Of a stretch of DNA of 49,805 bases, positions 1-49,805 are shown piece by piece. The notes beneath the pieces are model-generated. The model searched no databases. It was not told the origin of the DNA and was given only the letters and a program-made list of their open reading frames with translations. Origin of the DNA: a virus. Each line of letters opens with the position of its first letter. Position 1 is the first letter of the stretch. The stretch lies in IMG/VR virus record IMGVR_UViG_3300017741_000007, positions 1-49,805 of that record. One strand, 5' to 3'. The translations under genes and the position numbers were made by a program.

Positions 1-33
1 ATTATATATATAAGACCAAACACCAAAACACCT

Positions 34-552
34 ATGACAATAAACGAAAAGTTATCAACTATTCAGACAAAGTTTAAATCGAAGAAAAGTAGATTTAACT
101 CCTTCGGCAAGTACAACTTCAGATCAGCCGAAGACATTCTCGAAGCAACTAAACCCTATTTATTAGAACTAGGAGTATCAGTAACAATTAACGAAACATT
201 AATTGGTAGCGCGCCAATGCCTATATTAGAAAGTAAAGCAACTATATCAGATGGTAAACACGATATATCTGCAACAGCTTTAGTAGGTGTTGACTTACTA
301 CAAAAGGGTATGCAAACTCCACAGCAATTTGGCTCAGCAAGTAGCTATGGTAAAAAATATTCTTTAGGAAATTTGTTTCTAATTGATGACACGCAAGATA
401 GTGATGCTAGTAACGACCACAGTAAAACACCAATGAACGCTACGCAAATAGCTAAAGCAAAAGACTTCATTAAATCAGGTGGTAAATTAGAAGCTATCAA
501 AGCTAAGTATGTTTTAACCAAAGAGGTAGAACAAGAATTAACAACACTATAA
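34..552 (+). CDS. ERF-family single-strand annealing protein
   Basis: This 172-residue protein looks like an ERF-superfamily recombinase, which anneals complementary single strands during phage recombination and replication. Seen: the GKYNFRSAEDI segment (about residues 25-35) and SSYGKKYSLGNLF (about 104-116), both typical ERF signatures. The C-terminal 50 residues are hydrophilic and helical. It starts with ATG after an A-rich leader without a Shine-Dalgarno sequence, and its stop is directly followed by the ATG of the exonuclease gene. That gives the usual annealing protein plus exonuclease pair, with an SSB-like protein just downstream. The family call is quite sure; the exact ERF subfamily is not. 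Confidence 0.85.
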   Translation: MTINEKLSTIQTKFKSKKSRFNSFGKYNFRSAEDILEATKPYLLELGVSVTINETLIGSAPMPILESKATISDGKHDISATALVGVDLLQKGMQTPQQFGSASSYGKKYSLGNLFLIDDTQDSDASNDHSKTPMNATQIAKAKDFIKSGGKLEAIKAKYVLTKEVEQELTTL

Positions 553-1284
553 ATGAACAAAGAAGAAATTTTAAAAAAGTTAGAGGTGGATGAGCACTAC
601 TACGGAAAGTTTGGAAAAAAATATCTAAGTAACTCAGACATCTCTACTTTATTAAAAAATCCTTTAGCGCTTCATACTCCACAAAAAACTATTCCAGCGT
701 TTTTAATTGGCGGTTATTTTCATACTGCTATATTAGAACCTGACAAGTTAAAAAACTTTAAAATAGTAGAGTCGAGTACGAGAAACACCAAAGCGTATAA
801 AGAGATCTCTGGTGGAGAGTTATGTTTACTACAGCAAGAGGTAGATCAAATTGAGTTAATGGTAGACAAGATGATGTCTAATACCGTATGCAAAGATCTT
901 ATCACTAGTGGCGATGTTAAATATGAAGTTCCGGGCATCAAAGAGATTGAGGGCATGATGTGGAAAGGTAAAGCTGATATAATTAATCACAGCGAAAGAT
1001 TAATTATTGATTTAAAAACTACGAATGATGTAGAGAAATTTAGATACTCTGCAACTAAGTACAATTACGATAGCCAAGCATTTATCTACAATCAGTTATT
1101 TGGATATGAAATGTTATTTATAGTCATAGACAAAAACACCCATCAAATAAAAGTATGCGAATGTTCAAGTTCATTTTACGAAAAAGGTCAGCGTAAAGTG
1201 CAAGAAGCTGTAGCTCAATATGAGTTATTCTTCAACAGTAAAGATTTTGACCCAAACCAATATTTTAAAACCGAAACCCTTTAA
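553..1284 (+). CDS. PD-(D/E)XK exonuclease (YqaJ/RecE-like)
   Basis: This 243-residue protein is probably a phage double-strand exonuclease working with the annealing protein upstream. Seen: GGYFHTAILEP (residues 53-63, the helical His/Glu motif of RecE-like nucleases), KGKADII (138-144, metal-binding Asp142), IIDLKTT (151-157, Asp153-x-Lys155, the catalytic core) and YDSQAFIY (172-179, the conserved Gln). This matches the PD-(D/E)XK fold of exonuclease VIII-like phage proteins. The ATG follows the previous TAA with no gap, so the two genes are likely translated together. The 5'-to-3' resection activity is inferred from the family. Confidence 0.85.
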   Translation: MNKEEILKKLEVDEHYYGKFGKKYLSNSDISTLLKNPLALHTPQKTIPAFLIGGYFHTAILEPDKLKNFKIVESSTRNTKAYKEISGGELCLLQQEVDQIELMVDKMMSNTVCKDLITSGDVKYEVPGIKEIEGMMWKGKADIINHSERLIIDLKTTNDVEKFRYSATKYNYDSQAFIYNQLFGYEMLFIVIDKNTHQIKVCECSSSFYEKGQRKVQEAVAQYELFFNSKDFDPNQYFKTETL

Positions 1285-1286
1285 TT

Positions 1287-1454
1287 ATGGCAAGAGCAAG
1301 AAAAAGAGTATGTACAGTAACAGGTATCAAAACTAATGAAACTAACTTCTATGCAAATCAAACTCACGTAAAAGCAGTAGATAATCTACGTAGAAACACT
1401 GGAGCTAATAAAGACCAGTTAACAAGAATGTTCAACCAGTTAAACACTTATTAG
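1287..1454 (+). CDS. Small basic hypothetical protein (55 aa)
   Basis: A 55-residue basic protein that begins MARARKRVCTVTG and ends QLNTY. It fits exactly between the exonuclease stop (1284) and the SSB-like start (1456), with only a few bases on either side, which supports it as a real gene of the operon. I recognise no domain. The Lys/Arg-rich N-terminus suggests nucleic-acid contact, but this is inference only. Confidence 0.7.
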   Translation: MARARKRVCTVTGIKTNETNFYANQTHVKAVDNLRRNTGANKDQLTRMFNQLNTY

Positions 1455-1455
1455 T

Positions 1456-1779
1456 ATGGCGAGTATTATTAAAACAAGTATTAATCTAGATCTTATAGAT
1501 AAGAGTAAGATCTATGTAGGTAAGAAAGGTAAGTATCTACCTATTACTATTACATTAAACGATGAGATCGATAACTTCGGTAACAACGGTCCTGTAATTG
1601 TAGAACAAACTAAAGAAGAGCGAGAAACTAAGTCTCCAAAGACTTATTTAGGTAACGTTAAGGTAGTTTGGACCAATGGTAGTAATGTTGCTGTACCGCC
1701 TAGAGATGATGCTCAAGGCAATGGAGGCTTTCAAGCAGCTCCACCTCAGAAACAAGTAGAAGACGACTTACCATTTTAA
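1456..1779 (+). CDS. SSB-like single-stranded DNA-binding protein
   Basis: A 107-residue protein with a beta-rich N-terminal half (about 1-75) and a flexible Gly/Gln/Pro stretch that ends in EDDLPF. That acidic tail closing with Leu-Pro-Phe imitates the C-terminal tip of bacterial SSB (DDDIPF), which recruits repair and replication partners. At 107 residues it is shorter than E. coli SSB (178). It lies between the recombination pair and the primase-helicase, which fits a phage SSB. The OB fold itself cannot be confirmed by eye. Confidence 0.7.
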   Translation: MASIIKTSINLDLIDKSKIYVGKKGKYLPITITLNDEIDNFGNNGPVIVEQTKEERETKSPKTYLGNVKVVWTNGSNVAVPPRDDAQGNGGFQAAPPQKQVEDDLPF

Positions 1780-1780
1780 T

Positions 1781-1849
1781 ATGTTAGGAAGTTCTGATTA
1801 TGATGATTGGATCTCCGATGTAGGAGATGGAAACACTTTAGAAGATTAA
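1781..1849 (+). CDS. Possible tiny acidic peptide (22 aa)
   Basis: A 22-residue open frame, MLGSSDYDDWISDVGDGNTLED, written here only as its ends MLGSSD and NTLED to describe it: nearly a third of its residues are Asp or Glu. Its ATG lies just after the SSB-like stop (1779) and its TAA lies one base before the primase-helicase ATG (1851). That exact fit is the only evidence. It could equally be a translated leader that couples the two neighbours. Confidence 0.4.
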   Translation: MLGSSDYDDWISDVGDGNTLED

Positions 1850-1850
1850 T

Positions 1851-3563
1851 ATGAACACAACAGAGATCAATGGATTCTTGATTGATAAATTCAATCAATA
1901 TGGTCTTGATGAAGGTAAACCGCAAGGGACTTGTCCTTTGTGTTCTGCTGATAGACAACCCAAAAACCAAAAAGCTAAATGTGCTTCTTATGATTGGGAA
2001 CGTGGTCTCGGAACTTGTCACAATTGTAATACTAGTTTTCAACTACATACTTACGAGCGTAAAGGTCAATCTGAAAAAGTCTATATAAGACCAGATATAC
2101 CACTAAACGTTCAAAAGGTAAGTACTAAAGTTGAAGACTGGTTTAGTACAAGGGGAATTACTCAAAAAACCCTCAAAGATCTTAGGATCGGCGAGGGTCC
2201 TGAGTGGATGCCTCAAACCGGGCAAACCGAGAATGTTATAAAGTTTAATTATTTTATCGGCGATCAACTTATAAACATTAAGTACCGCGATGGAAGAAAG
2301 AACTTTAAATTGTATAAAGGGGCTGAGAAAATCTTTTACAATATAAATAGTGTTGTTGGTTACGACGAATGCATTATAGTTGAAGGCGAGATGGACGTAT
2401 TAGCTTTATATGAAGCAGGTATACCAAATTCTATATCTGTTCCAAACGGAGCTACATTAAACTCTAATAACTTAGATTATTTAGACAGTTGTATTGATTA
2501 CTTTGAAGACAAAGAAAAAATCATATTAGCTGTTGATGCAGACGAAGCAGGACAAGCTTTACAGCAAGAATTAATAAGAAGATTAGGCGCTGAAGTTTGT
2601 TTTCTAGTTTCATTTGAAGATTGTAAAGACGCTAACGAATATCTATTAAAACATGGCAAAGAAAAACTGGCAGAGTGTATTACCGGAGCGAGACCGGTTC
2701 CGCTTGAGAACGTCACGACGTTTAAAGACATTGAAGGGGAAATTACCGATTTTGTTAAAAATGGTTTTAAGCCGGGATTTCAAGTTGGCCTTAAAAATTT
2801 TGATGACATCTTTTCAACTTACACTGGTCAATTTATTACAGTCACTGGTATACCGTCTAGCGGCAAGTCCGATTTTGTCGACCAAATGGTTGTTGGATAC
2901 AATCAGAATTACGGTTGGAAAACAGCATTTGCTTCGCCAGAAAATGCACCAACTTATCTCCACGCACATAAAATAATGCGTAAGGTTTGGCAAGACATGC
3001 CTAAAGCTAGCGATATACATGGGGATAAATGGAATCAGGTAGCTGACCACGTTAACGAAAACTTTTTCCATATAGATATGGAACGATATACCTTAGAATC
3101 TGTACTACGTAAAGGCGCAGAGCTTGTAAAGCGTAAAGGTATTAAATGTTTAGTTATAGATCCTTTTAATAAAGTACGTGATGTTAATTCTAAAACAGAA
3201 GATGTAAATAGATACACTATGGAGTATTTAAGCAAAATAGAAATATTTGCTAAAAAGTATGACGTACTTGTATTTATAGTTGCGCATCCAACTAAAATGT
3301 ATAAAGACGCAAATGGCAAGATCGAAGAACCGACTATGTACAACATTAAAGGAGGTGGTGAGTGGTATGACGCTAGTTATCACGGTATACTTGTACATCG
3401 TAATTATGAGGATAGGACAGTTAAGGCAAAAGTACTTAAAGTCAAATTCCAAAACTTAGGTGAAAACGGAGCTGAAGCTCATTTTAAATGGGAGCCAAGA
3501 TCAGGATGTTTTATACCTCACGAGCCAATAGATATGTCTAACGAAGCTATGCCCTGGGAATGA
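1851..3563 (+). CDS. Bifunctional DNA primase-helicase (T7 gp4-like)
   Basis: This 570-residue protein makes primers and unwinds DNA at the phage fork. Domains in order: a zinc ribbon with Cys28, Cys31, Cys56 and Cys59; a TOPRIM primase core with VEGEMD (177-182, catalytic Glu178) and VDADEAG (228-234); and a DnaB/RecA-like helicase with Walker A GIPSSGKS (333-340) and Walker B LVIDPFN (434-440). Order and length match T7 gp4 (566 residues). Synonymous codon use varies along the gene, with GC-richer patches near 2140-2300 and 2680-2880. A DNA polymerase partner is absent from the window and probably lies beyond its left edge. Confidence 0.95.
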   Translation: MNTTEINGFLIDKFNQYGLDEGKPQGTCPLCSADRQPKNQKAKCASYDWERGLGTCHNCNTSFQLHTYERKGQSEKVYIRPDIPLNVQKVSTKVEDWFSTRGITQKTLKDLRIGEGPEWMPQTGQTENVIKFNYFIGDQLINIKYRDGRKNFKLYKGAEKIFYNINSVVGYDECIIVEGEMDVLALYEAGIPNSISVPNGATLNSNNLDYLDSCIDYFEDKEKIILAVDADEAGQALQQELIRRLGAEVCFLVSFEDCKDANEYLLKHGKEKLAECITGARPVPLENVTTFKDIEGEITDFVKNGFKPGFQVGLKNFDDIFSTYTGQFITVTGIPSSGKSDFVDQMVVGYNQNYGWKTAFASPENAPTYLHAHKIMRKVWQDMPKASDIHGDKWNQVADHVNENFFHIDMERYTLESVLRKGAELVKRKGIKCLVIDPFNKVRDVNSKTEDVNRYTMEYLSKIEIFAKKYDVLVFIVAHPTKMYKDANGKIEEPTMYNIKGGGEWYDASYHGILVHRNYEDRTVKAKVLKVKFQNLGENGAEAHFKWEPRSGCFIPHEPIDMSNEAMPWE

Positions 3564-3844
3564 GCGTAGGATCTAAAAGAGCTAAAGAGCAAGCTAAAAG
3601 AAGATTACCAGATAACTATATACAGTCTAAAGAAGAAGAAGAGGCTTACTTGTATTGTGTTAAAAACGATATAAGAATAGGGCCAGTAGCTGTTAAAGAA
3701 ATTATAGGATCTTGGGCGGTAGGTATAAGTTTACCAGGTAATCATAAAGTGGTTCATAAGTCTCCTGAGATATGTGATAAACATAGTATTATGGAAGTAG
3801 TATATAGATATTGTATTTATTATTATAATAAAAGAAAACAATGA
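3560..3844 (+). CDS. Hypothetical protein (94 aa)
   Basis: A 94-residue protein that I do not recognise. Its ATG overlaps the primase-helicase stop (ATGA), and its own TGA overlaps the ATG of the next gene (ATGA again), so it is translationally linked on both sides. The first 30 residues are charged (KRAKEQAKRR, then a run of Glu); a beta-rich middle (DIRIGPVAVKEIIGSW) and a Tyr-rich C-terminus follow. It may assist the flanking replication and nucleotide enzymes, but nothing visible shows a function. Confidence 0.75.
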   Translation: MSVGSKRAKEQAKRRLPDNYIQSKEEEEAYLYCVKNDIRIGPVAVKEIIGSWAVGISLPGNHKVVHKSPEICDKHSIMEVVYRYCIYYYNKRKQ

Positions 3845-4491
3845 AAACAAAGTTTAAAAACGCAAGAGAAGCTTTTATTTATTTCTACAATGAGATAAAC
3901 ACTAATGGTGTTGCATTTGGAGATACTAAAGCTTTATTTAACGTAGGTTTTACTTTAGAAATGCCAAGCCAAAAGAACATTAATGTTTTAAATCCAAACA
4001 GAAACTTTAATGTAGAATATGCAGAAGCTGAATGGCAATGGTATTTATCTGGAGATCCTAGTATAGATAAGTTAGGTGACATAAACGGTAGCGTTCCACC
4101 TATTTGGGAACGTATGGCTGATTCTGATAGAAAAGTAAGGTCTAACTACGGTTGGCAATGGGAGCGCAACCATCAATTAGATAAAGTTGTTGCTATGTTA
4201 AAGTGTAATAAAGACACTAGACAAGCTGTAATATCTATATACGATGGTAAAGAAATAAGCACTTACGCTAAAGACACGCCTTGCACTTATGCTGTTCAGT
4301 TTACTATACTGCATAATAAGTTAGAGATGTCTGTTCTAATGAGATCTAACGATCTGTGGTTTGGTTTTTGTAATGATCAATACTGTTTCGCATCTTTACA
4401 AGAATTAGTGGCAGAGAGGTTATCTATAAAGCTAGGAAGCTATTACCATTTCGCTCACAACTTACATTTGTATAACAATAAATTAAAATAA
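3841..4491 (+). CDS. Thymidylate synthase homologue, candidate dCMP hydroxymethylase
   Basis: A 216-residue member of the thymidylate synthase/dCMP hydroxymethylase fold, which transfers a one-carbon unit from methylene-tetrahydrofolate to a pyrimidine nucleotide. Seen: the nucleophile Cys148 in DTPCTYAVQF and the phosphate-binding pair Arg168-Ser169, spaced 20 residues as in E. coli ThyA (Cys146, Arg166). Aligned without gaps from Arg-Ser, the residue at ThyA Asn177 is Asp179. Asp at this site marks dCMP-specific enzymes such as T4 gp42, whereas Asn selects dUMP. The His after the catalytic Cys in ThyA is Thr149 here. The protein is shorter than ThyA (264). The fold is secure; dCMP hydroxymethylation is an inference, and dTMP synthesis remains possible. 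Confidence 0.85.
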   Translation: MKTKFKNAREAFIYFYNEINTNGVAFGDTKALFNVGFTLEMPSQKNINVLNPNRNFNVEYAEAEWQWYLSGDPSIDKLGDINGSVPPIWERMADSDRKVRSNYGWQWERNHQLDKVVAMLKCNKDTRQAVISIYDGKEISTYAKDTPCTYAVQFTILHNKLEMSVLMRSNDLWFGFCNDQYCFASLQELVAERLSIKLGSYYHFAHNLHLYNNKLK

Positions 4492-5271
4492 ATGATGTAT
4501 TATTTATACCATATTCCAGGTAAAAAGATAGGTGTAACAAGTAATCTTAATACAAGAGTTACGCTTATCCAAGGATATAAAGCAGACGAATACGAGGTTC
4601 TTGATTCTAGTGAAGATATAGATTATATATCTGACAAGGAGATAGAACTTCAAAAGTCTTACGGCTATAAGGTTGACATGCAAAAGTATAATCAATTACG
4701 TAAAAAATCTAATAAAATGAAAATAAACGCAACTGAACAAACCTCAACGTTTCCAGTTCCTTTAAACAAATTAAAAGGTAACTTAATGGACAATATAGGT
4801 TTAAAATGGGTTACAGAACACGGTAAGTTTGAATTAACAACAGAGTCTATAAATTGGATATTAGCAAATGCTAAAACATCTATGTTTAATTCTAAAAGAT
4901 CTTACATCTACAATAAAGCTTTCTATGAAGCTTTTTTAAGTCTAGAGCATAATGTATCAGCTCCACAGTTAGAAAGCCTTAGGTTTGATCTAATACGTGA
5001 ATGGGCTGAGCAGAGAGGTTTATATAAGAAAGGTAACTCACATACACAATACGTTAAACTACAAGAAGAAGCAGGTGAGTTGGCTAAAGCTTTGTTGAAA
5101 AACGATAGACCAGAAATTATAGACGCTATAGGCGATATGGTTGTCGTATTAACTAACTTAGCGCACTTAGAAGGTTTTACTATAGAAGAAGCTATAGATT
5201 CTGCTTATAGTGTTATAAGTAAAAGAACTGGCAAAATGATTAACGGAACATTTGTGAAAGATGCAGATTAA
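4492..5271 (+). CDS. GIY-YIG-like / MazG nucleotide pyrophosphohydrolase fusion
   Basis: This 259-residue protein seems to have two parts. The N-terminus (about 3-65) resembles a compact GIY-YIG nuclease: YYLYHIPGKKIGVTSNLNTR gives the two beta strands and a possible catalytic Arg22, and EIELQKSYG (50-58) a possible Glu. After a linker, the C-terminal region (about 185-255) has the MazG pattern E-A-G-E (193-196) and E-I-I-D (208-211) with Asp215, the metal ligands of all-alpha NTP pyrophosphohydrolases that hydrolyse dNTPs to monophosphates. The MazG part is convincing; the GIY-YIG part is tentative. The second Met (4495) is an equally good start. Position beside the TS homologue fits nucleotide-pool editing. 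Confidence 0.75.
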   Translation: MMYYLYHIPGKKIGVTSNLNTRVTLIQGYKADEYEVLDSSEDIDYISDKEIELQKSYGYKVDMQKYNQLRKKSNKMKINATEQTSTFPVPLNKLKGNLMDNIGLKWVTEHGKFELTTESINWILANAKTSMFNSKRSYIYNKAFYEAFLSLEHNVSAPQLESLRFDLIREWAEQRGLYKKGNSHTQYVKLQEEAGELAKALLKNDRPEIIDAIGDMVVVLTNLAHLEGFTIEEAIDSAYSVISKRTGKMINGTFVKDAD

Positions 5272-5623
5272 AACTAAAGACGAAATAGTACAAGCCGTGC
5301 TCCATAAGATGGATCAACGCAGCTTAATAGGTCAAAAGAAATACGGTGCAACTATGATGCAAGAAATAGTTGGCCAAAAAAAAGACTTAAATAGATTTTT
5401 AGTAGACGTACAAGAAGAGCTTATGGATGCTTTACTATATATAGAAGCAGCTAAGCGCTGTTTAGCAGATGAAGTTGAAGAAGCTATGCTTAGACGTATC
5501 GATGTTAAATATGAAAAAATATCACCCTGTGTAGCTCATGCTTTTGAAGAAGATGATGATCGCATGGATGTTATTGGTCAAAATGGTAATACAGGAGAGC
5601 ATTATGAGAAGAAAACCTTATAA
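5261..5623 (+). CDS. All-alpha NTP-pyrophosphohydrolase-like protein
   Basis: A 120-residue helical protein overlapping the end of the MazG fusion by 11 bases. Seen: QRSLIGQKKYGATM (19-32) followed by VQEELMDALLYIEAAKRC (50-67). The E-E-x-x-D pattern (Glu52, Glu53, Asp56) followed by a helix looks like the metal-binding half of MazG/dUTPase-like enzymes. Comparable small proteins occur in phages with nucleotide-metabolism modules. The C-terminal 40 residues are acidic. It may sanitise a non-canonical or competing dNTP. The assignment rests on one motif. Confidence 0.6.
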   Translation: MQIKTKDEIVQAVLHKMDQRSLIGQKKYGATMMQEIVGQKKDLNRFLVDVQEELMDALLYIEAAKRCLADEVEEAMLRRIDVKYEKISPCVAHAFEEDDDRMDVIGQNGNTGEHYEKKTL

Positions 5624-6056
5624 AAGAAAGAAAGGTCCTGTTCAGTCTAAAAAAGTTTCTTATGATGGAATAACTTTTGCTTCAGGATTAGAGCGATATA
5701 TGTATATGGCTCTAAAGAAAGCTAAAATAAAATCTAAATACGAAGGCGAAACTTTTGTTTTGTTGAATGGTTTTCATTTTGAAAACGAATCTTATGAAAG
5801 ACAAGCAAATGGCAAAGGTGATTACACCAATAGAGGTGCTAAAAGAATATTACCTATAAAGTATACGCCTGATTTTATTGGACAAGATTTTATAATAGAA
5901 ACAAAAGGTAGAGCTAATGAATCTTTTCCTATGAGATGGAAATTATTTAAACAATTGGTAACTAATCAGTTTCCTAGCTATACACTGTATAAACCACAAA
6001 ATCAAAAAGAATGCGATATAACGGTAGGGCTGATCCTAGAAAAGCAAAAAACGTAG
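5604..6056 (+). CDS. PD-(D/E)XK endonuclease (endonuclease I / DUF1064-like)
   Basis: From the ATG at 5604 the product has 150 residues; an upstream in-frame ATG at 5538 exists but would overlap the previous gene by 86 bases, so I prefer 5604, whose product starts with a basic MRRKPYKRKK. Seen: SGLERYMY (Glu30), YTPDF (Asp90) and IIETKGR (Glu99-x-Lys101), in the spacing of the PD-(D/E)XK core found in T7 endonuclease I-like and DUF1064 phage proteins, followed by RWKLFKQL. Family members resolve branched DNA or degrade host DNA. Which of these it does here is not visible. Confidence 0.8.
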   Translation: MRRKPYKRKKGPVQSKKVSYDGITFASGLERYMYMALKKAKIKSKYEGETFVLLNGFHFENESYERQANGKGDYTNRGAKRILPIKYTPDFIGQDFIIETKGRANESFPMRWKLFKQLVTNQFPSYTLYKPQNQKECDITVGLILEKQKT

Positions 6057-6184
6057 CTAGACAAATGTATGCTCAACGCCAGGTAGATCGGTGGGTTAAA
6101 TGGAGTATTGAAAGCAAGGGATATGTTTTTTATAAAGATCTTGTAGAAAAGCAAAATGAATTTAACATAATTTGTTATGAATAG
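6011..6184 (+). CDS. Small basic hypothetical protein (57 aa)
   Basis: A 57-residue protein beginning MRYNGRADPRKAKNVARQ and ending NIICYE. It overlaps the endonuclease 3' end by 46 bases in another frame and overlaps the following 46-residue gene by 8 bases, which is the normal packing of this operon. Aromatic and basic residues (RWVKWS, YVFYKD) dominate. No family recognised. Confidence 0.55.
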   Translation: MRYNGRADPRKAKNVARQMYAQRQVDRWVKWSIESKGYVFYKDLVEKQNEFNIICYE

Positions 6185-6317
6185 AAATTGGGAATTATCT
6201 CTTGGTTTTTACCCAGGAATATTAATAGGCATAAGAACTTATGAAGAAAAAGAGTTTAATGAACACGTGTTATATCTACCATTTTGTGTAGATATAGCTT
6301 TAAAAATTGAAAAGTAA
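6177..6317 (+). CDS. Small hypothetical protein (46 aa)
   Basis: A 46-residue protein beginning MNRNWELSLGFYPGILIGIRTY. Its TAA shares a base with the nrdB ATG (TAATG), which links its translation to the RNR beta subunit. The N-terminal half is hydrophobic (LSLGFYPGILIGI). The phrase LGFYPGILIG followed by an acidic stretch suggests a small folded beta-hairpin protein; the function is unknown. Confidence 0.65.
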   Translation: MNRNWELSLGFYPGILIGIRTYEEKEFNEHVLYLPFCVDIALKIEK

Positions 6318-7285
6318 TGGGATTATTTGATGAAAGAATAGCCTATAAACCTTTCGAGTATCCAGAATACTACAATGAAGGGTGGCTAAAACAAGCTCAA
6401 GCTTTTTGGCTTCATACTGAAATACCAATGTCAGGTGATGTTAAAGACTGGAACGAGAATTTAACAGAATCAGAGAAAAATCTAGTGGGAAATATCCTAC
6501 TAGGTTTTGCTCAGACTGAATGTGCAGTTTCTGATTACTGGACACAGAATGTGGTTAGCTGGTTTCCTAAACACGAAATAAAACAAATGGCAATGATGTT
6601 TGGTTCGCAAGAAACAATACACGCTGTTGCTTATTCTTATTTAAATGAAACACTGGGCCTTGAGAATTTTGACGCGTTTTTACAAGATGAAGCTACAATG
6701 GAACGTTTTGAAAACCTTACTAGAGTGGATGATAAGTCTACACGTAATATTGGACGTAGTCTTGCTGTGTTTAGTGCCTTCGCTGAAGGTGTATCTCTTT
6801 ATAGCGCTTTCGCTGTTTTATATAGTTTTCAGCTGCGTAATATGCTTAAAGGAATAGGTCAGCAAATGAAATGGTCTGTAAGAGACGAATCCTTACACAG
6901 TAAAATGGGATGTCAGTTGTTTAGACATATGTGCGATGAAGATCCGGAATTATTAGATTCGTGTAGAGAAGATATTATTGAAGCAGCAAAAGCAATGTTA
7001 GATGCAGAAGAAAAATATATTGACAAAATGTTCGAGCTCGGTGACATCGAAAACCTTAAAGCCTATGATCTTAAACAATTTATCAGAAAACGTCTTAATG
7101 AAAAGCTACAAGAACTCGGTTACTTCGACCTCGGCCAATACTTTGCATTTAACCAAGACGGAGCAAAAAACCTTGATTGGTTCTATCATCTTACCGGGGG
7201 GCATACTCATACTGATTTTTTTGCTGTGCGTCCGACTGATTATTCCAAAGCAGGTGAAGGAGAAGATTTTGAAGATATTTGGTAA
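6317..7285 (+). CDS. nrdB: Ribonucleotide reductase class I, beta subunit
   Basis: A 322-residue radical-generating subunit of class I ribonucleotide reductase, which makes dNDPs from NDPs together with the alpha subunit at 8589-10310. Seen: metal ligands Glu68 (replacing the Asp84 of E. coli NrdB), Glu99 and His102 in SQETIHAVAY, Glu157 (FAEGVSLY), and Glu191 and His194 in RDESLH. The radical tyrosine is Tyr106, four residues after His102 as in E. coli Tyr122. All key residues are present. It is joined to the upstream small gene and the downstream oxygenase-like gene by TAATG overlaps. The segment near 7020-7200 is GC-richer than its surroundings. Confidence 0.95.
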   Translation: MGLFDERIAYKPFEYPEYYNEGWLKQAQAFWLHTEIPMSGDVKDWNENLTESEKNLVGNILLGFAQTECAVSDYWTQNVVSWFPKHEIKQMAMMFGSQETIHAVAYSYLNETLGLENFDAFLQDEATMERFENLTRVDDKSTRNIGRSLAVFSAFAEGVSLYSAFAVLYSFQLRNMLKGIGQQMKWSVRDESLHSKMGCQLFRHMCDEDPELLDSCREDIIEAAKAMLDAEEKYIDKMFELGDIENLKAYDLKQFIRKRLNEKLQELGYFDLGQYFAFNQDGAKNLDWFYHLTGGHTHTDFFAVRPTDYSKAGEGEDFEDIW

Positions 7286-7857
7286 TGATATACTTTCAAG
7301 ATAATTTTTTAGATAAAGAGCTTTTTGACTTTATAAGTAAAGATTTAATTGATTTTAAAGAAGTTGATGCTGCTGGTAAAAAGTTTTGGGTTATAGAACC
7401 TACTGATTCTTTCAATGAATATATGACAAAAAGAATAAGCTTAATAGAAGGTTGCAAAATAAAAAATATTTTATCTTTTTTTAGACAAGCTAAAGAAAAT
7501 CAAGACGACACTTGGAGGATACATAATGATTCTATAATAAATAACGAACAACCAGATAGAGCTATAGTTTATTATATTTCAGATAACAAACGTAAAGATC
7601 TAAATGGAACTGCTTTTTGGAAACATAAAGAACATGGTTTTAAAATGGCTGATGTTGATTCTAATGAATTTAATAGATTATTAATAGAAGATGCAAACGA
7701 CACAAGCAAATGGCAGTTAGAATCTGTTGTTGGTCATAAAAAAAATAGGTTGTTATCTTATCCTTGTAATTATTTTCATAGTAAATACCCTAATGAGTTT
7801 AAAGAAGACAGAGTTGTTTTTGTAATGTTTTATAAAATAAGTAATGAGAGAGTGTAA
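7285..7857 (+). CDS. 2-oxoglutarate/Fe(II) oxygenase-like protein
   Basis: From the ATG that overlaps the nrdB stop (TAATG) the product has 190 residues; a TTG two codons upstream is a less likely start. Seen: WRIHND (77-82), where His80 and Asp82 would be the first iron ligands; a beta strand AIVYYIS; GTAFW (108-112); and a distal PCNYFHSKYP with His165 as third ligand, followed by DRVVFVMFY with Arg176 as a 2-oxoglutarate anchor. This is the double-stranded beta-helix pattern of prolyl-4-hydroxylase-like oxygenases, which are frequent in marine phages. The substrate is unknown. Confidence is moderate because spacing was judged by eye. Confidence 0.65.
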   Translation: MIYFQDNFLDKELFDFISKDLIDFKEVDAAGKKFWVIEPTDSFNEYMTKRISLIEGCKIKNILSFFRQAKENQDDTWRIHNDSIINNEQPDRAIVYYISDNKRKDLNGTAFWKHKEHGFKMADVDSNEFNRLLIEDANDTSKWQLESVVGHKKNRLLSYPCNYFHSKYPNEFKEDRVVFVMFYKISNERV

Positions 7858-8200
7858 TATATGTAAGAAACGCAAGAAAGATTCTAAGTTTAAACACGCT
7901 GGTAAGAAAACTTGTCAGCGCTGTGAGTTTAGGTGGAAAAAAAGCTTTTTAAGGTTATTAGTACAAGATCGTAGACTTAGTGCTAAAGAACGTATAGCTA
8001 ATAGGTTAGGTTACATGGGTACGGCTTTTATAATGATTTCACCTTACTTATTGCCTTATGGCAATATAGGAGCTATAACATATATTATAGGCGGAATAGT
8101 GTCAACACCACAAGTTTGGGTAGCTAAGCAATGGAATTTAGTCGCTGTAAATCTAAACGTAATGATAGGATATTTAATTTATTTAATTAGTAACACATGA
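7844..8200 (+). CDS. Zinc-ribbon membrane protein with PQ-loop-like segment
   Basis: A 118-residue protein with an N-terminal zinc ribbon (Cys4, Cys7, Cys24, Cys27 in two C-x2-C knuckles), a basic linker, then about three hydrophobic segments: LGYMGTAFIMISPYLLPYG, AITYIIGGIVSTPQVWVA and AVNLNVMIGYLIYLI. The STPQVW element inside a helix resembles the PQ-loop of SemiSWEET/PQ-loop transporters. A cytoplasmic metal-binding head on a small membrane domain would be expected. The function is unknown. It overlaps the previous gene by 14 bases. Confidence 0.65.
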   Translation: MRECNICKKRKKDSKFKHAGKKTCQRCEFRWKKSFLRLLVQDRRLSAKERIANRLGYMGTAFIMISPYLLPYGNIGAITYIIGGIVSTPQVWVAKQWNLVAVNLNVMIGYLIYLISNT

Positions 8201-8355
8201 GTATAATGATAGAAGATTACGTTAGAAAAACGTATAAAAAAAGGTTTAAAGATAAACCTGTATTAATAACAGAAAAAGACAACTGTTATATGGTTACACA
8301 TCACAAAGATGCTAGCCCAATTATATTAAGTAAAACACAATGGCAAGTAAATTAA
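8197..8355 (+). CDS. Small hypothetical protein (52 aa)
   Basis: A 52-residue protein starting MSIMIEDYVRKTYKKRFKDK and ending TQWQVN. Its ATG overlaps the stop of the upstream membrane protein (ATGA) and its TAA precedes the next ATG by one base. Basic N-terminus, then two beta-like strands (PVLITEKDN, YMVTHHKD). No family recognised. Confidence 0.65.
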   Translation: MSIMIEDYVRKTYKKRFKDKPVLITEKDNCYMVTHHKDASPIILSKTQWQVN

Positions 8356-8356
8356 T

Positions 8357-8599
8357 ATGAAAGAATCAAGTTTAATTGAAATGCGTAACAAAGTAGACGC
8401 ATTAACAAGAGTAATGCAACAGGTTATATACGATATTAACGAAACTAAAGACTTATCTAGAGGTACATTAGAAGTTTTAAAGAAAATACCTGGTTATAAA
8501 AAAGCTGTTGATGATCTTAAAACAGAGATAGAAAAAGTACAAGAAATTAAAAAATCAGTAGAAACTAAAGAGAAAAAATTAGATTTAAATGTGGAATAA
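8357..8599 (+). CDS. Coiled-coil hypothetical protein (80 aa)
   Basis: An 80-residue, almost entirely helical and highly charged protein. Heptad-like spacing runs from MRNKVDALTRVMQQV to KKSVETKEKKLDL, suggesting a coiled coil that dimerises. Its 3' end overlaps nrdA by 11 bases, so it is co-translated with it. No domain recognised; a small adaptor is possible. Confidence 0.7.
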   Translation: MKESSLIEMRNKVDALTRVMQQVIYDINETKDLSRGTLEVLKKIPGYKKAVDDLKTEIEKVQEIKKSVETKEKKLDLNVE

Positions 8600-10310
8600 T
8601 GAGTGGATCAAAGGATTTGACTACCCAGAATGGGGAGAAACAGAAGTATACAAGAAGACTATATCCGGGGGATATTTACTTAAAGGAGAGACGCCCAGAG
8701 CAGCATACACAAGAGTGTGCTCAACGGTGGCTAGACGATTGGATAGACCAGAGCTTGCAGAAAAGTTCTTCAACTACATCTGGAAAGGATGGTTATGTTT
8801 AGCCTCGCCCGTACTAAGTAACACAGGCACAGATAGAGGTCTACCTATAAGTTGTTTTGGTATTGACGTTGCTGATAGTATAAATGATATAGGTAAGAAG
8901 AACTTAGAAATGATGTTGCTCGCTAAACACGGCGGAGGAGTTGGCATCGGTATTAATCAAATCCGACCCGCTGGAGCTAAAATTACTGACAATGGAACAT
9001 CTGATGGAGTGGTGCCGTTTTGCAAAATATACGATTCAACAATACTCGCCACTAATCAAGGATCTGTCAGACGCGGAGCTGCATCAGTTAACATTAATAT
9101 TGATCACTCCGACTTTGAAGAATGGCTGGAGATCAGAGAACCTAAAGGAGATGTCAACAGACAATCACTTAACTTACACCAGTGCGCAGTGGTCGGTGAC
9201 AAGTTTATGCGAAGACTTGAACAAGGAGATCAAGAAGCTAGACGTAAATGGGGAAAATTACTACAAAAACGTAAAGCAACTGGAGAGCCTTATATACTCT
9301 TTAAAGGCAATACAAATAAAAACAACCCAGAGGCGTACAAGCAAAATGGTTTAAAAGTTCATATGACTAATATATGTAGTGAAATTACATTACATACAGA
9401 TGAAAGTCATAGCTTTGTTTGTTGCTTATCTAGTTTAAACTTAGCTAAATATGACGAATGGAAGGATACTAATATTATTTATGATTCTATCTGGTTTCTT
9501 GATGGCGTACTTGAGGAATTTATCCAGAAAGCCAAAGGAAAAATTGGGTTTGAAAACTCTGTTAGATCTGCAGAAAAAGGTAGAGCACTTGGACTCGGAG
9601 CTCTTGGTTGGCATACTTATTTGCAAGAGAAAGGGTTACCGTTTGAAGGTTTATTATCTCAGTTTGAGACTAGAAAGATTTTTAGTCAAATTAAAATTGA
9701 AAGTGAAAGAGCTTCAATGGATCTTGCTGAAGAGTTTGGTGAACCATTATGGTGCGTTGGTACTGGCAAACGTAATACTCACCTTCGTGCTATTGCTCCA
9801 ACAGTTTCTAACTCAAAGTTATCAGGGAATGTTAGCCCTGGCATTGAACCTTGGGCTGCTAATGTTTTTACAGAACAATCAGCCAAAGGAACGTTTATAA
9901 GAAAAAACCCAACACTAGAATTAGTTTTAGAAGATTGTGGTTTGAATAATGAAGAAACTTGGAATAAAATACTAGAAGATGGCGGATCTGTACAAGGAAT
10001 TGAAAGGCTGGATGATATACTTGTGGGTGACCATGATATACCTGCAAAAGAAGTTTTTAAAACTTTTAAAGAAATTAATCAACTAGAATTAGTTAATCAA
10101 GCAGGTTTACGGCAACAGTATGTAGATCAGTCAGTTAGTCTTAACTTAGCTTTTCCCTCTGAAGCAACACCTAAGTGGCTCAATCAAGTACATTTAGATG
10201 CATGGAAAAAAGGCGTAAAAACTTTATATTATGTTAGAACCGAAAGCGTCTTACGTGGTGATATTGCTGCAAGTGCTATGGATCCTTCTTGTGTATCTTG
10301 TGACGGTTAA
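8589..10310 (+). CDS. nrdA: Ribonucleotide reductase class I, alpha subunit
   Basis: A 573-residue catalytic subunit that reduces ribonucleotides using the radical made by NrdB. Seen: Cys89 (LPISCFG; E. coli Cys225), Asn261-Cys263-Glu265 in NICSEITLH (catalytic N-x-C-x-E, thiyl radical Cys), a redox Cys at 278/279 (FVCCLSSLNL; Cys462), the radical-transfer pair Tyr547-Tyr548, and a C-terminal Cys568-x-x-Cys571 that exchanges electrons with thioredoxin or glutaredoxin. The protein is much shorter than E. coli NrdA (761) and lacks the N-terminal ATP-cone, so the overall activity site and dATP feedback are probably missing, as in other phage RNRs. The 5' third (to about 9250) is GC-richer than the 3' part. 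Confidence 0.95.
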   Translation: MWNNEWIKGFDYPEWGETEVYKKTISGGYLLKGETPRAAYTRVCSTVARRLDRPELAEKFFNYIWKGWLCLASPVLSNTGTDRGLPISCFGIDVADSINDIGKKNLEMMLLAKHGGGVGIGINQIRPAGAKITDNGTSDGVVPFCKIYDSTILATNQGSVRRGAASVNINIDHSDFEEWLEIREPKGDVNRQSLNLHQCAVVGDKFMRRLEQGDQEARRKWGKLLQKRKATGEPYILFKGNTNKNNPEAYKQNGLKVHMTNICSEITLHTDESHSFVCCLSSLNLAKYDEWKDTNIIYDSIWFLDGVLEEFIQKAKGKIGFENSVRSAEKGRALGLGALGWHTYLQEKGLPFEGLLSQFETRKIFSQIKIESERASMDLAEEFGEPLWCVGTGKRNTHLRAIAPTVSNSKLSGNVSPGIEPWAANVFTEQSAKGTFIRKNPTLELVLEDCGLNNEETWNKILEDGGSVQGIERLDDILVGDHDIPAKEVFKTFKEINQLELVNQAGLRQQYVDQSVSLNLAFPSEATPKWLNQVHLDAWKKGVKTLYYVRTESVLRGDIAASAMDPSCVSCDG

Positions 10311-10318
10311 TTATTAAA

Positions 10319-10384
10319 TTAAGAAAGGGGACCACAATAGTGATCCCCTTCTTGGTTACAGGAACTTTTGGGTATGGTGCCCAT
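10319..10384 (-). CDS. Possible 21-residue peptide
   Basis: A short minus-strand frame, beginning MGTIPKSSC and ending YCGPLS, preceded by an A-rich leader (ACAAAAATAAA). Its 3' half coincides with the terminator hairpin at 10325-10350, which argues against a conserved protein. It is listed because two other mini-genes with paired Cys lie just upstream. Low confidence. Confidence 0.25.
   Translation of the reverse strand: MGTIPKSSCNQEGDHYCGPLS
10325..10350. terminator. Convergent terminator hairpin
   Basis: The arms ggggaccac (10327-10335) and gtgatcccc (10340-10348) pair with one mismatch around an aata loop, with flanking A/T pairs. It sits between the + strand block ending at 10310 and the - strand block. 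Read on the minus strand it is followed by a T-rich run, as in an intrinsic terminator; on the + strand the tail is ttcttgg, so termination there would be weaker. Confidence 0.65.
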
Positions 10385-10404
10385 TTTATTTTTGTCCCTA
10401 TTCT

Positions 10405-10439
10405 TTACAATCGCAATTTTCTTTGCAATCAGATTCTTC
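10405..10439. repeat. Direct repeat copy A (Cys-rich coding repeat)
   Basis: These 35 bases match 10658-10692 at 33 positions. On the minus strand both encode a Cys-rich tail: here EESDCKENCDC, in the other copy EECDCTENCDC. The tail in this copy ends at a TAG at 10398-10400 and lies in the -1 frame relative to the 56-residue gene immediately upstream. Confidence 0.9.
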
Positions 10440-10450
10440 GTTGATACTTA

Positions 10451-10621
10451 TTAGAAATAAGGTTTTAAATTTATATATGTAGAAACAAGTATGCGTAATC
10501 TTTTTACGTCTTTAATATTATTAAAATCTATACTATCTATAGTTTCGTTTACTTTTTCTAATAGCTTAACAGCCGTATTGAATGTAGCGTCATCTAGTTC
10601 TGCAGCTTTTAATTTACTCAT
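10451..10621 (-). CDS. Small helical protein (56 aa), possible frameshift donor
   Basis: A 56-residue, mostly helical protein starting MSKLKAAELDDATFNTAVKL and ending NLKPYF. No family recognised. Seven codons before its stop lies A-AAT-TTA on the coding strand (plus 10472-10466), a classical -1 slippery heptamer in the correct phase. Slipping there would replace the last four residues by an extension ending in the Cys-rich tail ESDCKENCDCKE at 10398. Whether slippage occurs is not known; no downstream stimulator structure was evaluated. Confidence 0.7.
   Translation of the reverse strand: MSKLKAAELDDATFNTAVKLLEKVNETIDSIDFNNIKDVKRLRILVSTYINLKPYF
10466..10472 (-). other. Candidate -1 ribosomal slippery heptamer
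   Basis: AAATTTA on the minus strand, phased as A-AAT-TTA in the frame of the 56-residue gene. This heptamer fits X-XXY-YYZ and is the type used by Rous sarcoma virus. The -1 frame beyond it stays open to 10398 and encodes a Cys-rich tail that is duplicated nearby. In AT-rich DNA such a heptamer can arise by chance. Confidence 0.35.
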
Positions 10622-10650
10622 ATTAATTATCTTTTACTTTTTTAAATATA

Positions 10651-10722
10651 TTATTTTTTACAATCGCAATTTTCTGTGCAATCACATTCTTCATTGTAAT
10701 TTTTAAACATTAAAAAATACAT
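10651..10722 (-). CDS. Cys-rich mini-protein (23 aa)
   Basis: A 23-residue frame starting MYFLMFKNYNEE and ending CDCTENCDCKK, with four Cys as C-x-C and C-x-C separated by three residues. That density and spacing recall metallothionein-like or metal-cluster peptides. The Cys part is nearly identical in DNA to the segment at 10405-10439. An internal Met (10710) is an alternative start. It would be easily missed because of its size; the duplicated tail is the main evidence that it is coding. Confidence 0.5.
   Translation of the reverse strand: MYFLMFKNYNEECDCTENCDCKK
10658..10692. repeat. Direct repeat copy B (Cys-rich coding repeat)
   Basis: Second copy of the 35-base repeat (2 mismatches to 10405-10439). 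A neighbouring 15-base string, cttttttaaatatat, also occurs twice, around 10636-10652 and 10737-10753, so the duplicated segments here include leader-like DNA. Confidence 0.9.
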
Positions 10723-10751
10723 AAGTGAGTTCCATTTCTTTTTTAAATATA

Positions 10752-11021
10752 TCATTTTTCTCCACATTTTTTACTTGGGTCAGCAACCTGTCTCCAGTCT
10801 TGTTTAACCCAATCTTTTAAGTTTTTACTACCAGTTCCGCTTACATTAGATTTACTTGATCTTTTATATTTACCTTTAGCAGCAGCAGAACGTTTAGCGT
10901 TTATAACTTTCTGTCTTTCTTCTTTGCTCATACTAGCTATTTTTGCTTTTGGTAAACAAACTTTACTAGTACCACCTCCTTTTGTGCCTTTATTTAGAGG
11001 TGAAATCATGTAAAAAGCCAT
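10752..11021 (-). CDS. Small basic protein with SP motif (89 aa)
   Basis: An 89-residue, Lys/Ser-rich protein. It begins MAFYMISPLNKGTKGGG, so it carries the S-P-L motif shared with the minor proteins at 39591-41961. A helical section SKEERQKVINAKRSAAAKGKYKR follows, then KNLKDWVKQDWRQVADPSKKCGEK. The C-terminal W-x6-W-rich segment recalls small DUF5872-type proteins of phages and large DNA viruses, but I am not certain. The basic charge suggests DNA packing or capsid binding. The ATG directly follows the stop of the upstream 42-residue gene. Confidence 0.75.
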   Translation of the reverse strand: MAFYMISPLNKGTKGGGTSKVCLPKAKIASMSKEERQKVINAKRSAAAKGKYKRSSKSNVSGTGSKNLKDWVKQDWRQVADPSKKCGEK

Positions 11022-11150
11022 TTAGCATTTACCTTTTTTCTGTTGCTTTGAAGCCCACATATTAGCATAAGCAGATGGATATACTTTAAATTTTCTTTTT
11101 GCAGCGGCTTTACAGCTTGCGGTTAATTTTCTTAATAATGGTGTTGGCAT
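11022..11150 (-). CDS. Small basic Cys-containing protein (42 aa)
   Basis: A 42-residue protein starting MPTPLLRKLTASCKAAAKRKF and ending WASKQQKKGKC. The segment YPSAYANMWASK followed by K-G-K-C resembles short conserved proteins often found with small basic phage proteins of unknown role. The TAA abuts the ATG of the next gene with no spacing. Two Cys, net charge strongly positive. Confidence 0.75.
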   Translation of the reverse strand: MPTPLLRKLTASCKAAAKRKFKVYPSAYANMWASKQQKKGKC

Positions 11151-11163
11151 GTTTTCTATTTAT

Positions 11164-11529
11164 TTAATAAGTCCAAATTGTTGTTTTAGGTGCTCCAGGG
11201 TATCCAATACCTAGATGCACAAAGTTACTCTTTCTTGATATTCCTATTCTTTTAAAGCCACATTTAATTGCGGCAGCAACTAATAAATATGTAGCTTCTC
11301 CGCCAACACATTTAACGTCTACAGCAGCTCCATGAGCATGTTCACCTGGTTTATCTTTAGCCGCTTCAATCGGGTGGTCTGGAGATCTATATGAAGAATT
11401 TATTATTATAGGAAAACCATATGTTTTTCTAAGAGGATCAAGCATACCTAAAAGCTTAGGATCCATTTTATGCATGTTTCCTTTAAAATCTTCCGCGTCG
11501 CTAAAGTATTTTAATTTTATGTTATTCAT
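11164..11529 (-). CDS. Endolysin, peptidase M15-like
   Basis: A 121-residue zinc peptidase of the M15 (D-Ala-D-Ala carboxypeptidase-like / L-Ala-D-Glu) type, expected to cut peptidoglycan stem peptides at lysis. Seen: SSYRSPDHP (the conserved S-x-Y-R-S-x-x-H segment), GEHAHGAAVDV with the zinc-ligand His and Asp, and FVHLGI with the last His. No signal peptide, so release depends on a holin. It overlaps by 8 bases the upstream gene, a membrane protein that could be that holin. Length fits single-domain phage M15 lysins. Confidence 0.9.
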   Translation of the reverse strand: MNNIKLKYFSDAEDFKGNMHKMDPKLLGMLDPLRKTYGFPIIINSSYRSPDHPIEAAKDKPGEHAHGAAVDVKCVGGEATYLLVAAAIKCGFKRIGISRKSNFVHLGIGYPGAPKTTIWTY

Positions 11530-11938
11530 CTTTTAAAATTTTTTCAGCTGAATCTCTATCATCAAAGTCTAATGCTGCTTTTAATATAATTTTATCCATA
11601 ACGTTATCTTGATTTTCAAGCATTTGTTTCTGTAATTCAATTACCATGTTTTCTAAATTATCTTTAGCAGCAACTAATAATTCAATCTGATGCTCTTTCT
11701 TTTCTAAACTAGACTTTAAAGCATTAACATCATCAGGTTTTGCTCCAGTTATAGTGCTTACCACTATACCTATTGACGCACTAATAGTACCGATTAACAT
11801 CATTACAACCTCTTTGTTTGTATCTAAAACTGGATACTGCATTAAAATAAATATAATTGCCATAACTAATAGGAATATAAATAAGCTTCCTATGTAGTGA
11901 CGTAGTTCTCTCGCCACACCGTTTTTTGGTAAATTCAT
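11522..11938 (-). CDS. Holin-like membrane protein with coiled coil
   Basis: A 138-residue protein with two transmembrane segments near the N-terminus (LFIFLLVMAIIFILMQY and VVMMLIGTISASIGIVVSTI), then a charged helical C-terminus (about 75-138: SSLEKKEHQIELL...). That layout and the overlap with the M15 endolysin point to a holin or holin-associated protein controlling lysis timing. A spanin-like role is possible but no lipobox or second spanin gene was seen. Its ATG is next to the stop of the 2313-residue virion gene. Confidence 0.65.
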   Translation of the reverse strand: MNLPKNGVARELRHYIGSLFIFLLVMAIIFILMQYPVLDTNKEVVMMLIGTISASIGIVVSTITGAKPDDVNALKSSLEKKEHQIELLVAAKDNLENMVIELQKQMLENQDNVMDKIILKAALDFDDRDSAEKILKDE

Positions 11939-14900
11939 TTAGTTTTCTTGTTTTTGTTTGTTAATAATTGCTTCAACTCTGTCACTTTCTAATCTTAAGG
12001 CTCTTATTTCTTTTTTAGTTAACCCTAGCTTTTCTAACGCCTTTACTTGATCTTTTTTATTTAAACCAAATAAGCTATCTCTTTTTGAAACTTTTATTGT
12101 TTTTACGCTTTTTGGATCAAGTATTGCTTTAACTCTGTCTTCTTCTAATTTTAAAGCTTTAATCTGTTTTTTACTTAATCCTAAACTAAGCAATGAATCT
12201 ATTTGCTGTTTCTTGTTTAAATCGTAAAGCTTATCCATATCTGTTTTAGGCTCAACTTTTTTAACTTTACCTTTACTATCTTTTTTTATACCTAGTTCCC
12301 AAGCTGACCAACCTAAAGCAAGTGCAACTCTTTTGTAGTATTCTATATTTTCATCACCAGCATCTTTGATGTTGGTTATTTTCTTTATAGCTCTATCTAA
12401 AGGTACGTTTGTTATTGCTGATATTACTTGTGCGCTAGCTAAGTATGCTGGATTGTCTATGCTCCAACCCATTGTTTTCATTTCTTCTTGATTCCAAGAA
12501 AAAGATCTACCAGCTGATTGAAGCTTACCTACTTTAGATGAAACAGGTGGTGATATCTGCAACACACCCTTAACTACAGCGTCTTGATATTTAGGAGCTT
12601 TTTTATCTGCTTCTTTAGCTAATCTTATAGCTGTGTTTTTAACTACCGATACAACAGCTCCGCCAACGCCTATACCTCTAAGTATACTATCGGCCATACC
12701 ATTAGCTATGTTAAAGTACTTTTCGTTACGTTTTTCTTCTTCTTCGTCTTCATCACCAAAGCCTATAGCAAATAATGCTTGTTGCAAAGCACTAAATAAA
12801 AGGTTTTGTGCAACTCCATAGTATATGATCTTAGATATATTTGTTTTAGCATCTCCTCGGCCATTCTTAAGATCACTAGCAGCTTTTTTAATTAATCGTG
12901 CGTATTGTGCTGGGGTGTTAGCAAAAGCTAATACAATGCGTCCTAATGGACCGGCTTGTTGTTGACTAATTTTATCAGGTCTACTTGACTGTTGAGACTC
13001 TTCTGCTATTTCTCTAAAATCTCTAAAAGCTATTTCTTCAGCTTCAGCTTCAGTTAAACCTTCTTTCTTTAAAGCTTTAATTCTATTTCTATAAAACGTA
13101 GCTCCACCAGATGCAATAGCAAAACTATCAGCTATCTGCGTTGGTAAGAAACCTAGTTTAAGAAGTCCTGCTACAACATTTCTAGCGCTGTTTCCTGGAC
13201 CTTTAGCCATTTCAGCAATATCAGCTTCATTAACATTTAATTTAATACCACTACGTCTGTCTAATAAAAATGGTGAATTAAACAACTTTTTAAAGTCTGA
13301 CCAGTATTGAGGTTGATTAGCAAAAGCTTGCCCAGCTTTTAATACATTATTATCAGTAAAATTAATAAAGTTTACGGCTGATATAGTTTGAAGTACAGCT
13401 GATCTTGTGTTAAAAAACATGATAGCACCAACAGAATTAGTTAACCAGTCTGTAAATCTTGATGTTATAGTATCAGTACCAAAAGATCTGTTTCTACCAG
13501 TCTTCATACGATACAACATATTCTCTAAAGCAACTCTATAAGGCTTACCATAAGCAGCTTCAAGCTTATTTAAATTAGCTTCTGAAAATATTACATCTGC
13601 ATTTTGCTGCCATGTTTCTAAATATTTAGATCTTTTAGTTGTATTTAAAGCTTTTATAAAATCAGTGTCAATAGTACCAGCAACCCAACCAGCATCAGGA
13701 GAAACATATTCATCACCTTTATTTATGTCTATTAGTTGCTCTGCAAATACAGTTAATTCAGCATCTGCATTTACATAATCCACTAATTCTTTTTGATCTT
13801 TTTGTGACAATCCAGGAACAGACATACCTTGCTTGTCCCATATAGCAACTCTAACAGCTTGCTCTTTAGTAAAGTTACTGTCTTTTATTTTCTTACGTAA
13901 ATCTTTTGGAACTATCTTTAATGCTTTTTTAAGACCTCTGTAATCTTGCATCATGCTAACACGATCATTAGCAAGGTTTTCCATAGCTCTAGCAAACGGA
14001 TTAAGTAAATGAGCTTTATACCAAGCCATTTGAGCTGTACCAACATCGCCTTTTCCCAATGTAGAGTATAATAAACCTACAAAGTCTTCAGCAGATGGTG
14101 GAATAAAGAAATTAAATCTACCTTTATTAGCTCCAGCAACTTCAGCTTTTACTCTAGCATAGGTCTTATCAGATGCAATACCAGTTTTGTTTTCTATGAT
14201 ATCATTAAAATCTTTATCAAGATCTAATGATTTGCTAAATTTAAGCTCAACCTCTTGGCTAGTATCATCTATTTCAGCCATTCTATCAAGAACCATATTA
14301 TTAGTATAATCAGAATTTTTACTAAATTTTACTAATTCTGGTAGTTTATTGTTATTGCTTACGGCTGCTTTTTGCTTTAATTTAATTAAATCCGCTTCAA
14401 CTGCGTTTATTAAATTTTTATCATATATAGTTCCATCAAAACCAAATTCTGATAAAATATAATTAGAAGCTATATTTTTATTATAAAATCTATAATATTG
14501 AGATGTATTAGTTTTACCATAAGCATCTATTTCATCAAAATCGTTTTTATACCCAAACATTCCTTTAAAATCATTAGGTATAGAAGTATCCCATTGTCCA
14601 GAAACAATAGATTTTAAAGATTGAACCGATTGTTGGCTGCTTGATTTAACATGCTCCAATTTAATAGGACCGTTCGGTTTGCCTAAATAAAAGCCGTCCA
14701 ATATAACTAAATCTCTTTCTCCTTTTACGTTGTCACTATTAGCTCTTTTTAATTTTAAAACATAATCTAGTCTACTTTCAAATTCTTTTTGATTTTTTGA
14801 ATCATAAAGATAATCTGTTAGTAAAGAGTTAAACGCGTTGAAAAAGTTTAAAGATGACTCTTGGTGTTTTATTAAATCGGGTAATGCTTTTTTAGCAATT

Positions 14901-17900
14901 GCTATTTTTTCTTTTTTTGAAGACGCTTCACCAATTTTTTTCTGAATATTTCTAAAACTACTTGCTGGAATGATTGTTTTAACTTTATCTAAAAGTTCTT
15001 TTGTTTTAGGCGTAATCCATTTTGCATCAATATTTTTATTTAAAGCCTTGTAAAAGTCATCTAACTTTCCATCTCCAGTAGTTCTAGTATGATAACCAAG
15101 TAAAGCACCTGGAATAAAAGTTTTTCTTCTGCCTAAAAGAATTTTTCCTTCCGTAGGTATAGCCTCAGCCAACGTTAAAGCATGACCAATAAATTCGTTT
15201 ACATCAGCGGTATTTACTGGTTTTAATCTTTTTTTACCTACTTTTTTTAGTGACTCAGTGTTCTTTAAGTCAAATTTAAGTTTATTTTTATCAGCTAAAT
15301 CGTAGTAGCTTAAATTATCAGTCTCTTTTGTAAACTTAGCGCCCTCTTTTCCAGCAACAACCTCATCTTCTAAAGCAACGTCAACGATGCCTTGCAGATC
15401 TTTAAAATCTAAATCTTTTTGAGTTGTAAAAGTTAAAAACTCTTCTTTTAAATTTTCAAAGACAGCATCTTTACCAGGTCCTTCTGTAATATTGTTTATA
15501 GCATTCTCTAAATCATCTAACTTATTTTTTTGCTCTGTAGTTAAACTAAACTTTAATGTAGGTAATCTATCTATTTCAGATAACACTTTAGCTCTTTTAG
15601 CTGGCTCCATTTTGCCTTCAGTAACCTCAGGAGCAGCATCTTTAACCAGCATTTCTGTTATTACATTAACTAAACCTTGTTTTCTTTTTTGAGTAAAAAA
15701 CTCTTTAGCCTGTTCAAGCGTTGTAGGTAGTTTAGATGACACTTTAGGACCAGACTGTAAGTTAGTATCTTTTGGTAATAAACCTTTATTAACAGCTTCC
15801 CTAGCATCCTTAACGTTGAGTCTAGGACCTTGCTCTGCTAATACTTTTACTTTAGCCTCTCTTTCTAGTTTAACTAGGTCTGATGCTGGTAAAGCTTTTA
15901 GTATTTCTAATATGTTTTTATTAAGAAACTGTTCGTCAATAGCTTTTTCCGTACCTATAATGTCAGATACGGCTTTACGTAGTTCACTTTTTCTAGCTTC
16001 TCTATTTACTGCTGTTTTTACCTTCTTGCCTGGTAATTCACCAGTCATTATATCTTCTGAAACTTTCTTAGCTAAATTATATATTTCATCATCTTGCTTA
16101 ATACCAAGAACTCTTCTAAGCTTAGATGTAGCTTGTTTTTCAGTTGGCGCTTCAGCCATGCTAACCTCTTCAGCTGCAACGCCTCTAGCTTCAGTAACGT
16201 CATCAGTGAATTCTTCACCTAATATTCTCTTAGAGGCTTCTATTGCTCTAGCCGGTAAAAACTTATTTATGTAAGCAGCTAGTGGAACTTCAGATTTAGG
16301 ATCGTATTCTCTAATTAAATCTAAAATACCTCTCTTACCTGTTTCTATTTCATCAGTAAGTAATTGTCTATCAAAGTTTGGTGCTTGAGATCTTTTTTCT
16401 ACTATTCTACTAGTTATAGGTTTAAACTGCTCTATTATATCAAACGCAGCAGCTTCACCTTGTGTGTCATATAACTCTTGAACTTTAGCAGAAGCTTCTT
16501 CAGATCTAGATTCTTTTACTATCTGCTCGTCCGTTTTAACTTTATCAGCAACTAGTTCACCTTTAGCTCCTTTTGATGCTAAGCTTAATTGAGATTTACT
16601 TAATTTTCCTTTTTCTAAACTTTTATTATAGTCTTTTATAAAATTATATACATCTCTACCTGTATTAAATTTTATATTTAAACCAAACTTTTGTAATATT
16701 TTACGTACTAAATCGCCAAGCTTAGTTGAAATATTTTCTTCGAACTTTAAATCACCGGTAGATAGCGCGTCGGAAAACAAAGTTAGTGCTTCTTCCATCT
16801 GAACTTCTTTAGACTCGCTAGCATATAACTCCATTCTTTTTTTGAAGTTACTATCTTTAATTTTGTTTGAATCTATTTTATTTAGTTCATTTATTAAAGC
16901 TTCTCCTAAATTTATAGCTGTATCTGGACTAGAATTTATAGTGTTAAATAGTACAGCATGACCAAGCTCGTGTCCTGCTATATTCATTGCTTTTTCTTTA
17001 GCAGCTTGTTCTCTATTTATTACAATAGTTTGTTTACCTGTGTTTTTATCTTGTATTATAAAACCCTGCTGGCCAGAGGCTTTAGAATCAATATCTTGCC
17101 CTTGATCCTTTAAAAACTCTTGTATTTCTTTAGCATTTGCAAAATCTTTAAACTCTAATCCTGCAATATCTTTAGAAGCTTCTTTCGCTTTAGTTATATT
17201 AGAAGCTAACTTTTCAGCTTGACTTCTAATGTCCATTACTTTTTGTTTAGACTCTTGCTTAACTTCGTTTAAAGATTCTATTAAAATAGTTTTCTCACTA
17301 TCGCTTAACGAATCATCAGATATTGTTTGATTTATTTGTTTATCAATATTAGATATTCTCTCTGTATTAGTATTTAAATCACTCAGTTGGTCTTCACTTA
17401 AAACAGCTACTAAGTTGTTGTTCTTATCAAATGTTTGTTTAATTTTTTCTTTTATTTGTTCTTGTGCTAAGTTTATTGAATTAATCTGATCTTTAGAAAT
17501 ATTTTTTCTGTATTTAGAATTTTCTAATTCTGTTAACTTGCTTAAATCAGCACTAAGTCTTTGTCCTTCAGCATAAGTTCTAATATTAGACGCAGACTTT
17601 AATGCTGATCCTCCTAGGGAAACACCTGATCCACCAACCACTCCTTGAAGATAAAGCTCTAATCCTTCTTTAGAATTCATAGTATTCCATGCTGCTAAAG
17701 CTGGATCTTTATCTTGAGAAGCTAAAGACGTGTTAAAAGTTTCTATTCCTAACTGAAGCCACTCTGTAAGCCCCTCTTTATTTCCTACATTTAATAAAGA
17801 GAACAAGCCTTTGGCAGACTTACTAGACATGCTATTTATATATTTTGTAACACCCTTTATACCTGCTTTTTCTAATGAGTATCCTAAAACACCATTAGCT

Positions 17901-18880
17901 ATAGGTATTAAAGATTCAGCCTGCCCGCTGGTATAAAGCTGCTCTAAAGACAATCCCAAAGAATTAGCTTTAGTTTCGTTAAAATCTTTTACCGATTGAG
18001 AAATCATTTCGCTAGCTAATCCAACACCTAAAGTGCCAACGCTTATTGCTGCTGAAGTGGCAAATGATGTAGCCGCATTTAAAGTAGCCGCTAATCCATA
18101 AGCCGCAACATTCTTTAGCTCTTTATCTGGCAAATCAGTAAAACCAACAGTTTGTCTAACCATGGAATTTAGCTCATCTATATCAGCAGTAGCTTTACCT
18201 AAGCCTATTAAACTATTTTTTAATATAGAATCAGCTTTATCTTTTGGAAAAATATTTCTAATTAAGTCTTCTCTAGAGCCTATAAAATTAGCTAAGTATC
18301 TAGCTCTATCGTCAAACCCTGCTAATTGATTTAAAGCGTTTAAGCCTGTGTTAATTATGCTTTGACCAGCAGAAATATCTTTGTCTAATAATTTTCGCCT
18401 ACGTTTTCTTTCTTCAATTTTGGTTTTTGAAAGTCTTTGAGTTTCTTCAAACTCAGTTATAGATTTTATCCCACCTAAATCTTTTTCTTGCATTTCAGGT
18501 ATGCCTAAAGATTTAAATATTTCTAAAGCAGCTTTGTTTTCTTCTTCTCGTTCTAGTTTTTTATATTCGCCTACAGTTACAACAACTTCTTCTAACTGAA
18601 CAGGCTCAACAGCAAATAAATCTTCTTCAATTTCTTTACCTGATAAAATTATTTCACCTTCCTCTGTAAAACCCGAAGAACCAGGTTCCAATGGAGATTC
18701 CATATTTTTTTGGGATGCGTTTGTTACATCCACAATCTCCGCATCCTCTTGAGTTGTGGGTTGTTTCTTTCCCTTTACCTCAGGGTTATTAGCTAAAAAA
18801 GTTGCTACATCTACACCTTTCTCTTCAGCAAACTTAGCGATCTGTTCTTCAGTTAGCTCTTTGTCTTTGAATGTATACAT
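11939..18880 (-). CDS. Giant internal virion protein with HELGH metalloprotease motif
   Basis: A 2313-residue protein at the end of the tail/internal-virion block, like the large ejected proteins of T7-type phages. Visible parts: a helical N-terminus; Ala/Gly-rich hydrophobic stretches (about 260-300); coiled coil (about 470-600); GHELGHAVLF with His637-Glu638-x-x-His641, a zincin active site; a region near 845-880 (RGILDLIREYDP...AYINKFLPAR) that resembles sigma-70 region 2 helices; a long conserved C-terminal half with IVLAFANTPAQYARLIKKA and a hydrophobic IIYYGVAQNLLFSALQQALFAI (about 2010-2060); and two C-terminal helical repeats (about 2220-2255 and 2268-2303). It probably enters the cell with the DNA. 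Domain borders are approximate. Confidence 0.85.
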   Translation of the reverse strand: MYTFKDKELTEEQIAKFAEEKGVDVATFLANNPEVKGKKQPTTQEDAEIVDVTNASQKNMESPLEPGSSGFTEEGEIILSGKEIEEDLFAVEPVQLEEVVVTVGEYKKLEREEENKAALEIFKSLGIPEMQEKDLGGIKSITEFEETQRLSKTKIEERKRRRKLLDKDISAGQSIINTGLNALNQLAGFDDRARYLANFIGSREDLIRNIFPKDKADSILKNSLIGLGKATADIDELNSMVRQTVGFTDLPDKELKNVAAYGLAATLNAATSFATSAAISVGTLGVGLASEMISQSVKDFNETKANSLGLSLEQLYTSGQAESLIPIANGVLGYSLEKAGIKGVTKYINSMSSKSAKGLFSLLNVGNKEGLTEWLQLGIETFNTSLASQDKDPALAAWNTMNSKEGLELYLQGVVGGSGVSLGGSALKSASNIRTYAEGQRLSADLSKLTELENSKYRKNISKDQINSINLAQEQIKEKIKQTFDKNNNLVAVLSEDQLSDLNTNTERISNIDKQINQTISDDSLSDSEKTILIESLNEVKQESKQKVMDIRSQAEKLASNITKAKEASKDIAGLEFKDFANAKEIQEFLKDQGQDIDSKASGQQGFIIQDKNTGKQTIVINREQAAKEKAMNIAGHELGHAVLFNTINSSPDTAINLGEALINELNKIDSNKIKDSNFKKRMELYASESKEVQMEEALTLFSDALSTGDLKFEENISTKLGDLVRKILQKFGLNIKFNTGRDVYNFIKDYNKSLEKGKLSKSQLSLASKGAKGELVADKVKTDEQIVKESRSEEASAKVQELYDTQGEAAAFDIIEQFKPITSRIVEKRSQAPNFDRQLLTDEIETGKRGILDLIREYDPKSEVPLAAYINKFLPARAIEASKRILGEEFTDDVTEARGVAAEEVSMAEAPTEKQATSKLRRVLGIKQDDEIYNLAKKVSEDIMTGELPGKKVKTAVNREARKSELRKAVSDIIGTEKAIDEQFLNKNILEILKALPASDLVKLEREAKVKVLAEQGPRLNVKDAREAVNKGLLPKDTNLQSGPKVSSKLPTTLEQAKEFFTQKRKQGLVNVITEMLVKDAAPEVTEGKMEPAKRAKVLSEIDRLPTLKFSLTTEQKNKLDDLENAINNITEGPGKDAVFENLKEEFLTFTTQKDLDFKDLQGIVDVALEDEVVAGKEGAKFTKETDNLSYYDLADKNKLKFDLKNTESLKKVGKKRLKPVNTADVNEFIGHALTLAEAIPTEGKILLGRRKTFIPGALLGYHTRTTGDGKLDDFYKALNKNIDAKWITPKTKELLDKVKTIIPASSFRNIQKKIGEASSKKEKIAIAKKALPDLIKHQESSLNFFNAFNSLLTDYLYDSKNQKEFESRLDYVLKLKRANSDNVKGERDLVILDGFYLGKPNGPIKLEHVKSSSQQSVQSLKSIVSGQWDTSIPNDFKGMFGYKNDFDEIDAYGKTNTSQYYRFYNKNIASNYILSEFGFDGTIYDKNLINAVEADLIKLKQKAAVSNNNKLPELVKFSKNSDYTNNMVLDRMAEIDDTSQEVELKFSKSLDLDKDFNDIIENKTGIASDKTYARVKAEVAGANKGRFNFFIPPSAEDFVGLLYSTLGKGDVGTAQMAWYKAHLLNPFARAMENLANDRVSMMQDYRGLKKALKIVPKDLRKKIKDSNFTKEQAVRVAIWDKQGMSVPGLSQKDQKELVDYVNADAELTVFAEQLIDINKGDEYVSPDAGWVAGTIDTDFIKALNTTKRSKYLETWQQNADVIFSEANLNKLEAAYGKPYRVALENMLYRMKTGRNRSFGTDTITSRFTDWLTNSVGAIMFFNTRSAVLQTISAVNFINFTDNNVLKAGQAFANQPQYWSDFKKLFNSPFLLDRRSGIKLNVNEADIAEMAKGPGNSARNVVAGLLKLGFLPTQIADSFAIASGGATFYRNRIKALKKEGLTEAEAEEIAFRDFREIAEESQQSSRPDKISQQQAGPLGRIVLAFANTPAQYARLIKKAASDLKNGRGDAKTNISKIIYYGVAQNLLFSALQQALFAIGFGDEDEEEEKRNEKYFNIANGMADSILRGIGVGGAVVSVVKNTAIRLAKEADKKAPKYQDAVVKGVLQISPPVSSKVGKLQSAGRSFSWNQEEMKTMGWSIDNPAYLASAQVISAITNVPLDRAIKKITNIKDAGDENIEYYKRVALALGWSAWELGIKKDSKGKVKKVEPKTDMDKLYDLNKKQQIDSLLSLGLSKKQIKALKLEEDRVKAILDPKSVKTIKVSKRDSLFGLNKKDQVKALEKLGLTKKEIRALRLESDRVEAIINKQKQEN

Positions 18881-18881
18881 A

Positions 18882-20048
18882 TTAATTAAATTGCTCTGCT
18901 GTTATTTCTACTTCTTCTTCGATTACTTCTGGCTTAGGCTGTTCTTGTACAACTTCTGTTGTTTTGCCTACTGCTACTGTTGGTAACAACTCTTTTAAAC
19001 TGCTAAACATAAGCTCTTGAAACTCAGCTTGCTGACCAGCATCTACATTTTTACCATTAGCTGCTACTGCAAATTTAAGATCTTCTTCCATGTTAAAGTT
19101 GTTTCTCCAAACTCTATTAGCATCTTGATAATCATTTAACAATGCATTAGCTCTAGCTGCAGATCTGGCCTTTGTGTCATTAACTATTTTAGCCATATTA
19201 GCTGGTATAAATTCTGTTTGCATTTTACCATCTGAAGATACTTCTACGTATTTTTGATCCAACAGCAAATAAGCGTCGTTATATTGTAAGCTATTATCTA
19301 TGATGCCAACTTGTTCTCCATCAACGTTTAATGTACTAGGCGCTTGAAGCATAGTTATATTTTCTGCTTTTAAATCTAATATAACTCCAGGATCATAAGC
19401 TAACCAAGTTAAAGCTGGTTTGTCTACAACTTCACCGTTTAATATAGATCCAGTGTATCTTAATCTAATCTCACCGTCTTCACCTACGAAATACTCTTCA
19501 ATAGCATCATTACCAGCTAAACCGCTTCGTATAGCCATAGTTTTACACCACAATGGAGTAAAGCTTCCAACTAAAGCCATACCACCTGGCTGACCTGGGT
19601 TTTTAGCATCTTCTAACCCAAAGTACTCTTGCATAAACATAGCATCTGTATCTTTGCCTATTTCTATTATTTGATAAAGCTCTTGTAAAGATTTATTTAA
19701 GCTAGATGAAGCAACAGAAGCGTCATTACTTTCTTTTTTTGTTTTAGCATTAGTCATAGCTGCGTCAGCATGGTATATTCCCCATATGAGATCATTGCCT
19801 AATTTAGCTAAAGATGGATTATTAATACCACCTTTTTTCATGTTTTTTAAAGCTTGTTCTTGATCGTCAAAAAGCTTAGCAGCTACATTACGTTGTGTTG
19901 TAGCAGCTTCTTTTTGAGAAGCAGACATAGAGGCTTTATTTTTATTTATAGACTTGACAGTATCTAGACCTAAATCATCTACAGCTACAGCCCATATCTT
20001 ATTAGCTTCTTTATTTACAGATGTAAAAGTATTTTGTTTTGCTTCCAT
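18882..20048 (-). CDS. Virion-associated hypothetical protein (388 aa)
   Basis: A 388-residue protein between the giant virion protein and the gp14-like protein, so probably an internal virion or tail component. The N-terminal 160 residues are helical and Lys/Ala-rich (KSINKNKASMSASQKEAATTQ); the middle is more globular with GQPGGMALVGSFTPLWCKTMA; the end is acidic and Pro/Glu-rich (EQPKPEVIEEEVEI). I recognise no family. Two bases separate its stop from the giant gene's ATG. Confidence 0.75.
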   Translation of the reverse strand: MEAKQNTFTSVNKEANKIWAVAVDDLGLDTVKSINKNKASMSASQKEAATTQRNVAAKLFDDQEQALKNMKKGGINNPSLAKLGNDLIWGIYHADAAMTNAKTKKESNDASVASSSLNKSLQELYQIIEIGKDTDAMFMQEYFGLEDAKNPGQPGGMALVGSFTPLWCKTMAIRSGLAGNDAIEEYFVGEDGEIRLRYTGSILNGEVVDKPALTWLAYDPGVILDLKAENITMLQAPSTLNVDGEQVGIIDNSLQYNDAYLLLDQKYVEVSSDGKMQTEFIPANMAKIVNDTKARSAARANALLNDYQDANRVWRNNFNMEEDLKFAVAANGKNVDAGQQAEFQELMFSSLKELLPTVAVGKTTEVVQEQPKPEVIEEEVEITAEQFN

Positions 20049-20062
20049 ATTCTTGATTATCC

Positions 20063-20785
20063 TTATGATGCGCCTATAGCAGCTCCAGCTATATTTCCTA
20101 CAGCACCAATTCCAGCGTTTATTGAATCAGCTTTTTGTTGACTAGCAGCGGCTTGCTGTGCTGCTGCTCCTGTTATTTGAGCTTGCTTTCTGTCAAGCTG
20201 TTGCATTTCTCTTTCTTCTTTTCTTCTGAACATAAGATCTTTACCTTTAACATCAACATCTTGCATTCTCATAGCTTCTCCTCTTAATTCTCCTTGAACT
20301 CTTTGTGCTTCGCTTAGTTTTACGTTTTGAACTCTTTCTTCCCCTGTAGCTCTTAGTTTTTGGTTTTGAGCTTCTTGTTGCTCTATGCTAGCCGAAACAC
20401 CTTTCTTACTTTCTAAAGCCATTCTAGCTAAAGCAGTTGCGCCACCAGCACTAGCGCCTGTAGCTCTAAGAGTATCTAGCGTATTAGCTAAAGCTATATC
20501 AGCTTCTTCTACTTGCATTTCAGCAGCGGCAGTAGAAACAGCTAAATTTTGATAAGGATTAGAAGCAATGCCACTTAAATCCGAAACCATGCTAGATAAA
20601 TCAGTTACTCCTTCGTAAGGATTAATTATTTCTTGTCTGTTTTTTTCTAACTCTTCTAGTTCACCAGTAAGTCTGTTTTTGTTTGATCTAGCCCTTCTTT
20701 CGGCTTTACCAGCTGAAATAGCACCTATAGCACTACCTGCTACCGCTGCTGCTCCGCCAATTATTGCTGCTGTTACTATTCCCAT
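20063..20785 (-). CDS. Internal virion protein, T7 gp14-like
   Basis: A 240-residue protein with a hydrophobic Gly/Ala N-terminus (AAIIGGAAAVAGSAIGAISAG), a long coiled coil (SNKNRLTGELEELEKN and the Gln/Glu-rich 120-215) and a Gly/Ala C-terminus (AGIGAVGNIAGAAIGA). This layout is typical of T7 gp14-like ejection proteins that form the outer-membrane pore for DNA entry. NPYEGVTDLSSM and ATGASAGGATALARMAL are further signatures seen in many podoviruses. Position directly before the larger internal proteins agrees. Confidence 0.8.
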   Translation of the reverse strand: MGIVTAAIIGGAAAVAGSAIGAISAGKAERRARSNKNRLTGELEELEKNRQEIINPYEGVTDLSSMVSDLSGIASNPYQNLAVSTAAAEMQVEEADIALANTLDTLRATGASAGGATALARMALESKKGVSASIEQQEAQNQKLRATGEERVQNVKLSEAQRVQGELRGEAMRMQDVDVKGKDLMFRRKEEREMQQLDRKQAQITGAAAQQAAASQQKADSINAGIGAVGNIAGAAIGAS

Positions 20786-20786
20786 T

Positions 20787-21197
20787 TTATGCTATTTTTT
20801 TTACTATTTCGTAAGAAGCTTTTTTGTCCACGTTCCATCCTATTTTTTCGTGTAGTTTTATTAAGTTTTTATTTCTACCTATAGAAAACATATATTTTTT
20901 ACCAGCGTCTTTACACACTTTTTCTGCTGTTTTTATTAGAAGCTCTACGGCTTCTTGTCTATCAATCTCTTTATAGTTTGGATCTGATATTATCCACTCT
21001 AATAAAACTGATTTAGAGTTTGTAAAATAAAGAAAACCAGCAACTATAGGCTTATTGTTTTTTTGTATCATTAACCCTCCAGTACCATTATCAGGTAAAA
21101 AATCTTTAGAAGGGCTAACCCAGTCAGGCCAAGAATTCCACCAAGCTGTTAAAGTTTCCCAATCACTGTCTTTTAATTGACGTGCTTTTAATTCCAT
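20787..21197 (-). CDS. GNAT-like N-acetyltransferase in the tail module
   Basis: A 136-residue protein of GNAT type: MELKARQLKDSDWETLTAWW at the start, a central strand pair (GGLMIQKNNKPIVAGFLYFTNSK, LLEWIISDPNYK), then a helix EAVELLIKTAEKVCKDAGKKYMF and NLIKLHEKIGW, the usual C-terminal GNAT pattern. The acetyl-CoA loop (Q/R-x-x-G-x-G/A) is poorly kept, so activity is uncertain. Small GNAT-like genes are frequent in podovirus tail modules. Its leader is a pure TTAAATTAAATTAA run. Confidence 0.7.
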   Translation of the reverse strand: MELKARQLKDSDWETLTAWWNSWPDWVSPSKDFLPDNGTGGLMIQKNNKPIVAGFLYFTNSKSVLLEWIISDPNYKEIDRQEAVELLIKTAEKVCKDAGKKYMFSIGRNKNLIKLHEKIGWNVDKKASYEIVKKIA

Positions 21198-21212
21198 TTA
21201 ATTTAATTTAAT
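21198..21212 (-). promoter_or_regulatory. A/T hexamer leader
   Basis: Three TTAAAT/TTAAT units without any G or C lie directly before the GNAT-like ATG. No Shine-Dalgarno sequence is present, so this may be an unstructured ribosome-landing leader as known for Bacteroidetes genes. Confidence 0.4.
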
Positions 21213-22635
21213 ATGATGATTCGACATAGTTTGAAGAAGCAGCGAACAGTTCTTTCATACCACCTACATCTGTTACTGTGTCTGTTGACATTTTAACTGT
21301 AGCAAAATAACCTTTAATACCAGTCATATCAGTTCCGAACATTACTTCACCTGCTGCTGCTGGGCTATTATTAATTAAGTTTGCCATATATTTATTTTCT
21401 TTTCGGGTAAACCCAGCATGGTTTATAGGTGGAGTTAACAATGCTGGATATTGATTCCCGAAGTTGTCATACGAGCCTTGGTTATAGCTGTAGACTAAAG
21501 CTGTTGTATCTTTTGTTCCTAATGTAAAAGCGTCACCCGGGGCATCTATAGGAGTACCTACACTGCCAACACCTGTTATTCCAGATTTAAAGCTATCAAC
21601 TTGCCATCCGTTGCCACCTTCGTAATTTATTGTTTTAAATACTTTAGATAAACTAACTTTAGGATTAAATACAAATTCTATACTAGAAGAATATTGCGTA
21701 CCATAAAAGTTAGATCTTTTAGCGTCTGAAGCATAATGCAGCCAAAGCACTCCATCCTTTACTGTATAATATTGGTTTTTAACACTTACACCATGGTCTG
21801 GTCTATAACTAAAGAAACTGGTAAAACCATTAACAGTGTCATCAAACGTAGATGTTGAATATGTCCCAGAAAAAGGCTGTAAAGATAAAACATATTGTTT
21901 ATTATGAATATCCCAAGCTCCAACAGCTTTACCAGTGCTAAACGAAGAGTCATCTAAACCACTTAGTTGATCTCTAAAATAATCAAACATACCGTAATTA
22001 GATATTTCTGTTAAACCGTCAGTAGACAACCTTAAAACAACGTTACGGTCTTTGTCTGTAAAGTATTTTCTGTTACCATAAACAGCAAAGCTTTCTGGGT
22101 TTTTGCTTATTCCGTATTTTCCAGCATAAGGTTGTATTGCGCCAATAACTAAATTAGCCGATGTAACTGTTCCGCCACCTTCAGCTGAGTATATAGCATC
22201 TTTATCTATTAAAGCTCTACTTATTTTAGCTTCTTGAAATATTGTTAAGTTAGTGTTTTCAGCATAAAGCTTTTGTATCGAACCATTAGCAGGATCAACG
22301 CTTTTAGTTATGTCTTCACCTATAGAAAAAACATTAGTGTCATTAACACCTGTTCTAGAATTAAATATACCAGAGTATATCATAGAGTTTATTCTAAAAG
22401 AAGCGTTAGGATTGTCTTCTACTAAATAAGCTTTTACTCCTGGCTGTACGGATGTATTATTATAGCCACCAGTTATTCTAGCTTCTTCAACAAACCAATT
22501 TTTATCATTAGCAGGCGCTGATTGAGGGTATGTCTTATCGCCTCTAGATCCGTTCCATACAGGAACATCTCCAGCGGTGTCTAGTGTTTTTCTTAGTATA
22601 AAACTGTTAAAATATTTAACTTCTATTACTCCCAT
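21208..22635 (-). CDS. Tail protein, beta-propeller-like (475 aa)
   Basis: A 475-residue beta-rich protein after the large tail-nozzle protein. Repeated strand-turn units are visible, with YGISKNPESFAVYGNRKYFTDKDRN (broken here across residues near 185-210), VLRLSTDGLTEISNYGMFDYF, and aromatic/Gly loops. The N-P-E-S-F-A...Y-F-T-D...V-L-R-L-S combination is one I associate with tail nozzle or receptor-side proteins of crAss-like and other marine phages. It may form one complex with the preceding 1472-residue protein, of which it may be a split C-terminal part. No enzyme motif seen. Confidence 0.7.
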   Translation of the reverse strand: MGVIEVKYFNSFILRKTLDTAGDVPVWNGSRGDKTYPQSAPANDKNWFVEEARITGGYNNTSVQPGVKAYLVEDNPNASFRINSMIYSGIFNSRTGVNDTNVFSIGEDITKSVDPANGSIQKLYAENTNLTIFQEAKISRALIDKDAIYSAEGGGTVTSANLVIGAIQPYAGKYGISKNPESFAVYGNRKYFTDKDRNVVLRLSTDGLTEISNYGMFDYFRDQLSGLDDSSFSTGKAVGAWDIHNKQYVLSLQPFSGTYSTSTFDDTVNGFTSFFSYRPDHGVSVKNQYYTVKDGVLWLHYASDAKRSNFYGTQYSSSIEFVFNPKVSLSKVFKTINYEGGNGWQVDSFKSGITGVGSVGTPIDAPGDAFTLGTKDTTALVYSYNQGSYDNFGNQYPALLTPPINHAGFTRKENKYMANLINNSPAAAGEVMFGTDMTGIKGYFATVKMSTDTVTDVGGMKELFAASSNYVESSY

Positions 22636-22648
22636 ATTATATTATCAC

Positions 22649-25600
22649 TTAATTATCTGGTACATTACCTTGAAGCGGGTTAGCAGATCCTTTTATTTTT
22701 TTACCAGTGTCATCAAACCGCGCTGTATATCTTCTAGTATAATTTTCAGCAGCAAATGTATTTATGCTAGTTGTTTGAGATGTAAAAGAAGAATTTTCTG
22801 TACCAAACTTGCTATTCCAGTCTTCTTGTGTTGTTTGTAGTGGGTGGTAAACATGGTAATTTCCAGCTGCATTATTAGGTATCCACGATGTAGTTAAAGC
22901 TTGGTCGGTATAAAACTGAGTAACATATTTCATAGCCCATTCTCTTGCGTAAACAGTTGTTTGTGTTTGCGCATCGTAGCTATCTACTTCTCCAGCTGTG
23001 CCCGACTGCGAAACTTTGTATGCAAAACTTTTATTTTCTTGGCCAAAAGGAGGATAGTAAAAATCTCCATAAGAGATATTGACTTTTATACCTTGAATCT
23101 CAGATGTTCCCCTGTAAGCATACACGCTCGTGCTTGGCATAGTTCCTGTTACAGTCGGAATAATAGTATTTCTATCATATAAAGAAGAGCGTACTCCATC
23201 TTGTGGATATAATACTAAAAGTCTATAATCACCATATTGATCTGCAGTTTCTTCATAACCTTGATCTTTGCCAAAGGCAAATATTTTAGATAAAGTAGAT
23301 GTTATAGATTTTTGATTTTGAGCTTGAGGAAACTCAGCCCCAACAGAAACTGTATCTTGTGGAGGTCTAACAATAATGTTTGCAGGTATAGTATTATATA
23401 AACTTGAATTTGTTAATATTCCAGTAGTAAAAAAGTCGCTTTCATCATTTGAATTATTTACATTTTTTTGCTCACCTCCAAATTTTATAGTATTTCCTTC
23501 AACATCTAAAACATCTGACCATTCGCCACCTACAGGCCTTCTTTGTAGGTAAGCTGTCCAAGAAACCTTTGATTGACCAGTAGGCGGTGCAACTTCAACA
23601 GCTCTAGTCGCGTTACGTTTAATTTGCTCGTACGCATTATAAGGCCATTGCTCGAAAATAAAATCAACTTTAATAAATGCAGTTCCATTTGTTAGCGAAT
23701 TGTTAGTGTCACTTACGGTACTATCAAATGCTTTGGTTTTTATATTTTCATTAGCAATAAAATAGTTGTGGTTTCGATTTGGGTTGTCAGGATTGTTGTC
23801 TACGGCGGGTAATTGCGTATCAATGACTTGGATCGTTGCGTTGTCATTAATAAACCCACTTTGAGGAAGCTCTATAGCTTGTAAGCCACCTGTTCTAGCT
23901 TCATCGTATTTTCCTGGATAAGGACCTTCTAATGCGTTTGAATAATCATCACACCAAAATAAAGCTGATGATTGTATTCTTTTTGATAAATCTAAAGGAT
24001 AATCGCCACTCCAATATTTACCAAAACTAGAGTTAACAAGTTCTTCACCAGCCACAGCACCTATTTGAGCTGTAGTGGTTGCTCCTCCAGAATCAGTTAA
24101 AGTTATAGTAAAGCTATACGCTCCGGTTATATCTAACGGTGCATAAAGTTTACCTGTAGATTGGTCGATGCTTATTAATGGATCCGACGGTGGGTTTTGA
24201 TTTGAAATACTCCAAGATAAATCAGCAACATTATCCAATTGAGGAGTAACAGCGCCATTTACTCCTTCAAAAGTAAATATAGGAGCATTAGGATCTGTTC
24301 TATCGCTTGGTATTGATGTAAAAAGATTTGCGTTATTTATACTTGGAGATACATTTCCTAATCTAATACCAGAAATACTTGTTGGGCCATAATCTATAGC
24401 ATCAATTCCTGTTGATTTTACATTAAAAGTAAATGTAAAAACATTAGAAAGCTGATTAGTTTCAAAATATTTAGGATTAACAACCTTAAGATTATACGTA
24501 TCGTAATTTAGATTAGCCCCTGATTCAAGGCTCCAATCAGCTGTTACATTGTTTGAATTACCATCAATAACACTTAACAAGGTTATTTCAGAACTAGCTA
24601 AAGGAATCGGCGCACCAATACCTAAGCCTGGTAAAGTTGCTGTAAAATTGTTCAATACAACTTCACCTGCTCCACTAGCTTCTGTTTGTGTAAATTTAAA
24701 ACCTTGAATATTATTAGTTATCCAACCAGCTAGAGCTCCATTATCATTACCAGCTAAAGCGTTAAAGTCGCTTACTAATCCGCAAGTTGATGTTTCATAA
24801 AATATATCTAATAAAGACTCAAAAGGAGCTGTTTCAAATACACCTAAAATTATATTGTACGCACCTGTTATTTGGTTTATTGAAGACGACCCTACAGGAA
24901 GAGGAAGTGGAGCTACACCCACGTTATTTTGAGAAATTCTAGCAATATAAGGATCTGAATCTGTTTGATAGATAGTATTATAAGGAGCCGCTCGGTTCGC
25001 GTCAGTAAACATATTATCTTGCTCAGCTATAGCAGCAACAGTCATGGTGTTTGTTCCAGGATAATACGGCTCGTTAAATGTAGGGGCAGTGTCTAAAATA
25101 AAATTAGGCGTTACTCTACCAAATAATTTAACATCACTTCTATATTGAGTTTGCTCAGGTCCTACTTCAGTTAAGTCTCTAGGTACCTTATTTATATTAT
25201 CACTGATTAAAGATATATGAGCTATTGTGCCTTGAGGATCTGGAGCATCTGTTCTTTCTGTGCTTTTATAATCTGGATAATCATTTAATACTCCTGGTAA
25301 ATAAACATTATAGTAATCAGTTTCTGTTTGTTTTACAACAACCTTATAAGAATACCAACCAAGCGGGTTATAATCTGAGCTTGATACATCACCGTTATAC
25401 AGACCAGGTGTTCCAGTTGTAAGGCTTTTAGTGCTATTGACACCAGCATTTACTAATAGTTTTAAAGAATCACCAGGCCAAGCGTGCACATCATTATTGC
25501 CCGTGCCAGGGTTTGGCTTATATGGATGATAATAAGTGGAACCACCAAAAGATATTGTGGCTCCATCAACTACAGCTGTTTTAAATTCAGAGTTAACCGG

Positions 25601-27067
25601 AGATAATATTGTAGTAGATTGTCTACCATATCTATCAGATAAAACTATACCTACTTGGTAGTTTCTGTTTTGTTTTAAAGTGTGTTCTGGATATTCTATT
25701 TGGCTTGTAGTAAATAAAGAGCTATTGCTGTTTGAAACTGAAAATGCAGATTTATCAGTTACAGCTACATCATAGTTAATGGTAGCAGGTGGAGTGTGTT
25801 TATCTTGAAAGTTGCTGTAAACAACTCTATTGCTTATTACTTCTTGGCCTAATGCTCTTACTGGTACTTTATCGTATACTCTTATTATTTCAGACTCTGG
25901 AAGAGTTTTATACGGTTTTCTTGATTGATAATCATACGTATACACATTGTTTGTTGTAGAAGAAAAAGTTGTAGATGGAATTGAATCTAATACTTTAACA
26001 GCTAAAGCATCTGACTCTTTCCATATTATATCTATTTCTGTAATACCTAAAGTAGATTCTAAGTCAGAACCATTAGTTGGTAACGGAATAGCTAATTTTA
26101 TATTGTTGATTTTATTTCTCATAAATTCAACTATAGAGCTTCTATAAGCTTCGTTTTCGTCTAATGAGTTTCCAGACAAATCAGTATCAGCTCTTAAAAA
26201 GTAACCATCTTGTTGAGGTATAAAAGCTTCTTGCGTGAAAGGAGCCAATATAGAATACTCGCCATCTGTAAATTTAAATCTATAACTAAAAGATACAAAT
26301 TTATTTTTTAAATAGTCTGGATCACCAGGCCATTCATTATCGAAGTACATGTTTGACGTTGTTCCATCTGGTAAATTTTCAGAAACAACATCTTGTCCCG
26401 CACATACATATTGATTAAAATTAGGGTTAGAAGAGCCATATGGAGTTTGCGGCTCTGTATCTTGGTAATACATTTGTATAACCTCATAAGGGTTATATTT
26501 AGCTACAGAAATCTTATCTTCATTATTATAATAAGATCCATCACCTACTAAATCAATGTTTATTTTTCTAGGCTGATTTCTATTATCTGTCCAAAATAAT
26601 AGATTTTCAAGTAGATTTACACCTATAATAGCATGTGTAGTTGAAAAGTTCAAAAACGAACCGCTAGCTAGTTTTTTAGCTGCTCTAGTTAAAGTATTGT
26701 AAGAATATATATAGTTATTTGCGGTAGCGCTATAAGATAAAGCGCCGGGAAACTCAGCATCTGTAAAGTCTGTTAAAAAAACAAATATAGTGCTAGCAGC
26801 TTCTTCGCCGTATATTCCTATAGATTTTAAAGTACCAGAAGGTAAACCTGCTAAAACGCTAAAATCAACAGTGATAGGTGTGTTTCCGCTAGAAGCTATT
26901 AAGGCTTTTGAATTACCTAATGCGTTTTCTAAAGCACCTACGTCTTCGCCTTCTGATTTACTAACTTGTATATTAAGTCCTTCTCTATATTCACCTGGTG
27001 GCAACAATCTGTCATCCAGGTCTTTATTCATTTTAGACTTAATGAAAGCATTTTTAACTTCCGCCAT
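22649..27067 (-). CDS. Large tail nozzle / tail tubular B-like protein (1472 aa)
   Basis: A 1472-residue protein that starts with FIKSKMNKDLDDRLLPPGEY (residues 8-27) and LNIQVSKSEGEDVGALEN, a signature I associate with the T7 gp12-like nozzle proteins of crAss-like and marine podoviruses. Most of it is beta-rich with many Tyr/Asn/Gly. Around 920-1005 there is an Ig/cadherin-like domain (IFTFEGVNGAVTPQL, LSWSIS, STGKLYAPLDITGAYSFTIT, TDSGGAT), probably for surface binding. It is about twice T7 gp12 (794). The neighbouring connector genes follow in the expected order. Confidence 0.8.
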   Translation of the reverse strand: MAEVKNAFIKSKMNKDLDDRLLPPGEYREGLNIQVSKSEGEDVGALENALGNSKALIASSGNTPITVDFSVLAGLPSGTLKSIGIYGEEAASTIFVFLTDFTDAEFPGALSYSATANNYIYSYNTLTRAAKKLASGSFLNFSTTHAIIGVNLLENLLFWTDNRNQPRKINIDLVGDGSYYNNEDKISVAKYNPYEVIQMYYQDTEPQTPYGSSNPNFNQYVCAGQDVVSENLPDGTTSNMYFDNEWPGDPDYLKNKFVSFSYRFKFTDGEYSILAPFTQEAFIPQQDGYFLRADTDLSGNSLDENEAYRSSIVEFMRNKINNIKLAIPLPTNGSDLESTLGITEIDIIWKESDALAVKVLDSIPSTTFSSTTNNVYTYDYQSRKPYKTLPESEIIRVYDKVPVRALGQEVISNRVVYSNFQDKHTPPATINYDVAVTDKSAFSVSNSNSSLFTTSQIEYPEHTLKQNRNYQVGIVLSDRYGRQSTTILSPVNSEFKTAVVDGATISFGGSTYYHPYKPNPGTGNNDVHAWPGDSLKLLVNAGVNSTKSLTTGTPGLYNGDVSSSDYNPLGWYSYKVVVKQTETDYYNVYLPGVLNDYPDYKSTERTDAPDPQGTIAHISLISDNINKVPRDLTEVGPEQTQYRSDVKLFGRVTPNFILDTAPTFNEPYYPGTNTMTVAAIAEQDNMFTDANRAAPYNTIYQTDSDPYIARISQNNVGVAPLPLPVGSSSINQITGAYNIILGVFETAPFESLLDIFYETSTCGLVSDFNALAGNDNGALAGWITNNIQGFKFTQTEASGAGEVVLNNFTATLPGLGIGAPIPLASSEITLLSVIDGNSNNVTADWSLESGANLNYDTYNLKVVNPKYFETNQLSNVFTFTFNVKSTGIDAIDYGPTSISGIRLGNVSPSINNANLFTSIPSDRTDPNAPIFTFEGVNGAVTPQLDNVADLSWSISNQNPPSDPLISIDQSTGKLYAPLDITGAYSFTITLTDSGGATTTAQIGAVAGEELVNSSFGKYWSGDYPLDLSKRIQSSALFWCDDYSNALEGPYPGKYDEARTGGLQAIELPQSGFINDNATIQVIDTQLPAVDNNPDNPNRNHNYFIANENIKTKAFDSTVSDTNNSLTNGTAFIKVDFIFEQWPYNAYEQIKRNATRAVEVAPPTGQSKVSWTAYLQRRPVGGEWSDVLDVEGNTIKFGGEQKNVNNSNDESDFFTTGILTNSSLYNTIPANIIVRPPQDTVSVGAEFPQAQNQKSITSTLSKIFAFGKDQGYEETADQYGDYRLLVLYPQDGVRSSLYDRNTIIPTVTGTMPSTSVYAYRGTSEIQGIKVNISYGDFYYPPFGQENKSFAYKVSQSGTAGEVDSYDAQTQTTVYAREWAMKYVTQFYTDQALTTSWIPNNAAGNYHVYHPLQTTQEDWNSKFGTENSSFTSQTTSINTFAAENYTRRYTARFDDTGKKIKGSANPLQGNVPDN

Positions 27068-27072
27068 GTATC

Positions 27073-28302
27073 TTAATATTTAATCCATTTAGACTTGCCT
27101 CTAGCTATCTGAACAAATTCATTTAATTTTATATTTGATAATCTTATTTTAGCGTTTCTAAGCTTAGCACTTTTTTCGCGTCTAAGTCTTTGAACCACAT
27201 ATTCTGGTTGGTTTATTCTTGAGGCTATAATAGCATGACTTATATAAGCATATAAAGCTTCTTCAGCCAGTTTAGGTATTTTCATATCCTGACCGTTATA
27301 TCCTAGACCATCTGATATATACTCAAGTATAATAATCTTTTCAGCTAAATCGCTTGAAAAAGATAATTTACCTTCTCTGTCGTTTATTGTAAACCAGCCA
27401 TTTATTTGTGCTGTTTCGGGTTGTATACCGTATTTTTGGCCTAAATAGTTATCACCATACATGCCAGGATAACCTAATCCATCAGATAATAAATAACCTG
27501 TTAAATCGCTTTTAGCAGCGTTTATATCTTTAAGATTATTTTTTTTCCATCTTTCTTCTGTTAATGAAGTTGTTTCAATATTTTCTCCGTTATTATCCTG
27601 TATAGGTACTCCTTGAGCATCTTGTGATGGTACGGTATATGGATTCGTTGTTAGTGTTGTAGGATATATGATATGTTTAACACCTTGGTTATCTATCCAT
27701 GACACGTTAACGTAATTAACATAGTCTTGTGGCAATGGAACGCTTAGATTATTAGGTATAGTTAATTCTTGTTTTCTTATACTTCTAAGCGTATCATAGC
27801 TAAATTCCTGCAAGCCTCTTTTAGCAAAAAATAATACATCTGTAGTTTTAGTGCTTGGTATTAATTTTCCAGTACCAACATACCCTATCATAAAGTTAGT
27901 TATAACATCTTCCAGTGTAGTGTAAGCATATCCGCCATAGTTTTCTTCAACAGTATTTCCAAAAGCATCTCTATTGCCGTATTCACCGCCTTGTTTGTTT
28001 TTCAACTGTATAACAAACCACGTGTTAGCAAGCGGAACAGTTCCTAAGGTTATTACGTTATCAGCTACGGTAAATGAGCTAGTGTATTCTACAAAAGTAT
28101 TAGGAATACCTGTTGTGCTATAATATAATTTAAAGTTGTTTAAATTGTACCCAGATGTCGTAGGGTCACTAGATCCAAATTCTAACTCTGTATTAAAAGT
28201 AGCTGTTAGCTTAGATGACGAACCGTCAGTAACAAACGTTTGAGAACCAGCATAATACTGTGAATTTGTTTCGGTTATTAAACCCATATTAGGTGTTGCC
28301 AT
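27073..28302 (-). CDS. Tail tubular A-like / connector ring protein (409 aa)
   Basis: A 409-residue protein. Residues 1-120 are beta-rich and Ser/Thr/Gly-rich; from about 130 a conserved core follows: LEDVITNFMIGYVGTGKLIP, VLFFAKRGLQEFSYDTLRSIRK, LPQDYVNYVNVSWID and IIYP. This resembles the adaptor/ring proteins that join portal and nozzle (T7 gp11-like; ring proteins of crAss-like phages). A basic C-terminal helix (LRREKSAKLRNAKIRL) may contact DNA or portal. Placed between the 243-residue adaptor and the nozzle protein, as expected. Confidence 0.75.
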   Translation of the reverse strand: MATPNMGLITETNSQYYAGSQTFVTDGSSSKLTATFNTELEFGSSDPTTSGYNLNNFKLYYSTTGIPNTFVEYTSSFTVADNVITLGTVPLANTWFVIQLKNKQGGEYGNRDAFGNTVEENYGGYAYTTLEDVITNFMIGYVGTGKLIPSTKTTDVLFFAKRGLQEFSYDTLRSIRKQELTIPNNLSVPLPQDYVNYVNVSWIDNQGVKHIIYPTTLTTNPYTVPSQDAQGVPIQDNNGENIETTSLTEERWKKNNLKDINAAKSDLTGYLLSDGLGYPGMYGDNYLGQKYGIQPETAQINGWFTINDREGKLSFSSDLAEKIIILEYISDGLGYNGQDMKIPKLAEEALYAYISHAIIASRINQPEYVVQRLRREKSAKLRNAKIRLSNIKLNEFVQIARGKSKWIKY

Positions 28303-28305
28303 ATT

Positions 28306-29037
28306 TTAGCTTTTTTTGTTTATTTCTTCAGCTTGCACTTGGGCCGCTGCAGCTTGTACTATTTGAGGGTCTTTTATTATTATTCCAGCATATAATAATA
28401 TTTTCAATATAACTTCAGATTGTTCCGACACGTGAAGCTCAAAGTCTGTAGAGTTGTCTGAAGAAAATTCATATTGGCCTAAACTACCCACGTTAAAACT
28501 CCAATTAACATCGCTAGGTTTTCTAACATAATCAACTTGTATATCAGTAGTTATAGTGTCAGGCTTTATAAATAACTTGTGATTTTCGTAAAGATATATT
28601 GGATTTATTTTTGTTGGTCTAGTTAACTTAGACCGATCAACATAGTAAAAATCATGACGATCTAATCTTTGCACAAATCTGTCTCTACCATATAAAACGT
28701 TTCCTAGTCTATAAAAAGACACGCTATTGCCGTAAGCATCTGTAGTTGGAAGTGTGAAGAATGGATTATTAGGTAAAGTTGTATTGTTATAAACCGCTGG
28801 ACCAAAAGTTTTGAATATAGCTATTTTTTCATCAATATTTTCTTGACGGTCCGCATAATCTGTATCTACTTGAGGTATACGTAGTTGCTGGTTTAAGTCT
28901 TCAAAATATTTTTCAAATATTTCTAACTGTACTTGGGTAGATACTTTATTAAACTCAGTAGGTGTCATATAACCTCTTTGTTCTTTATTAAGTATCATTA
29001 GTACAGTTTGATATACTGTATTTACATTTATAGCCAT
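28306..29037 (-). CDS. Head-tail adaptor protein (243 aa)
   Basis: A 243-residue protein starting MAINVNTVYQTVLMILNKEQRGYMTPTEFNKV. The helical first half with NKEQRGY...TPTEFN...QLEIFEKYFEDL is a pattern of gp11-like adaptors in marine phages; the second half has beta strands with YYVDRSKLTRPTKINPIYLYE and WSFN. It sits in the usual place after the capsid and before the ring protein. Function by context. Confidence 0.7.
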   Translation of the reverse strand: MAINVNTVYQTVLMILNKEQRGYMTPTEFNKVSTQVQLEIFEKYFEDLNQQLRIPQVDTDYADRQENIDEKIAIFKTFGPAVYNNTTLPNNPFFTLPTTDAYGNSVSFYRLGNVLYGRDRFVQRLDRHDFYYVDRSKLTRPTKINPIYLYENHKLFIKPDTITTDIQVDYVRKPSDVNWSFNVGSLGQYEFSSDNSTDFELHVSEQSEVILKILLYAGIIIKDPQIVQAAAAQVQAEEINKKS

Positions 29038-29056
29038 TAGTTATTTTTATTATAAT

Positions 29057-29079
29057 AAAGGAGGCATTACACCTCCCTT
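29057..29079 (-). terminator. Intrinsic terminator after the 254-aa gene
   Basis: On the minus strand the arms AAGGGAGG and CCTCCTTT (one G-T pair) enclose a 7-base loop, followed by an A/T-only tail with T runs. It lies between the stop at 29094 and the adaptor gene start at 29037. Confidence 0.7.
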
Positions 29080-29093
29080 ATTAATATTACATG

Positions 29094-29858
29094 TTATGAG
29101 AACTTTTTCTCTATAGATTGAAAGACTTGTATGCCTTCGTCTGTTTTAAAGAAAGATGCCATAGCTGAATATGGGTTTTCGTCAAATGGAACTGTCATTA
29201 ATTTACGTCCGTTTGAAGCCCAAGTAAATGTTCTTTGGTCATCTGCTAATTTAATTATATGAGCTTCAGTCGCTCTAATAGCAAAATTTCTTAATTGAAC
29301 ATTATCATCATTAGCTAGTTCTAAGAATAGTTTTGGATTGCTTTTAGCAAATAGTAACAAATCACGTTTAAGCTCCTTAGAACTCATCTCTGATACCTTA
29401 GATCCTAATTCAACTCTTAATATAGCTTCAGCTTGGTCTATATCTATCCCTTGTGCTGCATTTAGAGCATCTATTTCTAATTCTAAATCAAATAAATCAT
29501 CTTTAGCTATTTCAACTTGGTCTAGCTCTGTATATATTTTATTTTTTAAAGGATGATATAATGATAATATTTTTTGTAGTACTTGATTTCTTTTAGGTAC
29601 AAACAAAGAACCGTTTTTAAATACAATATGACCTAATGTTACTTCTCCGTTTTGCTCATCTTTAAAAGGTGAGTTTTGATTAGTAGCATATCTTAGTTCA
29701 CGTTGCTCATTTGTTTTTTCATCGTAATGAAGCAAAGCGTGTCGTAATGAATGTCTAGACGGTATTTTTAATGTTAATGGTTTTTGATTACCTGTTGTTA
29801 AATAAGTTCTATCTTTAATTTCCCAAGACGGATCTTGGACTACTTGTTTTTTAGCCAT
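29094..29858 (-). CDS. Virion-associated hypothetical protein (254 aa)
   Basis: A 254-residue protein immediately after the major capsid gene. The first half is charged and beta-like (DPSWEIKDRTYLTTGNQKPLTLKIPSR), with GHIVFKNGSLFVPKRNQ about 75-95; the second half is helical (AEAILRVELG, ELKRDLLLFAKSNPKLFLELANDDN), ending SMEKKFS-like. Context suggests a capsid decoration, head-completion or internal protein. Family not recognised. Its leader has repeated TATAATA-type units and it is set off by terminators on both sides. Confidence 0.75.
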   Translation of the reverse strand: MAKKQVVQDPSWEIKDRTYLTTGNQKPLTLKIPSRHSLRHALLHYDEKTNEQRELRYATNQNSPFKDEQNGEVTLGHIVFKNGSLFVPKRNQVLQKILSLYHPLKNKIYTELDQVEIAKDDLFDLELEIDALNAAQGIDIDQAEAILRVELGSKVSEMSSKELKRDLLLFAKSNPKLFLELANDDNVQLRNFAIRATEAHIIKLADDQRTFTWASNGRKLMTVPFDENPYSAMASFFKTDEGIQVFQSIEKKFS

Positions 29859-29880
29859 AATATAATATAATTTAATAGTT
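29859..29880 (-). promoter_or_regulatory. A/T repeat leader
   Basis: A run of TTAAATTATATTATATT-type sequence directly before the ATG of the 254-residue gene. Similar runs precede the scaffold gene (from 32589) and others. Possible -10-like promoter element or leader; no -35 was recognised. Confidence 0.35.
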
Positions 29881-29891
29881 AAAAGTAAGTA

Positions 29892-29918
29892 TTACCCCTG
29901 AAAATACATCAGGGGTAA
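29892..29918 (-). terminator. Intrinsic terminator after the major capsid gene
   Basis: TTACCCCTGA (29908-side arm read on minus) and TCAGGGGTAA form a perfect 10-base stem around a short loop. It begins about 15 bases after the major capsid stop at 29933. The following minus-strand bases contain TACTTACTTTT. It could keep capsid transcripts more abundant than those of downstream genes. Confidence 0.75.
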
Positions 29919-29932
29919 ACCTACTAGAGTGA

Positions 29933-31384
29933 TTACACTCCTTTGAATAATACAAAGTTGTTAGCAGCTTGTACTACTAAACATCTTTCAGATAGGAAGT
30001 TAACCTCCATTGCATCAAGACTAGAAGTGAAAGCACCTCCAGCTGATCCAGTCAACCAAGACTTCATACGACGATCTTCAGTCTGTGAAGCTCTGTATCG
30101 TACGTGTAAGAATGGACGACGAATGTTAGTTCCTAAAATTTGATCGTAAACTGTTGAAGTTCCAGCCGGTACTAAAACACCTTCAATTGAAGCTACACCA
30201 GTGATTGCACCACGAGTAGAAGCATCATTTAAGTATTTCCAGTCGGTCTTATAAAAATCATAAGATCCTCTACGGAAACCGCTAAACCCTAGGTTTAATG
30301 CCATTTCTTCAGAGTTTTCAAATAATCCATAAGCAGTACCACCTTGAGCACCAGTAGAAACGCCAGCTAGCATACCGTCAATTTCCAAAGAAGTTGCACG
30401 ATTTAAGAATAGCATGTTTTCTTCAATAGCTCCTTGAGTATCTAGATTTTTTAAGATATTATCAAAGTCATCTAAGTTAGCTCCGCTAAAAGCAACCTCA
30501 ACGTTTCCTCTGTCAGCTACAGCTGCGAATAAACCTTGTGTACCTTTATAGCCATCAGTTAAAGCTTGTGAACCAGCAGCTGCTAATTCTCCTTCAACTA
30601 CACTCATTTCTAAGTAATCTTCAAAACGTAAACGAGTTTCAGATTCAGCTTTTAAATACCATAAGTATCCAGATGTTCCATCTTCAGTAGCAACTTCTAC
30701 CCAACCGATTTGAGACATATCAGATCCGTTAATGGTGTAATTGTTACGAATAATAACAGGAGAATTGCTGTATTGAGTAAAAGTAGGATCAATACTAATG
30801 TTTTCTCCTTTTGTGGTAATCTCACCAGCAGCTCCACTCCAATTAGTTATTGAAGATCCTTTGCCAAATTCAGAACCATATACAAACATTTTTACTCCAG
30901 TAGCAGCTAGAGAACTTGTATCAGCAGCTGTATAAGGTGCAACAACCACATTTCCGCTTACTGGATGCGATCCTGTAACTACAGCTTTTAATTCAGCTCC
31001 AAGAGCATCTAAAAGAACAACAGTTTGTCCTGGAGAAACAACGTTTTCAACTAACGTGCCATCAAGAGCAGTACCTCCAACTGGAATACCAATAGTATTT
31101 GTTCCACTTGTGTTAGTACATCCATCATAAGCAATGTGTAAACGATTTTGTTCTGACCAGATAACTTGATCTGATGTCATTGGCATTTCAGCTCCAACCA
31201 TACGTAAGAATCCAGATAACGTTCTGTTTCCATAACGCTCTACTTCTTGTTCGTAAATTTCAGGTAGATACTGTTGTGCAAAGTCTTTTCCAGTTCCAGT
31301 ATTAAACTGCAAGTAGTTAGACTGTAATAATTGTTGTGATTGAGACGGTTTAATAGTCCCAAATGTAGGGGATAATGTTCCCAT
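29933..31384 (-). CDS. Major capsid protein
   Basis: A 483-residue protein placed after the scaffold gene and before the connector genes, as usual for the major head protein. Seen: a hydrophilic N-terminus, then the conserved-looking LPEIYEQEVERYGNRTLSGFLRMVGAEMPM and WSEQNRLHIAYDG (about 40-90), beta-rich middle, LRFEDYLEMSVVEGELAAAGSQAL, and a C-terminal end with FLHVRYRASQTEDRRMKSW and FLSERCLVVQAANNFVLFKGV. An HK97 fold is expected but was not tested. The gene is GC-richer and more codon-optimised than its neighbours and has a strong terminator behind it, consistent with high expression. Confidence 0.85.
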   Translation of the reverse strand: MGTLSPTFGTIKPSQSQQLLQSNYLQFNTGTGKDFAQQYLPEIYEQEVERYGNRTLSGFLRMVGAEMPMTSDQVIWSEQNRLHIAYDGCTNTSGTNTIGIPVGGTALDGTLVENVVSPGQTVVLLDALGAELKAVVTGSHPVSGNVVVAPYTAADTSSLAATGVKMFVYGSEFGKGSSITNWSGAAGEITTKGENISIDPTFTQYSNSPVIIRNNYTINGSDMSQIGWVEVATEDGTSGYLWYLKAESETRLRFEDYLEMSVVEGELAAAGSQALTDGYKGTQGLFAAVADRGNVEVAFSGANLDDFDNILKNLDTQGAIEENMLFLNRATSLEIDGMLAGVSTGAQGGTAYGLFENSEEMALNLGFSGFRRGSYDFYKTDWKYLNDASTRGAITGVASIEGVLVPAGTSTVYDQILGTNIRRPFLHVRYRASQTEDRRMKSWLTGSAGGAFTSSLDAMEVNFLSERCLVVQAANNFVLFKGV

Positions 31385-31397
31385 AATAATTTAGTTT

Positions 31398-32588
31398 TTA
31401 ATTGTTAAATTTTCTTGTTTTAATTTTAAGCTTTGAAGAATCTAAACCACTAACTGCTTTTACTTTAAACCCATCAATAAATACATTACCATCTTGTGTT
31501 TTGCGAGGCTCTGTACTTATGTTTTTAGATTTAGCTAATTGACCTTTAATAGCGTCAGTTTTACCCTGCTCATAAAAGTGATTAGCAATTGTATCTGCAT
31601 TTCGCGCAGCGTATAAAGCTTTATGATAACCTTTTGTATCTACGACTTCTCCTTTATCATTTAAGAACGTCTTAATGAAAGTGGATATATCTTTTTGGTT
31701 ATCAGCAACCTTAACAGGGTCTTTTATACCATACCTAAATTTCTTCTCTCCAACTTTAAAATCAAAACCTTTGAATTCATTGTTAAGAAGCTTGTTTGTT
31801 TGGTCGTGGAACCTACTTTGGTTAACTTTATTGAGCTCTTGCTCTTCATTATATCGGTTAAAAAAGTCCATAGCTTTTTGCTGCTCTTGATTAACTCCAG
31901 GTCTCAACTTGATCTCTGCGTAGTATTTATCTTTAAGCGAATCCAAATAGTTTTTGGCTTTTGCAACTTCTTCTTTATATGCAAGCTTTTTCTTTCGAAT
32001 ATCTCTTGCTTCATCTAAATCTTCATCAAATTTAAAAGAATCTTCAATTACAAATTGAATTTCTTCTGAATCTAAATGAGGTTTAGATTGTTTGTAGTAT
32101 TCTATTAACAATGCTTCACCGTTTACATTGCTATAATCAGCATTTAATCTAGCATAGTCTTCAACGGTTCCACCAGTTTCTTTCATAAAAGCTACTAGTT
32201 TTTCTACGTTTTCTGGTAACTCTTGTGTTTCTGCTTGCGGTAATACTTTTTCTTGTTCCTGTGAGGTGTTGGGACTTTCAGTGCCTCCAACCATTGTGAC
32301 CTCTTCATTATTATTGTCTTCATCTTCTACTAGTTCTATAGGAGATTCTGCTACTTCTTCTTCGGTGGCCCGTACTTCTTCAACCACTCCTTCGCTGTTG
32401 CCACTGTCTTTTGATTCTTCGACAACAACATCGCTATCATCTGTCTCTTGTGTTTGAACGGCATCTTCTTCTTGTTTTTTACTTAAATCTATTTTAGTAA
32501 TTTCAGGTACTATATTTCCCTGGCCTTTAATCTTAGGTGTTTTAGTTTTTAATTTAAACTCTCCTTCTTGTTTTACTTCTTCTGACAT
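31398..32588 (-). CDS. Scaffolding protein
   Basis: A 396-residue protein with a strongly acidic, Glu/Val-rich first third (DDSDVVVEESKDSGNSEGVV), a helical middle (EEVAKAKNYLDSLKDKYYAEI, NRYNEEQELNKVNQSRFHDQTNKLL) and a basic C-terminus (KLKIKTRKFNN). Acidic, highly helical proteins just upstream of the major capsid gene are typically capsid scaffolds; the basic tail would bind the capsid shell. No protease signature seen. Preceded by an A/T repeat leader. Confidence 0.75.
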   Translation of the reverse strand: MSEEVKQEGEFKLKTKTPKIKGQGNIVPEITKIDLSKKQEEDAVQTQETDDSDVVVEESKDSGNSEGVVEEVRATEEEVAESPIELVEDEDNNNEEVTMVGGTESPNTSQEQEKVLPQAETQELPENVEKLVAFMKETGGTVEDYARLNADYSNVNGEALLIEYYKQSKPHLDSEEIQFVIEDSFKFDEDLDEARDIRKKKLAYKEEVAKAKNYLDSLKDKYYAEIKLRPGVNQEQQKAMDFFNRYNEEQELNKVNQSRFHDQTNKLLNNEFKGFDFKVGEKKFRYGIKDPVKVADNQKDISTFIKTFLNDKGEVVDTKGYHKALYAARNADTIANHFYEQGKTDAIKGQLAKSKNISTEPRKTQDGNVFIDGFKVKAVSGLDSSKLKIKTRKFNN

Positions 32589-32610
32589 AATATAATATAA
32601 TAAAAATTAA
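32589..32610 (-). promoter_or_regulatory. A/T repeat leader of the scaffold gene
   Basis: Minus-strand TTATTATATTATATT just before the ATG at 32588, without G or C. It matches the leader at 29859-29880 in pattern and may be a promoter -10-like or ribosome-landing element. Confidence 0.35.
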
Positions 32611-32617
32611 TAATTCC

Positions 32618-35029
32618 CTATCTTGGGGTAAATTGCTCTAAACCAAAACCATCTAAGTTATCGTTACCAGATGATTCAAAGTTTTTAGGCAGTAGATCAT
32701 TTTGTCTTTGATCTATAAGTTCACTCTGTTGAGTGCCTTGCATTTGTAATCTTTTGTCTTTTCTATTTTCAATTTCAGCTTCTTTTTTAGCTGTTGCTTG
32801 AGCTTGCATCTCCGCTAACTTCATTTGATAACTAAATTCCTCAGCCATCAAACCTCTTTTAATATTAGCCTCTTGCTCCATGCGCTCTATTTCAAACTGA
32901 GACTTAGCTTGTTCTATTTGAACCTCTGTCTGCGCTAAAGCTTGTTGTTTTTGTACTTCAGCTGCTGCTGCTTTTTCAGCAGACTCAGCATTGGCTTGAG
33001 CTTGAGCTTGTATGTTTTCCATTTGAGCCGCTCTTTCAGCCGCTTGATTTTCAGCTTGTCTAAACTTTAATAAAGTATTAGCTAACTTTATATTTTGTAT
33101 TTCTCTTATATCAATAGCATCAGCTAATTTTATACCACCTGACTGTAAAGCTATTTGTATGCTTTTTTCTAATTGAGCTTTATCTTCTTCGTCTGGCTCT
33201 AAGTCTAAAAATATACCAAAGTCATGTATTGATAATGAATCAATTTCTTGTAAGGTAGCTACATTAAAAGCGTTTATACTGTTTAATAATGCTGCTTTAG
33301 TTAACGGAAACTGTAACATATCACTAACTCTTAAACTTATATTTTCACAAGATCTTATAGTTAAATACATTAAAGACTGTAGTATGTGTCTTGTAGCTGT
33401 GTTAGAGTTGGCTGCTGCAAGTTTTTGTAATCCAACTAAAGCATTTTTATCTGGTGCGCTTCCGTCTCTAGCTTCGTTTAATCCAGTTACATCACGTATC
33501 ATTTGTAGGTAGTATTGATACGTTTGAATCATAGCTTGTATCTTAGATATGCCTGAAGAGCTTTGAAGTTCTTGAATAGGTACTTTACCTCTATTCATTT
33601 CACCATCTTGAGTAAGTGATCTACCCACTATAGTACCAGTCTGAAAATACATGTTTAATGCTTCTGCTGGATTATAGTTAGTTCCGTTACCTAGATCTAC
33701 TTCTGCTAAGCCATCTACATCTACGTAAACACCGTCAGGAACCAATCTTGCTAAAACTTGTTGTAGTTTTAAATGAGTTAATTGAATCATATCAGCAAAA
33801 CCAGTAGTTCTACTTACTATAGATTCAATTCGTCCTTGATACATTCTAGGAGCTGAGATAACATAATTCATGTTAACCTTAACTGTATCTCCATAAGGTC
33901 TAGTCATGTTTTCAGCAAGTTTCCACTCTAGCATAGTGTCTTGCATGCCTAGAATTTTTGCTCCTGTATACAATACCTCAATAGATCTTGAAGCTCTTTC
34001 AAAGTTATCACTCTGAGGTGGATTAAAAGTATCAGGCTTTTCTAATGTTTTTTCTAAACCTTGCTCAGTTTGTTTTATTTTAAATACTTGATCTTGATAC
34101 GTTTTGTATTCAAAAAACAACACTTGATGTTGATTAACATCGCTGTTTACTTGCCAATCACTTTGAGCGTAGTTCTGTCTACCTGGATATTTTTGTATTC
34201 TTTCTAACTCATCGTTAGTTAGATTTGGAAATAACTTTTTTATTTCAGGTAATGTTAGGCTTTTAATCTCACCTACATAATATATATCTTCAAAATTAGG
34301 ATCATCAGTAGCTGAATAAACTAAATTTGCAGGATTGACATACTCTATAGTAACTCCTTCAGATAAATTAAAACTAGTTTTTACAGCTGATATTCCTAAC
34401 ACTGTCAAATCGTACGCTAGTCTTTTTTTAGTTTCATCAAACTTATTACTATCAAGAACGTTATTTATTACTTCTTCTTCTGCTATTTCTATGCTTTGCT
34501 TGTAATTAAGCTGCATATATAAGTCTAATTCGTTTTCATCTTTAGGAAGATTATTAGGATCAGCAGATGCATAAAAGTTTTGACAAGTTGCTTGAGAAAG
34601 TTGATCTATAGCAGCTTTGTTTTTTATATCTCTAAGTGCACTAGAAGCAAAATCAGTACGTTGTTTTAAAGCAAAAGGATCTGAAGCAAATGAATTTAAT
34701 TCATAACCTTTTTCAGTCATACCATTTACCACTATATCTACAAACTTAGACAAAACAGGTATTGGTTTCCAGTCTAAATTAAGGTAAGATAAGTCACCGT
34801 TGTTTGATAATTCATCTTTATATTTCTGTATAGGTTGTTCGCCTCTAGCGTATAATCTTAGTCTATTAAAATTCTGGAAGTTATAAGAAAACCTATTCTG
34901 TCCACTGTTATTTCTAAACCACTCTTGTTCAATAGCGTTTCCAACAGCTAAACCATATTCAAATGATTTCTTTTCTTCTTCAGGTACCACCTGATCTGGA
35001 AAGATGCTATTATTATTAGTATAGACCAT
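32618..35029 (-). CDS. Portal protein
   Basis: An 803-residue portal, the dodecameric ring through which DNA is packaged. Context: it lies between the large terminase and the scaffold. Seen: WKPIPVLSKFVDIVVNGM (near 87-105), AYDLTVLGISAVKTSF, VNPANLVYSATDDPNFEDIYYVGE, and a central helical part with HLKLQQVLARLVPDGVYVD and LNEARDGSAPDKNALVG. From about 665 a long Ala/Gln/Glu coiled coil (QAQANAESAEKAAAAEVQKQ, EAEIENRKDKRLQMQ) forms a C-terminal barrel-like extension, longer than in most portals. It extends into the capsid in related podoviruses. Confidence 0.85.
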   Translation of the reverse strand: MVYTNNNSIFPDQVVPEEEKKSFEYGLAVGNAIEQEWFRNNSGQNRFSYNFQNFNRLRLYARGEQPIQKYKDELSNNGDLSYLNLDWKPIPVLSKFVDIVVNGMTEKGYELNSFASDPFALKQRTDFASSALRDIKNKAAIDQLSQATCQNFYASADPNNLPKDENELDLYMQLNYKQSIEIAEEEVINNVLDSNKFDETKKRLAYDLTVLGISAVKTSFNLSEGVTIEYVNPANLVYSATDDPNFEDIYYVGEIKSLTLPEIKKLFPNLTNDELERIQKYPGRQNYAQSDWQVNSDVNQHQVLFFEYKTYQDQVFKIKQTEQGLEKTLEKPDTFNPPQSDNFERASRSIEVLYTGAKILGMQDTMLEWKLAENMTRPYGDTVKVNMNYVISAPRMYQGRIESIVSRTTGFADMIQLTHLKLQQVLARLVPDGVYVDVDGLAEVDLGNGTNYNPAEALNMYFQTGTIVGRSLTQDGEMNRGKVPIQELQSSSGISKIQAMIQTYQYYLQMIRDVTGLNEARDGSAPDKNALVGLQKLAAANSNTATRHILQSLMYLTIRSCENISLRVSDMLQFPLTKAALLNSINAFNVATLQEIDSLSIHDFGIFLDLEPDEEDKAQLEKSIQIALQSGGIKLADAIDIREIQNIKLANTLLKFRQAENQAAERAAQMENIQAQAQANAESAEKAAAAEVQKQQALAQTEVQIEQAKSQFEIERMEQEANIKRGLMAEEFSYQMKLAEMQAQATAKKEAEIENRKDKRLQMQGTQQSELIDQRQNDLLPKNFESSGNDNLDGFGLEQFTPR

Positions 35030-35033
35030 TTAT

Positions 35034-37250
35034 TTATATTATTTTTGAATTCACTCCTGTGTTATTGTATTTTCTAAAACCTAAAGAAACTTTTGATATT
35101 GTTCTTTTTGCTACTGGTGAGTATCTATGTTTGTTACAAGCCATTATAGCTAGTCCAGAACTTATAGAAGCATCATGTTTTGTTCTATTGTTAATATTAA
35201 ATTTAGCCCAATCTTCTAATGTTCTTTGAAAATAAGTGTTGCCATAACCTTCGTTTAATAAACCTACATGGTTTTCTATATAATCCTCTATAGCAGCTGC
35301 GTGAGCTTGTTTTATGTCTTCGCTAGAGTTAGGTATTCCACCTATTTCTCTTTCAGTTGTAGACAGTTTATTCATTGTTCTATCAGGTCTATTCATAGAA
35401 TATCCTCTGTAACCTCTTCTTTTTATATAATATAATAGTCTTGGTTTATTGTTCTCTGCTAATATAGGCATTCCATAAAAAACCAAAGCCATAAGAACAT
35501 CTTCAAAGAATATGTCAGCGGTTTGTGGTCTTGATATGTATTCTAAGAAAAATAAATTGGGCGGCACGTCCTCCATAGAGAACTTAGTTAATCCGTGTAA
35601 AGATCCTTTAGATCCTTTACCGTCTACTGTACCAGATATATCATAACTATCACATCCAAAAGCTCCGCAATGCTCGTTACCTGGATATTTAGTATTATTT
35701 TTTATACTGTATCTATTTTGAAGAGCAATAGGAGGTACCCAACTTACTAGAAATCTGCCGTTTTTATTAGGAACAAATATTACTCTAGTATCTTTAATCC
35801 CACCTTCCCATTGAAAATTACCCTGCGTAACAACATTAGTGTTGCGTAAGTCTTCATTATAATCTATCTGCTCGTATATTTTAGTTAAATTAAACAAAGA
35901 TTCTTTAGCTTCGTCTCTAAAAGCGTGTTTCTCTGTTCTTGGAAACTGTCTATAGTATTCGTTTAAACCGTCTTGATCGTCTTTTAATCCTTCAACTTCA
36001 TTTTCCCAATGCGATATTACACCAATATCGATTTCTTCTCCGTCAATTCCTTTAACTGGTTTTTTCGGAGTGTCGAATACAGGTAGTCCATAAGAATCAA
36101 TGTATCCTTCGTAGTTCCACTCCATAGGTACGAACAGACTATATAATCCTGAGCTAGTCTGACCGTTGCGGTTTCTTTTGTTGACATCCGAAGCTTCGTA
36201 TAACTTCTTAAAGTTTTCTCCACCTTTATCTAATGCATTTGAAGTAGAACCCATCATACATTTACCGACGATTCTTCTACCTAATCTTAACGTTGTCTTC
36301 GTGACCCTCCAGTTGTTGAGGATGTTGTCCGGTCTTTCCCACTTACCCGATTCATCGTGGACGAGGAGCTTAAGTTTCTCTCCGTCGTACGAGTTGTCTC
36401 CTGTGTTCTTCCAGTCGATCGTCGTATCAAGTCCGGCCTGTATGTCCTCTGAGGTCTCCTTGATTGAGTTTCTAGTGAGACGTTTGGACGGTACCTTATA
36501 TGATAATTCTGTTTTGGGACGTTCCATCCCGTCTTGTATCGGTTTGAAAAAGAATGGGTAGTTAATCGATATGGGTACAACTTTATCCGTGAACATTTTC
36601 TTAGCATCAGCTCCCGACTTAGAGAGTATTCCAAACCTAGAATCTCTTGATATTGTAGCCTGGTTAACCGTGTCGGATGAAGCCATGAAACTGAACCCGG
36701 ACCGTCTGTTCTTAAGATAACACATTCCGTAGCATCTACTATCCGACTTGCAAGCTTCCCAGAATATGTAGAATAATCTGTTTGATTCGCGGAAGTCTGC
36801 GTGCCCCACATCAATTTTGGTCCACTGCAGGTACATGTAGTGAGAACCAGTGATATAAGTAGGAATACCTTTGTTGTAATACCAATAACCTTCTTCACGC
36901 CTAACAAACTCTTTGTTAATATAGTCATAATATTTTTCTTTAAACGCTATAGGTCTTTCGTTCCAGTCGTATACCGTTTTTATTTTATTTAATTCAGATG
37001 GATAGTCTAAAACTTGCCATCTTTGATTTTCAATTTTATTAGAACTTTTATATACGTCTTCAGCTAATGGTAATGCTATTAATAGGTTTTGTATATTGTA
37101 TATTTCACCTATTTTTCCTGTTTTACTTATAACAACAACATCATGCTCTTTATTATATCCGTACTCCCATTTCTTAAGCCTATTTAATCTTTTTATTATT
37201 TTAGGCTTTATATGGTCTTGTACTACGTGGTATAGACTTTGCTCGTACAT
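35034..37250 (-). CDS. terL: Terminase large subunit
   Basis: A 738-residue packaging motor. Seen: the ATPase part with a deviant Walker A RRSGFS (182-187, preceded by LKN) and Walker B KLLVHDES (about 294-301, Asp299-Glu300), and a C-terminal RNase H-like nuclease with FGCDSYDISG, where the Asp would bind metal. Gene order (portal next) agrees. Unusual: the coding DNA for the ATPase domain (about 36280-36840) is clearly GC-richer (52% over 36301-36480 by hand count) than the flanking parts of the same gene (about 28-35%). The protein begins one base into the previous gene's stop (TAATG). Confidence 0.85.
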   Translation of the reverse strand: MYEQSLYHVVQDHIKPKIIKRLNRLKKWEYGYNKEHDVVVISKTGKIGEIYNIQNLLIALPLAEDVYKSSNKIENQRWQVLDYPSELNKIKTVYDWNERPIAFKEKYYDYINKEFVRREEGYWYYNKGIPTYITGSHYMYLQWTKIDVGHADFRESNRLFYIFWEACKSDSRCYGMCYLKNRRSGFSFMASSDTVNQATISRDSRFGILSKSGADAKKMFTDKVVPISINYPFFFKPIQDGMERPKTELSYKVPSKRLTRNSIKETSEDIQAGLDTTIDWKNTGDNSYDGEKLKLLVHDESGKWERPDNILNNWRVTKTTLRLGRRIVGKCMMGSTSNALDKGGENFKKLYEASDVNKRNRNGQTSSGLYSLFVPMEWNYEGYIDSYGLPVFDTPKKPVKGIDGEEIDIGVISHWENEVEGLKDDQDGLNEYYRQFPRTEKHAFRDEAKESLFNLTKIYEQIDYNEDLRNTNVVTQGNFQWEGGIKDTRVIFVPNKNGRFLVSWVPPIALQNRYSIKNNTKYPGNEHCGAFGCDSYDISGTVDGKGSKGSLHGLTKFSMEDVPPNLFFLEYISRPQTADIFFEDVLMALVFYGMPILAENNKPRLLYYIKRRGYRGYSMNRPDRTMNKLSTTEREIGGIPNSSEDIKQAHAAAIEDYIENHVGLLNEGYGNTYFQRTLEDWAKFNINNRTKHDASISSGLAIMACNKHRYSPVAKRTISKVSLGFRKYNNTGVNSKII

Positions 37251-37522
37251 TACTTAGATCTGCCTTCAGCAAAACCCTTAAAAGATTGTTCTTTCTTTTG
37301 TGTAGGTTTTTCGTTTATTATATTCTCTTCTTCTTCTATTCTAGATAATATCTCAAAAGCATCAAATATAGCAAGCTTTTTAGTAGCGGCAGCATTTTTA
37401 AGTCTATCAGCTGAGATGTCATCTTCTGAGTCTACGATCTTTTCTTTAGCTACCTTTATTAATTCTTCAACTGCTATTTGCCCAGCTTGGATTATATTCA
37501 GTTTCGTTTCCTTTATCTTCAT
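37250..37522 (-). CDS. Candidate small terminase subunit (90 aa)
   Basis: A 90-residue, helical and charged protein directly before terL, with a one-base overlap. Main segment: SADRLKNAAATKKLAIFDAFEILSRIEEEENIINEK, followed by a basic tail KGFAEGRSK. Size, helicity and position are those of some small terminase subunits, which recognise phage DNA and regulate TerL, but no helix-turn-helix is convincing. It overlaps the end of the upstream GroES-like gene by 56 bases. Confidence 0.55.
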   Translation of the reverse strand: MKIKETKLNIIQAGQIAVEELIKVAKEKIVDSEDDISADRLKNAAATKKLAIFDAFEILSRIEEEENIINEKPTQKKEQSFKGFAEGRSK

Positions 37523-38072
37523 ATTTAATTAAAATATCATTTGATTCCATACAGTATAAAACTTGTCCGTCGATTAAAAACTCAAATTCTCTATTTGCTT
37601 TAAAGCCTACAACGTCACCTACTGTCATTTTAAGAGCTTCTAAGGAGTTATTACTAAACTTTACTATCCCAACACATTTCTTTAGTTTATCTAACGTAGT
37701 GTCGTCTTTATTTATTATTGGTTTTATAAAACAATAATCTCCTAAAGTTTCCCAAGCATCATCAACTTTCTTCATATAAAGCTGATCTATTGAAGCAAAA
37801 TACAAATCGTTTTTGAAGTATTTACTACTATTCACAGATTTACCTTTCTGATTGTAATATCTTCTAAATATATTATGATGTACTATTACTTTGTCACCTT
37901 TTTTTAAACCTGTTTTAAAAGCTAAAGGAACAGCAACTATTTCTGCTTCTCTATTAACAAACTTATGGCTGGAGATACTAGAGTTGATGGTTAGTTTTTT
38001 ATTACCAACCTTCAACTCATTATTATATCTTTCGCCTATCGGTTTTATTATGAACTGATAAACACTATTCAT
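37467..38072 (-). CDS. Tandem GroES-like protein
   Basis: A 201-residue protein that appears to hold two GroES-like beta barrels. First half: REAEIVAVPLAFKTGLKKGDKVIVHHN (about 43-69), the pattern of GroES with a K-x-G-D-x-V strand. Second half: DYCFIKPIINKDD (start strand), CVGIVKFSNNSLEALKMTVGDVVGFKANREFEFLIDGQVLYCMESNDILIKYED, matching GroES G-D-x-V then I-x-G and E-x-x-I-L. Such chaperonin partners in phages help fold capsid proteins; T4 gp31 is an example. It lies beside terL rather than beside the phage GroEL. The call is from pattern only; a capsid accessory with the same fold is an alternative. Confidence 0.6.
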   Translation of the reverse strand: MNSVYQFIIKPIGERYNNELKVGNKKLTINSSISSHKFVNREAEIVAVPLAFKTGLKKGDKVIVHHNIFRRYYNQKGKSVNSSKYFKNDLYFASIDQLYMKKVDDAWETLGDYCFIKPIINKDDTTLDKLKKCVGIVKFSNNSLEALKMTVGDVVGFKANREFEFLIDGQVLYCMESNDILIKYEDKGNETEYNPSWANSS

Positions 38073-38317
38073 TAATATTCTAAATCGTATTCAACAGATA
38101 TTGCCATGTTTTTATTAAACTTTTTCCAAGGCAAAACTTCATTTTCTTTTTTTATATGGATATTGTAAGACTGTTCTTTAGTTTCAAATATTATATCACA
38201 TATAGTATGGCCACCATAAACTTGTTGACCTACAGCGTAATGCATAGCGTCATTTTTATAATCAGAGCCTATACTGATTTTTCTTATAATATGTTCCACA
38301 TTAATCTTCTTTTTCAA
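38072..38317 (-). CDS. Hypothetical protein (81 aa)
   Basis: An 81-residue protein of unknown function, beta-rich in the middle (HYAVGQQVYGGHTICDIIFETKEQSYNIHIKKE). The listed start is TTG (38317), which overlaps the upstream gene. A GTG at 38299, directly after the upstream TAA, would give 75 residues and suits the tight packing of this operon better, so the start is uncertain. Its TAA shares a base with the next ATG (TAATG). Confidence 0.65.
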   Translation of the reverse strand: MKKKINVEHIIRKISIGSDYKNDAMHYAVGQQVYGGHTICDIIFETKEQSYNIHIKKENEVLPWKKFNKNMAISVEYDLEY

Positions 38318-38552
38318 TAACAGTGTAGCTACCGTCCTCTATATTAATGTTTATAGCGCCATATTCTTTTTCTAGTTCTAATTTATATTTTTCAATATCA
38401 TCAACTAAACCAGCATACTCATGAAGTAAACCGTGTTTTTGAGTTTCTAGAAAACCAATATTAGTAACTGTCTTACTTAGCTTTTGTTGGTGATCACGAA
38501 TAGTTTCTAGTTGCTCTTCTGTAATCTTCGTTGTTTCTTCTACTTTTTTCAT
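38301..38552 (-). CDS. Coiled-coil hypothetical protein (83 aa)
   Basis: An 83-residue helical protein: VEETTKITEEQLETIRDHQQKLSKTVTNIGFLETQKHGLLHEYAGLVDDIEKYKLELEKEYGAININ and DGSYTVIEKED. Two helices joined by a loop with a short beta tail recall prefoldin-like or phage structural coiled-coil proteins that occur near the chaperonin-like genes. Function unknown. Its leader is TTAAATTAAATTAA. Confidence 0.7.
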   Translation of the reverse strand: MKKVEETTKITEEQLETIRDHQQKLSKTVTNIGFLETQKHGLLHEYAGLVDDIEKYKLELEKEYGAININIEDGSYTVIEKED

Positions 38553-38566
38553 TTAATTTAATTTAA
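38553..38566 (-). promoter_or_regulatory. A/T hexamer leader
   Basis: Pure A/T run of AATTAAATTAAA type between the holin stop (38567) and the ATG of the coiled-coil gene (38552); read on minus it directly precedes the start codon. Same motif as before the GNAT-like and GroEL genes. Confidence 0.4.
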
Positions 38567-38947
38567 TTATTTTACTTTATCTTTTATTTTCTCGTATGTT
38601 CTTAGTCCGCCAAGCCCGAGCATTCCTAGCAGTACTGTCATTAAATGTTCCATTTGTAATGGTGGTGGTGCATCTGTTGTTTTTGTTATCCAAATAAATA
38701 AATCACGTATAACAAAATTATAAGCTAATGCAACTCCGCATATCCATCCTATGAAAGGTCTCCAACCAGCAACGAACAAGGTTCTATGCGAGGCTTCAAC
38801 CATATTTATTTTAGTTTGTAGTTCTATTAGTTTTTCAGGATCAAGTTCTTTACCTTTAATAGCTTCTCTTATTTCCCAAGCTAAATTACCAGCTACAGAC
38901 TTTCTACCGCCTCCGCCTTTTAATAGCCCTAATAAAACTTTCCACAT
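38567..38947 (-). CDS. Holin, 3TM family
   Basis: A 126-residue protein resembling the 3TM holin family (GTA-holin type). After a helical N-terminus (GGGGRKSVAGNLAWEIREAIKGKELDPEKLIELQTKINMVEAS, residues 12-54) comes the family-typical FVAGWRPFIGWICGVALAYNFVIRDLFIWI and a second hydrophobic segment HLMTVLLGMLGLGGLRTYEKI. The G-W-R-P-x-I-G-W signature is strong. It permeabilises the inner membrane for endolysin release. The M15 endolysin is 27 kb away in the same strand block. ATG overlaps the preceding stop (TAATG). Confidence 0.85.
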   Translation of the reverse strand: MWKVLLGLLKGGGGRKSVAGNLAWEIREAIKGKELDPEKLIELQTKINMVEASHRTLFVAGWRPFIGWICGVALAYNFVIRDLFIWITKTTDAPPPLQMEHLMTVLLGMLGLGGLRTYEKIKDKVK

Positions 38948-39108
38948 TATTTTTCCATGTTTTTATCTATAGCAGCTTGGCGTTTAGCTTCGTAACCGCT
39001 CATTTTACCGTCTTTATCTAAATCACCTTTCATATTTAAAGCGCTAGCTTTATCATCAACAGGCATATATTTCAATAAGTTCGAATGTTTTGACATGAAT
39101 GTTCCCAT
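38947..39108 (-). CDS. Single EF-hand protein (53 aa)
   Basis: A 53-residue protein containing DLDKDGKMSGYE (residues 29-40), which fits the 12-position EF-hand loop exactly: Asp1, Asp3, Asp5, Gly6, hydrophobic 8 (Met), Ser9 and Glu12. A helix ALNMKG precedes and AKRQAAIDKN follows. It is thus a small Ca2+-binding EF-hand protein, possibly acting as a dimer or stabilising the virion. Its TAA overlaps the holin ATG. Confidence 0.75.
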   Translation of the reverse strand: MGTFMSKHSNLLKYMPVDDKASALNMKGDLDKDGKMSGYEAKRQAAIDKNMEK

Positions 39109-39113
39109 AATAA

Positions 39114-39431
39114 TTATTTTTTAGTTTTAGTGTATGCTTCTTTTTCCCAAGGAAGATTTTTAGCACCTTCTTTCATTTGTGCTCTTGAGTATTTTTTACC
39201 TTTCCAATAAACATATTTATCATCATAATTAAGATCACCTCTTTTCATTTGATCTATATGAATCATTTCGTGATCTACAACATCATCTATTTGTTTAGGA
39301 TCTTTAATGTCTTTGTTTATAATTATAGTGCCATTATTGTTAGCTTTACCTAGAACACCATCTTCCATATCTACGTGATATATAGGAGTATTATCACCTC
39401 CATATGGAGCACCATTCATTTTAAAAGCCAT
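39114..39431 (-). CDS. Small HExxH zinc metallopeptidase-like protein
   Basis: A 105-residue protein with VVDHEMIHIDQMKRG: His54-Glu55-x-x-His58, the zincin active site, and a later PWEKEAY with Glu96 or Glu98 as possible third zinc ligand. Before it lies a beta strand NNNGTIIINKDI as in minimal zincins. Beginning MAFKMNGAPYGG. Very short for a metalloprotease; comparable small HExxH proteins occur in marine phages. It might process a virion protein or the host wall; no substrate is visible. Confidence 0.75.
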   Translation of the reverse strand: MAFKMNGAPYGGDNTPIYHVDMEDGVLGKANNNGTIIINKDIKDPKQIDDVVDHEMIHIDQMKRGDLNYDDKYVYWKGKKYSRAQMKEGAKNLPWEKEAYTKTKK

Positions 39432-39433
39432 AT

Positions 39434-39589
39434 TTATTGTTTATAAGGAAAAATATTATTTAATTTTTCTTTTCTTTGCTGACAACCACAAGGGATGTTT
39501 AGACCTTCAGATACTTTATCTACAACTGTTTTAATTCCAGTTGCTTTAGTAAACTTTTCTATACTATCGCCTACACCTTTAGATTTCAT
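39434..39589 (-). CDS. Small CGC-motif protein (51 aa)
   Basis: A 51-residue protein: GVGDSIEKFTKATGIKTVVDKV, then CGCQQRKEKLNNIFPYK. The order G-D-x-I-E-K-x-T-x-A-T-G-I-K, C-G-C, R-K-E-x-L-N, F-P looks like a short conserved phage family I have seen in phages of Bacteroidetes and marine samples, with unknown role. A two-Cys C-G-C knuckle may bind metal. Tightly packed between its neighbours. Confidence 0.7.
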   Translation of the reverse strand: MKSKGVGDSIEKFTKATGIKTVVDKVSEGLNIPCGCQQRKEKLNNIFPYKQ

Positions 39590-39590
39590 A

Positions 39591-40244
39591 TTATTTTTTA
39601 TATCCGCAAGCTCTCATGTACATCCCAGATCCAGCTGTTTTAGGACCTAATCCTGAGTTTTTTGCTGGTGAACCTTCTTTCTTGCCATACATTGTAGCGG
39701 GTGAATCAGTAGGATATTGGTTATAAGAACCAGCATCTCCTTTTATGTATGCTCTGTCTTTTATTCTACTTGCTTTTTTCTCAAGTCTGTTAGCTGCTAT
39801 ATGCTTTTTTTGAGATCTTTTTAAATCCGCCTTTCTTTCTGCTTTACCTAATCTTCTTTCTCTTCTAGCCTCTCCTGTTGGCACATAAGAAGATCTTGAT
39901 GTAGACATTGAAGATGGTTGCGAAGAACTACTTGGAAAGTTTTCTTTGAAAGTGCCAATACCTCCAGTTGCTTTAGATATATCAACTCTACTGTCAGTTC
40001 CAATAGATACCATAGAAGCTGTAGGTTTATTTTTACCAACTGTTTTAGATTCATTTACATCATGACCTATGGGATCACTTATTGAAGTACCTATATTTTT
40101 AGCAGGTGAATCATGTTTATAATCTTGATCTGCTTTATGCAGTTGTTTCTTAGCGTCATAGATTAATTCACGATCATGAATCATTTCTTCTTTTCTTGAG
40201 TGCCTTGCGTTTCCGGTATATTCTCCGTAATGTCCTTGTTCCAT
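39591..40244 (-). CDS. Minor virion-like protein with SPAK motifs (217 aa)
   Basis: A 217-residue, low-complexity, basic protein: helical/charged start (SRKEEMIHDRELIYDAKKQL), Ser-rich middle (SSSSQPSSMSTSRSSY), then RRERRLGKAERKADLKRSQK and RLEKKASRIKDRAY. It carries S-P-A-K-N twice (from residues 46 and 192) and S-P-A-T once (181). The same short motif returns in neighbouring proteins. Probably a DNA- or capsid-associated minor virion protein; family not recognised. Confidence 0.65.
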   Translation of the reverse strand: MEQGHYGEYTGNARHSRKEEMIHDRELIYDAKKQLHKADQDYKHDSPAKNIGTSISDPIGHDVNESKTVGKNKPTASMVSIGTDSRVDISKATGGIGTFKENFPSSSSQPSSMSTSRSSYVPTGEARRERRLGKAERKADLKRSQKKHIAANRLEKKASRIKDRAYIKGDAGSYNQYPTDSPATMYGKKEGSPAKNSGLGPKTAGSGMYMRACGYKK

Positions 40245-40261
40245 AATGTGTTATTTTTATA

Positions 40262-40549
40262 TTAAAATCTACTGCAGCACCATCTTTTTCTAGCTGCTTT
40301 GCCTCTTTCACCTGTCCAGCCTTTTGATCTAGCACAGAAAGCTTTACGTCTTTTAGCAGCTTTGCTTCCTGGTTTAACATCTCCAGTTACAGCAGTTTTT
40401 AACTTACTACCTGGATTTTCTTTTCTGTATTTTTTAACTCCAGCAGCAGTCATTCCAGCACCTTCTTCCGTTGTTCTGAAGTTTCTACCTTTACCTTTAG
40501 TAGTTTTTCTTACTTTTAAAAACGGTGATGAATCTTGTATGTATGCCAT
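40262..40549 (-). CDS. Small basic protein, DUF6321-like (95 aa)
   Basis: A 95-residue very basic protein. Starts MAYIQDSSPFLKVRKTTKGK and has GMTAAGVKKYRKENPGSKLKTAVTGDVKPGSKAAKRRKAFCARSKGW, ending KRWCCSRF. The middle resembles DUF6321-type proteins found in phages and large DNA viruses; I believe the match but cannot test it. Contains the S-P-F motif near the N-terminus. DNA-binding or virion-DNA condensation is plausible. The C-terminal C-C pair is unusual. Confidence 0.7.
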   Translation of the reverse strand: MAYIQDSSPFLKVRKTTKGKGRNFRTTEEGAGMTAAGVKKYRKENPGSKLKTAVTGDVKPGSKAAKRRKAFCARSKGWTGERGKAARKRWCCSRF

Positions 40550-40559
40550 GTTATAATTA

Positions 40560-40712
40560 TTACTTCTTTTCTTTGAGTTTTACCCACTTAGCCACTGTGT
40601 ATCCGATACTTATAAGTAACAGAATAACTTTTAATGTTACTTCTATATGCGTCATGCTTATTGCTAATGTTATGGCGTTGGCTGCCAGTAGTTTAACATC
40701 TCCTGCTGCCAT
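40560..40712 (-). CDS. Small membrane protein (50 aa)
   Basis: A 50-residue protein with one or two hydrophobic helices: LLAANAITLAISMTHIEVTLKVILLLISIGYTVAKW written in two parts as residues 8-22 and 25-43, and a basic end KLKEKK. It starts MAAGDVKLLAANAITLA. Phages encode such mini membrane proteins near lysis and structural genes. The GC-richer codons near the start are unlike the neighbours. No defined role. Confidence 0.7.
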   Translation of the reverse strand: MAAGDVKLLAANAITLAISMTHIEVTLKVILLLISIGYTVAKWVKLKEKK

Positions 40713-40713
40713 T

Positions 40714-40914
40714 TTATTTTCCTTTTGCTCTTTGAGTTATAGGCGCGTCGCTATAGCTACAAGGATATTTAGATACTTCCATACCTGTAATACCTGAACT
40801 ACTACCGTGTCCCATTGGAAATCCTTTTTTGCTTAAAGGGCCATTCCAAACAGCGCTTTCACCTACTTGACCATCAAGCTTGGGGTTGTTAATTATCATT
40901 TCTCTTTTATCCAT
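40714..40914 (-). CDS. Hypothetical protein (66 aa)
   Basis: A 66-residue protein starting MDKREMIINNPKLDGQVGESAVWNGPLSKKGFPMGHGSSSG and ending ITQRAKGK. Gly/Ser/Pro-rich, little secondary structure expected. The G-P-L-S-K-K phrase recalls the S-P-x-K motif of neighbouring proteins. Likely minor virion component by context. One base separates its stop from the ATG of the 50-residue membrane protein. Confidence 0.6.
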   Translation of the reverse strand: MDKREMIINNPKLDGQVGESAVWNGPLSKKGFPMGHGSSSGITGMEVSKYPCSYSDAPITQRAKGK

Positions 40915-40941
40915 GACTTAATATTTATTTATAGTTTTGTT

Positions 40942-41961
40942 TTAATTTTCTCTTGTGAAAACTTTTCCTCTTTTTGGTCTAATGGTGTCTCTCGCGGCTC
41001 CAGGTCTTGGGTAATCTATTGTTTTGCTAGAATTACCTCTAAAAGTTTCTCTGTCTCCCAGAGTTGTCATAAATTGACCTTCTTTATCTTCCTGTATAGT
41101 ACTTACGTGTCGAATATCATAGCCAGTTTTTAGTTTGTCAAGATCTGATTCGTCAAATAAATCGCCTTTCTTGTATTTTTTACCATGGGTTGGTGTGTGC
41201 GCATGCATAGGAGAGCCTAAATTCATTAAAGCTTGTCTTTGACCAGCTTGTCCATATATATTTTCAGCATTAATCTTTTCTCCTGGTTTAAATGTAGCAC
41301 CTGGAGATTTATACGGATCAATCATTGCCTGCATATCTACATTTCTGGCTTGATTCATATCTGCGCCTACTATAGGTTGTGCTCCTAATACATTTTGAGC
41401 TTGAGATCCTGGCACCGCCTCTGGGTTAATTGCCGCATATGGGTCTATTTGTTTTGCTGGCGAACCCTTCATTGTATTTGGTGAGTTAGTCCAATCGCTA
41501 AAATTGGTTTTATTTCCTTTATCATCTAAACTATAACTTCTTCTTTGAATAGTATCTTTCGTTAGTTCTTTTTTATATTTCGCATAACCTCCGGGACCTA
41601 ATTCATTTATTTTATCCGTTCTCCATTTCTTTTGATCTGGAGTCAATTTAGAAAGTTTCATCGTAGATTGTTTTCCCGGTATTGTTCTTTCTTCATACCC
41701 ACCACTTGTTCTAAAATTGTATTCAAAATCTGGCACTGTAAGCGCTTCCGGTTTTGGACCAACTTTAAAATCAAATTGTTTTTTAGGCTTTTCACTTTTT
41801 GCTTCAATAGCTTTAACAGTGACTTCAGATGCTGTTTTAGCAATTTGAGCACCTACTTGAGCTCCAACTATAGGTTGAATTACAGTAGACGGATGTCTAT
41901 AGGTAGATGTACTACCTTGAAATATGTCTATTTTAGCTTTAAATGGTGATCTTGATTTCAT
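40942..41961 (-). CDS. Minor virion-like protein with SP motifs (339 aa)
   Basis: A 339-residue low-complexity protein. S-P motif copies: MKSRSPFKAK (residues 5-8), NSPNTM (160), KGSPAKQ (167), KSPGAT (219) and GSPMHA (250). Mostly Gly/Lys/Pro/Gln-rich and probably extended, with no recognised fold. A short helical part lies at 105-140 (LTPDQKKWRTDKINELG). It precedes the wHTH gene in the same operon; both ends are tightly spaced. Likely a minor virion or packaging-associated protein. Confidence 0.65.
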   Translation of the reverse strand: MKSRSPFKAKIDIFQGSTSTYRHPSTVIQPIVGAQVGAQIAKTASEVTVKAIEAKSEKPKKQFDFKVGPKPEALTVPDFEYNFRTSGGYEERTIPGKQSTMKLSKLTPDQKKWRTDKINELGPGGYAKYKKELTKDTIQRRSYSLDDKGNKTNFSDWTNSPNTMKGSPAKQIDPYAAINPEAVPGSQAQNVLGAQPIVGADMNQARNVDMQAMIDPYKSPGATFKPGEKINAENIYGQAGQRQALMNLGSPMHAHTPTHGKKYKKGDLFDESDLDKLKTGYDIRHVSTIQEDKEGQFMTTLGDRETFRGNSSKTIDYPRPGAARDTIRPKRGKVFTREN

Positions 41962-41962
41962 A

Positions 41963-42406
41963 TTATCTGTTCTTGTCTTTGTTTACGTTTTTTATAGCTG
42001 TTATTAAAACTTTATCTATATATGTTTTACCTGACATTATGCTATTTCTTTTACTTGTTGGAATATCTTCATCTCCAAGCATTATACGATACATTCTTGC
42101 TATTAGTTGTTTACACTTTAACGAAACTTTGTAGATGTTATATCTTTGTGTTGTCCTATTGTAATTTCTATAAACTACAATCCAACCGTCTTTTATCAAC
42201 TTGTTCCAGCGTCTATTATCCCAACTATAAGCATATGTACCGATTTTATAATCTTGTTTCGTAAACATTCCCATGCAATCAAAGTATATAAGCAACTCTA
42301 ATTCAGCATCATTAAGCTTATTATTCTTGCAAGCCCACTTTCTTACTATTCTATAATGCTTGAATAGGTTTAAGTCCCTAATGTCACTAGCTTGTAATTT
42401 TCTCAC
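41963..42406 (-). CDS. Winged-helix-like DNA-binding protein
   Basis: A 147-residue basic protein with a helix-turn-helix-like pattern: LNDAELELLIYFDCMGMFTKQDYKIG (helices 1-2), YSWDNRRWNKLIKDGWIVVYRN (recognition helix plus wing), and a beta hairpin RYNIYKVS. It resembles MarR-type winged helices. A regulator inside the late/virion block is expected to bind phage DNA or, less likely, to be packaged. Its C-terminus is basic. It overlaps the GroES start by 4 bases. Confidence 0.6.
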   Translation of the reverse strand: MRKLQASDIRDLNLFKHYRIVRKWACKNNKLNDAELELLIYFDCMGMFTKQDYKIGTYAYSWDNRRWNKLIKDGWIVVYRNYNRTTQRYNIYKVSLKCKQLIARMYRIMLGDEDIPTSKRNSIMSGKTYIDKVLITAIKNVNKDKNR

Positions 42407-42663
42407 AAAACAACTACAACATCCTGTATTTTAATTACAGTATATTGTTCTTTTTCAAATTCTATTGAATGACCAGCATGTCTATCGTAATATATCTGAT
42501 CACCTTTTTTTAAAGATTTAATTTCATCACTAACTGAATGTATTTCAGCTTGTATGTATCTTATATCTTCTCTGTCTTTTTTAACTAAAAGCAAACCACC
42601 TTTAGTTTTATCTCCTGTGATTTTAACAGGAACTATAACTAAGTTATTACCTACTGCTTTCAT
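42403..42663 (-). CDS. groES: Phage GroES-like co-chaperonin
   Basis: An 86-residue co-chaperonin, the cap of the GroEL chamber. Seen: NNLVIVPVK start strand; KTKGGLLLVKKD, whose G-G-L-L-L matches the GroES mobile loop that docks on GroEL; EIHSVSDEIKSLKKGDQIYYDRHAG, corresponding to the G-D-x-V strand; and EFEKEQYTVIKIQDVVVV, the last strand. Length fits short phage co-chaperonins. It overlaps the groEL start by 17 bases and the wHTH gene by 4, so it is co-translated with the GroEL. Confidence 0.85.
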   Translation of the reverse strand: MKAVGNNLVIVPVKITGDKTKGGLLLVKKDREDIRYIQAEIHSVSDEIKSLKKGDQIYYDRHAGHSIEFEKEQYTVIKIQDVVVVL

Positions 42664-44203
42664 CTAATCTTAAATTATTGATTACACAGTCAGTTGATAA
42701 TATAGTTGTTGCTACGGAAGCTGCGTTACGAAGTGCACTTTTGGTAACTAATAGAGGATCTATAATTCCTTGCTTAATCATATTTACCATATTGCCTGTA
42801 ACCACATTAAGACCTCTACCTTTACTCTTTGGTAATTCATATTCTAATATACCAGCGTTATCTAATATTGTCTTAAAAGGTGCTCTAATTGATTCTAGCA
42901 GCACTTCTTCTCCAGTTGACTTAGCAACTACGTTTTGTGATGCATTTAATAATGCAATTCCACCTCCTGGAACAATACCTTCTTTAATCGCAGCTTTAGT
43001 AGCACATATTGCGTCTTCTACTCGATCTGTTTTTTCTTTTAACTCTATATCAGAATTAGCACCAACCTTAACTACTGCTATTTTAGCTGATAATCTAGCT
43101 AATCTTTTTTCTAAACGTATTACAGCACCTGGGTTTTGAGTTGTTGATAAATCTTCTTTAATCTGCTCTATAATGTTTAGTATCTCTTCAGAAGAATCCT
43201 CAACTTGTATAATAGTTTCTTTTTCTGTAGTAACTGACTTAATACATGTACCTAGTAGTTCTGGTTGTATTAAATCCATATCATCACCTAAGTCTTCATT
43301 AATAACAGTTGCTCCTGTCAGTAGAGCTAGATCATCTAATATTTCTCTTTTGTTAATACCAAACGTAGGAGCGTTAATTATATTAACCTTAATGTTACCT
43401 TTTGTTTTATTCATAGCTAATGTAGATACAACTGAAGGTTCTACATCTGCTATAATAAGTAGTGGCTTTTCGTTTTTAATAACATACTCTAATACTGATT
43501 GTATTTGTCTTATGCTTTCAATAGGTGACTCTACTAGTAAAACTAAAGGGTTTTTTAATTCTGCAGATCTTTTAACATGATCTGTCATGAAGTGTTGATT
43601 AGTCATACCTTTGTCGTATTGAACCCCATCAACTATTTCTACAACTGTGTCAGACTCAGCAGACTGCTCCATCATTACCACACCTGTATCTCCTACCGCT
43701 CTAAAAGCATCACCAATTATTTTACCTAAATAATGATCGTTATTAGTTGATATAGTAGCTATTTGATCTATCATATCACCTTTAACGCTTGTACTTGTTT
43801 TTTCTAGGTATGCCACTACTTTTTCGGTTGCTTCTTCAATACCGCTTTTTAAGTCTCTAGAACTTATATTAGCTTGAACTTTCTGAGCTTCCTTTAGTAT
43901 GGCATGTGCTAGAACTGTTGCTGTAGTTGTACCATCGCCAGCTTCTCTTACTGTTTTACGTGCTGCTTCTTTTAAAAGCGTAGCACCCATATTTTCAACT
44001 GGATCTAATAATACAATTGTATCTGCAACCGTAACGCCGTCTTTTGTTATTAATGGATTTCCTGATCCATCTTCTAGTAACACACATTTACCGCTAGCTC
44101 CTAGCGTGGAGCTAACGGCTTTTGTGAGTTTGTTTATTCCTTCGAATACCTTATCTTGAGCTTCTTGCCCAAAATTAAGGTTTTTGACTATTAAGTCTGA
44201 CAT
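42647..44203 (-). CDS. groEL: Phage GroEL-like chaperonin
   Basis: A 518-residue group I chaperonin, which folds proteins in an ATP-driven chamber. Seen: ATP-binding TLGASGKC near 33-40 and GDGTTTATVLA (89-99, Asp90 equivalent to E. coli Asp87); DRVEDAICATKAAIKEGIVPGGGIALL (about 395-420), with the catalytic Asp of RVED. Length is slightly below E. coli GroEL (548) and the C-terminal G-G-M repeats are missing. It ends in DESSR. It lies in the late block with groES, so it probably assists virion assembly. Sequence is phage-divergent, not a recent host copy: it lies inside the phage operon with the same A/T leader and codon use. Confidence 0.95.
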   Translation of the reverse strand: MSDLIVKNLNFGQEAQDKVFEGINKLTKAVSSTLGASGKCVLLEDGSGNPLITKDGVTVADTIVLLDPVENMGATLLKEAARKTVREAGDGTTTATVLAHAILKEAQKVQANISSRDLKSGIEEATEKVVAYLEKTSTSVKGDMIDQIATISTNNDHYLGKIIGDAFRAVGDTGVVMMEQSAESDTVVEIVDGVQYDKGMTNQHFMTDHVKRSAELKNPLVLLVESPIESIRQIQSVLEYVIKNEKPLLIIADVEPSVVSTLAMNKTKGNIKVNIINAPTFGINKREILDDLALLTGATVINEDLGDDMDLIQPELLGTCIKSVTTEKETIIQVEDSSEEILNIIEQIKEDLSTTQNPGAVIRLEKRLARLSAKIAVVKVGANSDIELKEKTDRVEDAICATKAAIKEGIVPGGGIALLNASQNVVAKSTGEEVLLESIRAPFKTILDNAGILEYELPKSKGRGLNVVTGNMVNMIKQGIIDPLLVTKSALRNAASVATTILSTDCVINNLRLDESSR

Positions 44204-44226
44204 ATTTAATTTAATTTAATTGAATT
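44204..44226 (-). promoter_or_regulatory. A/T hexamer leader of groEL
   Basis: AATTCAATTAAATTAAATTAAAT immediately before the groEL ATG: four near-perfect TTAAA units. No Shine-Dalgarno is present; may be a ribosome-landing leader as in Bacteroidetes. Confidence 0.4.
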
Positions 44227-44234
44227 GATTTTTT

Positions 44235-44525
44235 TTACTTGAAGGTTTTAACAACTTTTGGTCCATTGATAAACTCTACTTTTTTAGAATAATGATCTAC
44301 TGATTTGTCTATAGCAGTTTCAGCACCATCTAAAGTTTCTCTACGAGTTACATCAATCCAGGTGTCCTTGTTGTTTAGGTCCTGGTATTCGGTTTGAAAG
44401 AAGCCATTTGGCAGTTGAACGATCCTCCAGCTTGATTTTTCTGAAATGTGTTTCCAGAGCTTAATGGTTTCTTCGTTTGGTTGTGGTTGACTACTCCACG
44501 AATGAGTCTGGTAATAAAGTGTCAT
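44235..44525 (-). CDS. Hypothetical protein (96 aa)
   Basis: A 96-residue protein between the adhesin paralogues and groEL. KHISEKSSWRIVQLPNGFFQTEY, then DTWIDVTRRETLDGAETAIDKSVDHYSKKVEF. Aromatic/beta first half, helical second half. Resembles small phage proteins of unknown function in marine cyanophage-type genomes. Its DNA is GC-richer (45% by hand count over 44341-44460) than most of the window, suggesting recent exchange. Confidence 0.7.
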   Translation of the reverse strand: MTLYYQTHSWSSQPQPNEETIKLWKHISEKSSWRIVQLPNGFFQTEYQDLNNKDTWIDVTRRETLDGAETAIDKSVDHYSKKVEFINGPKVVKTFK

Positions 44526-44601
44526 ATGGTTTTGGTTTATATGTTAGTATGGTTTATATTATTACTTGTTTTTTGTTAAATTTCCAATAGTGCTAAATAT
44601 T

Positions 44602-46431
44602 CTATGTTATTCCGTACTTTCCTTTTTGTGCGTTATACTTAGCAGTTATCTCCGATATTGTAAAAGTTGTGTTGTATGCTCTAATTTCCCCTAATTCACC
44701 ATACCCTCCGTAAATACTAGCTGGTTCGCTTAATAAATAAATATCATTATTATTAGTATTTTGAGGGCTAACGTTACCTAAAGCGGTATTGTTATAAGTA
44801 GTCGTATTAGGTTGATACCTGTGAAATTGAAAGTTGTTTGCTGGAAAATTAAAAATAGCAACAAACATGAACCAGTCAGTATTATTTACTGGAGCTATAT
44901 AACCAGGGTTTATAGCAGCATTATAATTAGCATCATAAAGGATTGTATTAAAACCTTCAATACTAGGGTCGTAATATCTAAAATACACTTGATTTTGCGT
45001 TGCTCCAGTGGCTGTGGATTTAAGAACAACATTTAAACCATTCACACTAATAGGAATGTTAGGTAATCTCATCCAATATAGCCATGTAATCACACTACTT
45101 GAATTCATATTTAATGCTCCTGAATGTGTAGAATAAGGTATTTTAAAGTAATCTGCCCTTGATGAAGAGGGTATGTTTAAATACGTTGCACCGTTTACAG
45201 TGCCGGTTGAAGGAACTGCTGTTGTTATAGTAGCGTCGTAACCATTGCCACTAACGTCAAACCAAGTGGAACCGCTACCAGTCCACGAATTTGCGTTATT
45301 AGCATCTAACCAAAGTATTTGATTAGGCTCTATTGATGGGGCTACAGCTTCGTCTTTTATCATATTCCACTGAAAGCCATCCCAATATTCTACTTTTTCA
45401 GTAGTGCTATTAAATATCATTTCGCCTACAGCTATTCCAGCTGAAGCAAATGAAACATTTCCGGATCCTTCTGTGAATTGTAAAACAGTATCACTGCCGT
45501 CTGTAGATTCTGTATAAACTAAGCTACCTGTTGTTTTTATAATTGGGGATGAATTTGTTGGGTATCTAAGTATAACAATACCAGAACCACCATCTCCAGC
45601 CGTTCCACTATTACTACTGCTTGCAAACGGATGCCCAGCTCCTCCTCCGCCACTACCTGTGTTTGTGGCACCAGATGTTCCGTTTAATGAGTTTGCATTA
45701 CCACCATCGCCACCTATTCCACTTCCACCCGCTTGAGTTCCTGAAGTTCCTGGCTTTCCGCCTCCTCCACCAGCAGCGTAAAAAACAGAAGTACCAGTTA
45801 TAGAATTAGTAACTCCAGAACCACCGTCTACGTTAGTAGGTCCATCAGATCCAGCAGAACCCGCGCCACCTCCACCACTACCACCATATGGTGAAACTTC
45901 ATAATAATCTCCCCCATCATTTCCTTGACTTGGGGTAGTAGAAGGTGTATTTCCTGAGCCACCTGCTGCGAATCCACCAGAATAACCAGTCCCTCCACCG
46001 GATCCACCACTGCCGCCAATGTTGCTATTATTATACATACCGCCTCTTCCTCCGCCAGCGGCTTGTATTGTTGTTATTCCTGTTCCGGAAAAAGTAGAAT
46101 CACCCCCATTAAAAGAGTTTCCACCGGGAGCCCCTCCGTTTCCACCGTCCCCAACTGTTATTGTGTACGCGGTTGAAGTATTTAAACTTAAACTTGTACC
46201 ACCATAGTTCGTTATTAAACCACCAGCTCCACCACCACCACCGGTTCCAACAGTAGAAGCTGTATACCCGGCTCCACCGCCCCCGCCACCAGCAACTACT
46301 AAATATTCTACTTGAACAGTAGAAGTTGTAGGCGTTGGTCTTGTAGATGTAGTAAATACAGGTAACTGAGTAGCTTCTGTATTGTTGCTACTTAAATTAA
46401 ATAGTTCAGGTGTTGTTATCTTTGTTGACAT
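44602..46431 (-). CDS. Gly-rich adhesin with LamG-like C-terminus (609 aa)
   Basis: A 609-residue probable tail-fibre adhesin. Residues about 38-300 are a glycine-rich sandwich that begins with VEYLVVAGGGGG and ends with GGSGIVILRY; this module is found in receptor-binding tips, e.g. T-even gp38-like. A short fibre module follows, GEMIFNSTTEKVEYWDGFQWN (330-350). The C-terminal 230 residues (PNQILWLDANNANSWTGSG, WFDVSGNGYDATIT, SVITWLYWMRLPN) fit a LamG/concanavalin-like domain for glycan binding. First of three neighbouring paralogues. Confidence 0.75.
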   Translation of the reverse strand: MSTKITTPELFNLSSNNTEATQLPVFTTSTRPTPTTSTVQVEYLVVAGGGGGGAGYTASTVGTGGGGGAGGLITNYGGTSLSLNTSTAYTITVGDGGNGGAPGGNSFNGGDSTFSGTGITTIQAAGGGRGGMYNNSNIGGSGGSGGGTGYSGGFAAGGSGNTPSTTPSQGNDGGDYYEVSPYGGSGGGGAGSAGSDGPTNVDGGSGVTNSITGTSVFYAAGGGGGKPGTSGTQAGGSGIGGDGGNANSLNGTSGATNTGSGGGGAGHPFASSSNSGTAGDGGSGIVILRYPTNSSPIIKTTGSLVYTESTDGSDTVLQFTEGSGNVSFASAGIAVGEMIFNSTTEKVEYWDGFQWNMIKDEAVAPSIEPNQILWLDANNANSWTGSGSTWFDVSGNGYDATITTAVPSTGTVNGATYLNIPSSSRADYFKIPYSTHSGALNMNSSSVITWLYWMRLPNIPISVNGLNVVLKSTATGATQNQVYFRYYDPSIEGFNTILYDANYNAAINPGYIAPVNNTDWFMFVAIFNFPANNFQFHRYQPNTTTYNNTALGNVSPQNTNNNDIYLLSEPASIYGGYGELGEIRAYNTTFTISEITAKYNAQKGKYGIT

Positions 46432-46443
46432 GTATTGTATTAA

Positions 46444-48240
46444 TTAAGAAGTTCCAGAGCCTAGACCCCAAATAGTTATTAATTCTGCCTCGGTCAACGC
46501 TGTATCCCAAAAGCCAAACTTAGCTATTTTACCATCTAAACTACTTTTACCAACGCCACCACCATACTCGGCAGGAGATTTTCCTAATGAATAAAATTGA
46601 TTTGGATTTGTAACTAAAGTTCCAGTATAGGATTGTGTTGAACCTGTTTGAGCTAATTGCGTAGATTCTGTTCCTATGTAAAGCTTAGCTGTGTTAGCAG
46701 TAGAATCAGCAACATACGCTATGTTATACCATGTATTTGCTGACACTGTAGTATTATTAATAACATCATAAGAATAATTATTACCATAGCTTAAACCAAC
46801 AGAAAAATTACCCGTGGAGCTTAAGTTAGAGTTAAAGGGAAACGCATCGTGATTGCTGGCGTAGAATTGTGATTTACTAAAAACTGTACCTGCATAACCG
46901 CTAGCTACGGTTACAGTATCAAATTTAACCCAAATAGAAAAAGAAAAAGTTTGATAAAGAGTATTAACAGGGGTTGTTATTATTGAACCAGTTGGAGTTA
47001 AGTCAAAATAACCATTACTGTAATTAGAACTTGTTATTGTAGCTGTATTTGCATTACCGCTTAAATCAAACCAGCTTGTTCCAGTTCCCGGGTATGAAGT
47101 AGCGTTGCTGGCACTATAATACATAACACTATTTAGTATCAATGGATGCTCTTGGTTTTCAAAGTATCTCCAGTCAGTGCCGTTATAATAAGTTATAGCG
47201 CTAGCAGAACCTTTACTTGATTGATTTGTATCGTTTCTAATCATACCTTCAACTCCAGTTGGTTGATTTGAACTAGTGCCACTAGGTATTTTTAAACCTT
47301 CTTCTGTAAGAGGCTTATTAAAATTTGTTACAGGGGTTGTTACTTTAGTGATACTAGAAGTTGGAGGTGGTGGAGCTGGGGCTGTAAAAGTTATCGAGCC
47401 TGTACCTACTGTTGTAAAACTAAGTATGGTTTGACCAGCTACTGTTGTTGTGTCTTCTGTTGGTGTTATTCCTGTAGTTGTATAGCTAGAAACGTCAGCT
47501 GTAGCATATCTAAGTATTACAATACCGCTATAACCCGATGAAGAAGGTCCAAAAGGCTCTCCACCATCTCCAGAATTTGAAACGCCTCTGTATCCAGTTC
47601 CATTGTTGCCATCAGTTCCAGCTGTGCCAGCGTAGCCTTTTCCTCCTTTAGCGCCTGAAGCATAATATATAGGAGAACCTGTTATTGATGACTGTAAGCC
47701 ATTCCCTCCATTTCCTCCGTTCATTCCACCACTGCCAGAGTTTGCTGTACCAGCTGAACCAGCACCACCTCCACCACCAGCGCCACCATCACCACCTGGA
47801 GCTCCATTTCCGCCATTATTTCCTTGGCCTGATGGCGTAGCTGTTCCTCCGGTACTGTTAACATTATTCCATCCTGATGCTCCTCCACCAGATCCTCCAG
47901 GTCCTCCATTTTGGTTTGTAACATTTGGATCTGAGCTAGCGTGAAAAATAGCGGCTCCGTATCCGCCACCTTCAGCTTCAATTGTAGTTACACCTGTTTG
48001 TGATATATAAGAATTTCCACCTTTATTTCCCCTTGCAAAGGTGTAAGTTCCGGAATACGCCGCTCCAGCTGCTCCTACGTTTAAATCAATAGAAACCCCG
48101 GTAGTAAGGTTTGTTGATCCATTTAAGAAACCTCCAGCACCTCCTCCTCCGCAGTACCAACTAAATGGGGGGCTAACAGCTCTATATCCACCAGCTCCAC
48201 CGCCGGCAACCACTAAATAATCTATATTGAAATTTGACAT
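46444..48240 (-). CDS. Gly-rich adhesin with LamG-like C-terminus (598 aa)
   Basis: A 598-residue paralogue of the upstream and downstream adhesins. It begins NFNIDYLVVAGGGAGGYRAV, keeps a glycine-rich section to SGIVILRYATADVS (about 250), a linker with GMIRND...YYNGTDWRYFENQ, then a LamG-like domain with WFDLSGNANTATITSSNYSNGYFDL and FSFSIWVKF. The same domain order as the 609-residue protein. Differences are mostly in the Gly-rich loops, as expected for receptor diversification. Confidence 0.75.
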   Translation of the reverse strand: MSNFNIDYLVVAGGGAGGYRAVSPPFSWYCGGGGAGGFLNGSTNLTTGVSIDLNVGAAGAAYSGTYTFARGNKGGNSYISQTGVTTIEAEGGGYGAAIFHASSDPNVTNQNGGPGGSGGGASGWNNVNSTGGTATPSGQGNNGGNGAPGGDGGAGGGGGAGSAGTANSGSGGMNGGNGGNGLQSSITGSPIYYASGAKGGKGYAGTAGTDGNNGTGYRGVSNSGDGGEPFGPSSSGYSGIVILRYATADVSSYTTTGITPTEDTTTVAGQTILSFTTVGTGSITFTAPAPPPPTSSITKVTTPVTNFNKPLTEEGLKIPSGTSSNQPTGVEGMIRNDTNQSSKGSASAITYYNGTDWRYFENQEHPLILNSVMYYSASNATSYPGTGTSWFDLSGNANTATITSSNYSNGYFDLTPTGSIITTPVNTLYQTFSFSIWVKFDTVTVASGYAGTVFSKSQFYASNHDAFPFNSNLSSTGNFSVGLSYGNNYSYDVINNTTVSANTWYNIAYVADSTANTAKLYIGTESTQLAQTGSTQSYTGTLVTNPNQFYSLGKSPAEYGGGVGKSSLDGKIAKFGFWDTALTEAELITIWGLGSGTS

Positions 48241-48241
48241 A

Positions 48242-49312
48242 TTAGCTAAATGTTATTGTTCCTGTTCCTGATGTAAACACTTCTATTTTTTCTCCAGGCG
48301 CTGTAGTTGAATCTACTGAACTTATTAAACCTGTTTTTGTTGTTGAATAAGCTGATGAGTATCTAATAATTACAACTCCAGAACCACCAGTTGCGTTAAC
48401 TCCACCTGCGCCACCACCTGTATTAGGCGTTCCTGCGTTAGCGGAGTTTGGCGTTGGCGCGGATGTTCCGCCTCCACCACCACCTAGACCGCCGGTTCTA
48501 GTGGTTGAGGGAGAATCATATACGCTTCCTCCACCTCCGCCAGCGTAGTAAACATCAGATCCAGAAACCTCCCCTACGTTTAAATTAGTGGCTTGAGTGG
48601 CTGGTAAAATGTTAACAGCAACTCCTATTCCTCCGTTTCCACCAGGTGCGCTGGCTGTTCCAGCTAGACCCGCAGCTCCTGCTCCACCACCACCGCCACC
48701 AGTATATGGTAACCCACCGTTTTGCGATGTGCCTCCTGCAAAACCTTGGTTTGTAGTTCCAGTTCCACCAGCTGAGCCATACAGCCCTCCTGCGCCACCT
48801 CCACCAGAGCCACCATTAAATCCGGGATAGTTAGATGGGCTGCCACCTCCTCTACCTCCTCCAGCAGATGTTATACTATCAAAAACACTGTCTTCACCAG
48901 TGTTAGAAGTCGCGCCATTAGTTCCATTACCAACAGTAACTGTGTAGGCTGTTGAAGTTATTAGTGTTAATGCATTTTCAGCGTTATTACCTCCTCCAGA
49001 TGTTGAACCATAAGACGTTCTTAGTCCTCCGGCTCCACCTCCGCCTGGGCTGTCATTTCTTGTTCCTCCGCCGCCAGCAACTACTAAAAAGTCAACAACC
49101 AAAGGTGGTATAGCATTTCCAGCTTCCACAAGGTTTCTCCAGTCAGTACCGTTATATACTTCAACTCTATCTGTTTCAGTATTATTACGAATCATACCTG
49201 CTTGAGGTGAAGATATAGCGTCTCTTTCAGCTGTTGTACCCTTGGCTATAACTAAGCCAGTGGTATCACCACTCATGTCTACAACGCTAGTTGAAACTCC
49301 GGTTAATGCCAT
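48242..49312 (-). CDS. Gly-rich tail-fibre/adhesin protein (356 aa)
   Basis: A 356-residue protein. N-terminus GLVIAKGTTAERDAIS, then PQAGMIRNNTETDRVEVYNGTDWRNL, a module common in marine tail fibres; then the glycine-rich domain from VVDFLVVAGGGG (about 72) to GGSGVVIIRYSS (about 320). No LamG end. It is the first or distal fibre segment of the set and shares the Gly-rich module with the two larger paralogues. Confidence 0.7.
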   Translation of the reverse strand: MALTGVSTSVVDMSGDTTGLVIAKGTTAERDAISSPQAGMIRNNTETDRVEVYNGTDWRNLVEAGNAIPPLVVDFLVVAGGGGTRNDSPGGGGAGGLRTSYGSTSGGGNNAENALTLITSTAYTVTVGNGTNGATSNTGEDSVFDSITSAGGGRGGGSPSNYPGFNGGSGGGGAGGLYGSAGGTGTTNQGFAGGTSQNGGLPYTGGGGGGAGAAGLAGTASAPGGNGGIGVAVNILPATQATNLNVGEVSGSDVYYAGGGGGSVYDSPSTTRTGGLGGGGGGTSAPTPNSANAGTPNTGGGAGGVNATGGSGVVIIRYSSAYSTTKTGLISSVDSTTAPGEKIEVFTSGTGTITFS

Positions 49313-49319
49313 ATTGTAA

Positions 49320-49805
49320 TTATGTTGTTGATATTATTTCTACACTTGTCCCTACAGGTGCTGCCGTATTTAAAGTTACTGTAGTAGTACCTGTTGCTGT
49401 TGCTACAGTGTAAGTGCCGCTATTTTGATAAACACCATCTATAAATATATTAACATAATTCGCAGCTGGAAGGGTATTTATAACTGCTGTTAAAGTAAAG
49501 ATAGATTGCGCTGTAGTTACTTGAAATAAATCTTTTGTTATTGCTGGAGTACCACCGCCTCCTAAGGCACCCCAAGAACCACTAACATTTAAAGTTCCAG
49601 TATAGCCTTCAAACTCGCTTGTTGTAGTATTATACCTAATCATACCAGGTAAAATTCCAGTTGGCCTATCAGTTGTGGCTCCGTTTGGTACTAGTATAGC
49701 GTCGTTATTGGCACTTAAATCTAAACTAACTTCAGGTTGATCAGTTCCTATACCAACTTTACCGTTTGAGTCAATGCGCATTACTTCATTAGTACTTCCA
49801 GCGCC
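49320..49805 (-). CDS. Tail-fibre protein, C-terminal part (cut by window)
   Basis: The reading frame stays open to the right window edge, so at least eight more residues (GAGSTNEV) precede the Met at 49781. Seen: VMRIDSNGKVGIGTDQPEVSLDL, the standard G-K-V-G-I-G-T fibre signature, then GMIRYNTTTSEFEGYTG and a beta-rich tip (LTAVINTLPAANYVNIFIDGVYQNSGTYTV). Probably the C-terminus of a longer trimeric tail fibre. Confidence 0.8.
   Translation of the reverse strand, partial: GAGSTNEVMRIDSNGKVGIGTDQPEVSLDLSANNDAILVPNGATTDRPTGILPGMIRYNTTTSEFEGYTGTLNVSGSWGALGGGGTPAITKDLFQVTTAQSIFTLTAVINTLPAANYVNIFIDGVYQNSGTYTVATATGTTTVTLNTAAPVGTSVEIISTT

Follow-up and report, generated by a model that had tools for sequence, protein, structure and literature searches.

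A podovirus-like phage genome encodes GroEL, GroES and a double GroES-like protein, a probable virus-adapted chaperonin system

We analyzed the IMG/VR virus record IMGVR_UViG_3300017741_000007, from a marine bacterial virus, over 49,805 bases, referred to throughout as the window, and found that its late genes include an adjacent groEL-groES pair together with a gene for a 201-aa protein whose predicted fold is that of a double GroES. The best explanation of these genes, and one that we regard as probable, is that the virus encodes a three-part, virus-adapted group I chaperonin system, consisting of a GroEL ring, a roofless GroES and the double GroES as a second co-chaperonin, which would most likely fold capsid or other large late proteins. 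The less expected part of this system is the double GroES, a design best known from chloroplasts. It was missed by the original prediction for this DNA, which had pointed to the GroEL-GroES pair, as was the groEL-groES order of the pair, which is reversed relative to the E. coli groESL operon.

Results

The chaperonin genes lie within the late gene block

The record is incomplete, since an ORF runs past its right end. Judged by its large terminase (TerL), which shares 61.6% identity with the TerL of Podoviridae sp. ctfjg026, the genome is podovirus-like, and its TerL identity with Elemovirus and Callevirus is 38–44%. The hosts of the relatives are Flavobacteriia, which makes it very probable that the window virus infects a member of the Bacteroidetes/Flavobacteriia.

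The minus-strand genes run in a series from tail-fibre-like proteins through the chaperonin genes, holin, double GroES, terminase, portal and a virion structural protein to more structural proteins (Table 1). The original prediction of an intact, adjacent GroEL-GroES pair inside a late or virion gene block was borne out, as both proteins passed their Pfam cut-offs and both genes lie on the late-gene strand, flanked by tail-fibre-like genes and by terminase, portal and capsid genes. Within this block, the 483-aa structural protein is probably the major capsid protein and a candidate client of the chaperonin. The small ORF between the double GroES gene and TerL could, by its position, encode the small terminase, and the same spacing was seen in viral relatives, in ctfjg026 and in phage phi18:3.

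Other parts of the late strand were also read. At the incomplete right end (44602–49805, minus strand), the sequences suggest three to four glycine-rich, repeat-like proteins of tail-fibre type. A 2313-aa late protein (11939–18880, minus strand) contains a HELGH metallopeptidase-like motif and has no Pfam match; giant proteins are similarly placed in relatives, with an 11.6-kb gene in ctfjg026 and an 11-kb gene in elemo.

Table 1. Coordinates of the chaperonin genes and of other late-strand features in the window.
Feature	Coordinates	Strand	Description
groEL	42647–44203	minus	518-aa group I chaperonin, without GGM tail; Pfam Cpn60_TCP1 (PF00118)
groES	42403–42663	minus	86-aa single-domain co-chaperonin; Pfam Cpn10 (PF00166)
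147-aa protein	41963–42406	minus	PHROG_17028, unknown function; next gene of the operon after groES
Holin	38567–38947	minus	
Double (tandem) GroES-like protein, 201 aa	37467–38072	minus	PHROG_13932
Small ORF between double GroES and TerL	37250–37522	minus	Position only
Large terminase (TerL)	35034–37250	minus	PHROG_6681, 2.3e-165
483-aa virion structural protein	29933–31384	minus	PHROG_13704, head and packaging, 4.4e-92

GroEL and GroES probably constitute a functional viral chaperonin

The Cpn60_TCP1 domain (E = 2.6e-58, 198 bits against a cut-off of 34, residues 26–509) spans the whole of GroEL, as expected of a group I chaperonin, and the protein also matched the PHROG groEL profile (2.8e-137). 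In alignment it is 39% identical to E. coli GroEL, and the best PDB matches of its AF2 model (pLDDT 76) were GroEL/Hsp60 chains. The accompanying GroES contains a Cpn10 domain (4.1e-11, 43 bits against a cut-off of 21, residues 3–85) and keeps the mobile-loop motif KTKGGLLL, of which G22, G23 and L24 are invariant in 44 sequences; its roof hairpin is deleted in the alignments. The two genes overlap by 17 nt, and the next gene in turn overlaps groES by 4 nt, an overlap found unchanged in 107 loci. A PDB search with the 147-aa product of this third gene gave no significant match. A homologue of it lies near groES in Maribacter phage Panino, on the opposite strand.

To judge from these features of the sequence, the pair probably represents a functional viral chaperonin, and its conservation is consistent with this. 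Counted within one clade, and so not as independent events, a GroES gene stood beside GroEL in 105 of 105 viral relatives in IMG/VR with enough flank (nearly always overlapping the groEL 3′ end), the 147-aa gene stood beside GroES in all 101 loci whose flank was long enough, the double GroES occurred with TerL in 69/69 and 63/63 loci, and GroEL was present upstream of the double GroES in all seven of the loci that had been fetched without GroEL and that extended 7 kb or more in that direction. Median dN/dS was 0.15 for GroEL, 0.25 for GroES and 0.28 for the double GroES, indicating that all three are under purifying selection. For the relative phi38:1, moreover, mass spectrometry revealed the phage GroEL in infected Cellulophaga (PMC13288928).

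A 201-aa protein has the predicted fold of a double GroES

The 201-aa protein, encoded one small ORF upstream of the terminase, matched the PHROG family 'co-chaperonin GroES' over nearly its full length (3.3e-22). Foldseek returned 7ekq_R and 7ekq_Q as the top PDB matches of its AF2 model (pLDDT 82), the match to 7ekq_R covering 198 columns and nearly the whole length. By sequence search, chains R and Q were named as Cpn20 and Chaperonin 23 (Cpn23), both of them tandem Cpn10 proteins from Chlamydomonas chloroplasts (7ekq). The model also resembled the viral-library model of the phi18:3 cpn10, with a TM of 0.75 over 200 columns, and the homologues phi18:3 gp096 and phi38:1 gp089 exceed the Pfam Cpn10 cut-off, in the C-terminal half only. 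By its modelled fold, the protein is thus a double GroES, the duplication being supported by the fold and by the homologues; hhalign of the N half against the C half gave nothing significant, and a PDB sequence search with the profile of the protein gave no Cpn10 match. A mobile loop with a hydrophobic tripeptide is not present in both domains. In the N domain, an L-(I/T)-(I/V)-N segment is conserved, mostly without GG, which makes for a weak mobile loop, and the C domain has a short loop without the GG-hydrophobic motif.

Profile searches confirmed groEL, single GroES and double GroES together in ctfjg026, Elemovirus, Panino, phi38:1 and Calle_1, and found none of the three in Tenacibaculum phage Gundel_1. 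In Cellulophaga phage phi18:3, the single and the double GroES were found, but no GroEL anywhere in the genome. The two lid genes are thus not tied to a viral groEL, and their products may be able to act with host GroEL. In the open-access papers searched, which leave out most subscription journals, we found neither a phage double GroES described nor any mention that the second co-chaperonin is a tandem protein.

Proposed action of the three proteins and of the double GroES in particular

In the mechanism that we propose, GroEL would form a heptameric, ATP-driven folding ring, the short, roofless single GroES would cap this ring, and the double GroES, encoded just before the terminase genes, would be the second co-chaperonin. 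All three genes are on the late strand and are therefore probably expressed while virion proteins accumulate. Unfolded late proteins, most likely the 483-aa putative capsid protein, would be enclosed and folded, and the roofless lid may enlarge the folding chamber. The double GroES could serve either as a second lid subunit, possibly mixed with single GroES to give seven domains, or as a head-assembly factor. Gene content, homology, ATPase residues, fold predictions, co-conservation, purifying selection and the separate ancestry of GroEL form the observed basis of this proposal, from which we infer ring assembly, late timing, the clients and the action of the double GroES on the chaperonin.

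How the double GroES would act admits of different answers. It is possible, though we lean against it, that three double and one single GroES supply the seven domains of a mixed heptameric lid, an arrangement that has been proposed for plastid Cpn20/Cpn10, placed on phage GroEL or, in relatives that lack one, on host GroEL. Single and double GroES occurred together in all six double-carrying relatives examined, the GroEL-less phi18:3 included; the top fold matches, Cpn20 and Cpn23, combine in plastids with single Cpn10-type subunits into mixed lids that function (PMC5780408, PMC4242682); and the profile of the single GroES, too, had Cpn20 as its best match. Against a mixed lid stand the distance of about 4.3 kb between the double GroES gene and groES, which are not adjacent, the ability of plastid Cpn20 to act alone as well (PMC4242682), and the degenerate mobile loops of the double GroES, which also count against the three-part system as a whole.

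The same degeneracy would suit a protein that reuses the GroES fold for head assembly or packaging and does not act on the chaperonin, so that GroEL and the single GroES alone would carry out folding. The fixed place of the gene by the terminase, seen in all loci and likewise in Elemovirus, Panino, phi38:1, Calle_1 and phi18:3, is in line with such a role, as is its faster evolution compared with GroEL (dN/dS given above). However, its homologues score as Cpn10 proteins, it always accompanied a single GroES in the genomes examined, and, of the phi18:3 proteins marked as structural by virion mass spectrometry, neither cpn10 is one, which argues weakly against a role in the virion. We find this reading rather doubtful and retain the three-part system as the better account.

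GroEL keeps its ATPase residues and has altered binding and inter-ring surfaces

The original prediction held that all catalytic residues of GroEL are kept. It holds for the ATPase residues D52, D87, T89–T91, D398 and D495, which are retained in the window GroEL and in nearly all of 68 relatives (the Asp90 cited there is residue D87 of E. coli, and DRVED ends in D398), yet the inter-ring contacts have been remodelled, as has the apical binding surface. Among the apical positions checked (Y199, Y203, F204, L234, L237, L259, V263 and V264), F204 and L237 are kept, and Y199, Y203, L234, V263 and V264 are replaced throughout the clade, mostly by L or M, H, Q, A and M, respectively. Between the rings, R452 is mostly K, S463 and V464 are replaced or deleted across the clade, and the loops near 426–436 and 461–466 are shortened across the clade. 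The salt-bridge residue D83 is also replaced clade-wide. The replaced positions are invariant or nearly so in the 39 bacterial GroELs sampled plus that of E. coli. The C terminus reads ...NNLRLDESSR, so the GGM tail is indeed missing, as had been noted. Given the apical and inter-ring changes and the shortened loops, the protein may depart from GroEL in its folding capacity or in its number of rings, and the residues taken together suggest a working ATPase with a re-tuned lid/client interface and an uncertain ring-ring contact.

These clade-wide replacements speak against the three-part system, as does the failure of the distantly related phage-EL chaperonin to refold rhodanese (PMC7185714). 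The inter-ring changes and shortened loops could instead indicate a single-ring or holdase-type GroEL that keeps proteins from aggregating instead of folding them under a lid, as in phage EL, whose chaperonin goes to single rings with ATP (PMC7185714). We consider this unlikely, however, since groEL is always adjoined by a groES of its own whose mobile-loop motif is intact, while phage EL has a GroEL-like protein only, and since the window GroEL is closer to E. coli GroEL (39% identity) than the EL protein is reported to be (22%; PMC7185714). The three-part system remains the reading that we prefer.

GroEL is not a recent copy of a host gene

In a 45-row maximum-likelihood tree, from which the longest branches were left out, the window GroEL fell into a clade with a support of 100/99, outside the bacterial GroEL clade (100/97). 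Its identity to flavobacterial GroEL has a median of 42%, as high as that to other phage GroELs, and a maximum of 43%, and to no sampled bacterial GroEL does identity exceed 43%. In the tree, the GroEL of Bacteroides phage DAC16 grouped with Bacteroidota, that of three Vibrio phages grouped with Gammaproteobacteria, and other Bacteroidetes phage GroELs appeared as long branches; in a 76-row version, a quick tree, the OBP and PBS1 GroELs were very distant from that of the window. By phylogeny and identity, then, GroEL has a viral ancestry separate from the sampled bacteria. A recent host copy, the finding that the original prediction had named as fatal to it, is ruled out by the separate viral clade and the low identity. 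That groEL and groES are recently captured host genes carried as passive cargo is highly improbable, for although the relatives infect Flavobacteriia and flavobacterial GroEL is as similar as other phage GroELs are, the position of the clade, the identity ceiling, the reversed gene order, the conserved operon and the purifying selection all argue against it.

In a scan of genome contigs, the only relatives of this GroEL were on four short contigs binned into MAGs that carry the labels Aliivibrio, Chloroflexi, Flavobacteriaceae and Sphingobacteriales. At least two of the contigs have a phage-type groES beside groEL, and the four are therefore probably phage contigs mis-binned with bacteria. With tblastn, GroEL was found in 287 phage records; unannotated fragments are among these, so true phage genes number at most this many. 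Records with GroEL that are named for Listeria, Enterococcus and Acinetobacter phages include unannotated or short ones and may reflect host contamination.

Discussion

A virus with its own folding machine would not need to rely on that of its host, and its capsid could evolve beyond the reach of the host chaperonin. For the window virus, the independence from host chaperonin that the original prediction foresaw is plausible. The clade described here also offers a set of naturally diverged GroEL-GroES pairs in which the inter-ring and binding surfaces are altered. More speculatively, and in our view somewhat improbably, a family of Bacteroidetes podovirus-like phages may use a lid of tandem and single GroES that is separable from their own GroEL and usable on host GroEL, as phi18:3 would exemplify. 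If lids of this kind do exist, the seven-fold symmetry problem, that of even-numbered lids on an odd ring, would become testable with small recombinant proteins and cultivated marine phages.

The GroEL-GroES pair itself is not new, since GroEL and GroES have already been reported in such phages. GroEL was found in 36 of 78 phi38:1-like genomes (Nishimura 2017; PMC5332604), Cpn10 is listed as a core gene of the Pervagoviridae (PMC8776804), GroEL and GroES were noted in Panino (PMC11590407), the phi38:1 protein was detected in infected cells as described above, and some phages are described as encoding both proteins (PMC7185714). The original prediction that an adjacent pair would be unusual in a podovirus therefore does not hold, as pairs are annotated in Elemovirus and ctfjg026 and near-adjacent genes are present in Panino, with GroEL published as early as 2017.

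Among these phages, ctfjg026 (MW202828, Manatee Spring) has the closest TerL and shares with the window both overlapping groEL-groES genes in the same order and the succession of double GroES gene, small ORF and TerL, but its GroEL is only 36% identical and its double GroES is annotated as hypothetical. The Elemovirus phages (vB_FspP_elemo phages of Flavobacterium sp. BAL314) also have overlapping groEL-groES genes, and a 180-aa protein annotated as GroES adjoins TerL; they differ in that the pair lies on the strand opposite TerL, and their GroEL is 39% identical. Panino (PP540027) encodes groEL, a nearby single GroES annotated as hypothetical and a double GroES adjoining TerL, but in its annotation a small ORF separates groEL from the single groES, and its genome is larger, with many tRNAs. 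In the Callevirus phages phi38:1 and Calle_1 (Pervagoviridae), which have GroEL, a single Cpn10 and a double GroES adjoining TerL, the order is instead groES, a 90-aa ORF and groEL, and the chaperonin genes lie among replication genes. The Baltivirus phi18:3 (Pachyviridae) has a single cpn10 and, ahead of a small ORF and TerL, a double cpn10 of 200 aa; it differs from the window virus in its lack of GroEL.

Comparison can be extended to better-known systems. T4 gp31 lacks the roof hairpin, a loss that has been proposed to enlarge the chamber, and the hairpin is likewise missing from the window GroES in alignment; gp31, however, is used with host GroEL, whereas the window virus encodes its own GroEL too. 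The giant-phage chaperonins of the phage EL gp146, OBP and AR9/PBS1 type are likewise phage-encoded GroEL homologues, but the window GroEL does not group with them, being far from OBP and PBS1 in the tree, 39% identical to E. coli GroEL and accompanied by a cognate GroES. Chloroplast Cpn20 differs from the phage double GroES in having a GG(V)LL-type mobile loop in both domains, and there is no evidence for common descent of the two duplications. The likeness to the chloroplast lies in the presence of a tandem beside a single GroES, as with Cpn20/Cpn23 and Cpn10-type subunits, and in the fold, for which Cpn20/Cpn23 gave the best match to the phage protein; should the phage lid indeed combine tandem and single GroES, phages would encode their own counterpart of the chloroplast co-chaperonin.
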